Shown here: positions 1 through 44,911 of the stretch, one piece after another
Layout: the number at the start of each line of letters is the position of its first letter
Position numbering within the stretch: position 1 is the first letter of the stretch
Assembly: GCF_018279165.1 (NCBI RefSeq)
Contig: NZ_CP047294.1
Location: forward strand, 1 to 44,911
DNA from: Falsirhodobacter algicola
Lineage (GTDB): Bacteria; Pseudomonadota; Alphaproteobacteria; Rhodobacterales; Rhodobacteraceae
Length of the DNA stretch: 44,911 nt
Direction of reading: 5' to 3'
Program-made: the position numbers and the translations under genes
The notes under the pieces: generated by a model
Database searches by the model: none
Told to the model about the DNA's origin: nothing
The model's input: the letters and a program-made list of their open reading frames with translations, nothing else

Positions 1-248
1 GACACGGACCTGCCTCAAGCAATGGATCGCCAGCCCAGCGATGACGGGGCAGCAGTATCTCTGGCCCAGCCGGTTTCATGATCGACCGCACATGTCGACG
101 CGCCAGTATGCGCGGCTTCTTCGCGATTGGGTCCGTTCGATCGGGCTGGAGGTCAGCAGATACGGCACGCACTCCATGCGACGAACGAAGGTCGCGCAGA
201 TTTACAAGAAGACCGGCAACCTGCGGGCCGTGCAACTGCTACTCGGTC
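1..248 (+). pseudogene. Tyrosine-recombinase (phage integrase) gene, 3' part of a broken copy
   Basis: Frame 2 is open from the first base and encodes the catalytic part of a phage-type integrase: a YLWPSR segment, then STRQYARLLRDWV, then YGTHSMRRTKVAQIY, which holds the H-x-x-R box, then LRAVQLLLG. This order is typical of short alphaproteobacterial integrases. The expected LGH…Y end with the nucleophilic tyrosine is absent. At about base 245 the sequence switches to an IS66 transposase tail in another frame, so the enzyme should be inactive. The 5' part lies at the other end of the window (from 44617) and joins in frame across the window ends. Fragment identity is clear; the exact junction base is approximate. 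Confidence 0.8.
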
Positions 249-617
249 AGGGACCTGCTCAACGCCGAGGGCCGGGCGCAGGGCGAACTGAAGAAGGCGA
301 TCAACTATACGCTGAACGCCTTCGATGCCCTGCGGCGTTTCGTTTTCGATGGCCGGCTGGAAATCGACAACAACCCCATCGAGCGCTGCATGCGGTTGAT
401 CGCCCTGGCGAAGAAGAACTCGATCGGTGCCGGCTCGCACGAGGCGGCACAGGTCTGGGCGATCTTCTATACGCTGATCGAAAGCGCCCGCCTGAACCGG
501 GTCAACCCGCGCGCCTATCTGAACTGGGTGGTCGAACAGATCGAGCGCAGCGGCGGCGAGATCGACCATGCCACGCTGATGCCCTGGAACTGCCCGGTCG
601 GGCGGCTGGACGACTGA
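245..617 (+). pseudogene. IS66-family transposase, C-terminal fragment
   Basis: Frame 3 encodes the IS66 TnpC tail: KAINYTLNAFDALRRFV, then DGRLEIDNNPIERCMRLIAL, then AKKNSIGAGSHEAAQVWAI and SLNRV/PRAYLNWVV-like segments, ending in GRLDD and a stop at 615-617. The LEIDNNPIER motif carries the last catalytic Glu of the IS66 DDE domain. About 120 residues remain of a protein usually near 500 residues, and no tnpA, tnpB or left end is present. It directly abuts the truncated integrase, so the IS or a later deletion removed the integrase 3' end. It is a remnant and not mobile. Confidence 0.85.
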
Positions 618-753
618 CCGTCGATCAGCCCGGCCTGCCAGGCTGGGCTAGATCCATCCCGTAATCACAATAATCAGCCGGAATCCGCGAGGTTTCCGGC
701 CGAGCGGCGTTGGAACCCAGTCAAGGATACTCGAATATCATACATGCTCGACA

Positions 754-1965
754 TCAAATGAATTTCTCACCTTCGGCTTCGCAGTGCTGGCGCACCTGAT
801 CGATCCAACGATCGAACCAAACCCAGTTTCCATAGTCACCGGCGCACCCGAAACCCTTGCCCGGGTTTTTCGCATCGAGTTGTTTCCAGAGCTGCGTATG
901 GTCATGCATGCGGAATTTCGGGAAACCTGCCGCTTGCATCTTCTCCACTACTTTTTTGGGCGGATACCGATCCTTGTTCACCTCTTTGAGGATGATCTTG
1001 CTGATTTCCCCCGCCTCATCGCTGCCGCCAGAGACGATATGAACCGCAGTGTCGGCCGCGCCGGGCTTCTTCGCCACCATCGGCACGAAGCCATAGGAAA
1101 TTCGATAAGCCGGATCCTTCATCTCCTCGTCGGTAAGACCATGCTCGAATGCATCGATGGCCGCCTCGATATGCTTCGGAAGGCCGGACGCCTTCTTCAA
1201 AGCCGCCCGCTGTTCCGCGCCGAAGGAAACAAACTGCAACGCGAGAGGTAGGCGTTTCTCCAGCCCATACTGCGCCCCGAACTCCCTCTTCAGCAGGTCG
1301 TTAAAATTAAGCGCGCAGGACTGCAGCTTCGCGCCAAGCGCATCGTCAATCCGGTTGGTCGAGCGGTGTTCTACCTCGTGCCGGATCTCGATCAGAAACT
1401 CGAGGTTTCTGGCGGCTCCGCCTTTCACCGGGCATTTCGGCTGCTTGAGGCAGTGGCCAAGCTCCCAGAATTTTTCGGCACCCTCCTCGGTTTTCTGCCC
1501 TGCATAACGATAGTCAATACCCTCCCGCCGGAACCAAGCGTGGAGCAGATATGTCCAGGCGATGATCGCCGTAACGATGAACAGTTCGGCCCGGAAAGTC
1601 AGCCCGGCGGAGTTGAAAGTTTGGACCCCGGCGATCATCGCCTCCCGTGCCTTGATGAGCAGTTCATCGCCGCGAATGCTCAGGCCGGTCGCATGATCGA
1701 TGTCCGGCCATGTCGAGAGAAAGGCGTCCAGATCGTCGTCAGTCGCGGATTTCGTCGCCTTGTGCTTCGCCTCGGTTCTGATTTCTCCGATCAGCCGATG
1801 GTTTACCGTCCGGGTCGGCCGAGTGAAGTAGGCCAGGATGTCCTGATCATTCGTGAATGCTCCGCCCCGGGCGATCATCGCCTTGACCAAGGCGACTTCC
1901 CAGTTCTCGAGGGTGTTTCCCCGGCGCCGCTTGATTTTCTTGGGGCCATTGTTCTGGTCCGCCAT
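754..1965 (-). CDS. DUF3644 domain protein with a HEPN-like RNase motif
   Basis: 403 residues, ATG start at 1965. The N-terminus (TLENWEVALVKAMIA, then NDQDILAYFTRPTRTVNH) looks like a small helical DNA-binding or adaptor segment often found in DUF3644 proteins. The central part (about residues 100-200, starting LLIKAREAMIAGVQTFNSAG) matches my memory of DUF3644. It contains RHEVEHR near residue 193, an R-x4-H signature of HEPN ribonucleases. The C-terminal half (KKPGAADTAVHIVSGG, then WKQLDAKNPGKGFG) is not recognised. It stands alone, with IS66 debris downstream and a long non-coding region upstream. HEPN proteins are commonly toxins or abortive-infection effectors; such a role here is inferred. 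No antitoxin is adjacent. Confidence 0.7.
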   Translation of the reverse strand: MADQNNGPKKIKRRRGNTLENWEVALVKAMIARGGAFTNDQDILAYFTRPTRTVNHRLIGEIRTEAKHKATKSATDDDLDAFLSTWPDIDHATGLSIRGDELLIKAREAMIAGVQTFNSAGLTFRAELFIVTAIIAWTYLLHAWFRREGIDYRYAGQKTEEGAEKFWELGHCLKQPKCPVKGGAARNLEFLIEIRHEVEHRSTNRIDDALGAKLQSCALNFNDLLKREFGAQYGLEKRLPLALQFVSFGAEQRAALKKASGLPKHIEAAIDAFEHGLTDEEMKDPAYRISYGFVPMVAKKPGAADTAVHIVSGGSDEAGEISKIILKEVNKDRYPPKKVVEKMQAAGFPKFRMHDHTQLWKQLDAKNPGKGFGCAGDYGNWVWFDRWIDQVRQHCEAEGEKFI

Positions 1966-2665
1966 CCTGAACCTCCCTGAACATGCGCGGTAGCCGACCT
2001 ACCGAACATGCAGAATACTATTTCGGGGGACGGTTTCACCGGCAAGCCCGAGCGCGATCTCCCGCACACTTCGGGAAAGTTCGGCTATCATGGCGGTGCG
2101 CATCTTCGTGGGGATACAGGACGGAAATGGTCCGCACAGTCGAATCGGGCCTTGAGTCGAGCGCAACGGACGCAACCTTGGCCGGGCGCACTCCACAAAT
2201 GATCCTGACATCAGAGGCGTTTCGGGGGCCTTTGCACCGCTTACTTATTCACCGCGCACATAACGACTATCGGTGATAGTTCTCCGCATCGGCCGATGAA
2301 ACTTTTCAGCGTGAATATACGCCTACTTTCTAGACTTTGCCTTGATCTTCGCTAGTGATCAGCGCGCAATGATCCATTGTGGGTCATGTGAAAGCGAAAA
2401 TCTGGTCCGGGTTCTCCTGATGAGCGCAGTTGACGGGAGCGGCCGTTGGGTGAGGTGCGCAGGGATCGGACGCTTGCAGCGTGGACCGGCCTATGGATTT
2501 TCGCACAGCTGGCTCGGTTCGGAATAGCCCCTTGAGGCGTTTCCCCGCAATCGTGTCTACGGCCTGAAGGCCGGTTCTTTAGGGAGGGCGGATCATCGAG
2601 AATCCAACGACGAGCCCCCCAAGAGACGCATTTTGGAAGTAATGTCTATGGCGTGACATTGGCGT

Positions 2666-2889
2666 GTAACACGCAACACGTTGATAAGTATCGCATATCC
2701 GCGTTTGTAACGCTGTTACAGGCGTTACGCCGGGGGAATGAGTTTATGTGCGTGCGTATGCGTATGTGTGCGTATACGTATATATAATTATTTATTTCTT
2801 GTAACATACAAACAAACACCTTTTTCCTTAATAAGAATCAATCACTTAGGGGTGTTACGCGTCCCGTAACGCCGGTGTAACAACGTTAC
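2666..2889. repeat. Cluster of nine GTAAC/GTTAC motifs
   Basis: Five GTAAC (2666, 2707, 2801, 2866, 2877) and four GTTAC (2715, 2724, 2854, 2885; the reverse complement) occur within 224 bp. They are mostly in the wider form (G/T)TGTAACGC or its complement. They form two groups flanking a pyrimidine-purine alternating tract, with arrangements such as TGTAACGCTGTTACAGGCG on the left and GGTGTTACGCG…CGTAACGCC on the right. Repeated short sites beside AT-rich DNA resemble iterons or clustered binding sites for a replication, partition or phage-type regulator. The binding protein is not identified. Confidence 0.6.
2745..2786. other. 42-bp perfect pyrimidine-purine alternating tract
   Basis: Every step from T2745 to A2786 alternates pyrimidine and purine, starting TATGTGCGTGCGTATGCGTA and ending ACGTATATATA. 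Such tracts favour left-handed Z-DNA under negative supercoiling, and the TATATA end favours melting. It sits between the two halves of the GTAAC cluster and is followed by an AT-rich segment (ATTATTTATTTCTTG). This is direct sequence observation; any role in replication or transcription is inferred. Confidence 0.65.
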
Positions 2890-3062
2890 AGCATTGATAT
2901 TCCACAGGATTTTTACCCGGACACCCCACTAACGCGAAATGTGGTTCTACCTGCCATCTGGAGCTGATCGCAACCGGCAGCTTTGGGCTCCTGCCTCATG
3001 GACAGTAAGCATTCCAGCGCCTATGTTAGCGCAAGGTATTACCTGTTATCTTGAGGCGAGGC

Positions 3063-3341
3063 ATGGCTTCGGCAACATCCATCAAGCTCGATGACGAGAT
3101 GAAAGGGCGGGTCCAGCACCTCGCCCAAGCACGACAGCGCACCTCGCACTGGATCATGCGCGAGGCGATCTCGCAGTATGTCGAGCGCGAAGAGCGACGT
3201 GAGGTGCTGCGTAAGGACACTCTCGCGGCGTGGGAAGAGTTTCAGGCAACCGGCCTGCACGCGACGGCCGAAGAGGTCGATCAGTGGCTGGCAAGGTGGG
3301 GCACAGACGACGAGCAACCCGCGCCTGAATGCCACAAGTGA
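3063..3341 (+). CDS. Ribbon-helix-helix (CopG/ParD-type) antitoxin
   Basis: 92 residues. The ATG at 3063 is preceded by a purine-rich GAGGCGAGG. The N-terminus ATSIKLDDEMKGRVQHLAQA, followed by RTSHWIMREAISQYVEREE, is a classic ribbon-helix-helix domain: one beta strand giving operator contacts, then two helices. The acidic tail (TAEEVDQWLARWGTDDE) would wrap the toxin. Its 3' end overlaps the ParE-like gene by 13 bp, so the two are translationally coupled. It would neutralise the toxin and repress the operon by binding upstream of 3063. The pair probably serves plasmid addiction. Confidence 0.88.
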   Translation: MASATSIKLDDEMKGRVQHLAQARQRTSHWIMREAISQYVEREERREVLRKDTLAAWEEFQATGLHATAEEVDQWLARWGTDDEQPAPECHK

Positions 3342-3622
3342 TCTACGCCCCGGCCGCGATCCGGGATTTGCAGCGCCTGCGGGCCTTCCTGCGCACCAAG
3401 AACCCTGATGCTGCCCGGCGGGCCGGTGACGCCATCCGTCAGGGGGTGGCGATCCTAGGCACGCACCCCCGACTCGGCCGGATGCTCGATGATCTGCCGG
3501 AGCAGTTCCGGGAATGGCTCATCGACTTCGGCGACAGCGGCTATGTCGCCCGCTACCGGATCGACGCCGAGACCGTGACGATCCTCGCCATCCGGCACCA
3601 GAAAGAGGCCGGGATCGCCTAG
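3329..3622 (+). CDS. RelE/ParE-family toxin
   Basis: 97 residues, ATG at 3329 inside the antitoxin gene. The fold signature is plain: VIYAPAAIRDLQRLRAFL at the N-terminus, then NPDAARRAGDAIRQGVAIL, then HPRLGRMLDDLPEQFREW, and the final beta strands SGYVARYRIDAETVTILAIR ending HQKEAGIA. ParE members poison gyrase and RelE members cleave ribosomal mRNA. The family order and RHQ-x-E ending fit ParE better, but sequence alone does not settle the target. Length and catalytic-end residues look intact, so the pair is probably functional. Confidence 0.88.
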   Translation: MPQVIYAPAAIRDLQRLRAFLRTKNPDAARRAGDAIRQGVAILGTHPRLGRMLDDLPEQFREWLIDFGDSGYVARYRIDAETVTILAIRHQKEAGIA

Positions 3623-3849
3623 AGCGACTGCCTCCTGCCCCGTCCCTACGCGCCAGAGAAGTTCGAGGTTCTGCGCAAATCGGCCCCGGTGGTCGTCCGA
3701 CATGGGGTTGGCGTTGCCGGTTCCGGTCGTTGCACTACAGCAGCAGCGGTAAGCCGGTTGCAGAACAGCACCTGCCTGCCAAGGTGACCGCTCGTGGGAC
3801 ATTCCCGCCGTTCGTGAGCAGACGCCGGTGTCAGAAGTTTCGGTCAAAA

Positions 3850-4710
3850 TCACGCAAATCGTTTTGCTCCCGCGACGCACGCCACAATCAGCAGCGTCAC
3901 AGCGATCATCGACCACGCCACGGATTCACCCAGCACTACACTCGCTAATGCGAGCCCGAAGAACGGTTGCAGGAGTTGCAACTGACCGACGCCAGCGATG
4001 CCACCGAGCGCAAGCCCTCGATACCAGAAAACGAACCCGATCCACATGCTGAAGACGGAAACGTAACCCAGTCCTAGCCACACCGGGATCGTGACGCGGC
4101 CCCAGTCGGATGGCCACGTTCCCGCTGCGAGAACGGCCATGACAGGTGCAGCCAGAACCAGCGCCCACGAGATGACCTGCCAGCCACCGAGACGACGGGA
4201 GAGGACGGCCCCCTCGGCGTAGCCCAAGCCACAGATTAGGATCGCGGCCAACATCAGCAGGTCGCCGGTCAGGGTGCCATCTGCGCTTTGCGACCAAGCA
4301 TAGAGTGCGACGAGCAGGCTTCCTCCGTAGGAGAAGAGCCAAAACGCCCGCCGAGGCCGCTCCCCGCCCCGGATCACACCGCAGATGGCGGTTGCCAGCG
4401 GTAAGAGGCCGATGAAAACAATGGAACGGGCCGAGGTGATGTGCTGCAAGGCAAGAGCGGTCAACAGTGGAAAGCCGACAACGACGCCCGCCGCCACGAC
4501 CGCAAGTGGAGCAACATCAGACTTCGAAGGCCGGGTTTGACGCCACAGCATCAGCGCCGCCACAGCGAGAACCGCTGCAATCACGGCGCGGGCTGATGTG
4601 AGGAACATGGGAGAAAGGCCAGATACCGCCACTCGTGTGGCCGGTAAGGATCCACTGAATATGATGACGCCGATGAGGCCGCTGCCCCATCCCTTGCTTG
4701 AAAGACCCAT
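3850..4710 (-). CDS. EamA-family (drug/metabolite) exporter
   Basis: 286 residues, ATG at 4710. The protein is almost entirely hydrophobic, with about ten predicted membrane helices in two repeats, for example LIGVIIFSGSLPATRVAV at the start and WSMIAVTLLIVACVAGAKRF at the end. Each half carries an EamA-like pattern; RSIVFIGLLPLATAI closes helix 4 of the first half. It is transcribed divergently from the MocR-type regulator at 4825 with 114 bp between them. That arrangement is common for MocR-controlled amino-acid or vitamin B6-related exporters. The substrate is not evident. Confidence 0.85.
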   Translation of the reverse strand: MGLSSKGWGSGLIGVIIFSGSLPATRVAVSGLSPMFLTSARAVIAAVLAVAALMLWRQTRPSKSDVAPLAVVAAGVVVGFPLLTALALQHITSARSIVFIGLLPLATAICGVIRGGERPRRAFWLFSYGGSLLVALYAWSQSADGTLTGDLLMLAAILICGLGYAEGAVLSRRLGGWQVISWALVLAAPVMAVLAAGTWPSDWGRVTIPVWLGLGYVSVFSMWIGFVFWYRGLALGGIAGVGQLQLLQPFFGLALASVVLGESVAWSMIAVTLLIVACVAGAKRFA

Positions 4711-4824
4711 GACTGCCCTCGTTGTTTTTCCTTTTTGTTACGAGAAGGCCGCTGGTGGAGATAGGCACGGGAGGCATACAAAAGCACCGAACTGTATTCC
4801 CCACTGGACCCATACGGCAGCATC
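4711..4824. promoter_or_regulatory. Divergent promoter region between the EamA exporter and MocR regulator
   Basis: The 114 bp separate two genes transcribed away from each other, so both promoters and the likely MocR operator lie here. MocR-type proteins usually bind direct repeats in such spacers, but I could not single out a convincing repeat. The call rests on gene arrangement only. Confidence 0.4.
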
Positions 4825-6204
4825 ATGACGAACCGGACAACGCAGGTGATGGACGCGATCCGCCGCAAGATCGCGGAACGGGCGCTTCTTGCAGGGGAGC
4901 GGGTGCCGTCGATCCGCATCCTTGCAGCGAAGATGGGTGTCTCGCCTTCGACTGTCGTCGAAGCCTATGACCGACTGGTGGCGGACGGGGTGATCCGGTC
5001 GCGGCCCGGTGCCGGTTTCTACGTCGCGGATCGCGCGGCGTTCACGAGCCTTCGGCCTCCGGCCACGGATTTGGAGCGGTCGGTCGATCCGCTGTGGGTG
5101 TCGCGGCAGTCGCTCGATGCGGCACCCGGTGTATCGAAGCCGGGATGCGGGTGGATGCCGCCCGACTGGATGCCGCAGGCGGCGATCCGGCGTGCGCTGC
5201 GCCAGATCAGCCGCAGCGATAATGCCCTGCTTGTGGACTATGGCCGCTCGCGCGGCGGGCAGGATCTCCGTCACCTTCTGGCGCGACAATGCGCGGAGGA
5301 AGGTTTGCCGGTCGATCCCGACATGGTGCTGCTGACCGGCTCCGGATCACAGACCCTGGACCTGATCTGCCGCCTCTTGCTGCGTCCGGGCGATACGGTT
5401 CTGGTTGATGATCCCTGCTACTTCAACTTCCAGGCGCTGCTGCGCGTCCTCGGGGTCCGCATCGTGTCGGTGCCCTTCACCCGCGACGGTCCCGATCTGG
5501 CCGCGTTCGCCAAAGCCTTGGAGATTCATCGGCCGCGCCTCTACCTGACGAACTCCGCGCTGCACAATCCGACCGGTGCCACGCTGTCGGCACAGACCGC
5601 GCACCGCCTGCTGTTGCTTGCGGCTGAATGGAATCTGACCATCGTGGAGGACGACACATTCGCCGCGTTGGAACCGGACCTGTCGCCTCGCCTTGCCATC
5701 CTCGACGGGCTGCAACGCGTCATCCGGATCGGCAGCTTTTCCAAGACGCTTTCGGCTGCGGCCCGCTGTGGCTACGTCATCGCACGGCCGGAGCTAGTCG
5801 AGGCGCTGACTGACTTGCAGGTCGCCACCAACTTTGGCGGGCCGAGCCCCATTACCGCAGAAATCGTCCGGATCACGCTGGCGGACGGAAGCTACCGCAA
5901 GCACATCGCCGCCACCCGAACGCGGCTCGCGCGGGCGCGGCGGGACGCTAGCGAGAGGCTGGACCGGCTGGGGATCGTGCCTTGGCTCATGCCCCGCGGG
6001 GGCTTCTACCTGTGGTGTCAACTGCCGGAAGGGAAGGACGCGCAAATCGTTGCCAAAGCCGCTCTGGAAAGAGGGGTAGTTGTTGCCCCCGGCAACGTAT
6101 TCAGCGCTGCCGGGACCGCAGGAGACTTCATGCGTTTGAACGTCAGTCAGGTAGCGTCTCCCGTCTTTGAGCACCTGGCGGAGATCTTGCGAACGTCCGG
6201 TTAG
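4825..6204 (+). CDS. MocR/PdxR-type regulator (GntR DNA-binding domain fused to aminotransferase-like domain)
   Basis: 459 residues. Residues 1-70 form a GntR winged helix: VMDAIRRKIAERALLAGERV, PSIRILAAKMGVSPSTVVEA, then GVIRSRPGAGFYVAD. After a short linker, residues of about 100-455 form a fold-type I PLP aminotransferase domain. This includes HNPTGATLS and the Schiff-base lysine motif SFSKTLSAAARCGY. Such proteins are transcription factors that sense an amine or PLP derivative rather than working enzymes. The divergent EamA exporter is its likely target. Length and motifs are complete, with no frameshift. Confidence 0.9.
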   Translation: MTNRTTQVMDAIRRKIAERALLAGERVPSIRILAAKMGVSPSTVVEAYDRLVADGVIRSRPGAGFYVADRAAFTSLRPPATDLERSVDPLWVSRQSLDAAPGVSKPGCGWMPPDWMPQAAIRRALRQISRSDNALLVDYGRSRGGQDLRHLLARQCAEEGLPVDPDMVLLTGSGSQTLDLICRLLLRPGDTVLVDDPCYFNFQALLRVLGVRIVSVPFTRDGPDLAAFAKALEIHRPRLYLTNSALHNPTGATLSAQTAHRLLLLAAEWNLTIVEDDTFAALEPDLSPRLAILDGLQRVIRIGSFSKTLSAAARCGYVIARPELVEALTDLQVATNFGGPSPITAEIVRITLADGSYRKHIAATRTRLARARRDASERLDRLGIVPWLMPRGGFYLWCQLPEGKDAQIVAKAALERGVVVAPGNVFSAAGTAGDFMRLNVSQVASPVFEHLAEILRTSG

Positions 6205-6275
6205 GGCTCTGAGCGCTGGCCCAGCATGGACCGACGCAGCTGAAAAATGGCAACTCTTGCCCGATCACAGGGGAA

Positions 6276-6820
6276 GTGGATGCCGCTTCGCTTTATCGTT
6301 GCCACGGGCTGGTCTTCACCTCCGCCGGAAGCGCTGCGGGGATCGACCTGTTGATCGAGATCGTGAAGCGAGATTTCGGTCCCGAAGCCGCGAACTCGGT
6401 CGCGCGCCGTCTGGTGGTGCCGGCCCACTGGACGGGCGGTCAGGCTCAGTCCTTGAGCGCCCCGTGCCGGTCCACTGAGGCGGGCAGATCGCGCCGCTCC
6501 TCGACCGGATGCGCGGGGTGCTGGATCAGGACTGGCCGGTGGAGCGCATGGCCGAGGATTGGAGGATGAGCTCCCGCACCTTCCTGCGACGCTTCCACGA
6601 CCCGACCGGCGGCACGCCGGGCGACTGGCTGATCGCGGAGCGGGTCGAGGCGGCCAAGGCCCTACTGCGCGGCGGCGCGCTCGGCATCGAGGCGATCGCC
6701 GAGGCCGTGGGGTTCGGATCGGCCCACGCCCTACGTTACCACTTCCGCACCCGCGCCGAATTGCCACCCTCGGCCTATCGGCAGCGGTTCCTGCCAGTGG
6801 CTAGACTCGCCGACGCGTGA
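6276..6820 (+). pseudogene. FtrA/GlxA-like AraC regulator, truncated and frameshifted
   Basis: The stretch LVFTSAGSAAGIDLLIEIV, then FGPEAANSVARRLVVPAHWT (frame 3) is the end of a DJ-1/PfpI-like domain of GlxA/FtrA regulators. The continuation LERPVPVH appears in frame 2 near 6455. It is followed by an in-frame TGA at 6476-6478, and then the AraC HTH: MRGVLDQDWPVERMAEDW, SSRTFLRRFHDPTGGTPGDW, EAIAEAVGFGSAHALRYHF. One frameshift, one nonsense codon and the missing N-terminal two thirds make this a clear pseudogene. It lies just downstream of the MocR gene on the same strand. Confidence 0.85.
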
Positions 6821-6895
6821 TGGACGGAGCCATCATTGCCCAAGACGGCAAGGCGGTAGCAATCGGCCGCTTGCTTCACAAATCGTTCTCAGGGC

Positions 6896-7020
6896 GAATT
6901 ATCCGTATTTTCGGCTGTCCCATACATGGTGCGACCCGCCCTCTCAGAATGCTGCCCCCTGATGATTCAACTAATCTGGCTGACCTATAGTATTACCTAA
7001 ACGGAATTATCCGTGATTTC
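6896..7020. repeat. 17-bp imperfect direct repeats with a short inverted repeat, upstream of the recombinase operon
   Basis: GAATTATCCGTATTTTC (6896-6912) and GAATTATCCGTGATTTC (7004-7020) match at 15 of 17 positions. The second copy sits in an inverted repeat, ACGGA-ATTA-TCCGT (7001-7014). They lie 80 to 200 bp upstream of the HTH/recombinase operon. They could be recombinase core or arm sites, or operators for the small HTH protein. No matching copy was found downstream of the second recombinase, so element boundaries remain unproven. Confidence 0.45.
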
Positions 7021-7099
7021 CTGAGGTTATCCACATTGTCGTGCATTTGCGGGCGTATTCGCATTTGGTGCGCAAATCGGCAGTTAGTAAGATGGGGGT

Positions 7100-7585
7100 A
7101 TGAAAAATGATGCCGTCATATACGTTACGAACCATCCGGTAACACCCGCCGCAATTGCGCGGCATCTCGGAATCTGCGCTCCGATGGTGCGGCCGACAAT
7201 GGGCGATCTTGGATGCCGGATGCTCCCTGGCGGCCGCTATGACCTCGCCGAACTGTGGCGGCGTATTTGGGGCATCGATCGCGTGCCGCGGGCGTGGCTC
7301 GAGGCCATGGAAAGGCCGCTTCTGTCCATTGAGGCTGTGGCTGAAATGGTCGGCGTCCACTCAGCCACCATTCGCCGCGCGGGTAACACACGTTCTCCGA
7401 AATGGCGCCTCCCGGATCACTGCGACCTGGGCGAACGGACCCGTCGTTATCTTCCTCTGCATATCGAAGCCTGGCTTCGCGGGGAGCCGCCGGAGGATTG
7501 GCTGAAGCGGCAGTATCGGCCTTCCGGGCCGCTTGGCCTGCGTCTCAGAGGGGCAGGGAATGCCCAATTCGAGGTGCCATTCTGA
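7100..7585 (+). CDS. Small protein with two helix-turn-helix-like segments, first gene of a recombinase operon
   Basis: 161 residues, ATG at 7100 after GATGGGGGT. The N-terminal part (TPAAIARHLGICAPMVRP) reads like a short HTH. A second segment (SIEAVAEMVGVHSATIRR, followed by KWRLPDHCDLGERTRRYLPL) reads like an excisionase/MerR-type winged helix, where a DNA-binding helix is followed by a wing. No family name is recognised with certainty. It precedes two large tyrosine recombinases on the same strand (124 bp gap). A recombination directionality factor or operon regulator is the natural inference. Confidence 0.6.
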   Translation: MKNDAVIYVTNHPVTPAAIARHLGICAPMVRPTMGDLGCRMLPGGRYDLAELWRRIWGIDRVPRAWLEAMERPLLSIEAVAEMVGVHSATIRRAGNTRSPKWRLPDHCDLGERTRRYLPLHIEAWLRGEPPEDWLKRQYRPSGPLGLRLRGAGNAQFEVPF

Positions 7586-7709
7586 ATTAGCGCACAGTCC
7601 TGAAACCAACCAACTTTATGACAAACACCCATCGAATTTCGGCTCAGGAAACGGAACGAGTGTTTCTCATTCCTCGAAAATCTAACGCAATAACCGAAAA
7701 TAACGAACA

Positions 7710-9527
7710 ATGAAGCACAGCTTTCCCGTCAAATCCATACCGGTGCATCCTGAAATGCCCGAGCCTCCGGAAAACATGCAGGACGTCCTGATTTGGCTCC
7801 AGAACAAGCGTCCCTATGCCTACGCGACGATCATCGATTACAAGGCCCAGATCGCGCGCATTCCCGAAATCTTCGGCGTCAACAATCTCCGTTACGTCGA
7901 GGCGGATGCCGCACTGTTCAACCCTCGTTTGAAACAGAACCGCTTTCCTGCGGAGCACTTCAAGAGCAACGAAGCCTGGCTGCGTTGGTCGGGCAAGATC
8001 ATCGGCATGCTGAGCAGGTTCCACGGAGAGACCGATGCGCGTCGCGAGCGCCGCAAACGCCAGGACGGCTGGTTGCACCTCTTGGACCTTGCCAATCTTC
8101 AGGTCGGGGTCGGCACCGGACGCTCTCCCAAAATGCTGATCCCGATCCGCGTCCTGGCAGACGAAGCGCGCAAGGCTGGGATTGAACCCCACGCCCTGAC
8201 TGCTGGGTGGTTTGCCGCCCTCGGGGACGAATTGCCTCGAGCTCGATGGGACTCCGTTCGTCTCTCGCTGAAAAACCTCCACATCCTGGCGAGCCTCTCT
8301 CCGGACATCGCAACCATGTTGCCGATGGAGACGCTGCCGGAGTCGGTGCAGGCGCGGCGCGCGAAACAGTATACCTTGTCTGAGGCTCTGGCCCGCCAAG
8401 CGGACCAGTTGATTGAGGAGATCGGGGCGGGTGTGTATGACCCGATCATGGGTGACCGGGTCGGTTGTTTGGCACCGGCGACGCTTGCGGTCAAGCGCGC
8501 GGCCTTGCGCAAATACCTGGGTGCGGGCGTCGCCCACGATATCATTTCCCGGGACTGCGTGGATTTGAAGCAGGCCTTCGCGGAAAACGTTTTTTACAAA
8601 GTCGTTCGTGCCTTGTGCCAGGAAACGGACCCTTCCCGTCGCATTTCCGCACGCAGCCTGCACCAGTATGTCGACGCGTGGATGGCACTCGGGGCTCATC
8701 TTGGGGTTCCGGTCTCCTTTATGAAGGACAGCCAGAAGCGCAACGCTACCCTCAAACAGGGGCGCGAACTGCGCAAGACCATGCCGCGCGAGACCCGGGA
8801 GTTCTGCGCCGGACTGTTGCGGAACAGAGGAAAAGAAATGACCTTCCGGTCGCTGCACCTCCGTTTCAAAGAACACGCCGAGAGGCTGATTGCGGCCGAC
8901 GAGCCGACCACTAGCTTCACGGAAGAGCATATCATCCAGTTCGGCATCCTAGGGGCCTATTCGGCCATTGCTCTCTGGGGGCTGCCGTTGCGCATTGCGA
9001 ATATGCGGGACCTGCGCCATCTCGGCCCGCACCCGAACCTTGTTTTGCCCCAGCAGGCGCGTGCGAGGGCTCGCCTGCAGATTCCCAAGGAAGCGGTGAA
9101 GAACCGGGTGGACATCAGCGCTCACCTCGCTCAGGGGCCGACGCGGGGCCTGGAAGTGGTGGAATGGTATATCGAGCATATTCGGCCCCGCATTCCCTGG
9201 GCGGACCGCTCCGAATATCTTTTCCCCGGATACAACGGGAAGAGCATCAGCGATAAGGCCCTGCGCAACTGGTTGCAGCACCATTCGCGCGATCTCGGAA
9301 TTCAGATGTCACCGCATAATTTCCGGCATGGTCTGGCTTCGCTCTGGTTGCGCAGCCGCCCCGGCGACTACAGCGGAGCTGCGCGTCTGTTGTGCAACTC
9401 TCCCGCCACCGTCCGCACGTATTACGCCTGGATCGATCATGAGGCGGAAATGATCAACGTCCAGAACGAGTTGGCGAGGCAGGCCGGGTTCCGGGTCGAC
9501 GATAAGGAAAATTATGATAAGAAGTAA
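7710..9527 (+). CDS. Large tyrosine recombinase, first of a tandem pair
   Basis: 605 residues, ATG at 7710. The N-terminus (VLIWLQNKRPYAYATIID) suggests a SAM-like arm-binding region. The catalytic domain is near the C-terminus: arginine I in GLPLRIANMRDLRHL, a basic IPKEAVKNRVDI strand, and H-x-x-R in MSPHNFRHGLASL (about residues 536-539). Tyrosine nucleophile candidates are in VRTYYAWIDHE (571/572). The usual LGH is LCN here, so the second histidine is replaced by Asn. The size and operon with a second recombinase recall the tandem-recombinase modules of Tn554, RIT and GInt elements. Its stop overlaps the next gene by 14 bp, implying coordinated production. Confidence 0.8.
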   Translation: MKHSFPVKSIPVHPEMPEPPENMQDVLIWLQNKRPYAYATIIDYKAQIARIPEIFGVNNLRYVEADAALFNPRLKQNRFPAEHFKSNEAWLRWSGKIIGMLSRFHGETDARRERRKRQDGWLHLLDLANLQVGVGTGRSPKMLIPIRVLADEARKAGIEPHALTAGWFAALGDELPRARWDSVRLSLKNLHILASLSPDIATMLPMETLPESVQARRAKQYTLSEALARQADQLIEEIGAGVYDPIMGDRVGCLAPATLAVKRAALRKYLGAGVAHDIISRDCVDLKQAFAENVFYKVVRALCQETDPSRRISARSLHQYVDAWMALGAHLGVPVSFMKDSQKRNATLKQGRELRKTMPRETREFCAGLLRNRGKEMTFRSLHLRFKEHAERLIAADEPTTSFTEEHIIQFGILGAYSAIALWGLPLRIANMRDLRHLGPHPNLVLPQQARARARLQIPKEAVKNRVDISAHLAQGPTRGLEVVEWYIEHIRPRIPWADRSEYLFPGYNGKSISDKALRNWLQHHSRDLGIQMSPHNFRHGLASLWLRSRPGDYSGAARLLCNSPATVRTYYAWIDHEAEMINVQNELARQAGFRVDDKENYDKK

Positions 9528-10926
9528 GATCCCGAGCACCGGGTGGGGTCTGGCCCGGATCCACGAAAGCATTCGTGGCGAACATTGGGGCGACCTGCGC
9601 CCTGAGGATATCGGTGCAATGCTGCTCGATGGCCGGATCGCCGCCCAGGAACTTCACGACCTGAATACGTTCCTGAGCTTGTATGTGCCTCGCCAGACCG
9701 GGGTTGCGTCCCCGCCCCTATGCCGCCTCCTGGAATCGTGGCCGGTCCCGAAACTTTATAGTATGCGGCGCGGCATGTGGGCGCTGTTCAGCGCTCATCC
9801 GTTGCTACGTGAGCTGGACGCGCTGATTGCCGAACGGGTTCAACCCGCCGCTATGAAATACGCGTCCTACAAGACCCGCGCCCGCCGCTTCTCGGTTCAG
9901 CCTGAGGAATTGCCGGCATCGTGGAAAGGTGCGCTGGAGCGCATGGCGGACGGCATGCCGGGGCAGGCTGACAGGTGCCTGGGCGTGCCCGTGCCTTCGA
10001 TGCAGGTGACCATGCGCACCAAACTTTGTGAGTGCATCATGGCGGCACGTGTGGCGGGGATTCCGGAAGAGATGAGCGTGGCGGCAATGGTCGCCTACGA
10101 GAAGTCTTTGTTGCAGCGCGAACGCCCCCTGTCGCCTGTCACCATTAAGTCCGCGATCCGTCAGGTGCAGGGCTTTGCGCTGTATCTCGGCGCACCCGAT
10201 GATGTGTTGGCACATCTTGCCAAGCGGGTGCGGGTGCATGAGGGGCGGGCGAACGGTTCCACGCCGCTCAAGGAAGCCAAGGTCTTGGCACTGCCATCTT
10301 ATGAGGACATCTTCGAAAAGGCCTTTGATCTTCTCGGAGAGGCAGATGCAACCAAGAACGCGGTGCAGGCCCAGTTCAAGCGCAATGCGGCCGTCGCCAT
10401 GACCCTCTTCTGTCCCTTTCCGGTGCGGGCGGCAGACACCGTGATGCGGTTCGGCAGAGAAATCACCTGGGACGGGCAGATGTATCGGTTCGACCTCGTG
10501 CTGTCGAAGAACAAGCGGCCCTATACTGCACCGATAATCCCGGTGTTTGGATTTTTCATTGACCAACTGATTTTGCAGGGGGCCGATCTCGAACACCTCG
10601 CAGATTTGCGGACGGCGTGCTTCCAGGCCAAACGCCCCCTGTTCGTCACCTACGAAGGACGGCATCCGCACCCACGCTATGCTAGCCATCTTTGGAAGCA
10701 GGTTCTAGGCACGGGGGGGCATGCCGCCCGGACGAAGCTCCACGATGAGTTCGGACGGCTCGGCTCGCGCGGAGTCGAGCTCGCAATGCGGGCTTGTGGA
10801 CAGCGGAGTGAAAAGACCGCCGAGGCCTATCGCACCCGCGCCTTCCAGATGCTTGCCATCGAGAGGGCGCATGCGGATTTCATTGGCGAGATCACCGATG
10901 CAGAGTGGAAGGAGTTTTTCGGGTAG
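9514..10926 (+). CDS. Second tandem tyrosine-recombinase-like protein with a degenerate active site
   Basis: 470 residues, ATG at 9514 inside the end of the previous gene. The C-terminal half resembles a tyrosine recombinase: FPVRAADTVMRFGREITW carries the first Arg, SKNKRPYTAPI the basic strand, and EKTAEAYRTRAFQM the candidate Tyr (about residue 439). At the position of H-x-x-R the sequence is KLHDEFGRLGSRG: the His is kept (about 410), but the residue three later is Phe, not Arg. It may therefore be a structural or regulatory partner of the 605-residue recombinase rather than an independent enzyme. The N-terminal 200 residues have no recognised domain. Confidence 0.7.
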   Translation: MIRSKIPSTGWGLARIHESIRGEHWGDLRPEDIGAMLLDGRIAAQELHDLNTFLSLYVPRQTGVASPPLCRLLESWPVPKLYSMRRGMWALFSAHPLLRELDALIAERVQPAAMKYASYKTRARRFSVQPEELPASWKGALERMADGMPGQADRCLGVPVPSMQVTMRTKLCECIMAARVAGIPEEMSVAAMVAYEKSLLQRERPLSPVTIKSAIRQVQGFALYLGAPDDVLAHLAKRVRVHEGRANGSTPLKEAKVLALPSYEDIFEKAFDLLGEADATKNAVQAQFKRNAAVAMTLFCPFPVRAADTVMRFGREITWDGQMYRFDLVLSKNKRPYTAPIIPVFGFFIDQLILQGADLEHLADLRTACFQAKRPLFVTYEGRHPHPRYASHLWKQVLGTGGHAARTKLHDEFGRLGSRGVELAMRACGQRSEKTAEAYRTRAFQMLAIERAHADFIGEITDAEWKEFFG

Positions 10927-10938
10927 GGTTCCAACTTA

Positions 10939-11079
10939 ATGGAGGGTCAGCGGTGTCGGCTATCTGATTTCCGTTCGTTCACCGCCGACCTTGTTAAGCC
11001 AAAGTTCGAAAAGAGCAAGCAAGTTGAGCCGGGGATCGTGACACCCCAGGGGGTCAAGGCGCGAATAGACAACGCGTAA
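10939..11079 (+). CDS. Possible 46-residue small protein after the recombinase pair
   Basis: An ATG twelve bases after the recombinase stop opens a 46-residue frame ending at TAA (11077-11079). It is basic, with segments RCRLSDFRSFTADLVKP and FEKSKQVEPGIVTPQG. No convincing ribosome binding site is seen and no family is recognised. It is listed because tandem-recombinase modules often end with a small gene; it may equally be chance. Confidence 0.25.
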   Translation: MEGQRCRLSDFRSFTADLVKPKFEKSKQVEPGIVTPQGVKARIDNA

Positions 11080-11408
11080 TTTTGATTGGGACCTGATCTG
11101 CGGACTTCATCTGGGCCAGCGGACCGCCGCTCATAAAGGCCGTAGACATGACTGCTTTCGGCAGAGAAACGTCAGCTTCACCACTTGTGCATCAGGGGCC
11201 GTCCGGACGTGATATAGAATCTCTTTCGCGTAGCTTAGACCGCACGAACGTGTCCAACCTTGCAGTTTGCACTTCTGTATCGGTAGCATGCCCTCTTCGT
11301 TTCTATGCGACGTATTCTGGACACAAGATATTTGGGGGAACTGACGCCGTTCCGAGCGCGAAAGAATATGCTGCCGGGCTACGTTAAAGCGCGCAGCCTG
11401 CCCCTGCA
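11080..11408. other. Intergenic stretch with nothing recognisable
   Basis: About 330 bp between the recombinase module and the hydrolase fragment. Short overlapping frames exist on both strands without family resemblance. It probably contains the right boundary of the recombinase-bearing insertion, but I found no repeat that marks it. Confidence 0.4.
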
Positions 11409-11807
11409 TCACGCGCGTGCAAAGTCCAAGAAGTCGGCGTTGATGACGTCGGGATGCGTCGCGAACATGCCATGCGACAGGCCGAGATAGGTCTTCAACG
11501 TGCCGTTCCGCAGCAGCTTGATCGACTTGTGCGCCGAGTTGTCGATCGGCACGACCTGATCATCCTCGCGGTGCAGCACCAGCACCAGCACCGGCACGGT
11601 GATCGACTTCAGATCCTTGGTGGAGTCGGTTTCGGAAAAGGCGGCGATCTCGTCGCAATGGGCCTTCGCACCACCGGCAATGCCCTGCCGCCACCAGATG
11701 TCGATCAGTCCTTGGCTGACGTTCGCCCCCTCGTGGTTGAAGCCGTAGAACGGGCCTGAAGGAACGTCGATGTAAAACTGCCTATCCGCAAGAACGGGCG
11801 ACGATGG
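11409..11807 (-). pseudogene. Alpha/beta hydrolase (chloroperoxidase-like), C-terminal half only
   Basis: The frame contains the cap and C-terminal part of a non-haem chloroperoxidase-type hydrolase. DRQFYIDVPSGPFYGFN and ANVSQGLIDIWWRQGI are followed by AFSETDSTKDLKSITVPVLV. HREDDQVVPID then carries the catalytic Asp, and LGLSHGMFATHPDVINADF the catalytic His. The N-terminal half with the nucleophile Ser (G-x-S-x-G) is missing, and residues before about 11807 are unrelated. The break lies beside an IS5 remnant, which probably caused the truncation. It cannot be a working hydrolase. Confidence 0.8.
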
Positions 11808-11840
11808 CGCGAGGACTGCCCCGCTGCAAAAGCGCGCAAC

Positions 11841-12053
11841 AAAATCCTCAAGCTCACACAAAGCCTGGGGCGATCAGTCTGGAAACGCTGGTCCGGAGAT
11901 TACGCTCGGAGCCGGATCGAAGCAAAGATGAGGTGCCTGAAAGCGTTCTGGGAACGTATCACTCCGCGCGATCCGGACCGCTAGACAGCCGACGTTTAGA
12001 TCCGCGTTGCACTCATGAACCGTTTCAATGCGCTCGGCACCGCCGAAATCTAA
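11841..12053 (+). pseudogene. IS5-family transposase tail with two nonsense codons
   Basis: Reading from AAA at 11841 gives KILKLTQSLGRSVWKRWSGD, then YARSRIEAKMRCLKAFWER, ITPRDPDR, a TAG, TAD-V, another TAG, then IRVALMNRFNALGTAEI and TAA. This is the C-terminus of an IS5-type transposase; the RSRIEAKMR segment holds the last catalytic Glu. Both stops sit where related proteins have Gln, as expected from CAG to TAG changes. No upstream transposase part or terminal repeat remains. It lies between the broken hydrolase and the catabolic operon. Confidence 0.8.
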
Positions 12054-12149
12054 TGCATGGCCGGAGCCCACCGGGGAAGGGGGGGGCGGACAACGGCTGC
12101 CTTCTGCAACAATGCCAACCGGAACAAAACCTACGCAAGTTTGGTGCCG

Positions 12150-13046
12150 CTACAAGAAAGGCACCGATATCTGCGCGATCATGCAAGCCTTGGATTTCGG
12201 CGGGGCGATGCCCCATTGGTCGGTTCGCCCGGGCGGCCATGTCCAATCTGCGGGACCGCCGACACGGTAATCATCATTGACCTGGAGAACCTCGGCCGTG
12301 TGCTCCACCACCAGCCCGAACGGGTCCACAAAATACAGGAACACGTTGTCGCCCGGCCCGTGACGGCCAGGTCCCCAGCCGATCTGAAAACCCGCATCGG
12401 TCATCCGCCCCGAGGCCTTCATCATGGATTCCCAATCGGGGTGGTTGAAGGCCACGTGGTTCAGGGTATCCACCTCGGCGATCGCCAGAACGATAGAATG
12501 GTGATCCGAATTGGTGCGCAGGAACCCCATCATCTTGGAACGGTCGGTCAGAACGAATCCGAGGCCTCTCTCAAGAAATGCGATATCGGCATCCAGATCG
12601 GCACTGTTGATGTTCACATGTGCCAGACGGTCGGGCATGTGGCGGTCTTCCGCATCCAGCGGCGCGGACTGACCATCCCCTTGCACCACCCGGACAAGAC
12701 GCCCGGACGGATCGCGAACAGAAAACCCCGTGCCTCCACCGTGATCGGCCAGATCGCCGATTGTATCCTGCAGAACGCCCCCCGCTGCGATCATCCGGTC
12801 ACGCAGTTCGCCCAAATCGGTGTTTTGGGCGGCGCGCCAGGTTATGGACAGAACACCTGTCCGGGCACCCTGCGTCAACCGGAGAATGTAGGGATCCGGT
12901 CCGCTGCCCCGCAGCCATACCGACCCTGTCTCCTGCGCCGCCTCCACTAGCCCCCAAGTGCCGGTATAGAACGCACGTGCAGCGGCGAGATCCGGTATTT
13001 CCACCTCGACGCTGCGAAGGCCACTGATGAGGAAACGACCTTCCAT
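12150..13046 (-). CDS. Two-domain VOC-family (extradiol-type) dioxygenase
   Basis: 298 residues, ATG at 13046, three bases after the stop of the preceding hydrolase gene. Two vicinal-oxygen-chelate repeats are visible. The second holds the metal-ligand pattern of type I extradiol dioxygenases: His in RLAHVNINSADL, His in LNHVAFNHPDW and Glu in GLVVEHTAEV. It should cleave a catechol-like ring next to its hydroxyls using Fe(II) or Mn(II). It is the last gene of the catabolic operon and follows a flavin monooxygenase that could supply the diol. The last ten residues (after PPKSKA) run into debris and may not be native. Confidence 0.82.
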   Translation of the reverse strand: MEGRFLISGLRSVEVEIPDLAAARAFYTGTWGLVEAAQETGSVWLRGSGPDPYILRLTQGARTGVLSITWRAAQNTDLGELRDRMIAAGGVLQDTIGDLADHGGGTGFSVRDPSGRLVRVVQGDGQSAPLDAEDRHMPDRLAHVNINSADLDADIAFLERGLGFVLTDRSKMMGFLRTNSDHHSIVLAIAEVDTLNHVAFNHPDWESMMKASGRMTDAGFQIGWGPGRHGPGDNVFLYFVDPFGLVVEHTAEVLQVNDDYRVGGPADWTWPPGRTDQWGIAPPKSKACMIAQISVPFL

Positions 13047-13048
13047 GC

Positions 13049-13882
13049 CTACGCCTCCGCCTGCACGGTGCTGATCAGCGACCCGACGCCGTCGATGCGG
13101 ATTTCAATCTGGTCGCCGGGCTTCATCCACACCGGCGGCGTGCGCTTGGCGCCAACCCCGCCGGGCGTGCCCGTAGCGATCACGTCGCCGGGGGACAGCT
13201 TTGTGAATTGCGACGCATAGGCGATGATCACCGGGATCGGGAAAATCATGTGCGCAACCGGCGCTTCTTGCATGATCTCACCGTTCAGAAGCGAGCGGAC
13301 GGTCACCGCGTTCAAGTCCGCAATCTCGCCCGGAGTAACAAGCTCGGGGCCGAAGGGGGCGGTGCCGGGAAAGTTCTTGCCCGGAATGAACTGGTTGGTG
13401 TGCCATTGCCAATCACGCACCGACGCATCGTTAAAGCAAGCGAACCCAGCCACATGGGCCATGGCCTGATCCTCGGGGATGTTGCGGCCGCCCTTGCCGA
13501 TGACGATCGCAAGCTCGGCCTCGTAATCAAGATCGCCCGACACGGCGGGCCGGATGATCGGATCGTTCGCACCCACAAGCGTGTCGGCGAAGCGCGTGAA
13601 GATTGAGGGATAGGACACGGCCGCGCGCCCCGTCTCCTTGCGGTGGCTTTCGTAATTGTGCCCAACGCACAGGATCTTCGCGGGATCGGGAATGACCGGA
13701 AGCAGCCGCACATCGCGCAGCGGATGGCGGGGGGCATCGCCTGTCAGCCGCAGGGCATCCTGCGCGATGGCCTGCCGGAGTCCTTTTGGCGCATCCGGCA
13801 GCGCCCCCAGATCGATGACATAGTCCCCCTCGACCCGCCCCCACGACGCGCGCCCGCCCTGTTCGAAGCTGATGAACCGCAT
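13049..13882 (-). CDS. Fumarylacetoacetate hydrolase family protein
   Basis: 277 residues from the ATG at 13882, preceded by GGGAAAGGAC; the longer frame upstream of this lies over the previous gene. The FAH-fold signature is strong: KILCVGHNYESHRKETG, then DLDYEAELAIVIGKGGRN with the acidic metal ligands, ACFNDASVRDWQWH, and ATGTPGGVGAKRTPPVWMKP. Members hydrolyse, hydrate or decarboxylate ring-cleavage products. Position between the monooxygenase and the extradiol enzyme points to processing of a ring-opened dicarboxylate. The exact substrate cannot be read from sequence. Confidence 0.87.
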   Translation of the reverse strand: MRFISFEQGGRASWGRVEGDYVIDLGALPDAPKGLRQAIAQDALRLTGDAPRHPLRDVRLLPVIPDPAKILCVGHNYESHRKETGRAAVSYPSIFTRFADTLVGANDPIIRPAVSGDLDYEAELAIVIGKGGRNIPEDQAMAHVAGFACFNDASVRDWQWHTNQFIPGKNFPGTAPFGPELVTPGEIADLNAVTVRSLLNGEIMQEAPVAHMIFPIPVIIAYASQFTKLSPGDVIATGTPGGVGAKRTPPVWMKPGDQIEIRIDGVGSLISTVQAEA

Positions 13883-13902
13883 GATGTTGTCCTTTCCCGC
13901 CG

Positions 13903-15450
13903 TCAAACGGCGTCGCTGGTGACGGGCGGATGCTTTACCCCCATCCGCCCTGTGATCAGATCGATATGTCCGGCCATGTCGACGGCGCTGCCCGCCGTGG
14001 CCGCAACGTAGAAATCCGGACGCACCAGCACGTGATGGGCGTCCGAGGCATCGAACCACGCGGCCAGATGCCCCTCCGGGTCCGGCAGATCGCGGCCAAG
14101 CACGAACGGCCGCCCGCCCAGCCGGGCCAACGCGACGGCACCGTTCGGCGGCAACGTCTCATCCCGGCGTGACAGCAGCACCCATCCGCCCTTGGTCACA
14201 TCGTCCAGCAGCGCGCCATCCGCACCCATCACCGGATTGATGAACCGCTGGCCCGCGCCGGCGGCGATGATGCTCGAGGCCAGCGGCGCGATCAGTTCGG
14301 AGGCCGTGCGGATGTCGCGCTGCCCCCGAACGCGGATGTCGCGGGCGTGGGCGGCACCCTTGTCCAGCACGCAGATGTAGTGTCCCGCCTCGATCGCCTT
14401 GCCGACGATGTGGCGCACCTGCGCCTCGCGCTCGGTCTGATAGCTGTCCAAAAGACTGGGCGGCGCTTTACCCCCCTGCACCAAAGCCAGCTTCCACGCC
14501 AGGTTCGCAGCATCGCGCATCCCGTGGCACATGCCCTGCCCGAAGAAGGGTGGCGTCTGATGAGCGGCATCGCCCGCCAGCAGCACCGGCCCTTTGCGCC
14601 AATGCGTAGCGATCAGTCCGTGGAACCGATACGTCGCCGCGCGGATGACGCGGTGGGGCACATTCTTCACCCAAGGTGCGATTAGTGCGGCTACGGTGTC
14701 GGGATGGGCCATCTGCGCGTCATCCTCGCCGGGCAGCAGCATGAATTCCCAGCGGCGGTGGTTGCCCCGCCCGGGAACAATCGTGGCCGGCCGGTCCGGG
14801 TCGCACATCATGACCGACAGGCGCTGTAGGTTCGCCCCCTCGGGCACGCCGGTCAGATCGGGGAAGGTGATCGGCCCTTCGATTTCGGCATCGACGACAA
14901 GCCACGGCTCTTCGAAATCCATATCGTCCAGTCGGATGCCAAGGGACTTCCGCACCATGCTGCGCGCTCCGTCCGTGCCGACAATCCATCGCGTGCGGAT
15001 GGCGTCACCGCCGACGGCCACACGCGCGGCGTCGCCGTCGATCGCAACGCCCGTGGCCTCGGTGCCAAGGCGCACCGTCACGTTGGGATACCGGGAAAGG
15101 CCGCGGCGCAGAACCTCCTCCAACTCCGGCTGATAGAAGAAATAGTCGTTGGCATGGCCAAACGGGCGCGGCTGCCCTGCGGCGCTGAGAAAGCGAATGA
15201 CACCGCGATCGGCCCCGATGTGCAGATGCCCGTCCGCCGCGAACAATCGGTCGCGGATCGGGTCCAGCAGATCCACATCCTGAAGCAGGCGCAGCATCTC
15301 GTGATCGACATGCACGGCGCGGGGAAGCGCATAGGGTGCTGAGTCGCGCTCCAATACCAGAACGCGCAGGCCCGCCCGCCCTAGCAGGTTCGCGGCATAG
15401 GCCCCGACAGGTCCGCATCCGACGACGGTCACATCCCATTCAGGTGTCAT
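13903..15450 (-). CDS. FAD-dependent aromatic-ring monooxygenase (MhpA/PheA class)
   Basis: 515 residues. The ATG at 15450 follows a good AAGGAG, whereas the longer ATG at 15471 lies upstream of that site. The N-terminal Rossmann motif VVGCGPVGAYAANLLGRAG binds FAD. The mid-protein RWIVGTDGARSMVRKSLG and the GDAAHQTPPFFGQGMCHGM motif are hallmarks of class A flavoprotein hydroxylases. The C-terminal thioredoxin-like domain ends in DMAGHIDLITGR. It likely hydroxylates a phenolic acid with NAD(P)H. It sits between the TRAP permease gene and the FAH gene and would feed the extradiol dioxygenase. Confidence 0.88.
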   Translation of the reverse strand: MTPEWDVTVVGCGPVGAYAANLLGRAGLRVLVLERDSAPYALPRAVHVDHEMLRLLQDVDLLDPIRDRLFAADGHLHIGADRGVIRFLSAAGQPRPFGHANDYFFYQPELEEVLRRGLSRYPNVTVRLGTEATGVAIDGDAARVAVGGDAIRTRWIVGTDGARSMVRKSLGIRLDDMDFEEPWLVVDAEIEGPITFPDLTGVPEGANLQRLSVMMCDPDRPATIVPGRGNHRRWEFMLLPGEDDAQMAHPDTVAALIAPWVKNVPHRVIRAATYRFHGLIATHWRKGPVLLAGDAAHQTPPFFGQGMCHGMRDAANLAWKLALVQGGKAPPSLLDSYQTEREAQVRHIVGKAIEAGHYICVLDKGAAHARDIRVRGQRDIRTASELIAPLASSIIAAGAGQRFINPVMGADGALLDDVTKGGWVLLSRRDETLPPNGAVALARLGGRPFVLGRDLPDPEGHLAAWFDASDAHHVLVRPDFYVAATAGSAVDMAGHIDLITGRMGVKHPPVTSDAV

Positions 15451-15475
15451 GGAAATCTCCTTTCCGCGCATGGGG

Positions 15476-16774
15476 TCAGTAAAGCGTGTCCGGTAGCCAG
15501 AGCGCGAGCTGCGGCACCGCGAACAGCAGGATGATCAGGACCACCGGCGCCACTAGAAACGGCAGGATTCCGCGAAAGACCGTGCCCATGGACAGGGTTG
15601 CGCTTTGGGTCTTGATGATGAAAAGGTTCATTCCGACGGGCGGCGTGATCAGCCCCAGCTCCACCAAAACGGCGACCAGAACGCCGAACCAGATCGGATC
15701 GAAGCCAAACCCTGTCACGATGGGCAGGCACACTGGCACCATGATCAAGACCATGCCGATCCCCTCCAAAAAGCAGCCCATCACGATGAAGATTGCCACG
15801 ATTAGCCCCATGACCACCGCAGGCGCTAGGTTTGCCTCTTGCGCCAGTGACAGCAGCGTGTCCGGAAGCCGCGTTTGGACCACGAAATTGGCGAACATGG
15901 TGGCCGCGATGATGATCATAAACAACGCGGAGGAAATCACGACCGACGCCTTCAACGCCCGCATGAATGTCTTTACCGTCAGCGTGCGACGCAAAAAGCC
16001 GATCACGATTGCTCCGAAGGCCCCAACGGAGGCCGCCTCGTTCGGGCTGAAGATGCCCGCATAGATGCCCCCGATTGAGATGACGAACAGCAGCATGAAT
16101 TGCCACGGACGCAGCAAGGCCAGAAGGCGCTGCCCCATCGTGATACGCTCGGCCCCCGGGGGCGGACCGGCCCGCCCCGCAAGAACGACGGACACCCCCA
16201 TATACAGGACCATAAGAACGATCCCCGGGATCAGCGACGCCGCGAACAATCGCGCGACCGACGCTTCGGCGATGGAGCCGTAGATGACAAGGATGATCGA
16301 CGGCGGGATGAGGATGCCGAGCGAGCCGCCGGCCGCGATGGACCCCGCAGAATAGCCGTCCTCATAGCCTGCTTTCTGCATCTCGGGCATGGCGATGCGG
16401 GTCATACTGGCGGCGGTGGCCACCGAGGATCCGCAGATCGCCCCGAAGGCCCCCGATGCGGCGATCGAGGCGATGGACAGCCCGCCCCGGATGCCGGTGG
16501 TGAATATCCGGGCCGCCGCGAACAATTCGGCCGACATGCGCGAACCGGACGCCACCTCGCCCATCAGCACGAACAGGGGGATCACCGAAAGCGCATAGCT
16601 GCCGGCCGTGTCGAAGGTGCTGGTTCCCGTCAGCATGGTGGCGACGGGCAGCCCGTTCAGCACAATATTTCCGGCGATCCCGACTAGCGCCAGGGTCAGC
16701 CACACCGGCTGACGCAGCAATAACAGCACGAACATCGCACCGATGCCGCCCAGCCCAAGGGTAAAGGCGCTCAT
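15476..16774 (-). CDS. dctM: TRAP transporter large permease subunit (DctM)
   Basis: 432 residues, ATG at 16774. It overlaps the stop of the small permease by four bases (ATGA). About twelve hydrophobic helices are visible. Typical DctM segments include AASGAFGAICGSSVATAASM, GGSLGILIPPSIILVIYG, SPNEAASVGAFGAIVIG and LVELGLITPPVGMNLFII. It forms the sodium-driven channel of a TRAP uptake system in the inner membrane with DctQ, fed by the periplasmic DctP encoded upstream. The substrate is presumably the acid degraded by the downstream enzymes. Confidence 0.93.
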   Translation of the reverse strand: MSAFTLGLGGIGAMFVLLLLRQPVWLTLALVGIAGNIVLNGLPVATMLTGTSTFDTAGSYALSVIPLFVLMGEVASGSRMSAELFAAARIFTTGIRGGLSIASIAASGAFGAICGSSVATAASMTRIAMPEMQKAGYEDGYSAGSIAAGGSLGILIPPSIILVIYGSIAEASVARLFAASLIPGIVLMVLYMGVSVVLAGRAGPPPGAERITMGQRLLALLRPWQFMLLFVISIGGIYAGIFSPNEAASVGAFGAIVIGFLRRTLTVKTFMRALKASVVISSALFMIIIAATMFANFVVQTRLPDTLLSLAQEANLAPAVVMGLIVAIFIVMGCFLEGIGMVLIMVPVCLPIVTGFGFDPIWFGVLVAVLVELGLITPPVGMNLFIIKTQSATLSMGTVFRGILPFLVAPVVLIILLFAVPQLALWLPDTLY

Positions 16775-17265
16775 GACCGGACCTCGGCCATGCGGTGAGC
16801 CGCTTCGGAACCGCGTCGGACCAGCATGCGCAGGGCGACGCAGATGTTCCCCGCCAGACCGACATAAGCGACTGCCCAAAGCACCCAGAGCGGCACTCCC
16901 AGTTCCAACGACCGGTCGCCATAGGCATAGGCTTCCCAAGCCGGGCCGAACATCGACCATCCTAGGAACAGAAAGAAGCAGATCGTTCCGAAAGCCGCCA
17001 CCCGCGACAGCAGCGCGATCGCATGGGGCGGCAGGACGGCGTCCACGATGTCGATCACGATCTCGGAGCGGCTCTCCACCACTGGGACGATGCCGAAGAA
17101 CACCATGACCAGCAGGCTGAAGCCCACCACGTCATAGGCCCCCCGCACGGGCACATCAAAGACCAGACGCAGCACGACGTCCAAAACGACAGTCATCATC
17201 ATCACGACGATGGCTAGGGCACTTATCGCATAGGATATGCGTGTCAGAAGATCCGGGCGATCCAA
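16771..17265 (-). CDS. dctQ: TRAP transporter small permease subunit (DctQ)
   Basis: 164 residues, ATG at 17265, with four hydrophobic helices. The first is ALAIVVMMMTVVLDVVLR, and the family-like VPVRGAYDVVGFSLLVMV and SEIVIDIVDAVLP follow. Order dctP-dctQ-dctM and the ATGA overlap with dctM are standard. It couples to DctM in the inner membrane. Intact by length. Confidence 0.9.
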   Translation of the reverse strand: MDRPDLLTRISYAISALAIVVMMMTVVLDVVLRLVFDVPVRGAYDVVGFSLLVMVFFGIVPVVESRSEIVIDIVDAVLPPHAIALLSRVAAFGTICFFLFLGWSMFGPAWEAYAYGDRSLELGVPLWVLWAVAYVGLAGNICVALRMLVRRGSEAAHRMAEVRS

Positions 17266-17318
17266 GGCGCCCTCCTTTCATTTGCGAACGCTGCGGTCTG
17301 GCACGAGGCCGGACCGGA

Positions 17319-18311
17319 TCACTTCGTATAAGCGGCAAGGAAGGCCGAGCCGGGACGGCCGGCATCATCAACGGCCTTGACCTGTGCATCGACGATCGGT
17401 GCGAATTCTTCTTTTAGATCAGACAGTTGCGCATCGGACAGCTGGACCATCTGCACCCCGGCATCAGTCATGTAGGCGCGCCCTTCGGCCTCGTTCTCGT
17501 CCAGCGTCCGACCAACGGCTTCAGCGTGATCGGGGTCGGAGATGTCGTCCAGAAGCTTTCGCAAATCCGGGGACAGACCGTCATAGGTCTTCTGGTTGAT
17601 GACGATGGCGAAGGCGGCCGAAGCCAGACCCGGTTCGATCGAGTATTTCAGGACCGGTGCCAGATCGAAGGACTCCGTCGCCTCGAAGGGAAACGCCGTT
17701 CCGTCCACGACCCGTTTGGACAGCGCATCGCCTGTTTCGGCCGGGCCGACCGGCACCGGAGAGGCGCCCATCGCCTCGATAACCTGTTGCCAGATTGTCC
17801 CAGCATAGCGGATGCGAAGCCCCTTGAAAACCGACAGATCGGACGGATCTTTCGACGCCAGATGCAGCTTCAGCGGCGGGGTCACGGCCATCATCAAGAT
17901 ATGCGTGCCCTTGAATTCTTCGGCTAAATAATCCGGCGCAAGCTCGGTCAGGCGGCGCGAGGTGATGGCGCTTTCGCTGCCCGTCGACGGGAAGGTCAGC
18001 GGAAGGCCCGCCAATTCCGTCATCGGAAACCGCCCCGGCGTTGCGCCGCCCAGCACCACGGCGATGTCGGCCGCGCCGGTGCGGGCCAAATCGAACTGGC
18101 GCGGCGCCGGACCAAGTTGCGAGGACGGAAACAACTCGATCTTCAGGGCACCGTTGCTTTTTGCTTCAAGCTCCTGCCCCCACTGCATCAGCATTTGGCT
18201 GAACACATGATTCGGCGGCAGAAACGTCGTCGCTTTCAGTGTCTGCGCATAGGTTGCCGGCGCAGCGGCGAGCGCCAACGCAGCCACGCAGAGCGATCTC
18301 ATGAACGTCAT
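17319..18311 (-). CDS. dctP: TRAP transporter periplasmic solute-binding protein (DctP)
   Basis: 330 residues. I chose the ATG at 18311 because GGGAGGAT precedes it and a signal peptide follows at once: MTFMRSLCVAALALAAAPA, then TYAQ as a likely cleavage site. Family segments are FLPPNHVFSQMLMQWGQEL, NGALKIELFPSSQLGPAPRQ, LKGLRIRYAGTIWQQVIEA-like text, and FAIVINQKTYDGLSPDLRK. It captures the substrate in the periplasm for DctQM. It is the first gene of the six-gene minus-strand catabolic operon and is divergent from the GntR regulator. Confidence 0.92.
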   Translation of the reverse strand: MTFMRSLCVAALALAAAPATYAQTLKATTFLPPNHVFSQMLMQWGQELEAKSNGALKIELFPSSQLGPAPRQFDLARTGAADIAVVLGGATPGRFPMTELAGLPLTFPSTGSESAITSRRLTELAPDYLAEEFKGTHILMMAVTPPLKLHLASKDPSDLSVFKGLRIRYAGTIWQQVIEAMGASPVPVGPAETGDALSKRVVDGTAFPFEATESFDLAPVLKYSIEPGLASAAFAIVINQKTYDGLSPDLRKLLDDISDPDHAEAVGRTLDENEAEGRAYMTDAGVQMVQLSDAQLSDLKEEFAPIVDAQVKAVDDAGRPGSAFLAAYTK

Positions 18312-18477
18312 GCTGTATCCTCCCATATATTTAAGGGCCTGATTGGCCGCCCCTTCCACGACCCTCCCCGGTCTTGGAAAGAAAAATACGAATCCCGTGA
18401 ATCGAGAGGAATGTATATTTTGTTTCATGTAAAGACATAATATATTGCAAACGTGCGGATCAAGAACGAGCGATACC
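18312..18477. promoter_or_regulatory. Divergent promoter region of the catabolic operon and its GntR regulator
   Basis: 166 bp separate dctP from the GntR gene. The right half is AT-rich (18411-18450). It includes TATATT at 18414 and AATATA at 18439, a loose inverted pair 19 bp apart that could be part of an operator. GntR/FCD regulators usually bind such divergent spacers and release on binding a pathway acid. No precise -10/-35 assignment is made. Confidence 0.45.
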
Positions 18478-19158
18478 ATGGTTAAAAACGACATCGCTCC
18501 CGGCGGGACCCTGGTGGGACGGCTTCGCGACGATATCCTTGCCGGGCGGCTTGCGCCCGGTCTGAAGCTGCAGATGACTTTCTTGATGCAACGATACGAG
18601 GCCGGACAGACCCCCTTGCGCGAGGCACTAAACCGGCTTACCTCGGAAGGGCTTGTCGAAAGCCGTGTGCAGCGTGGCTTCTATGTTAGCTCCGTCTATC
18701 CTGGCGAATTGCGCGAACTGACCAAAACCCGGTCCTGGCTGGAAGCCATCGCCCTGCGTGAATCCATGCTCCATGCCACGCCCGAATGGGAAGAGGCGCT
18801 GGTGCTTGCCCACCACCGCCTGACCCGCACACCAAGATCCCTTGCCCCGGATACATTCGAAGACAATCCCGAGTGGGAACGCCATCACCGCGATTTTCAC
18901 AACGTGCTGCTGTCGGGCTGCGGATCGCGCCCCCTGCAAGAGTTCTGCGTGCAGCTGTCCGATCGGCTGTATCGGTATCGGATGCTGTCGATCCGCAAGG
19001 TCTTCACGACTCGTCATGTGCGCGACGAACATTCCGAGATTCTACGCTTGGTTCTGAACGGGGACATCACGGGGGCCACGGACGCCTTGTCGCATCATTA
19101 CGAACGCACGGCGGAAGCAGTTTTGAAGGATATGGAGGCGCTGGACGCCTCCGTCTGA
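18478..19158 (+). CDS. GntR-family regulator with FCD ligand-binding domain
   Basis: 226 residues from the ATG at 18478; a TTG start at 18445 is possible but less likely. The N-terminal winged helix is LVGRLRDDILAGRLAPGLKL, then GQTPLREALNRLTSEGLVES and QRGFYVSSVYPGEL. The C-terminal all-helical FCD domain follows; the H-x-D-F-H in WERHHRDFHNVLLSG and the DEHSEILRLVLNGD histidine are its usual metal-site residues. It probably represses the divergent TRAP/catabolic operon and responds to a carboxylate from the pathway. Confidence 0.9.
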   Translation: MVKNDIAPGGTLVGRLRDDILAGRLAPGLKLQMTFLMQRYEAGQTPLREALNRLTSEGLVESRVQRGFYVSSVYPGELRELTKTRSWLEAIALRESMLHATPEWEEALVLAHHRLTRTPRSLAPDTFEDNPEWERHHRDFHNVLLSGCGSRPLQEFCVQLSDRLYRYRMLSIRKVFTTRHVRDEHSEILRLVLNGDITGATDALSHHYERTAEAVLKDMEALDASV

Positions 19159-19167
19159 CTGTCAATC

Positions 19168-20208
19168 ATGGAAAAAAGCATGCATCAGCCATACGCCTGC
19201 ACATGCGCCCGCCGGGGCATAGATGTTCATAGCCATGTCGTTCCCTCCACGTTCCCGGACTGGACATCAGAGCCTATTCCTGTGGGATGGCCCAGCACGC
19301 AGGCGGCAAGCTGCGGGCATCGCACGGTCGTCATCGACGGGCGCCCTTACCGGACCGTGAGCGATGCCTGCTGGACCGTTGCCCGGCGGATCGAGGACAT
19401 GGACCGCGCGGGGATTGAGATTCAGGCCCTGTCCCCCATGCCTGAACTCTTCGGTTACTGGCTGGACGCCCCCGTGGCGGACGCACTGATACGCTATACC
19501 AACGACGTGATCGCGACGATGGTTCGCGAAGGCGGTGGGCGGTTCGTGGGCCTTGGCGGAGTTCCCCTGCAGGACATGGATATGGCTTTACAGGAACTCT
19601 ACCGCATCCACACCGAGCTGGGCTTTGCCGGAGTAGAGGTCGGAAGCAACGTGAACGGCGCCCCGATCGGCCACCCAAAATTCGCGGAATTCTTCGCTGA
19701 GGTCGCGCGTCTGAACATGGCCGTCTTCGTTCATGCCGTTCGGCCTACAGGTATGGACCGTCTGGTAGGCCCGCCGAATCTGCAGCAGGTCTTAGGTTAT
19801 CCGAGCGATGTTGGATTGGCGGGAGCATCGATCCTGACCGGCGGGCTGCTGAGGTCACTCCCCGACCTCAGGATCGCGCTGAGCCACGGTGGTGGCACCC
19901 TCACGGCCCTGTTGCCGAGGTTGGAACAGGGGTTCAGAACTTTCCCCGCCTTGGCGGAAAGCCTCGGCACATCACCTAGCCAGCAGGCTTGCTCTCTCTA
20001 TACCGATACGTTGACCTTCGACGCGACTATGTTGAGGCGTGTGGTCGAGGTGTTCGGCGACAAACGGGTGATGATCGGAACTGACTATCCATTCAACTTC
20101 CGAGACGATGATCCCCTGGGCCGTATCCATGGCGCGTTTCAGAACGCTGATGTCACCAAGCGGCTGATCCGGACTAACGCTCGAGTATTTCTGGGGCTAC
20201 CGGCTTAA
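19168..20208 (+). CDS. ACMSD-type metal-dependent amidohydrolase/decarboxylase
   Basis: 346 residues. The ATG at 19168 is only nine bases after the GntR stop; ATG 19180 is an alternative. Metal-binding residues of the amidohydrolase superfamily are visible: H-x-H in GIDVHSHVVPS, His in MAVFVHAVRPTGMDR, His in RIALSHGGGTLTALLPR and Asp in RVMIGTDYPFNFRDDDP. The DMDRAGIEIQALSP and FVGLGGVPLQDMDMALQEL segments fit the ACMSD subfamily. That subfamily decarboxylates aromatic or ring-opened carboxylates without oxygen. It likely acts in the same pathway as the divergent operon. Confidence 0.87.
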   Translation: MEKSMHQPYACTCARRGIDVHSHVVPSTFPDWTSEPIPVGWPSTQAASCGHRTVVIDGRPYRTVSDACWTVARRIEDMDRAGIEIQALSPMPELFGYWLDAPVADALIRYTNDVIATMVREGGGRFVGLGGVPLQDMDMALQELYRIHTELGFAGVEVGSNVNGAPIGHPKFAEFFAEVARLNMAVFVHAVRPTGMDRLVGPPNLQQVLGYPSDVGLAGASILTGGLLRSLPDLRIALSHGGGTLTALLPRLEQGFRTFPALAESLGTSPSQQACSLYTDTLTFDATMLRRVVEVFGDKRVMIGTDYPFNFRDDDPLGRIHGAFQNADVTKRLIRTNARVFLGLPA

Positions 20209-20400
20209 GTCTCGCGAACACCACAGCTGCCGTCCCTCACCGACCGCTTAGTGGATCTTCTCGCCATCGGCCTCAGCACCATGCCCCCTCATCATTGGGG
20301 CATATAGCGGAAGAACTGGTCACATTTCGCGCGGCGCCACCTAGCGAAATTGATCATCAGAGGGGAAAATTGCAGAGGCCACACCTTGCCGCGATAAATG

Positions 20401-21015
20401 TCACTCTTCCCCCACGGGCACCCCTATATCCCCTTCGTCCTGCAACATCCCCGCATCCTGCATGGCCTCGAGATCGGGCAGGTCGCGGAGGGTATCGAGT
20501 CCGAAGGCCTCGAGGAACCCTGCGGCAGTGACATAGGTATAGGGCGCGCCGGGTTCGGGGCTGCGGGGACCGCGGGCGATCAGGCCTTGGCGGTGCAGAC
20601 GGGCGATGAGGTCACGGCTGACCTCTTTCCCCGTGACGCGGGTGATGGCCTCGCGCGTGATCGGCTGCATATAAGCGATGATGGTCAGCACCAGCGCCTC
20701 GCGCTCGGTCATCTCGCGGCGGGTCGGAGCTTCGTCGCCCCGCGCAACGCGGAGAGCGGCGGCGTGACGCGAACGGGTGCGGAACTGCCATCCGCCGGCA
20801 ACGCGGGCGATCTCGTAAGGGCGATCGGCCAGTTCGGCGATGATGTCTGCGATCAGCAGATCGAGCGCGCAGTCTCGCCCCACCACCTGCGCCAGAACCT
20901 CGCGTCCAACCGGTGTGCCGGAGGCGAACAGCACCGCTTCGACCCGGCCCATCCATTCCCGCCAGCGCAGGGCTTGGGGCAGATCCTCCAGCTCCCGATC
21001 GAAGCTGTCGCCCAT
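20401..21015 (-). CDS. scpB: ScpB-like SMC-complex subunit (accessory copy)
   Basis: 204 residues, ATG at 21015. ScpB consists of two winged helices. Here RVEAVLFASGTPVGREVLAQ opens the first, and GWQFRTRSRHAAALR-V leads to EREALVLTIIAYMQPITREA, then RQGLIARGPRSPEPGAPYTY in the second. ScpB normally joins SMC and ScpA in chromosome condensation; neither is encoded on this replicon. It starts two bases after the DUF1403 stop, so the two are co-transcribed. This plasmid copy is more likely part of the recombinase/DUF1403 maintenance set than of the housekeeping condensin. Confidence 0.87.
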   Translation of the reverse strand: MGDSFDRELEDLPQALRWREWMGRVEAVLFASGTPVGREVLAQVVGRDCALDLLIADIIAELADRPYEIARVAGGWQFRTRSRHAAALRVARGDEAPTRREMTEREALVLTIIAYMQPITREAITRVTGKEVSRDLIARLHRQGLIARGPRSPEPGAPYTYVTAAGFLEAFGLDTLRDLPDLEAMQDAGMLQDEGDIGVPVGEE

Positions 21016-21017
21016 GT

Positions 21018-21923
21018 TCAGAGCCCGTAAAGCCGGAAGGCGGGGCGCCCGGTCAGCTCCCGGACCACACCAAACCCCGTCAACCGGTCCATCCGTCGCC
21101 GCAGCGCGCGATCGTTCCGCGGCACGGCGATTGCGTCCTCACGGAGCAGCCAATCGATCGTTGCCTTAGCCCCCGTGCCGCGCAGCTTCGGAGCGACGGC
21201 GCGCAGGGCGGCGGCGCGGTGCTCAAGGTCCCGCCGCAGATCCACCGCCGCCACCGCCCCCCTGCCCCAAGCAACCGCGCAGGCCATGGCCCAGTCCTCG
21301 CCACGCATGCGGACGGCGGAGCGCGGCAGATGCGTTGCCAGAAGCGGCACCGGCCGCGCCCAGCCAAGCGCGCGGGCCAGATGCGCATCGCCTAACCACA
21401 GCGCCACCCCGCGCGCCTTGGGTCCGAGATTCAAGAGTTCCTCCGCCGCCCCCGCCGCGAACGGCAAGGGCGGCACCCGCCCCGGCAGCCGTGCCCCCTG
21501 CCCCGTCAGAACCGATGCCAACTCTTCTGCGACCAGATCGAACATCGACGGCAGCCGCTGCGGCCAATCCCCGCCGCGCAAGGCCCGCGTCTTGCCCAAA
21601 AGCCGCCATGCCGCATACTGCCGCCCCGCCGGCCCGGGATCGTCAAGCACTCCTCGAAACGCCCACGCATCGCGTAGCTCGGATTCACGCTCCCCCCGCC
21701 CCTCCAGCGCGCAGACCGCCGCCCCAGCCGCAAGTGCAAGACGCTGGCGCCACAGCTCTCCTACCGGCGCCTCGCAGCGCGCCAGTGGATCGAGTAGTGC
21801 CAAAGCCGCGCCGGCGAAAAACGGCGCCATCTCCAGGGCTTCGGTGCACAGACCGGCCCGCAGCCAGCACGGCACGGGCGCGGGGTCAGGCGACATAAGG
21901 AGAGGCGAGGCAGGGTCTGTCAT
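21018..21923 (-). CDS. DUF1403 family protein
   Basis: 301 residues, ATG at 21923. It is alanine- and arginine-rich and mostly helical. I recognise the DUF1403 pattern: FFAGAALALLDPLAR near the start, LAAGAAVCALEGRGERESEL, and RAVAPKLRGTGAKATIDWLL near the end. The C-terminus (NDRALRRRMDRLTGFGVVRE) may be a winged helix. Function is unknown. It lies between scpB (downstream) and, divergently, a recombinase gene. A perfect palindrome occupies the spacer, so a DNA-maintenance role is inferred. Confidence 0.75.
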   Translation of the reverse strand: MTDPASPLLMSPDPAPVPCWLRAGLCTEALEMAPFFAGAALALLDPLARCEAPVGELWRQRLALAAGAAVCALEGRGERESELRDAWAFRGVLDDPGPAGRQYAAWRLLGKTRALRGGDWPQRLPSMFDLVAEELASVLTGQGARLPGRVPPLPFAAGAAEELLNLGPKARGVALWLGDAHLARALGWARPVPLLATHLPRSAVRMRGEDWAMACAVAWGRGAVAAVDLRRDLEHRAAALRAVAPKLRGTGAKATIDWLLREDAIAVPRNDRALRRRMDRLTGFGVVRELTGRPAFRLYGL

Positions 21924-21989
21924 GCCGGAAGCCTAAAACAGTGCGGCGGATAAGGCGATGAAAAAACCATCAAACCGCCGCCCTTGTCT

Positions 21990-22038
21990 TGTTTCATTCA
22001 TGTCCGATAATGTTAAATTATCGGACATGAATGAAACA
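21990..22038. repeat. Perfect palindrome, 22-bp arms with a 5-bp spacer
   Basis: The left arm 21990-22011 (TGTTTCATTC…CCGATAAT) and right arm 22017-22038 (ATTATCGG…GAATGAAACA) are exact reverse complements around GTTAA. It lies between the divergent DUF1403 and recombinase genes, 42 bp upstream of the recombinase ATG. Two inverted recombinase-binding arms around a 5-7 bp core is the architecture of a tyrosine-recombinase crossover site. An operator for either gene, or a bidirectional terminator, is a lesser possibility since no T-run follows. Confidence 0.75.
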
Positions 22039-22080
22039 TCCCGCGAAAGCCCCTGAACCCGCATCGAAAGCTACGCCGCC

Positions 22081-23100
22081 ATGGCCGAAACGCCCACCCT
22101 GCCCCCCGCAACCGAGGTCTCTTCGGCTCTGCGCGATCTCTCGGCCCGTGCCCGTGGTTATGCCGAAGCGGCGATCGCGCCGAACACCCGCCGCGCCTAC
22201 GCTTCGGACTGGAGCCATTTCGCCGCCTGGTGCCGCCGCGAGGGACTAGAGACCACCCAGCCCGACCCGCACACGGTTGGCCTCTACATCACCGCCTGCG
22301 CCAGCGGCGCGCCCTCGGTCGGCGGCAAGGCGTGCAGCGTCGCCACGATCAACCGCCGTCTCTCGGCGCTGTGCTGGGCCTATGTCCAACGCGGCCAACC
22401 GTTGGACCGCACCGACCGGCACATCGCCACGGTCATGGCCGGGATCCGCAACCGCCACGCCCGGCCACCCGTGCGGAAAGCTGCAATCCTGCCCAATGAT
22501 CTGCGCGCCATGCTGGCCACCTGCGATGCCGCCTCCCTGCGAGGGCTGCGCGACCGGGCCATGCTTCTGATCGGCTTCGCAGGTGGCCTGCGGCGCTCCG
22601 AGCTGACCGGTCTTGATCTAGCCCGCGACCAGACCGAGGACGGGCGCGGCTGGATCACGATCCTGCCCGAGGGACTGCTGCTGACGCTCCGCGGCAAGAC
22701 CGGCTGGCGCGAGGTCGCCATCGGGCGCGGCTCCACGCCCGCCACCTGCCCCACGGAGACGCTGGTAGTCTGGCTGCGCTTCGGGCGTATTGGTCAAGGG
22801 CCGCTGTTCCGCCGTGTCTCTGGCACCTCCGTCGGTGCCCTGCGCCTGAACGACCGCGAGGTGGCCCGCATCGTCAAACGCGCCGCCCTTGCCGCCGGTC
22901 TGCGCGGTGACATCCCCGAAGCCGACCGCCCTGCCCTGTTCGCCGGCCATTCCCTTCGCGCTGGTCTGGCCAGCAGCGCCGAGGTAGATGAAGCGCACGT
23001 TCAACGCCACCTTGGCCACGCCAGCGCCGAGATGACGCGGCGCTATCAACGCGGACGCGATGTCTTCAGGGTCAACCTGACCAAGGCGGCAGGGTTATGA
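22081..23100 (+). CDS. XerC/D-like site-specific tyrosine recombinase
   Basis: 339 residues, ATG at 22081. An N-terminal SAM-like core-binding domain (IAPNTRRAYASDWSHFAAWC) precedes the catalytic domain. The full active-site set is present: Arg in GFAGGLRRSELTGL, Lys in LRGKTGWREVAIG, H-x-x-R in FAGHSLRAGLAS, His in RHLGHASAEM and Tyr in MTRRYQRGRDVF. It is thus probably active, unlike the other recombinases of this window. Adjacency to DUF1403 and scpB, and a perfect palindrome at its promoter, suggest a dedicated resolution or segregation system. Confidence 0.88.
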   Translation: MAETPTLPPATEVSSALRDLSARARGYAEAAIAPNTRRAYASDWSHFAAWCRREGLETTQPDPHTVGLYITACASGAPSVGGKACSVATINRRLSALCWAYVQRGQPLDRTDRHIATVMAGIRNRHARPPVRKAAILPNDLRAMLATCDAASLRGLRDRAMLLIGFAGGLRRSELTGLDLARDQTEDGRGWITILPEGLLLTLRGKTGWREVAIGRGSTPATCPTETLVVWLRFGRIGQGPLFRRVSGTSVGALRLNDREVARIVKRAALAAGLRGDIPEADRPALFAGHSLRAGLASSAEVDEAHVQRHLGHASAEMTRRYQRGRDVFRVNLTKAAGL

Positions 23101-23462
23101 GTTCGGTCACCGGGCCACCGATAGAAAACGGAGTTCGCGGCTGAATAGGCCATCCTGCCCGACGTAGCGTGTTGTTGCTGTGCTGTTGTGCCCGCGGTCA
23201 CAGTGGCTACGAGATTAAGGGTGCAATCTTGTTCGCGGTCCGCAGAACTGCGAGTCTCGACGCGCGCTTTAAGCCGTAAGTAAGCTTGCCCATAATAACA
23301 CCCTCCCGCTGGGCTTCGATGGCTCCCCGGCCATTACCACTTAATCTGCACGAAGCAAAATCGGAGCAATCTCTCCAGGTCTCATCAGGAACCTACCCGC
23401 CTCGAACTTCCTGCTTACGACAGTGGGATGGCACCATCGCAGGACGGCTGCTCCCACGCAAT
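23101..23462. other. Non-coding stretch downstream of repC
   Basis: Lies between the convergent recombinase and repC genes. No credible protein is encoded. Its notable content is the 19-bp candidate parS at 23185-23203, listed separately. Terminators for both genes are expected here, but no strong hairpin with a T-run was found. Confidence 0.5.
23185..23203. repeat. Candidate parS (RepB-binding) site, copy 1
   Basis: GTTGTGCCCGCGGTCACAG is repeated exactly at 25088-25106 inside repB. Its core TGTGCCCGCGGTCACA is a 16-bp palindrome with a single mismatched pair. Short GC-centred palindromes near repABC genes are the centromere sites bound by RepB. This copy lies about 260 bp past the 3' end of repC. 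The assignment is inferred from duplication and location. Confidence 0.6.
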
Positions 23463-24638
23463 TCACTCGCCAGCGAACTGTGCCACACTGGGAGACCCGG
23501 CACGTTGCGCAAGACGGTCCAGCAGGGTGAGCGGTTCGAAGCTTATACGGCGTCGTCCGCTGACTAGACTGCGAAAGTATGCCTCCATATTCCTCACACG
23601 TCCGTGGATTCGGACCATGAGCATCACAGATATTGCAGCAGGCAATGCGCCTAGACTTGTGCGGGCTTCCTCCTGCAATGCAGGCTTGATCCCGATCATT
23701 GGCGCGAGCATGTGCCCTAGCGCGATCATATCGTTCTCTGTTCGTGGTGGCTTTTCGGCAAAGTCGAGAGCGTCCTGGCAGGCGATGGCTAGCTTCCCAA
23801 GCAATGACTTTAGTTCTGTTCTATGTGGCGAGGCATGCTGATTCAAGCTATTCTTATCTTTATCTTCTATTTTAGACTTAGAATGGTTACGGTCATTATG
23901 GCCGCCAGTGTCGGACATTTCGGAAGGGTCATCTGTTTCCATCGTTTTCGTGACGTGTTTGAACTCGGTGCAGGGTAGGGCACTCTTACCCTTATCGGTG
24001 GCTGCGTCTTCAGCCGGTCTAACGGCTGAAACAGGGGTGAGTGCGTTAAGGCTGTTGCGCAGATCGCGCAGGTCATCAGCCGTAAGCTTCCGGCGAACGC
24101 GCAGGCGCGCCTCGGCGAGCGCTGCCGGAGCAACGTTTTCGCCTTCGAGGCGTGAGATGAGGTCCTTGACGATTGTGATCAGGTGCCGACGCTCGAGCAT
24201 GCTACGGTTATGCTCATTCAGGGCATGGGACCAGCGATCGCGAGATTCTACCATGGGCTTCAGATCGAAGCCAAATGCTATAGTATCAGCTGGCGATGCG
24301 CCACGGCTCACATAGCGTTTGAAGTTCGGGCTGTCGCGTCGCTCTAGGATCCCGATGGCTACCAGATCCGACACATGACGGCGGATCGTGCGTTCGCTGA
24401 CACCGGCCAGCCTACGCATCAGTTCGCGGGTCGATGCAAAGCAAACAGTTCCGCGACCCGGCTTGAGGCAACTTATCATCGCCGCGAGCGTCTGAATGAC
24501 CTTTGGCTTCAGCCCCAGCGTAGGGGCCGCATCTCGGATCGTTTGAAAAATGATCCAGGTTTCGTCAGCATTGCCCTTGGGGACAGCGGCATCGATCGCC
24601 CCAACGGGGGGGCGGGACATCAGCTTTTTGAATGTCAT
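23463..24638 (-). CDS. repC: Plasmid replication initiator RepC
   Basis: 391 residues, ATG at 24638. N-terminal RepC segments are GLKPKVIQTLAAMISCLK, GTVCFASTRELMRRLAGVSE and TIRRHVSDLVAIGILERRDS, a winged-helix replication-initiation region. The C-terminal domain (MISLGHMLAPMIGIK-like, then IHGRVRNMEAYFRSLVSGRR) is the usual RepC tail. RepC starts replication from an origin inside its own gene and sets copy number. Third gene of repABC; the 247-bp gap to repB holds an antisense RNA that limits RepC synthesis. Intact. Confidence 0.93.
   Translation of the reverse strand: MTFKKLMSRPPVGAIDAAVPKGNADETWIIFQTIRDAAPTLGLKPKVIQTLAAMISCLKPGRGTVCFASTRELMRRLAGVSERTIRRHVSDLVAIGILERRDSPNFKRYVSRGASPADTIAFGFDLKPMVESRDRWSHALNEHNRSMLERRHLITIVKDLISRLEGENVAPAALAEARLRVRRKLTADDLRDLRNSLNALTPVSAVRPAEDAATDKGKSALPCTEFKHVTKTMETDDPSEMSDTGGHNDRNHSKSKIEDKDKNSLNQHASPHRTELKSLLGKLAIACQDALDFAEKPPRTENDMIALGHMLAPMIGIKPALQEEARTSLGALPAAISVMLMVRIHGRVRNMEAYFRSLVSGRRRISFEPLTLLDRLAQRAGSPSVAQFAGE
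23841..23900. other. AT-rich segment inside repC, candidate origin of replication
   Basis: Within otherwise GC-rich DNA, 23841-23885 is a run dominated by A and T (ATTCTTATCTTTATCTTCTA, then TTTTAGACTTAG). In repABC plasmids the origin lies inside repC in an AT-rich stretch, which matches. No iterons were recognised. Confidence 0.55.
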
Positions 24639-24770
24639 TCGGTTTTACCGGCCAGATCGCGGAGCCGAGCATCGCCGTCCGGATGCACTCACGAAAGGGT
24701 GGGCACAACTCACTGGTCTTCCGAATCGGAAGCTATTGACGGGCACAGTGGAGGCTGGTAGGCATGAGGG

Positions 24771-24826
24771 TGCAAAAAACGTGACTACCGGGCTCTCCAG
24801 GGGATACTCTGGGGGGCTCTTTTCTT
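24771..24826 (+). ncRNA. repABC counter-transcribed RNA (incompatibility RNA)
   Basis: In the repB-repC gap, on the strand opposite the operon, a promoter-like TTGACG (24736-24741) is followed after 17 bp by TAGGCA (24759-24764). About 30 bp downstream is a hairpin, CTCCAG-GGGATACT-CTGGGG (24795-24814, one wobble pair), followed by CTCTTTTCTT. This gives a roughly 56-nt RNA with its own terminator. Location, polarity and size match the known repABC antisense RNA that represses repC and causes incompatibility. Ends are estimates. Confidence 0.65.
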
Positions 24827-24885
24827 ATGCGGTCTGTAGCGGTCCTCCTTTCTGTGGTTGTTATGTTGATGGATGGGGCAGGGGC

Positions 24886-25926
24886 TTAGCCCTTGTCCCG
24901 GCTATCCGTCCAGCGGTCATGGAGCAGGCGCAGGATTTCGTCCACGTTATCCTCAAACCACTGTCCGAACTGAGGCTGATGCCGTAATGAGACATTCAGC
25001 GAAATGCTTCGACCTGTCTTCTTCAGCGTGCCGATATGACGCCCCGAAAGCGCGAGAGGCCTCGAAGCTGGGAGGGCAGTTCCTGCCGTTGTGCCCGCGG
25101 TCACAGCGGCAGGAACGTCGGGTGGGGCAGAGCCAGCCTGGACTGAATGTTTAATAATTTCCTTTGCTTGACGGTAAATTCCATCGAAACGATCCGACCC
25201 GGTGCTGTCGGGCGAGCGATCGGGACCGGGGATCAGGGCGCGCAAGTCGATGCCGTCGTCGCGCGCCATTTGCGCGAGCTCCGTCCAAAGCCGGCGACCT
25301 ATGTCCGGCGCAGCTCCAATATGCAGGATCACCTCGAGAGGCACGTTGTCGACGACCGTCGACATCTTTGAGATGGCGGTGCGGTCGATGCCGAGAGCGT
25401 CTTGAATAATCTGAGAGTCATATCCAGCGGATTTCAGCTCGCGGACAAAGAGCGCCTTCTCGATGTAGGACGGGTCGACCCTGAGACTGTTCTCCTGACC
25501 TTGCGCAAGGATGGCGGCATCTTCGGCGAGATGCCGGACGATCGCCTTCACACGAGCCGTCGGACCGATCTTCCGAATAGCCGCGAGACGGCGACGGCCA
25601 TAGACAATGATGAAGCGGTTCATGCTGTCGGGGTGGGGCCGAACGAGTATGGGCACCTGCTGCCCATGCGTCCTGATGCTTTCGGAGAGCCGAGCGATCT
25701 CGCCAGGATCGAGTTCGATCCGGTCCTGAACACCGGAATCAATGATCAATGCTGGGTCCAGTTCTTGGATGCCGCTCTCGCTCATGTCCCGCAGGCTGCT
25801 TCCGAGGGTTTCCAGTGCGGGCGCACCATGCCTGCGGGCTGGTGCGCCAAGCGCAGGATCCTGAAGCGTTGTAGCAGGCGAAGCCTGATGAGTAAGGGCC
25901 GTCTCGAAGATGTTCTTCCGTCCCAT
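24886..25926 (-). CDS. repB: Plasmid partition protein RepB (ParB family)
   Basis: 346 residues from the ATG at 25926, which shares its A with the repA stop (TGATG) and has AAGGA just upstream; an in-frame GTG at 25941 is the alternative. ParB features: the RIELDPGEIARLSESIRTHG box with GQQVPILVRPHPDS, and IVYGRRRLAAIRKIGPTARV. The HTH is DSQIIQDALGIDRTAISKMS, and the C-terminal dimer region ends WFEDNVDEILRLLHDRW. It binds parS and works with RepA in segregation. A 19-bp candidate parS lies inside this gene. Confidence 0.93.
   Translation of the reverse strand: MGRKNIFETALTHQASPATTLQDPALGAPARRHGAPALETLGSSLRDMSESGIQELDPALIIDSGVQDRIELDPGEIARLSESIRTHGQQVPILVRPHPDSMNRFIIVYGRRRLAAIRKIGPTARVKAIVRHLAEDAAILAQGQENSLRVDPSYIEKALFVRELKSAGYDSQIIQDALGIDRTAISKMSTVVDNVPLEVILHIGAAPDIGRRLWTELAQMARDDGIDLRALIPGPDRSPDSTGSDRFDGIYRQAKEIIKHSVQAGSAPPDVPAAVTAGTTAGTALPASRPLALSGRHIGTLKKTGRSISLNVSLRHQPQFGQWFEDNVDEILRLLHDRWTDSRDKG
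25088..25106. repeat. Candidate parS (RepB-binding) site, copy 2, inside repB
   Basis: Exact second copy of GTTGTGCCCGCGGTCACAG, here in the codons of the RepB linker (around PAAVTAGTTAG). Flanks differ from copy 1, so the identity is limited to the palindromic element. That favours a binding site over a duplicated gene fragment. Confidence 0.6.
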
Positions 25927-27134
25927 CAGGTCCTTCCCCACGACCGCTGGATGAGGCTTTCGATCTCATCCGATACGGCATTGCAGCTCTGCACGGCACG
26001 TTCGATGGTCTTCTTCACGAATTTGCCGGGGTCGACCTCGTAGACCGTCTGTTGGGTCATTCCCGCGTCACTGATTGCCGTCGATTTGAGCATCGGTTCC
26101 GTCAGGACTTCGTCTTCGAGGATGGCCCGGAGGTAAGCGGCCATCTGTGTCTGAGGCCCGTCGGAGGGCTCGTATCGCGTGAGAAGAAACTTCACGAAGT
26201 TCCAGCTGATGGGCTCAGGCCGGTTCGTGTGATGCTGGATCGTTCTGAACAAATCGCCCGCAAGACTGAGGAACTGCGACATGGAGGCGATGTCGAGCAT
26301 GCTGGGCACCACCGTCACGATAAGCGCGGATGAGGCCGCGAGGGCTGTCAGCGTGGTGAAGCCAAGCTGCGGAGGGCAGTCGATGATCACCAGATCATAG
26401 TTCGCCTCCACCCTTCCGAGTTGGATTGTCAGGCGTTCCGCGAAGGTCGGTGAAATCCTCTGGCCAAGCGCGTAGGCGGTATTGGTCTCGTATTCGGATA
26501 GGACCAGACCCGCCGGCACGAGGTCCAGATTGTGGAAGTAGGTCTTTTTGATGATATGTTCGATGCCCACCTGATCTTGGTCGTAGCGAAGGCAATCGTA
26601 GAGAGTGCCCTTGTCCTGGAACTCAATTTCCGGGCGGTAGCCGAACATGGTAGTCGCGGACGCTTGGGCGTCGGCGTCGACCAGAAGCACCCTATAGCCG
26701 CGTAGCGCGAGCCTCTGTGCGACGTGGCAGCTGGAGGTCGATTTCCCCGAACCGCCTTTGAAATTGACAAAGCTGAGCACCTGAAGAGCGTCCCCGGCCT
26801 GCCGTCCCGGCCGATAGGAGAGGACATTCTTACCGGTCGTATACATGCGGTCCCGAATCTGATCGATCTTCTCGGCGGAAAACCAGCGATGCCCGCGGGC
26901 ATCCGTCACAGGCTGAGGAAAATCAGGGTCGTCCGCTAGCCGCGTGTTAAGGTTCGATATGGAGATACCCGTCAGCTCCGAGACCTCGCGTGCAGAGAAT
27001 AGCCTGAGCATCTTCCGCTCTTCCGGCCGGAACGCATTCTTCATCTGGCGATCCAGCGAGTGCGCCAAGCTCTCGGCGAACTGTGAGATTCGGTCAGAGT
27101 TGAAACTCCGTTCCAAAAGACTCATCTCGTTCAT
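25926..27134 (-). CDS. repA: Plasmid partition ATPase RepA (ParA family)
   Basis: 402 residues from the ATG at 27134, with TGAGGCAG upstream; the frame stays open to a TTG at 27158. The N-terminal HTH (LFSAREVSELTGISISNLNT) gives operon autorepression. The deviant Walker A is FVNFKGGSGKSTSSCH, then VLLVDADAQASATTMFGYRP, and Walker B-like LVIIDCPPQLGFTTLTALAA. RepA drives segregation with RepB at parS and represses the operon from its own promoter. First gene of repABC, translationally coupled to repB. Confidence 0.94.
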   Translation of the reverse strand: MNEMSLLERSFNSDRISQFAESLAHSLDRQMKNAFRPEERKMLRLFSAREVSELTGISISNLNTRLADDPDFPQPVTDARGHRWFSAEKIDQIRDRMYTTGKNVLSYRPGRQAGDALQVLSFVNFKGGSGKSTSSCHVAQRLALRGYRVLLVDADAQASATTMFGYRPEIEFQDKGTLYDCLRYDQDQVGIEHIIKKTYFHNLDLVPAGLVLSEYETNTAYALGQRISPTFAERLTIQLGRVEANYDLVIIDCPPQLGFTTLTALAASSALIVTVVPSMLDIASMSQFLSLAGDLFRTIQHHTNRPEPISWNFVKFLLTRYEPSDGPQTQMAAYLRAILEDEVLTEPMLKSTAISDAGMTQQTVYEVDPGKFVKKTIERAVQSCNAVSDEIESLIQRSWGRT

Positions 27135-27168
27135 CACTGCCTCATACACGACCCTCAAAGGGCTCTTT

Positions 27169-27242
27169 GCTTATCTTGTATGCCTCTGGCGCGTTCCGAT
27201 GGCAATAGCCATACAAGACTGTCAAAGGCAATCAAGATAAGC
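27169..27242. promoter_or_regulatory. Nested inverted repeats upstream of repA
   Basis: GCTTATCTTG (27169-27178) is the exact reverse complement of CAAGATAAGC (27233-27242). Overlapping it, CTTGTATG (27175-27182) pairs with CATACAAG (27210-27217). All lie 35-110 bp upstream of the repA ATG, where the repABC promoter and the RepA operator belong. The rest of the spacer to 27489 shows no gene. Confidence 0.55.
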
Positions 27243-27489
27243 GTTGCCATGCATCAGCCATTTCGGCAACTGTTTTATTTGTTGGAAGGGGCGGAAACCT
27301 CCGATAGAGGGGCGTCATGTTGCCTCGGTAGCCCAATCGTTGGCAGATTACCGTGCCTTGATCGCATATCGTCGCAGGATTGCGGGCTGGCCGGGGCGGC
27401 GGCCTGATTGGCGCGCCTTTAGCGCGTAGAGGCCACGCTGGAAGGCGCGCCGATCTGGGCGATGCAGGTCACGTCACCGATGTCGATCC

Positions 27490-27990
27490 TCAGGTTTTCA
27501 GTTCCAGCGTCGAGGTGCAGACGGCGGTGGCGGCCGGGATGGCAGATGTCGAGTCATACGTTTCCAGATATGACCGCATAGTCTCGCGGTCGTTGGCACT
27601 GACCGTCAGCAGCGGGTCAGGTCCGTCGTAGTCCCAGAGATTGGTGAGGTGGATGAACTTGGAACTGTATTCGTAGGCGACGCTGACCCAGGAGTGGTTG
27701 TTCGCGGCATACTGCTTGAACTCGACGTCCTTAATCGGGACGATCTTGTTCTTCGCGGTGATCTGCGTCCAACGCTCGCCTGTCAGCGCCTCGCGGCACA
27801 GGCCGTCCCGGTCAGCGAGCGGGACGCTGAAGGCCAGGTAGTCGACGCGCATCAGGCTATCGATTTCTTGGCGGATGATCCCCGCGCAGGCGCCATAGAG
27901 GCCCGCCGCGTAAAGCATGTCGAAAGCCTGTCCATGCTCGCGAGTGCGCTTCTCAACGAGGCGCATGTAGGCTCGAAGGTTTTCAGGCAT
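27490..27990 (-). CDS. Hypothetical helical protein, partner of the Abi gene
   Basis: 166 residues, ATG at 27990, twelve bases after the stop of the Abi-type gene, so co-transcribed. The segment MLYAAGLYGACAGIIRQEID, then SLMRVDYLAFSVP resembles the first helices of HEPN-like proteins, and HSWVSVAYEYSSKFIHLTNL resembles their last helix. A clear R-x4-6-H motif is not seen. It could be an antitoxin-like partner or sensor of the neighbouring HEPN protein. No family name is assigned. Confidence 0.55.
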   Translation of the reverse strand: MPENLRAYMRLVEKRTREHGQAFDMLYAAGLYGACAGIIRQEIDSLMRVDYLAFSVPLADRDGLCREALTGERWTQITAKNKIVPIKDVEFKQYAANNHSWVSVAYEYSSKFIHLTNLWDYDGPDPLLTVSANDRETMRSYLETYDSTSAIPAATAVCTSTLELKT

Positions 27991-28002
27991 GCCTAGCCGT
28001 CC

Positions 28003-28824
28003 TCAGATCGCATCAGCGCGACGCAGCAGCCATGCCGACAGCACCATCCCGCTCGAAGCGATCATGCTCGCGTCGTCAGCCGACAGCTCCTCTTCGGTTC
28101 CCACGACGCGGCCATGGCCTGTTCCCGCAAGGTTTCGGAGTTCGTTAGCCGCGATGATGATCTCCTTTGCGCCGTAGACGATCGAGCGGATCTTCTTCTC
28201 AACTTCGCTGGCGGGAGCGCCCTTGGGTGCCATTCCCAATTCGGTGAGGCACCTATTCATCAGGGCAGGAAAGTCGAGCTTCTCCACGCCTGTCACGCCG
28301 CGCTTATCGAGGATCGACCGCATGGCGGCTTCGAGAAGATCTTTCGTCGCCCCAATAGCGGCTTTGGGATCGTGCGGCAGCGTCCCTTCAACTCGTGCGG
28401 CATACGAACCTAGGTCGATCATGTCGCGGGCAGCATCGACCGTGCCCAAGCTGTGCGACAGCGCCGAGACCAGCGGATCTTGCTGGCCGTGCCAGGCGAC
28501 AAGGAGATCGTCGGACAGTTCCTTTTGAACCCTCGGGATCTCAAAGAGGACCATGAGCGCCGGGACGTTTTGGCGGCAGAGATGATCGATGAGGTTGATA
28601 ACGTGCCCCTCGTAGTCATGGTCTCCCCAGTCGCAGCTACGGAGGAACCGGGGGTGATCCGAGATCTCCCTGTCCAGACCGAAACGAATGGCGAACTTCT
28701 TCCAGTTGCTGCTGCCATAGGCCTTCGCGACGATCTCAGCCAATTCGACCTTAAACCTACCAAGGGTCGCGGGGTCGTCTGTGATTCCCTCGGGCAGCTC
28801 AGGCTTACGCTTAATCTTCGGCAT
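28003..28824 (-). CDS. Abortive-infection family protein with C-terminal HEPN (Abi_C-type) domain
   Basis: 273 residues. The ATG at 28824 has GGGAG eight bases upstream; the frame extends further but only through SRAP pseudogene debris. The N-terminal 100 residues (LAEIVAKAYGSSNWKKFAIR, then HDYEGHVINLIDHLCRQNVP) look like an effector-associated/DED-like adaptor domain. The C-terminal half (GSYAARVEGTLPHDPKAAIG, ATKDLLEAAMRSILDKRG) ends with ELRNLAGTGHGRVVG. This carries the R-x6-H RNase motif of Abi_C HEPN proteins. The expected role is RNA cleavage and growth arrest on phage attack. Downstream partner at 27490. Confidence 0.78.
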   Translation of the reverse strand: MPKIKRKPELPEGITDDPATLGRFKVELAEIVAKAYGSSNWKKFAIRFGLDREISDHPRFLRSCDWGDHDYEGHVINLIDHLCRQNVPALMVLFEIPRVQKELSDDLLVAWHGQQDPLVSALSHSLGTVDAARDMIDLGSYAARVEGTLPHDPKAAIGATKDLLEAAMRSILDKRGVTGVEKLDFPALMNRCLTELGMAPKGAPASEVEKKIRSIVYGAKEIIIAANELRNLAGTGHGRVVGTEEELSADDASMIASSGMVLSAWLLRRADAI

Positions 28825-28855
28825 CGGATGCTCCCACTGGCGCATCGAAGAACTA

Positions 28856-29170
28856 GGGCATTGCGCCTCAGGAAAAAAGGGCGCGATCGCCCGCTGGTAA
28901 TCTAACGACACCAAGACCGCGGCCGCCACCACTCTGCACCGCTCCCGCACGCCGGTATCGAGCGCGTCCGGCGCCTTTAGGAACTGTGGCGGCGTCGGCA
29001 TGCCCCAGTTGAGATGGGCTCCCGGGTGGGGCCGATGATGCGGATTCCGAAGCACTACGATTGGGATAGACATCCAGTGACGGCTCAAGGTTGCCAAGAC
29101 TGTCGGACATCACCCCGACGATATCGCGGATCGCTTGTTGGTTCGTCGTCAGATTATACAGGTTGCACAT
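28856..29170 (-). pseudogene. SRAP/YedK-type (HMCES) gene, decayed
   Basis: Starts MCNLYNLTTNQQAIRDI (ATG 29170), with the Cys2 that crosslinks abasic DNA, then GNLEPSLDVYPN. The frame then shifts, and LNWGMPTPPQFLKAPDA continues in a different one. Beyond that only a degenerate echo remains (WWRP…, then PFFPEA) before the Abi gene. At least two frameshifts and loss of the C-terminal half make it non-functional. It is divergent from imuA, with an SOS box between, as expected for an SOS-response-associated peptidase. Confidence 0.75.
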
Positions 29171-29266
29171 GAGCTTGGCTCCTTCGTCCGCGATCTTCCC
29201 GAAGATATGGCTCGGTTCACGCCTATCACAAATAGCGCGCGGGTCATTGACGCATCGCCCACATAG

Positions 29267-29281
29267 GAACAAAGGATGAAC
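29267..29281. promoter_or_regulatory. LexA (SOS) box
   Basis: GAACAAAGGATGAAC matches the alphaproteobacterial LexA consensus GAAC-N7-GAAC (GTTC-N7-GTTC on the other strand). It lies 43 bp upstream of the imuA ATG and 97 bp from the divergent SRAP start, so it would control both. ImuAB-DnaE2 operons are classically LexA regulated. Confidence 0.82.
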
Positions 29282-29323
29282 AAATAATATTGAGTCCCGT
29301 CCGAACAGGAGCCCGACACTGCC

Positions 29324-29467
29324 ATGTCCGCGCCTTTCTCCGATCCGGCCCTTGCCACGCTGCGCCATCGGATCGCAGCGATCGAGGGCGGCCATGGCCC
29401 GCCATTGGCGGTGCTGCCGTTTGGCGTGTCCGAACTGGACCGTCGTCTGACCAAGGGCGGGCTCGCG
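29324..29467 (+). pseudogene. imuA: imuA, 5' part (interrupted)
   Basis: ATG at 29324 gives SAPFSDPALATLRHRIAAIE, then HGPPLAVLPFGVSELDRRL and TKGGLA, the N-terminus of ImuA. After the GCG at 29465-29467 the frame enters foreign DNA and stops at TAG (29471-29473). Deleting 29468-30538 restores …GGLALGCLHEVAGG in frame, the normal ImuA sequence. The gene is therefore intact except for the insertion. Confidence 0.88.
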
Positions 29468-29513
29468 TGTTAGATGCCAGGCAAAACCGACTTTTCCGTC
29501 AGATCACTGACCC
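29468..29513. repeat. Left terminal repeats of the insert
   Basis: The terminal repeat runs 29468-29497 (TGTTAGATGCCAGGC…). A second, partial copy lies at 29497-29513 (CGTCAGATCACTGACCC). They pair with the right-end repeats in inverted orientation. Confidence 0.6.
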
Positions 29514-29646
29514 AAATCGCGTGCAGTAAAGTAAAACGGCCATTCGTGCCTAGCGAGACGAACGGCCGAAAAGAGCCCGAAGCCGACATTCAGAACCTTG
29601 TCATAAAGGGAAGGTATGTGGAGGTTTTAGTCTGAAGGATTATGCT

Positions 29647-30330
29647 GTGAAATCGCCGGTGCTGTTCGATCTTGATGAGACGCTGTTAAGCAGGGCAGCA
29701 TCCGTTCGTATCTTTGTCGAGCAACAATTCTCGGGAAAAGACCTCGGGCGCTTTACCAGTCTGGACACACTTTGCGACCGATTCATGATGCTGGATGCCA
29801 GAGGGACCGTATCAAAAAGCGTAGTCTACAAGATCATCACGCAAGAGATGGGGCTTGGGTGCACCGATTGCGGACGGGCGCTTTTTGATGAATACGAGGC
29901 TAACGCTTGGAGGCATGCATTCGCCTTCGATGGGATGCGCGAGTTATTGTTGTGGCTGCGCGGCGATGGCCGGAAAATCGGGATAGTCAGCAACGGTCAG
30001 ACGCATATTCAATTGCGGAGCCTGCTCGCACTGAACCTTGATCGGCTGGTCGATACCTACCTGATTTCGGAAGCCGAAGCTTGTCGGAAGCCTGAGCCAG
30101 AGATATTTCGGCGCGCGGCACAGAGGTTGGCTGCCGCACCGCAGGACTGCATTTTCGTCGGTGACTCTCCTCATGCCGACATGGCCGGAGCGCGCGCAGT
30201 TCAGATGAGGACCGTTTGGTTTCAGAACGCTTTGCCGTGGCCCGACGATTTCGACTGGCGGCCGGACGCGATAGTTTCGTCTTTGGGCGATGTACGCGGG
30301 GTCGTCGAGAATCTGGATGGTGGAGCGTGA
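29647..30330 (+). CDS. HAD-superfamily phosphatase, cargo of the insert
   Basis: 227 residues, GTG at 29647 after GAAGGA. All four HAD motifs are present: VLFDLDETLLS (nucleophile and acid Asp), KIGIVSNGQTH, the lysine in EACRKPEPEIFRRAA, and DCIFVGDSPHADMAGARAV. A helical cap lies between motifs I and II (about residues 15-90). It should be a small-molecule phosphatase of the YjjG/haloacid-dehalogenase-like group; the substrate is unknown. It is the only gene within the insert and has its own start signal. Confidence 0.88.
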   Translation: MKSPVLFDLDETLLSRAASVRIFVEQQFSGKDLGRFTSLDTLCDRFMMLDARGTVSKSVVYKIITQEMGLGCTDCGRALFDEYEANAWRHAFAFDGMRELLLWLRGDGRKIGIVSNGQTHIQLRSLLALNLDRLVDTYLISEAEACRKPEPEIFRRAAQRLAAAPQDCIFVGDSPHADMAGARAVQMRTVWFQNALPWPDDFDWRPDAIVSSLGDVRGVVENLDGGA

Positions 30331-30430
30331 TACTGCAACCTTCCATATCCAGCATCTAAGGATCGAGGTGGCGAATGCCGGCTTCTCCCGCACAGCCGAC
30401 CCTCGCGCATCCCGCAGCTAAAGTTCGGTT

Positions 30431-30533
30431 GGGTCAGAGATGCTTGGCATTCGGGTCGGAATTGCCCAACGCCGCCTACTGACAAGATTCAGGGAATTTG
30501 CTGGGAAGGGTCGGAAATGCGCGGCATTCGACA
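30431..30533. repeat. Right terminal and subterminal repeats of the insert
   Basis: GGGTCGGAAATGCGCGGCAT followed by TCGACA (30508-30533) is the right end. GGGTCAGAGATGCTTGGCAT followed by TCGGGT (30431-30456) is a subterminal copy matching at about 19 of 25 positions. Multiple ordered repeats near an end are the usual arrangement of transposase-binding sites in Tn7/Tn402-type elements. Confidence 0.7.
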
Positions 30534-30538
30534 TCGCG

Positions 30539-31150
30539 CTCGGTTGCCTGCACGAGGTGGCGGGCGGCGGCAATGGCGCGGTCGATGGTGCGGCGGCGGC
30601 CTGCTTTGCGGCGGGCATCGCGGCACGGCTGCCGGGGCAGGTGCTGTGGTGCGTGACGCAGGCCGATCTCTTTGCGCCGGGGTTGGAGCAGGCGGGCCTG
30701 CCCGCGACCCGCGTGATCCATGTCGAGGCGGGCGATGATACTGCGGTCCTTGCTTGCATGGAGGAAGGGCTGCGCCATGGCGGGCTGGCGGCCGTGGTGG
30801 CCGATGTGGCGCGGCTGTCGATGACGGCATCCCGCCGGCTGCATCTGGCGGCCAAGGGCTCGGGAACCACCGGCATCGCCTTGCGACGCTGGCGCCGGCA
30901 GGCGGAGGCCAGCGACTTCGGCCAACCGACGGCAGCGATGACGCGCTGGCGGGTTTCGGCGCTGCCTTCTGCACCGCTGCCGGTGCAGGGGGTGGGCCGC
31001 GCGCGTTGGATGGTGGAATTGCTCCGCGCGCGGGCGGGCGAGAGTTTCGATATCGAATTGGAGGCATGCGATGGCACGGGTCATCTCGGTCTTCCTGCCG
31101 ATGTGGCCGGTGGACCGGCTGCGACGGCAGGAAGACTCGCCTTCGGATAG
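30539..31150 (+). pseudogene. imuA: imuA, 3' part (interrupted)
   Basis: Continues ImuA from LGCLHEVAGGGNGAVDG through AACFAAGIAARLPGQVLWCV, TQADLFAPGLEQAGLP and ALRRWRRQAEASDFGQPTAA to its stop at 31150. This overlaps the imuB start by 80 bp, as is common in this operon. ImuA is the RecA-like adaptor of the ImuA-ImuB-DnaE2 mutasome. It has no native start here, so functional ImuA is unlikely unless the insert is excised. Confidence 0.87.
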
Positions 31151-34100
31151 GCCACTGGTGCTGGCGGGGCGCATCGGCAACCGCCGGGTGCTGACGGCGG
31201 TGGATGCCGGCGCGGCGGGCCTCGGCGTTACCGTCGGCATGCCGGTCAGCAAGGCGCAGGCGTTGGTGCAGGGTCTGCGGATCGAAGCTGCGAACCCAGA
31301 GGCCGATCTGGCCAGTCTGGAGCGCTTGGCGTTCTGGATCCTGCAACGCATCGCGCCCATCGTCGCGGTCGATCCGCCGGACGGCATCGTGATCGACAGC
31401 ACGGGGGCCGACCATCTGCATGGCGGCGAAGAGGCGCTGTTAGAGGCGCTGACCGGCCGCCTTGCCCTGTCGGGCGTGACGGCGCGGGCGGCGGTGGCGG
31501 ACACATGGGGCGCGGCCCATGCGCTGGCGCGGTTCGGCGGCGATCTGCACGCCATGCCGCCCGAGGCGCTGCGCCTGCCCCCCGCCACCGTCGCGGGGTT
31601 GCGCGATATGGGCTTTGCCACCATCGGCGATCTGATGGCTGCGCCCCGTGCGCCGCTGACCCGCCGTTTCGGCTCCGAACTGATCCGCCGCATCGATCAG
31701 ATGTTCGGCGATGCAGCCGAGCCCATCGACGCCCTGCGCCCCCCAGGTCTGATCGAGACCCGCCGCGCCTTTGCCGAACCCATCGGCGCGGCGGAAACCA
31801 TCGCGCGGTATATCAACAAGCTGGTTGTGGCCCTGTGTGCAATTCTGGACGAACGCGGCCTTGGCGTGCGCCGTCTGGACCTGATCTGCCACCGCGTCGA
31901 CCGAGAGCGTCAAACCGTCCGCATCGGCCTTGCCGTGCCGCAGCGCGATCCGCAGCGCCTGACGCGGCTCCTCTGCGACAGGATCCCCACCATCGCCCCC
32001 GGCTTCGGGATAGAGATCATGACCCTGACCGCCACCATCACCGAGCCCTTGGCTGCACGGCAGACCAGCACCCTCGCGCCCGAGGCACCGGACCTGTCCG
32101 GCCTGATCGACACGCTGGCGGGCCGCGTCGGCCATCGCGCCATCTACCGCATTGCCCCCGTCGCCAGCGATGTGCCCGAACGCTCCGTCCGCCGCATTCC
32201 CGCGCTGTCCGAACCTACCGCCGAGGGCTATGTCCTCGGCATCACCTCGATCGATCCGGGTCGCAACGATCTGCTGTTCGAACGCTTCATCTCCGAAGAG
32301 CGGCGGGAGCCGCCCGACATCGACGTCGACTTCGAGCATGAACGGCGCGAGGAGGTGATCCAGTGGATCTACAAGACCTACGGCCGCACCCATGCCGCGC
32401 TGACGGCGGTGGTCACCCGCTACCGCGCCAAGGGGGCGCTGCGCGATGTCGGCAAGGCGATGGGCCTGCCAGAGGATCTGATCTCGGCGATGTCCGCCTC
32501 GATCTGGGCCTGGTCCGAGGAGGGCCTGACCGACGCGCAATTGGAGGAGTTGAACCTGAACCCCTCCGACCGCCGGCTGCGCCTGACGATGGAGTTGGCC
32601 CAGCAGCTGATGGGCGCGCCGCGCCATCTCTCGCAGCATCCCGGCGGCTTCGTTCTGACCCACGATCGACTGGACGATCTGGTGCCCATCGAGCCCGCCG
32701 CGATGGAGGACCGCCAGATCATCGAATGGGACAAGGACAACATCGACGCGCTGAAGTTCATGAAGGTGGACGTGCTGGCCCTCGGGATGCTGACCTGCAT
32801 GGCCAAGGGCCTGAAGCTGATCGCGGACCATAAGGGCGCGGCGTATGACCTTGCCACCATCCCCGCCGAGGACCCGCGCACCTATGCGATGATCCGCAAG
32901 GCCGACACGCTGGGCACCTTCCAGATCGAAAGCCGCGCGCAGATGGCGATGTTGCCGCGCCTGAAGCCGCGCACCTATTACGATCTGGTCGTGCAGGTCG
33001 CTATCGTCCGCCCCGGTCCGATCCAGGGCGACATGGTCCACCCCTATCTGCGCCGCCGCGCAGGGCTGGAGGCTGTGGAATATCCCAAGCCCGAGCTGGA
33101 GAAGGTGCTGGGCAAGACGCTCGGCGTGCCGCTGTTCCAAGAGCAGGCGATGCGGGTGGCCATCGAATGCGCGGGCTTCACGCCCGGCGAGGCCGACATG
33201 CTGCGAAAGTCCATGGCGACCTTCAAGTTTACCGGCGGTGTCAGCGCGTTCCGTGACAAGCTGATCGACGGGATGGTCGCGCGCGGCTACGAAGCCGGTT
33301 TCGCCGAGCGGACGTTCAGGCAGCTTGAGGGGTTCGGCAGCTACGGTTTCCCCGAAAGCCATGCGGCCAGTTTTGCCCTCATCGCCTATGCCTCATCCTG
33401 GCTGAAGTGCTGGCACCCCGACGCCTTCTGCGCCGCGCTGCTGAACAGTCAGCCTATGGGGTTCTATGCCCCGGCGCAGATCGTGCGCGATGCCCGCGAT
33501 CACGGGGTGGAGGTGCGGCCCGTCTGCGTGAACGTATCCGAATGGGACTGCACGCTGGAAGGGGGCGCCGTCCGGCTTGGCCTGCGCATGGTGAAGGGGC
33601 TGGCCGAGGCGCATGCCGCTGCGATTGCCCGCACCGCGCCCTTCACCTCGGTCGAGGATCTCTGGCGCCGTGCCCGCGTTCCCGCTGCCGCTTTGACCTG
33701 CATTGCCCAAGCGGATGGCTTCCACAGCTTCGGCCTGAGCCGCCGTCAGGCCGTCTGGGCTATCAAGGGCCTACCCGACACCGACCTGCCGCTTTTCGCT
33801 GCCGCCGAGAGCGCAGAGCCTGCCGTCCCCTTGCGCCCGATGACCGCAGGGCGGGAAGTGGTCGAGGATTATAGCCGCACCGGCCTGTCCCTGCGCCAAC
33901 ATCCGGTCGCCTTCCTGCGCGGCGATCTGGCGAAGCGCCGCATCCTGACCTGCGCCGAAGCGATGGCCCTGCCGAACCGCCACTGGGCCGAAGTGGCAGG
34001 GCTGGTGCTGGTCCGCCAGCGCCCCAGCTCGGCCAAAGGCACCATGTTCATCACCCTCGAGGACGAGACCGGCATCGCCAACCTCGTCGTCTGGCCGAAG

Positions 34101-34415
34101 ATCTTCGAGGCCAACCGCCGCACCATCCTCGCCGCCGGCATGATCGCCGCCCGCGGCCGCATCCAACGCGAAGGGGAGGTCGTCCACTTCGTCGTTCAGC
34201 ATCTGGCCAATTTTTCCGCCGCCCTCGGCAGCGTCGGAAGTCGCGGTGCTTTTCCGTTGCCCATTAAGCGCGGCGACGAGTTCTATCACGGCAGCCCGAC
34301 GCCTGATCCGCGCCATCCGAAACCGCCGCCACCCGGCGGGCCGAAGCCCCGCCACATGTTCATCCGCGATCTGCATCTCGATACGATCCGCATGAAGACG
34401 CGGGATTTTCGGTGA
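31071..34415 (+). CDS. In-frame fusion of ImuB (N-terminal part) with DnaE2 (C-terminal two thirds)
   Basis: 1,114 residues, ATG at 31071. Residues 1 to about 384 are ImuB, the inactive Y-family polymerase-like adaptor: [40 protein letters not shown], and [15 protein letters not shown]. From about residue 387 ([20 protein letters not shown]) it is DnaE2: [20 protein letters not shown] with two catalytic Asp, [14 protein letters not shown] with the third, then the fingers, and an OB fold ([20 protein letters not shown]). Missing are the ImuB C-terminus with its clamp-binding region, and the DnaE2 PHP domain and palm start including G-R-G-S-A-A-N-S. A deletion joining imuB to dnaE2 explains it. 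Polymerase activity is doubtful. Confidence 0.88.
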
Positions 34416-34531
34416 GTTGGATGGTAGTATGACGTTCTAATCTGGTCGCGAATTCCGCCAGAGGCACTCCTTGAGCTTTTCGATATTTGAACCTGCGTAG
34501 AATAGCATGCAGGGCGCGTAGTCACCGCCGA

Positions 34532-35407
34532 TCAGATGGCACCGCCTCGGGAGCGGAGGTGGTCATATTCCGATGCCAAGCTTGGATTTCTCCGCTGATC
34601 GTCTTTCGGAAGGTGCTTGAGCAACTCGTGTTTCTCTACCCACCACTTGAAGTCCATACCCCAATTTGTAGAGCAGTTGAACATGAGAAGCTTCACCTCC
34701 GCGGAGCTTAGCTGTGCTCGAAGAATTTTAGAATAAACTTCTCTCTCGTTGTCATCCGCTTCAAGAAATTCAATTTGCCGAACACAGTTATACATGAGCC
34801 GAAAGTATGGCCCCAAGCTTGACTCAAACAACAGGTCATAAAGCTCGAGATAATGCATCAATTGCATTTCGACGGTTAAGCTCACTGAACCATCCTGCAT
34901 AAGCTCGTCTGGCAGCTCGCTTGCAAAGTATTCCAAGACGGCCCTCCCTCGGAAACCCTCACCGCCACCAATGTCCGCAGGCACGCGCATGTTAGACACG
35001 TGGTCATTAAGCAAACGCAGTGTCGAGAAATATCTATTTTCAAATCGTTGGCGTTCAAACTCCTCCCTGGTTTCCGTCAACTCCCCTCTTTGCAATGATA
35101 GCTCTTTGCGTTGGAGCACAAGCGTAACAATCAACCCTGCGAAGGCCAACCCCGAGAATAACGAAGATATGCTTCCGAACATATCTCCCGAAACCCCCGG
35201 GTCGCCAGGCTCCCCGTATTGGATAGGGATTATAATCCACCCAACCAACCAAATCAGAACTACCAGCAGCAAGAGCAGGGAGACGATGCTTGCATCACGC
35301 CAAATTTCTTCCGCCCTTGCATCTCGCGCGAACCGTCTAGTCACGATCAAAAATGCGGCTATCAGGCACAGAAATCCAATGGCCGTAAGGGCAATATTTT
35401 GGGGCAT
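34532..35407 (-). CDS. Putative AbiC-type phage abortive-infection membrane protein
   Basis: 291 residues, ATG at 35407. Three hydrophobic segments: ALTAIGFLCLIAAFLIVT, VSLLLLLVVLIWLVGWIII, and SSLFSGLAFAGLIVTLVLQ. A charged coiled-coil-like stretch (RKELSLQRGELTETREEFER) follows, and then a cytoplasmic domain with FENRYFSTLRLLNDHVSNMR. This order (two helices, GDMFGSISSLFSGLAFAGL, then E/R-rich coil) is that of putative AbiC-like proteins. The region is less GC-rich than its neighbours, suggesting transfer. The mode of action is unknown. Confidence 0.72.
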   Translation of the reverse strand: MPQNIALTAIGFLCLIAAFLIVTRRFARDARAEEIWRDASIVSLLLLLVVLIWLVGWIIIPIQYGEPGDPGVSGDMFGSISSLFSGLAFAGLIVTLVLQRKELSLQRGELTETREEFERQRFENRYFSTLRLLNDHVSNMRVPADIGGGEGFRGRAVLEYFASELPDELMQDGSVSLTVEMQLMHYLELYDLLFESSLGPYFRLMYNCVRQIEFLEADDNEREVYSKILRAQLSSAEVKLLMFNCSTNWGMDFKWWVEKHELLKHLPKDDQRRNPSLASEYDHLRSRGGAI

Positions 35408-35523
35408 CGTTAACTATCGGCTGCTGACTAATTTCCGTAGAAATGCATATCCGCCAAAATGGTTAGCCTACAAGCAAGTAAAGCTCGACAAAATTGCGAA
35501 GTCCAATGCATGATGTCGAGAAG

Positions 35524-35874
35524 TCACTTCACTACCAGATAGAGGAACCCGCGGCGCATCGGCAGATAGGTGATGTCGACGCACCAGACCTGGTTTGGCC
35601 GGTCCACCCGCAGCCCCCGCAGCAGGTATGAATAGGCCTTGTGCCCTTTCGCGGGCTTGCTGGTGTTCGGCTTCTGGTAGATCGGCATCAGCTCCATCAA
35701 GCGCATGAGCCGACGGATGCGCTTCTCGTTCACCGCATGGTCCTCATTGCGCAGGTGCCGCGTCATCTGGCGAACGCCGAAGAACGGCCTTGAGGAACTG
35801 CACGTCGATCAGCCGCATCAGGGCGAGGTTCTGCTCCGTCTCACCCTGCGGCGTATAGTAAAACGACGACCTAG
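35524..35874 (-). pseudogene. IS3-family OrfB fragment (element A, distal part)
   Basis: Reading the minus strand from 35874: RSSFYYTPQGETEQNLALMR, LIDVQFLK, then a frameshift near 35785, then MTRHLRNEDHAVNEKRIRRL, MRLMELMPIYQKPNTSKPAK, and RPNQVWCVDITYLPMRRGFL with the first catalytic Asp. It stops after LYLVV, so most of the DDE domain is lost. It appears to belong with the OrfA fragment at 37858-38131 on the same strand. Confidence 0.82.
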
Positions 35875-36612
35875 GGTCAGGACCCATTGAATTCATAGGG
35901 TTGAACTGATTCAGTCGTGCCGAAGGGGGCGACTGATGAGTGATCTTTTCTGGCTGAGCGATGCGCAGATGGCGCGGTTGCGGCCTTACTTTCCGAAGTC
36001 TCACGGACGCCCTCGCGTGGATGACCGGCGCGTGCTGAGCGGGATAATCTTCGTTAATCGCAACGGCTCGCGGTGGCGGGATGCCCCTCGGGAATACGGT
36101 CCGACAAAGACACTCTACAATCGGTGGAAACGTTGGGGCGACATGGGTGTCTTTGCCCGGATTATGGCAGGACTGGCCGCCGAGGCCGCCGCTCCGAAGA
36201 CCATGATGATCGACGCGACCTATCTCAAGGCCCACCGCACGGCGACCAGCCTGCGGTCAAAAAAGGGGGGCGCGGCCGACTGATCGGTCGCACGAAAGGC
36301 GGGATGAACACCAAACTTCACGCCGTCACAGATGCCGATGGACGCCCGCTCCGTTTCTTCATGTCGGCAGGCCAGGTCAGTGATTACACCGGCGCGGCGG
36401 CCCTGATCGGCGGCCTGCCCAATGCGGACTGGCTTCTGGCCGATCGCGGTTATGACGCCGACTGGTTCCGCGAGGCCCTGCAGAGCAAAGGCATCACGCC
36501 CTGCATCCCAGGCCGGAAATCCCGCAGTAAGCCCGTCATATACGACAAGCGCAGATACAAGCGCCGCAACCGCATCGAGATCATGTTCGGCAGGCTCAAA
36601 GACTGGAGGCGG
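35875..36612 (+). mobile_element. IS5-family (IS427-like) element, 3' truncated
   Basis: OrfA from ATG 35936: LFWLSDAQMARLRPYFPKSH, GRPRVDDRRVLSGIIFVNRN, and MMIDATYLKAHRTATSLRSK with the first Asp. At A6G6 (36259-36270) a -1 shift gives RGRLIGRTKGGMNTKLHAVT, WLLADRGYDADWFREAL (second Asp) and RNRIEIMFGRLKDWRR (Glu). This A6G6 slip is the usual programmed frameshift in the group. The protein ends about 25 residues early at 36612, where an unrelated inverted fragment begins, and the right terminal repeat is gone. The left end abuts a CTAG (35871-35874). Confidence 0.8.
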
Positions 36613-36613
36613 G

Positions 36614-36752
36614 CAATCCAGAAAATGCCATCAAGGACGAGGCGGTGGTTGGTCGGCTTGCGTCCATTCGAGGCTCGGACGGCGAGGATGAAGCGTTCAA
36701 AAAACGCCCATTCATCGTCAGACATAAGATCTCGTGCCAAGCTGGTCTCCAT
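36614..36752 (-). pseudogene. IS5-family transposase, N-terminal fragment
   Basis: The minus frame from ATG 36752 reads METSLARDLMSDDEWAFFER, then FILAVRASNGRKPTNHRLV and LDGIFWIAR, the start of an IS5-type transposase of another subgroup. Homology ends where it meets the truncated IS427-like element. About 46 residues remain. Confidence 0.75.
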
Positions 36753-36834
36753 CGCAGATGCCAGCTTGAATCATGCCCCGAGGCCGAGGAGAATCCCTTT
36801 TGTCAACATGACCTAGCCCCAAGGAGCCAAAAGC

Positions 36835-37857
36835 GTGAAAAAGCCCTTCGATCTGATGCGTGAGGTCGCCCGGTTCGGCGTAAGCCAGGGTGTTTCGCTC
36901 AATGATCCCGCGATGCCGGCAGCTTTTGGCTTGCATGTCGATAATTCGATGAAGAAGGCGATGTTGGAACCGACCTTTCTTCAGGGTCTCCGTGTCGAAG
37001 CCATGTTCGAAAACCTTGTGACGAGCCTGGGCGAGGTCATGATGATCAAACCCGAAGACACTGGTCCCCTCCAATCCGCCGTGCCAATGCAAGCGCCCGA
37101 TTTCCGGATCGTGCTGAAAGATGGGTCGAATTGGCTTGTCGAGGTGAAGAACGTCTATGTTCAGAATGCCCTGCGCCAGCGCCGCAAGCTCCTGAATCGA
37201 GATTATCGGCGCTCGCTCAACAACTATGCGCAGGCGACGGGTGGAACGCTCAAACTAGCCATTTTCTGGGCTCGGTGGTCAATCTGGACCTTGATCGATC
37301 CCGAGCAACTAGCTCCCGGTGACCAGAACCTGACGCTCGACATGATGGACGCGATCAAGACGAATGAGATGGCATTGGTCGGCGATCAGACCCTTGGATT
37401 ACGGGCGCCGTTGACGCTGCGACTGACGATGGATCCTGATCGCACCAGCGACATCGGTGAGGATGGAAGTGTGTTGGTCACCATCGGCAAAGCCAAGCTT
37501 TTCTGCGACGGTATGGAGCTGTTGCATCCGCACGACCAGCAGATCGCCTGGACCGTGATGAACTATAGCGACTGGGAAATACCGGACGCCCGCGCAACCG
37601 TTGACGGAAAGCGCCTTCTCGCGATCGAGTTCGAGAGCAACCCGCCGGAGCTGAGCTATCAAGGTTTCGAAATGGCTGGCAGCCTCAGCCGGATGTTCGC
37701 CAACTATTACGCGCAGCGAACGATGTCCGGCAATGCAGTCATCGATATCAACGCGCCGATACAAACTGAATGGTTCACTTCGCTTCGTTCCAGAGAAGGC
37801 TTGAACCGGATGCCACTGTGGCGCTTTGTTATGCAGCCAAATTATGAGGAATTGTAG
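36835..37857 (+). CDS. Predicted PD-(D/E)xK nuclease-like protein of unknown family
   Basis: 340 residues, GTG at 36835 with AAGGAG nine bases upstream. Near residues 55-110 a restriction-endonuclease-like core is visible: Glu-bearing helix RVEAMFENLVTSLGEVMMIK, then APDFRIVLKDGSNWLVEVKN, which gives P-D-(x)n-E-x-K with the catalytic Asp, Glu and Lys. The rest (SWIWTLI-type strands, EIPDARATVDGKRLLAIEFE) is not recognised. No methylase is adjacent. It lies between two pieces of one IS3 element and near AbiC- and HEPN-type genes, so a solitary defence nuclease is plausible but inferred. Confidence 0.6.
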   Translation: MKKPFDLMREVARFGVSQGVSLNDPAMPAAFGLHVDNSMKKAMLEPTFLQGLRVEAMFENLVTSLGEVMMIKPEDTGPLQSAVPMQAPDFRIVLKDGSNWLVEVKNVYVQNALRQRRKLLNRDYRRSLNNYAQATGGTLKLAIFWARWSIWTLIDPEQLAPGDQNLTLDMMDAIKTNEMALVGDQTLGLRAPLTLRLTMDPDRTSDIGEDGSVLVTIGKAKLFCDGMELLHPHDQQIAWTVMNYSDWEIPDARATVDGKRLLAIEFESNPPELSYQGFEMAGSLSRMFANYYAQRTMSGNAVIDINAPIQTEWFTSLRSREGLNRMPLWRFVMQPNYEEL

Positions 37858-38131
37858 CTAGCTTTCTTTCCAAAAAAGAGTTGGCCACCGCCAGTTCCCC
37901 GATCTTGGCGTGCAGGTCTCTGACTTGGTCTTCATCGATCACCGGAACCTTGCGGCCGCCGCGTTCAAAGACACCAGACGCGCCGTCCAGCAGCGCACGT
38001 TTCCATTGGTTGATCATCGTCGGATGCACGCCGAACCGGCTCGCCAGCTCCGACACGGTCGCCTCGCCTTTCAGCGCCTCAAGTGCCACCTTCGCCTTGA
38101 AATCAGGCGCGTGCTGCTTTCGTTTCAACAT
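37858..38131 (-). pseudogene. IS3-family OrfA fragment (element A, proximal part)
   Basis: From ATG 38131: MLKRKQHAPDFKAKVALEAL, KGEATVSELASRFGVHPTMI, NQWKRALLDGASGVFERGG, then LHAKIGELAVANSFLERKL. Only the last few OrfA codons are replaced, at a CTAG (37858-37861). Upstream on its strand an IS end-like TGAGGTGCTCCCCGAAAACT (to 38211) is kept. It provides the HTH and leucine-zipper part of the transposase. Confidence 0.85.
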
Positions 38132-38279
38132 CGTCGATCTCCTTCGGGATGAAGATCAGCAGACAGCAAATCTGAGCTTACGTCAGTGTCCAGTTTTCGG
38201 GGAGCACCTCATTGACCTGCCCCCCGCGAAATCCCTCACCTTAATGTAGAGTCTGCGCCAACTCTGAAGGAGCAGACTT

Positions 38280-38543
38280 ATGAGAAAGAGCCGTTTCACC
38301 GAGGCGCAGATCATCGGAATGATCAAGGAGCAGGAGGCCGGGATGCCGACTGCGGAAGTGTGCCGTAGGCATGGGCTGAGCACTGCGACGTTCTACAAGC
38401 TGAAGGCCAAGTATGGCGGCATGGAGGTGTCCGAGGCTGCCAGGCTAAAGGCCCTTGAGGACGAGAATGCCAAGCTGAAGCGCCTGCTTGCGGACACCAT
38501 GCTGGACAATGTCGTGTTGAAAGACCTGCTGGGAAAGAACTGA
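38280..38543 (+). CDS. IS3-family transposase OrfA
   Basis: 87 residues: [20 protein letters not shown], then [20 protein letters not shown], the HTH that recognises the IS ends, then [20 protein letters not shown], a leucine zipper. OrfB begins six bases after its stop. The functional transposase normally arises as a frameshifted OrfAB fusion. Confidence 0.92.
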
Positions 38544-38548
38544 CGACA

Positions 38549-39439
38549 TTGACGAAGCGGCGAGATGCGGCGCTCCGGGTGATGCGGGATCATGACATCT
38601 CGCAGCGCCGGGCCTGTAGGCTGGTTGGTGTCGATCCCAAGACCGTTCGGCGTGAACGCCCGCCGGACAGTGCCGATATCCGCCAAGAGATGCAGGAGAT
38701 CGCCGGCAAGCGGCGTCGGTTCGGGTATCGCCGGATCGGGGTCCTGCTGGAACGCAAGGGCATGATCATGAACCACAAGAAGCTGTATCGCATCTATCGC
38801 GAGGAAGGGCTTTCGGTGAAACGACGGCGAGGCCTGAAACGGGCGCGCGGCACGAGGACGCCGATGCCGGTTGCCGCGTGGCCCAACGCGCGCTGGTCGT
38901 TGGACTTCGTGTCCGACAGCTTTGGCGCGTCGCGGAAGTTCCGGATCCTGGCGGTGATTGATGACTGCACCCGGGAATGCCTGTGCCTCGTCGCGGACAC
39001 CAGCCTGTCAGGGGCGCGTGTCGCCCGGGAACTCAGCTCCCTGATCCGGATTTACGGCAAGCCGGGTTGCATCGTCAGTGACAATGGCACCGAGTTCACC
39101 AGTCGGGCCATCCTCAAATGGGCCGACGAGAACGAGGTGCCGTGGCACTACATCGACCCAGGCAAGCCCCAGCAGAATGCCTTCGTCGAAAGCTTCAATG
39201 GCAGCCTGCGGGACGAGCTACTCAACGAAGAAATCTTCGACAGCTTGGACGACGCACGGCGAAAGCTGGCGCTCTGGCGCTACGACTACAACACGATCAG
39301 GCCACACTCGTCCCTGGCCAACCAGACGCCGCAGCAAGCGCGCCGGACGCTTGAGCAATTTGAGGGCTTCGCGCCCGGCGCGCTTGCGAAAGATGACCAA
39401 GCCGAATACCGAAATCCAAACTGCAGACTCTCGTTATGA
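38549..39439 (+). CDS. IS3-family transposase OrfB (DDE integrase domain)
   Basis: 296 residues, open from TTG 38549. HTH_21-like [20 protein letters not shown] is followed by the rve domain with Asp in [13 protein letters not shown], Asp in [14 protein letters not shown] and Glu in [18 protein letters not shown]. The ending [16 protein letters not shown] is typical. All catalytic residues are present, so the element may be active. Confidence 0.92.
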
Positions 39440-39489
39440 ATGAGGGACCAGTGGGATGCAGGTCATGTCGAACATCGACGGGACCGGAA

Positions 39490-39897
39490 TTATCCATGAG
39501 AGCTAGGTTCGATATTGCGCATAAAAGCATAGACGATGGACTGGTCGCTTTTGCCTAGAAGGGTGGCTGGAGCGCAGCCGAAGTCGGCATGGGCGCGATT
39601 CAGCCAGTAGCAGAGCCGGAGATCGGACATGTCACTCGGTCTAAGCCTCAGGATGCGGTGGATAATGTCAAATACCCTGCCTTCCTCAATGTCGAACTGG
39701 AAGGACGGCAGCGCGAGAGCCTCGTGTTTCGTCAATACTATGATCTCGTTGCGGCGTGCCAAGGATTGCACGACCCCTTCCGGGTCTTTCGTTTCGATGC
39801 GCAACAACGCGCAGGCATGTGCTGCGTCGACCAGGTCCAGACTGGCCAGAAGACGGCCCGCGACTTCTTCGGCTCTCTGCTGCTCCGTGGTGGACAT
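39490..39897 (-). CDS. MbcA/ParS/Xre-type antitoxin-like protein
   Basis: 135 residues, ATG at 39897 after GGAGGGGTGAGG. N-terminal LVDAAHACALLRIETKDPEG and ALALPSFQFDIEEGRVFDII lead into DLRLCYWLNRAHADFGCAPA, then TLLGKSDQSIVYAFM. The order 'LP-x-F-Q-F … WLN … G-P-LL' matches the toxin-binding domain of MbcA/ParS antitoxins, which neutralise RES toxins. No RES gene is next to it; one lies 4 kb away at 44007. It overlaps no gene, but follows the 81-residue gene by two bases. Confidence 0.6.
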   Translation of the reverse strand: MSTTEQQRAEEVAGRLLASLDLVDAAHACALLRIETKDPEGVVQSLARRNEIIVLTKHEALALPSFQFDIEEGRVFDIIHRILRLRPSDMSDLRLCYWLNRAHADFGCAPATLLGKSDQSIVYAFMRNIEPSSHG

Positions 39898-39899
39898 CC

Positions 39900-40145
39900 T
39901 CACCCCTCCTCGAGAAGGGAGCGATTCAGGGCTTCATTGAACAACATATCATCGAAGAGGGTGACCTCCCCAACTGACAGGTAACAGCCGATGCACTCCG
40001 GGCAGACATGATGACCCTCGCGCAGCAATTGCTGTAAGCGGGATTCCACGTTTATAATCAACTCGCCCGTATCCGTAATCACGATACGTCCGTCACGTAT
40101 GATGGCATGCCCGTGAAGTGGGGCGGGATGAGTTATCGATGCCAT
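39900..40145 (-). CDS. Hypothetical 81-residue protein with a CPECIGC motif
   Basis: ATG at 40145, MASITHPAPLHGHAIIRDGR, then IVITDTGELIINVESRLQQL, HHVCPECIGCYLSVGEVTLF. The longer open frame upstream is the wrong frame of the metallophosphoesterase pseudogene. Cys-x2-Cys-x2-Cys may bind zinc. The stop nearly touches the next start, so they are coupled. No family recognised. Confidence 0.5.
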   Translation of the reverse strand: MASITHPAPLHGHAIIRDGRIVITDTGELIINVESRLQQLLREGHHVCPECIGCYLSVGEVTLFDDMLFNEALNRSLLEEG

Positions 40146-40206
40146 ATCGCGAACTGGTTGATGCTCGCACCACCACGCTACTGGAGCCGCGGGCCGAGAA
40201 ATACAT

Positions 40207-40750
40207 TCATGTTGCCTCTCGCGGTTCGACCTTCTGCCAATACACATTGACCGGCAGGCTTGCCGCGCGACGCTCGATGTCCGACAATGATGCTGGCCTG
40301 TAGTCCCACACATCGACGCCGACGTTACCGCATTATGTGAACCTAGCCAGCCGGCATGAACGTGACCGAACAGTTGCAGGCCACCGCGCCGCGCCCCCGG
40401 CCATGTCAGCATTGGGTAATGGCACATGAACAATCTTCGTCCATTGACCAGAGTATCGGCATCGCTATACCATGGCAGATCACAGATCCAGGTTCATCGT
40501 AATTGCCGCGCACCAGATGCTTTCGGCCCGGTATGGCGTGATAGATCGTCCGGATATCACGCCTCTGAGCGTCGGTTGTTCTCCCGCCGATGAAATCGCC
40601 TAGAACCCATAGATCGTCGCTGGGCTGGACCCGATCACGGCACTCGACCAGCATGCAAGCATTCATTGCGGATGCATCAGTAAAAGGCCGATGGCAGAGA
40701 TCGATAATGCGGTCATGTCCGTAGTGCGTGTCTGCGGTGAACCAGTGCAT
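40207..40750 (-). pseudogene. Calcineurin-like metallophosphoesterase, two frameshifts
   Basis: ATG 40750: MHWFTADTHYGHDRIIDLCH (D-x-H), DDLWVLGDFIGG (G-D), HLVRGNYDEP (the GNHD box with Tyr for His). The frame then shifts near 40497, continuing WICDLPWYSD, GRRLFMCHYPMLTWPGARRG and LQLFGHVHAGWLGSHNAV (G-H-x-H). It shifts again near 40335 to NVGVDVWDYRPASLSDIERR, and ends LPVNVYWQKVEPREAT at 40207. All motifs are recoverable only by crossing frames. Either it decayed recently or the sequence has two indel errors. Confidence 0.78.
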
Positions 40751-40751
40751 G

Positions 40752-41219
40752 TTAACCTTCCTCATCCCGGTAAGCGCGGTCTTCGGCGTCGATCTGATGA
40801 ACGCGCGCGATGTAAGCCGCCAGTAAATCTTGCAGCAGTGTCGGATCGTCGATGTTGGTAAAGCCGGGCAACGGGTAGTGAAACGACCCGGCCATCTGTT
40901 TCTCTATCGCCTGTCCGCCATTGGCCTCGAGCTTGGCGAGGGAGTCGGACAGCTGATACCATCTTGATGCCGTCCGCGCCCAGCCAGACTGGTAATTGAT
41001 CGCAATGAGCTGGGACGTGGTGATATAGGCGCTGCCCAAGCGGGGGTGATTAATGACTTCGCCCCACAAGATGACATGGCCCCGCGGTGAAAGCGCCGGA
41101 TGCCAGCGCGTCAGCACCGGGGCGTTCAGGAGATCGGCGGCCGATGGGCCTGCCTGAGTAACTTTTATGGCGCGCAGGACCTTGTCATACCAAGCACGTT
41201 TATGAGGGGGCAGTTTCAT
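40752..41219 (-). CDS. DUF6634-like hypothetical protein
   Basis: 155 residues, ATG at 41219. AGPSAADLLNAPVLTRWHPA, then GHVILWGEVINHPRLGSAYI, then AINYQSGWARTASRWYQL. This matches my memory of the DUF6634 pattern found near mobile-element genes in alphaproteobacteria. Function unknown. Its stop is two bases before the metallophosphoesterase start; it follows the AAA+ protease gene by 133 bp on the same strand. Confidence 0.55.
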   Translation of the reverse strand: MKLPPHKRAWYDKVLRAIKVTQAGPSAADLLNAPVLTRWHPALSPRGHVILWGEVINHPRLGSAYITTSQLIAINYQSGWARTASRWYQLSDSLAKLEANGGQAIEKQMAGSFHYPLPGFTNIDDPTLLQDLLAAYIARVHQIDAEDRAYRDEEG

Positions 41220-41352
41220 GAGCAGATCCTCGGAATCTAGGAGGTCGACCGCAGCCGGGGCGGCGGGAAAATGGATTCTTGGAAGGGAGTGGAAAGGGCG
41301 GTGCTATTCAGACCGGGGTTCTTTTTGAAGAGCCAAGCAGCATCATGGGCTC

Positions 41353-43500
41353 CTATTTGCCTGCGACGATCAAGGGCGCCGCAGTGCGATCCGCCTCTCC
41401 ATCACTGGAGAGAGTAGGCACGACGACCTGCTTTGCGTATTCGGCGAGCTGTCTTGCATCCATCACCTGATGTTCGGCCAATAATGCAGCCATCTCGTCT
41501 AGCAGATCGACATTGGCGTGCAGGATCACCTGCGCGTCCCGCTCCGCGGCGGCGATCCTCTCACGGATCCGCGTCTGAATGGTTGCTGGGAGATCGAAAA
41601 AAGCCGTTGGGTCAGGCTCTGCGGTGAGCCAAAGCGGCCCTGTCGCGCCCAGGCCCAAGGCGAACTCTTCGTGCATCAGGCTTTGCATGACCTTTGCGAG
41701 ATCACTTTCGGTTCCACCACCGGCACCCGCGCTGACATCACCAAGAATGAGTTTTTCCGCCTCTCTTCCGGCAAGGTCTTTGACTCGAAGTGCATGCAGG
41801 GCAGGCGCACAAGGCTCCACGGGGCGCGGATCCATAACGAAAATCCCTTGTCTCGAGGCCAGCCGAATACCAACGGGTTCGCCCAGATCCAGCGCCATGG
41901 CGGCGATGAAGTGACCGAGTTCGTGGACGGCAATTCGCCAGCGGAGGTTATCCGGAAATCGTGTCTGGTCGCCGAGGAGAGCCGACCGTAAATCGCTCTC
42001 CTCCAGATTTCGTCTCGCTGCTCGAGCAGATGTGCGAGCCGTGCGCAGAGCAGCGGCGCAATCCGCACCGGTCTTTCCGACCGCGAGAGCCGCCAAGGCC
42101 ATTAGATCGGCATCGGGCAGGTCCGAACCCAGATGCTGACGCAAGATAACGGCGAGTTCAGCCGGGCTCGGCGGCATGATCTGAATGCGGCGGTCGAAGC
42201 GCCCTGCGCGGATAATGGCGGGATCGATGCGCTCGAGATGATTGCAGGCCGCGATCACCACGACACCGTCGCGTCCCGCAATTCCGTCGAGTTCTTCGAG
42301 AAGGCCGGAGATGATCCGCTTGTAGTAGGATGCCCCATGATCATCGCGGGTGGATCGCGAGCCAAAGGCATCTATCTCGTCTATGAACAGAATGCTTGGT
42401 GCCGCGTTCGCCGCGGCTTCGAAAGTCGCGTGCATCGCTTTCAGGAACGCGCCAATGTGGCCTTCCCCAGACCGTTGCCAGATCGCATAGCTGGCCGAGA
42501 AAAAGCCGATTCCAGCTTCAGCAGCCAGCGCCCTTGCGAGGGTAGTTTTCCCGGTGCCTGGCGCGCCGTATAACAGGATACCGCGGCATATCTCGGTTGC
42601 AGATAAGCTACTCCTCGCCCAGTCACGGAGATCCTGAACGATCTGGAGAGCGAGGTCCTTGGCCTCGCCGAGGCCTGCAATCGCGGTGAGGGGCGGTGTG
42701 TCCGATGCTGTAGCTCTGGGCCTGCAAACCCTGTTCAGCGTCCTGATTGCTCTACTTGCTGTCCGAGCGCGCATGGCCGCGATGATCTGTGCCGGGGTCA
42801 GTCGACGAAGGTGGTCATCATCCGGTAAATACCGCTGAACAATGGACATCGCAGGCGGGTGGGAACCAACACGTGGATAACACCAGGCGATCATCCAAGC
42901 GACCCGTTCCCGACTGGGCAGGACATCGGATATGATGAGCGGGTCGAGCTGGGTGATCATAGGTGGCGCGCTGCGCGGGTTGGCAAGAACAACGATCGGC
43001 AGATCATCAGACACCAAGTCAGAAACCTGCAATTTCTCCGGATTGCAGACGAAGCTGAAAGGTTTACTCACCCCGGGAGGCAGCGGTGTAGCAGAAGCCA
43101 CCGCCCACAAGATACGTGTAAGTTCGAGCTCGAAAGAATGCTGGTCCAGCTCCGAGCCAATGATCGAAATGGCTCCTGGCTGCAGCATGCGCCGAGCATT
43201 GGCTTCGGTTCCAATCATCTCGGCCAGCGTTAACGCGAAATAGAGCTTAGCAGGATCGGGACGCCGATCTTGCCGTAGGACGCCGAACCCGGCCCCGACT
43301 GGACCCTGGCAGAAACGAGCCCTGGCCTCATCGCACAGCACTTCGACTCCCTCATGAATGCCGGGCAGGTGGGCGGCGGGCTTCCTCACGTCGAGGTCGG
43401 GATCTACTGATGCAAACGCGAGCTCGGCTGTCGCCAGCAGCATCAGATGCGTGCGGTGCGGTGATGATGCTTGTTTCTCGGGGGGTGAAGGTGGGGACAT
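41353..43500 (-). CDS. AAA+ ATPase with FtsH-like (M41) zinc-protease domain, apparently cytosolic
   Basis: 715 residues, ATG at 43500 after CCGGAGATAAG. The first 290 residues are not recognised and show no clear membrane helix. The AAA module follows: Walker A LLYGAPGTGKTTLARALAAE (about 312-319), Walker B SILFIDEIDAFGSRSTRD, and RAGRFDRRIQIMPPSPAEL with arginine finger. The C-terminal M41 domain has Zn motif HELGH (about 525-529) and a later Asp in GGGTESDLAKVMQSLMHEEF. FtsH is membrane-anchored; this protein is not, and its N-terminus is large. It would unfold and degrade specific proteins. It heads a five-gene minus-strand group; substrates are unknown. Confidence 0.82.
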   Translation of the reverse strand: MSPPSPPEKQASSPHRTHLMLLATAELAFASVDPDLDVRKPAAHLPGIHEGVEVLCDEARARFCQGPVGAGFGVLRQDRRPDPAKLYFALTLAEMIGTEANARRMLQPGAISIIGSELDQHSFELELTRILWAVASATPLPPGVSKPFSFVCNPEKLQVSDLVSDDLPIVVLANPRSAPPMITQLDPLIISDVLPSRERVAWMIAWCYPRVGSHPPAMSIVQRYLPDDDHLRRLTPAQIIAAMRARTASRAIRTLNRVCRPRATASDTPPLTAIAGLGEAKDLALQIVQDLRDWARSSLSATEICRGILLYGAPGTGKTTLARALAAEAGIGFFSASYAIWQRSGEGHIGAFLKAMHATFEAAANAAPSILFIDEIDAFGSRSTRDDHGASYYKRIISGLLEELDGIAGRDGVVVIAACNHLERIDPAIIRAGRFDRRIQIMPPSPAELAVILRQHLGSDLPDADLMALAALAVGKTGADCAAALRTARTSARAARRNLEESDLRSALLGDQTRFPDNLRWRIAVHELGHFIAAMALDLGEPVGIRLASRQGIFVMDPRPVEPCAPALHALRVKDLAGREAEKLILGDVSAGAGGGTESDLAKVMQSLMHEEFALGLGATGPLWLTAEPDPTAFFDLPATIQTRIRERIAAAERDAQVILHANVDLLDEMAALLAEHQVMDARQLAEYAKQVVVPTLSSDGEADRTAAPLIVAGK

Positions 43501-44006
43501 GTCTTATCTCCGGTCACGCGTATCCTGTCCCGACAGGGCATCTGTCGAGCTAAATAGAGCTACGAGAGTGGGGGGTTGTTGGCTCCCGAGATACTGTCGG
43601 AGCCTTATACGTCAGCGCGTGGAAACGCTCTGATTTATTCAGGTGAGAGGGGCGCTATATTCTAGGATGTAGGCATTTCATAATCGTTCAGATTGGCCGC
43701 ATGAATCTTCTATGGGTGTTTGTGATGGAGCATTGAGCTGATCATCAGCATAGGGACATTAGCTCCGCATCGTCAACATGGTTTTCAGCTGGAAGTGTGG
43801 TTTAGTGCCCTGAAAAAACTAAATAACTTTTGTTTTCGCATTCGGCCATGCGATCTGTGAAAATATTCGGAAATTCGCATTGTGAACAAATGATCATTGA
43901 AAATGATTCACGCATTTAATCGGAATGGGTTCTGAGCGATGATCATGGGACATTGCTCCTTGAGGTGCCATCGCATGATAAGCGGAACTAATCTCTGGAG
44001 TGCAGT
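43501..44006. promoter_or_regulatory. 506-bp divergent spacer with repeated motifs
   Basis: No gene. Between the AAA+ protease and RES genes the DNA is relatively AT-rich. It holds TTCGCATT twice (43835, 43874), an ATCATT-GAA-AATGAT palindrome (43893-43907), and GGGACATT(A)GCTCC twice (43753, 43947). The last two pairs lie within 250 bp of the RES start and may be operators. Promoters of both genes must be here. Confidence 0.5.
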
Positions 44007-44495
44007 ATGATCTCGAAAAGCACCGATCTGTTCAGTGTAGTGGAGGGGGTCTTTTATCGCGCTGTCGATCCGACCTATCTTGGTTCAAGCTTGAGTGGAT
44101 CGAGGCGGCCGGGCCGCTATTCCAACGCCGATCAGCCCACCCTTTATCTCAGCTCCTCTCCTGAAGGGGTTGAGGCGGCCATGAAGGCTCATGCACATGA
44201 ACGAGTAGAGCATCTTCAGCTTATTCAGGTGTCTGTCCGTGCCCGTCACGTTTTCGACCTTCGCGACGAACGCTTGTGCACCCTTGCAGGCGTTTCCTTG
44301 AACGATGCCACCGCTCCTTGGCAGGATCTCGTGGCAGAAGGAAAACGGCCTTCGTCGTGGGACGTGCGGGACCGCCTTATCAGCTTGGGTGCCAAGGGCC
44401 TCATAGATCCTTCGAGAAAGGCTCCTAGCCTCTGGCACCTTGTGCTGTTCGAGTGGAACAAGGATGGGGCGCCGAAAGTGCAGCAGATCGAATAA
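44007..44495 (+). CDS. RES-domain protein (NAD-degrading toxin type)
   Basis: 162 residues, ATG at 44007. The RES fold is seen in GVFYRAVDPTYLGSSLSGS (Arg), RRPGRYSNADQPTLYLSSSP (Gly-Arg-Tyr and Tyr) and EGVEAAMKAHAHERVEH (Glu), then LISLGAKGLIDPSRKAPSLW. RES toxins hydrolyse or phosphorolyse NAD+. They normally follow an Xre/MbcA antitoxin gene, yet none is adjacent; the nearest candidate is at 39490. It may be a stand-alone relative or controlled at a distance. Confidence 0.78.
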   Translation: MISKSTDLFSVVEGVFYRAVDPTYLGSSLSGSRRPGRYSNADQPTLYLSSSPEGVEAAMKAHAHERVEHLQLIQVSVRARHVFDLRDERLCTLAGVSLNDATAPWQDLVAEGKRPSSWDVRDRLISLGAKGLIDPSRKAPSLWHLVLFEWNKDGAPKVQQIE

Positions 44496-44616
44496 GTGGG
44501 TGAAGGTCGGCTCTGCGCTCCGACCGTCGATCATGGGACGGAGCGGCCGCTCACCGTTGCGGATAGACCGTGCGCGGGATTGTGTGCATCTTCGGAGTAG
44601 TCATCTGGGGAGAGAC

Positions 44617-44911
44617 ATGGACACCGACACCAACCGCCGCCACCGCGGGTCGCCTGGAACAAGGGCCGCATCGTCGGCCAGAAGCGGCCGCTGCAGCCGA
44701 AGCATGTTTGGTCGATCCGGATTCGGCTGGAGATGTCCGGCGATCTCCGGGATCTCGCCCTGTTCAACATGGCGATCGACAGCAAGCTTCGGGGCTGCGA
44801 TCTTGTCCGTCTTCAGGTGCGCGACGTGTTCGCGGCAGGACAGGTCCGGGAACGCGCGTCCGTCATCCAGCAGAAGACAGGACGCCCCGTCAGGTTCGAG
44901 ATCACGGAGAC
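44617..44911 (+). pseudogene. Tyrosine-recombinase (phage integrase) gene, 5' part; continues at base 1
   Basis: Frame 3 reads PRVAWNKGRIVGQKRPLQPK, HVWSIRIRLEMSGDLRDLAL, FNMAIDSKLRGCDLVRLQVR (first catalytic Arg region), VRERASVIQQKTGRPVRFEI, TE. No ATG lies in this frame; the likely ATG at 44617 is one frame off, so a frameshift exists near 44640. The last two bases plus base 1 complete a codon, and base 2 continues TRTCLKQWIASPAM in the same protein. The joined gene then loses its C-terminus to the IS66 fragment. It is a decayed gene spanning the window ends. Confidence 0.8.

Follow-up and report, generated by a model that had tools for sequence, protein, structure and literature searches.

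The window, by which we mean the whole stretch of 44,911 nucleotides from Falsirhodobacter algicola that was analyzed, carries on its minus strand an ScpB gene (204 aa, 20401-21015; PF04079, 112.5 bits against a cut-off of 27.4) and a DUF1403 gene (301 aa, 21018-21923; PF07183, 194.5 bits). The two are separated by 2 bp, scpB being the second gene of the unit. A tyrosine recombinase gene (339 aa, 22081-23100, plus strand; PF00589 and PF02899) diverges from them. Pfam matches and gene coordinates thus confirm the coupled pair and divergent recombinase of the original prediction. The module adjoins a replication and partition operon of the repABC type (repC, repB and repA, 23463-27158, minus strand), whose products match NCBIfam RepABC_RepC, partition_RepB and partition_RepA, all above cut-off.

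The recombinase had been credited with a complete active site, and this is borne out. Residues R171/R172, K206, H290, R293, H313 and Y322, to which catalytic roles are assigned by analogy with the family, fall in invariant columns of a six-sequence alignment, and the full motif is present in 63 of the 64 family members with matches above 500 bits. The label 'XerC/D-like' is loose: the best four NCBIfam Xer models score 38-48 bits, far under their cut-offs of 279-371 (XerD, 45.6 against 329.6; XerC, 45.5 against 335.15), and on these cut-offs we rejected assignment to XerC or XerD. Compared with solved structures, the window recombinase alone has no match at E <= 0.001; a profile of the six sequences places Cre first (2e-6).

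The AF2 model of DUF1403 (pLDDT 86.6) has no Foldseek match at E <= 0.001. Its best eight matches are all Fic proteins (prob 0.89-1.00, E 0.027-0.49), including the SO_4266-type structures 3eqx, 3zec and 3zcn (prob 1.00, TMq 0.58-0.63, rmsd about 9). The likeness to this type lies in the predicted fold, with an E-value of just 0.027, but none of 65 DUF1403 proteins contains the Fic catalytic motif, sought as HPFx(D/E)GN(G/K)R and HxFx(D/E/N)GN. The count of this motif in 14 Fic proteins is no control, that set having been chosen by the motif. A weak collinear hhalign match joins DUF1403 to the Fic core and C-terminal HTH (E 0.001, prob 21%); Pfam Fic does not appear in the family listing (E <= 1) of the 65 members. 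Judging from the model, DUF1403 probably has the Fic fold but lacks the catalytic motif of Fic proteins. Its C-terminal end is predicted to be HTH-like in relatives, HTH_13 being matched (E <= 1) in 55 of the 65, a set that leaves out the window protein. We also considered DUF1403 as a kleisin standing in for ScpA and rejected this, as the best 50 of its 179 Foldseek matches include no kleisin or ScpA chain, and a PDB sequence search gives just two matches up to E 10 (0.32 and 2.8), both to other proteins.

The AF2 model of ScpB has two winged-helix domains, and its best Foldseek matches are ScpB chains, for example in 3w6j and 4i98 (3w6j_C, E 3.9e-12). TIGR00281 remains below its cut-off (71.6 against 89.2 bits), and ScpB proteins linked to DUF1403 form a long-branched clade, separate from chromosomal ScpB. 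The host genome encodes chromosomal ScpA and ScpB; its sole ScpA match lies beside the chromosomal scpB on another contig (C1), in agreement with the earlier description of a module without ScpA. The module therefore shares with the SMC-ScpA-ScpB condensin the ScpB family and fold, but has no ScpA, belongs to a separate ScpB clade and has DUF1403 as the partner.

The spacer between DUF1403 and the recombinase contains a perfect palindrome (21990-22038, no strand), exactly as originally predicted: two 22-bp arms (21990-22011 and 22017-22038), complementary at 22 of 22 positions, around a 5-bp centre. It is the sole perfect inverted repeat in the window with arms of at least 13 and a gap of at most 20, and the chance expectation for perfect repeats with 22-bp arms is about 1.5e-7. 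Conserved in homologous loci, within the palindrome, is a 29-bp core, ATGTCCGATAA-TGTTAAA-TTATCGGACAT (22000-22028, no strand), in which 11-bp arms flank a 7-bp centre (22011-22017) that is asymmetric, partly conserved and presumed to be the strand-exchange region. The dyad common to 68 distinct spacers, scored only with this 11-bp-arm, 7-bp-centre layout, comprises 11 bp per arm; over the next 11 positions, 10 are complementary in the window versus 0-7 in the other 67 spacers. The palindrome had been expected to be conserved across related loci, and this holds for the 29-bp core, which is the conserved unit and is kept, with a second element described below, in 64 of 80 other DUF1403 loci. 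It does not hold for the 22-bp arms, a peculiarity of the window copy. The inner part of the core, TCCGATAA-N7-TTATCGGA, is exact at 22003-22025 and unique in the host genome, allowing up to two mismatches. A sigma-70-like promoter, TTGTCT-16-GATAAT (21984-22011, plus strand), identified by a consensus scan alone (one hit against 0.1 expected), overlaps the left core arm and possibly serves the recombinase.

A second inverted repeat, CGGCGCTTT-N19-AAACCGCC (21944-21979, no strand), is conserved on the DUF1403 side of the core. It scores at least 13/17 in all 68 distinct spacers, with a gap of 19 in 65. The window copy, CGGCGGATA...AAACCGCC, scores 14/17, its left arm being degenerate. The element lies 20 bp from the core in 67 of the 68 spacers, or 52 bp centre to centre, about five helical turns; an accessory-like sequence is thus found at a set distance from the core, as looked for by analogy with cer/psi and res. 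It is degenerate or weak in some Rhizobiaceae and some others: in a sample of seven plasmid loci whose recombinase is of this type, the score is at least 13/17 in three and 11-12/17 at the fixed place in three, and the element was not found in L095. Four loci (L027, L042, L061 and L066) keep the element, with core and recombinase undetected, and the element appears to follow DUF1403, not the core. One position (-51/-25) is a conserved mismatch, complementary in 12 of the 64 spacers (out of 68) with at least six left-arm matches; a protein-bound dyad therefore fits better than an RNA stem. An RNA hairpin or terminator was rejected on this mismatch and on finding no terminator-like site within 21900-22120. 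The original prediction had missed this element.

To count co-occurrence, we used two samples. In the first, 80 loci chosen by DUF1403 plus the window, 65 of the 81 contain core and second element (64 of 80 without the window), 10 the second element without core and 6 neither. The full core is thus absent from 16, three of which have less than 300 bp of flank. In 80 of 80 DUF1403 loci, scpB follows DUF1403 downstream on the same strand. The second sample, chosen by the recombinase, comprises 31 loci including the window. It was based on a search of the host's family, with the recombinase found in 47 of 248 genomes, because a class-wide search at E <= 1e-60 found it in just 2 of 289 genomes. 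Here 23 of the 31 loci have a divergent DUF1403, core and element, one has the core alone, and seven have neither DUF1403 nor core; L173, L177 and L192 are recombinase copies without either. The three genes, whose co-occurrence the original prediction had proposed counting, are therefore mostly found together. Left half-sites occur in L034, L082, L175 and L180 and a right half-site in L186; a search downstream of L034 and L082 turned up no matching right halves. A second core copy within the same locus, as in an att-flanked insertion, was sought in the sampled loci and none is listed. DUF1403 matches occur in 602 plasmid records. Core-like sites, counting weak matches, number 640 over 604 plasmid records, to be compared with the roughly one site per plasmid expected of multimer resolution. 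The gene set and its site form a widespread plasmid module: many plasmids of soil and marine bacteria bear the palindromic site, the recombinase and the two helper-like genes. A phage origin was rejected, since no phage record contains DUF1403 and six have recombinase matches, every one below 60% identity.

Related loci also tell of exchange at the core. Among 103 loci, we compared pairs with near-identity on at least one side, at the core and at eight control anchors. The core separates 21 one-sided pairs (8 left-only, 13 right-only) versus 4 two-sided pairs, while the anchors give 0-4 one-sided versus 11-24 two-sided. After collapsing plasmid clones (100 loci), the core retains 13 one-sided and no two-sided pairs; the controls give 0-4 and 4-15, respectively. 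These counts omit L133 and L134, which were obtained for being one-sided and would bias them, and the one-sided pairs, small in number, are not independent of one another. Modules present at two or more loci are paired with different partners in 5 of 5 cases on the left and 4 of 4 on the right. L038 and L041 share 2,014 bp on the left at 99.6%, as far as the core's right edge; L041 and L134 are 100% identical on the right across 1 kb except for one mismatch in the centre; the right flanks of L010 and L011 have an ungapped identity of 33% over 400 bp. Plasmid matches of about 80% identity that stop around position 2069 of the query, whose core spans 2028-2056, were excluded from the recombinants, because divergence alone might terminate them. 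By these comparisons the core is a natural exchange point, at which plasmids with related loci have repeatedly swapped flanking DNA, the window itself being in none of the exchanges. The data show exchange between molecules, from which alone multimer resolution does not follow.

The only characterized relative is IntA of Rhizobium etli CFN42, a plasmid-cointegrating recombinase reported to join p42a and p42d by attA-attD recombination (PMC4928290, PMC3224233), with attA given as TCCGATAAGCATTACTTATCGGA (PMC4928290). In both systems a plasmid-borne tyrosine recombinase has its own site, with identical 8-bp arms, TCCGATAA and TTATCGGA, around a 7-bp centre, and exchange takes place between plasmids, here in the form of natural recombinants that break at the core. 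The integrase next to the att sequence of p42a, which we take to be IntA, is homologous to the window recombinase, though not necessarily its orthologue, at 29% identity over 303 positions (E 4e-14). The R. etli locus also differs in lacking the second element at the fixed place (best 9/17) and in having hxs genes as neighbours; DUF1403 is found on p42a only as split pieces, some 141 kb into the record. The claim that no mechanism had been described thus stands for the gene set, as far as the open-licence literature goes, and fails for the recombination, which resembles IntA/att. What is new is the bipartite site with its pseudo-Fic/ScpB pair; the type of recombination was already known. Conservation, the shared att arms and the flanks swapped in natural plasmids strongly support the earlier proposal that the palindrome holds a recombination core.

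Better known systems offer partial parallels. The XerCD site dif has a 6-bp centre between 11-bp arms, and cer and psi carry accessory sequence beside the core. The present system is like these in its tyrosine recombinase, 11-bp inverted arms and, for cer/psi, sequence by the core; it differs in its 7-bp centre, in a single dedicated plasmid recombinase far under the Xer cut-offs, and in an accessory element that adjoins the DUF1403-ScpB unit. Cre/loxP, the nearest by profile among solved structures, likewise combines a simple core with a single recombinase, but loxP differs in arms and centre length, and we know of no counterpart there of DUF1403/ScpB or of the second element.

We consider it probable that the locus is a plasmid site-specific recombination module with DUF1403 and ScpB as accessories. 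The adjoining recombinase would be the enzyme acting at the core, binding both 11-bp arms (22000-22028) and exchanging strands across the 7-bp centre. Intramolecular exchange would resolve plasmid multimers, which may be the selected function; exchange between co-resident plasmids would give cointegrates, as with IntA in R. etli, and their later resolution elsewhere would leave plasmids with swapped flanks. Bound to the core, the recombinase may repress its own overlapping promoter. DUF1403, a catalytically dead Fic fold with an HTH-like end, and its dimeric partner ScpB would bind the 21944-21979 repeat and, about five helical turns from the core, favour or time synapsis. Accessory sequences do so in other plasmid resolution systems. 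The sequence comparisons themselves show the gene set, the core with its breakpoints, and the second element at its fixed spacing; that DUF1403 and ScpB control recombination we infer from their co-occurrence and the fixed-distance element. More tentatively, and with rather less than even confidence, we suggest that DUF1403 and its private ScpB paralogue form a sequence-specific accessory factor deciding when, or between which molecules, plasmid recombination occurs, possibly via host condensin.

Other readings of the second element and its binding partners must be weighed. The repeat may be a mere autoregulatory operator of DUF1403-scpB, the pair having a separate plasmid job and being tied to the recombinase only by shared location and inheritance. 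Immediately upstream of the DUF1403 start, the element persists at the four loci with core and recombinase undetected, so it may indeed be no more than an operator; it moves with DUF1403 in exchanges because it lies left of the breakpoint, and the HTH-like end of 55 of 65 DUF1403 proteins would suit a repressor. A pure operator, however, would have no use for an exact 20-bp spacing to the core (67/68), which degenerate copies keep too (6 of the 7 sampled plasmid loci have the element in that place), and the seven recombinase-chosen loci without core have no DUF1403 match either. We regard this as a real but somewhat doubtful possibility. That plasmid ScpB, perhaps via DUF1403, recruits host SMC-ScpA and so couples recombination to segregation seems unlikely: the host does have chromosomal ScpA and ScpB, with its sole ScpA match on the other contig, and the linked ScpB retains its fold, but its clade stands apart from host ScpB, and DUF1403 is Fic-like, with no kleisin among the matches considered above.

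Two further readings concern the core. The promoter overlapping the left arm and the position between divergent genes would suit a palindrome that is chiefly an operator or promoter element for those genes, with incidental recombination; flank reassortment far above the control points, arms identical to those of a proven att site and an asymmetric, partly conserved centre that a dimer operator would not need make this very improbable. We give scarcely any credence to exchange of the flanks by host XerCD or RecA, the core serving as a dif-like site or short homology. The layout does recall dif, whose 11-bp arms have the same inner ATAA/TTAT, but a dedicated recombinase lies beside the core in most sampled loci, breakage at a 29-bp stretch is unexpected for homologous recombination, and the host genome has no further such site, up to two mismatches.

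The second element and the core-centred exchange are the two new results of this analysis. If the sampled loci are a fair guide to how often exchange occurs, the core may be a built-in joint for reassorting repABC plasmids, with a bearing on the passage of symbiosis, degradation and other plasmid traits between replicons. DUF1403 and plasmid-borne ScpB gain a functional hypothesis with a defined 85-bp DNA target (21944-22028). Should they prove to be an accessory factor, a condensin subunit and a pseudo-Fic protein would have been co-opted to control the recombination of hundreds of plasmids.

In some loci, core and recombinase are widely separated; intervening genes in the annotated cases encode Fic/VbhA (L002) and VapBC (L095, L102).

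The window, on contig C6 of a 6-contig, 2.78-Mb genome, encodes repA, repB and repC and, between an amidohydrolase gene and repC, carries scpB (20401-21015, minus strand), DUF1403 (21018-21923, minus strand) and a divergent tyrosine recombinase gene (22081-23100, plus strand). The DUF1403-recombinase spacer contains a perfect palindrome of 22+22 bp with a 5-bp centre (21990-22038), of which the window has no second example. The original prediction had described this layout, the palindrome and an intact recombinase active site, and we found all three as described, the R-K-H-R-H-Y set being complete. Its label 'XerC/D-like' holds in part: the protein is a tyrosine recombinase, to which XerC/D applies only as a distant label.

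Homologous spacers have in common a 29-bp dyad, the core (window 22000-22028), with 11-bp arms ATGTCC(A/G)ATAA and TTATCGGACAT and a 7-bp centre, often gtTTGCa. Arm changes are mirrored in places (ACGACCGATAA...TTATCGGTCGT at locus L006, GACTGATAA...TTATCAGTC at L013); the core is not fully symmetric, since A faces C at one arm position in 40 of 68 spacers. Half-sites, where the left or right arm stands alone and the other side is other DNA, occur at L034, L082, L175, L180 and L186, and may be scars left by insertions or by exchange with a site that did not match.

Alignment of 68 distinct spacers, picked by the core alone with identical segments counted once, revealed a second element left of the core, CGGCGCTTT-N19-AAACCGCC (window 21944-21979). 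It scores at least 13/17 in all 68 spacers, a value that 2 of 68 shuffles reach; its gap is 19 in 65 spacers, and it lies exactly 20 bp from the core in 67, the centre-to-centre distance of about 52 bp corresponding to five turns of B-DNA. Dyad symmetry holds at the outer positions, where GGCG and CGCC are complementary in 63-64 of 64 cases and TT and AA in 58-62 of 64. The predicted conservation of the palindrome in homologous loci is borne out for the 29-bp core: in 81 DUF1403 loci (the best 80 of 562 plus the window), core and second element occur together at 65, window included, the second element only at 10 and neither at 6. The second element goes with DUF1403, as it is present at L027, L042, L061 and L066, where core and recombinase were not detected. 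Among seven sampled plasmid loci with the window recombinase type, it scores at least 13/17 in L094, L098 and L099 only; L100, L101 and L102 have it at the fixed position with scores of 11-12, and in L095 it was not found. The sequence of the second element is therefore looser outside the GTDB set chosen by DUF1403.

The module is real and widespread on plasmids. The window recombinase has tblastn matches in 3,329 of 72,556 plasmid records, with at least 60% identity at the best place in 482 of them, and DUF1403 has matches in 602 plasmid records. The suspected co-occurrence of the three genes holds for most of the 80 best among 562 confirmed DUF1403 loci in GTDB genomes: ScpB lies downstream of DUF1403 on the same strand in 80/80, at most 60 nt away in 72, and 66 have a recombinase match inside the fetched stretch, including two fragments (L022, L033) and one beyond scpB (L008). 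At the last locus, in Pseudogemmobacter humi, this recombinase is convergent, and the DUF1403 frame (3388-6804, plus strand) is open far upstream, over about 1,139 codons. DUF1403-scpB diverges from the recombinase in all annotated examples (Paracoccus, Dinoroseobacter, two Rhizobium, Bradyrhizobium); other genes separate the two at L002. When 31 loci were chosen by recombinase (the window, one from a class-wide search and 29 from a host-family search), 23 combined core and second element with a divergent DUF1403, and in 21 of these the stretch contained ScpB as well; one had the core only, and seven had neither DUF1403 nor core, including L166, truncated by a contig end, and L186, with a ScpB match and a right half-site. 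Nine plasmid records hand-picked among 60 of 604 core-site matches include seven with the window recombinase type, which is absent from two sphingomonad plasmids, and six with DUF1403 and ScpB. Extra low-scoring ScpB copies occur in 10 of 41 genomes of the host's family, 9 of these being among 47 recombinase-positive genomes (counted per genome). Toxin-antitoxin pairs (Fic/VbhA, VapBC) lie between core and recombinase, oriented like the latter, at L002 (6821-7657), L095 (5189-5847) and L102 (5092-5735); further pairs adjoin the recombinase or repABC.

The strongest evidence in our analysis is the exchange of flanks at the core, seen by comparing related loci. We compared all pairs with enough flank among 103 loci with core and second element, using 300-bp windows and defining one-sided pairs as at least 97% identical on one side and below 90% on the other; L133 and L134 were excluded, having been chosen for their one-sided appearance. 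At the core, near-identical pairs are 8 left-only, 13 right-only and 4 two-sided. At anchors -900, -700, -500, -400, +400, +500, +700 and +900, one-sided pairs number 3, 0, 3, 2, 4, 0, 0 and 0, and two-sided pairs 12, 13, 12, 11, 17, 17, 20 and 24. Pairs at 90% to 97% on the other side, counted apart, are 0 at the core and 0-8 elsewhere. After removal of three clones, the remaining 100 loci yield 13 one-sided pairs and no two-sided pair at the core, against 0-4 and 4-15 at controls. Adding L133 and L134 gives 26 one-sided and 4 two-sided pairs; the recount without them lowers the counts and leaves the core-control contrast unchanged. Modules seen at more than one locus number five on the left and four on the right, and all nine have different partners. 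In 27 listed pairs (400-bp windows, L133 and L134 included), divergence begins inside the core or at most 6 bp from its edges; 11 of 12 left-identical pairs already show a mismatch within the core ahead of the break, which for 8 falls in the 7-bp centre, the pattern to be expected from strand exchange in this centre. L010 (Afipia MAG) and L011 (Ancylobacter) share 1,628 bp on the left at 99.6%, and the right is 33% identical ungapped. L041 (Primorskyibacter) shares 2,014 bp on the left at 99.6% with L038, L039 and L040 (Pelagimonas and two Ruegeria), an identical left 1 kb with L133 (Sulfitobacter pTHAF37_a) and, one base excepted, an identical right 1 kb with L134 (S. pontiacus BL28 p4). These recombinants are all related loci; the window itself figures in none.

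Recombination of this kind is already known from IntA/att. PMC4928290 describes attA and attD as the sites recombined by IntA of Rhizobium etli CFN42; each is 23 bp long, with a central region between two palindrome arms, and the attA sequence is given as TCCGATAAGCATTACTTATCGGA. On p42a, a copy of attA with one base changed precedes a site-specific integrase gene by about 108 bp; we take this gene to be intA, a name that the record does not give. The p42a integrase and the window protein are 29% identical; the IntA/att arms TCCGATAA/TTATCGGA and 7-bp centre length equal those of the window core. These arms also flank a 6-bp centre on one Sphingobium and one Sphingomonas plasmid; the former site adjoins a distantly related tyrosine recombinase (123 bits), whereas the profile used found no recombinase beside the latter. 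Since such distant systems have the same arms, these seem common to a wider recombinase group, unlike the second element, which goes with DUF1403-ScpB. The sphingomonad sites (centre TCTTTC; L096 near 5001-5028, L097 near 5001-5026) lie downstream of hsp20 and Bax-inhibitor genes, one with the distant recombinase, the other with Tn7-like genes (Mu transposase, TniB, TniQ) directly after the site. On p42a (L091, L092; about 141 kb), DUF1403 is in two pieces, the C-terminal part on the plus and the N-terminal part on the minus strand, suggesting a rearrangement.

The DUF1403 model (AF2, 65 sequences, pLDDT 86.6) is nearly all helical. Its eight best PDB matches are Fic proteins (E 0.027 to 0.49, prob 0.89-1.00), with no PDB match at E<=0.001. 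Against 14 Fic proteins, hhalign gave a collinear alignment over the Fic core and the C-terminal HTH, with E 0.001 but a probability of just 21%. The Fic catalytic motif is absent from 65/65 proteins, and HTH_13 is matched at E<=1 by 55/65 (best 2.7e-5), the window protein lying outside these 55. With moderate confidence, DUF1403 is probably a pseudo-Fic DNA-binding protein. ScpB has a double winged-helix fold; in a tree with 30 chromosomal ScpB, the DUF1403-linked ScpB (41 rows, a subsample of 86) group in a single clade with support 100/100, although the bootstrap is not fully settled and one chromosomal row is badly aligned.

Tyrosine recombinases work as dimers on inverted arms, and plasmid resolution systems are steered by accessory sequences at fixed phase. 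While the gene set, core, second element, spacing and exchange at the core are established at the sequence level, the window-type recombinase would be the enzyme acting at the core, and DUF1403/ScpB may read the second element and regulate synapsis. The selected role would be multimer resolution, with plasmid swapping as a consequence, and a promoter-like sequence overlapping the core could provide autoregulation. New here are the bipartite site and the pseudo-Fic/ScpB partners, which make the system a variant of IntA/att-type recombination. Among the open-licence papers listed, no title or abstract start describes a DUF1403-ScpB-recombinase module; nor did this literature yield a paper on DUF1403, or on ScpB with Rhizobium and a site-specific recombinase. 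Sinorhizobium meliloti pSmeLPU88b has a Cre-like recombinase and a toxin-antitoxin pair downstream of repABC, and the paper describing it mentions concatemer resolution but does not contain 'ScpB' in its main text (PMC10194956).

Elsewhere in the window, a 1,114-aa open frame (31071-34415, plus strand) combines a Y-family polymerase (ImuB-like, aa 25-331) with a DNA polymerase III alpha/DnaE2-like part whose match begins within the NTPase domain. Of 1,954 matching plasmid records, one covers at least 80% of the junction stretch, in two pieces over 1.2 kb. The frame has the appearance of imuB and dnaE2 joined by a deletion. Defence-like genes lie at 754-1965, 28003-29097 and 34532-35407, all on the minus strand; their proteins are a DUF3644 protein matching the candidate system PDC-S19, an AbiJ-like and an AbiC/AbiP-like protein.
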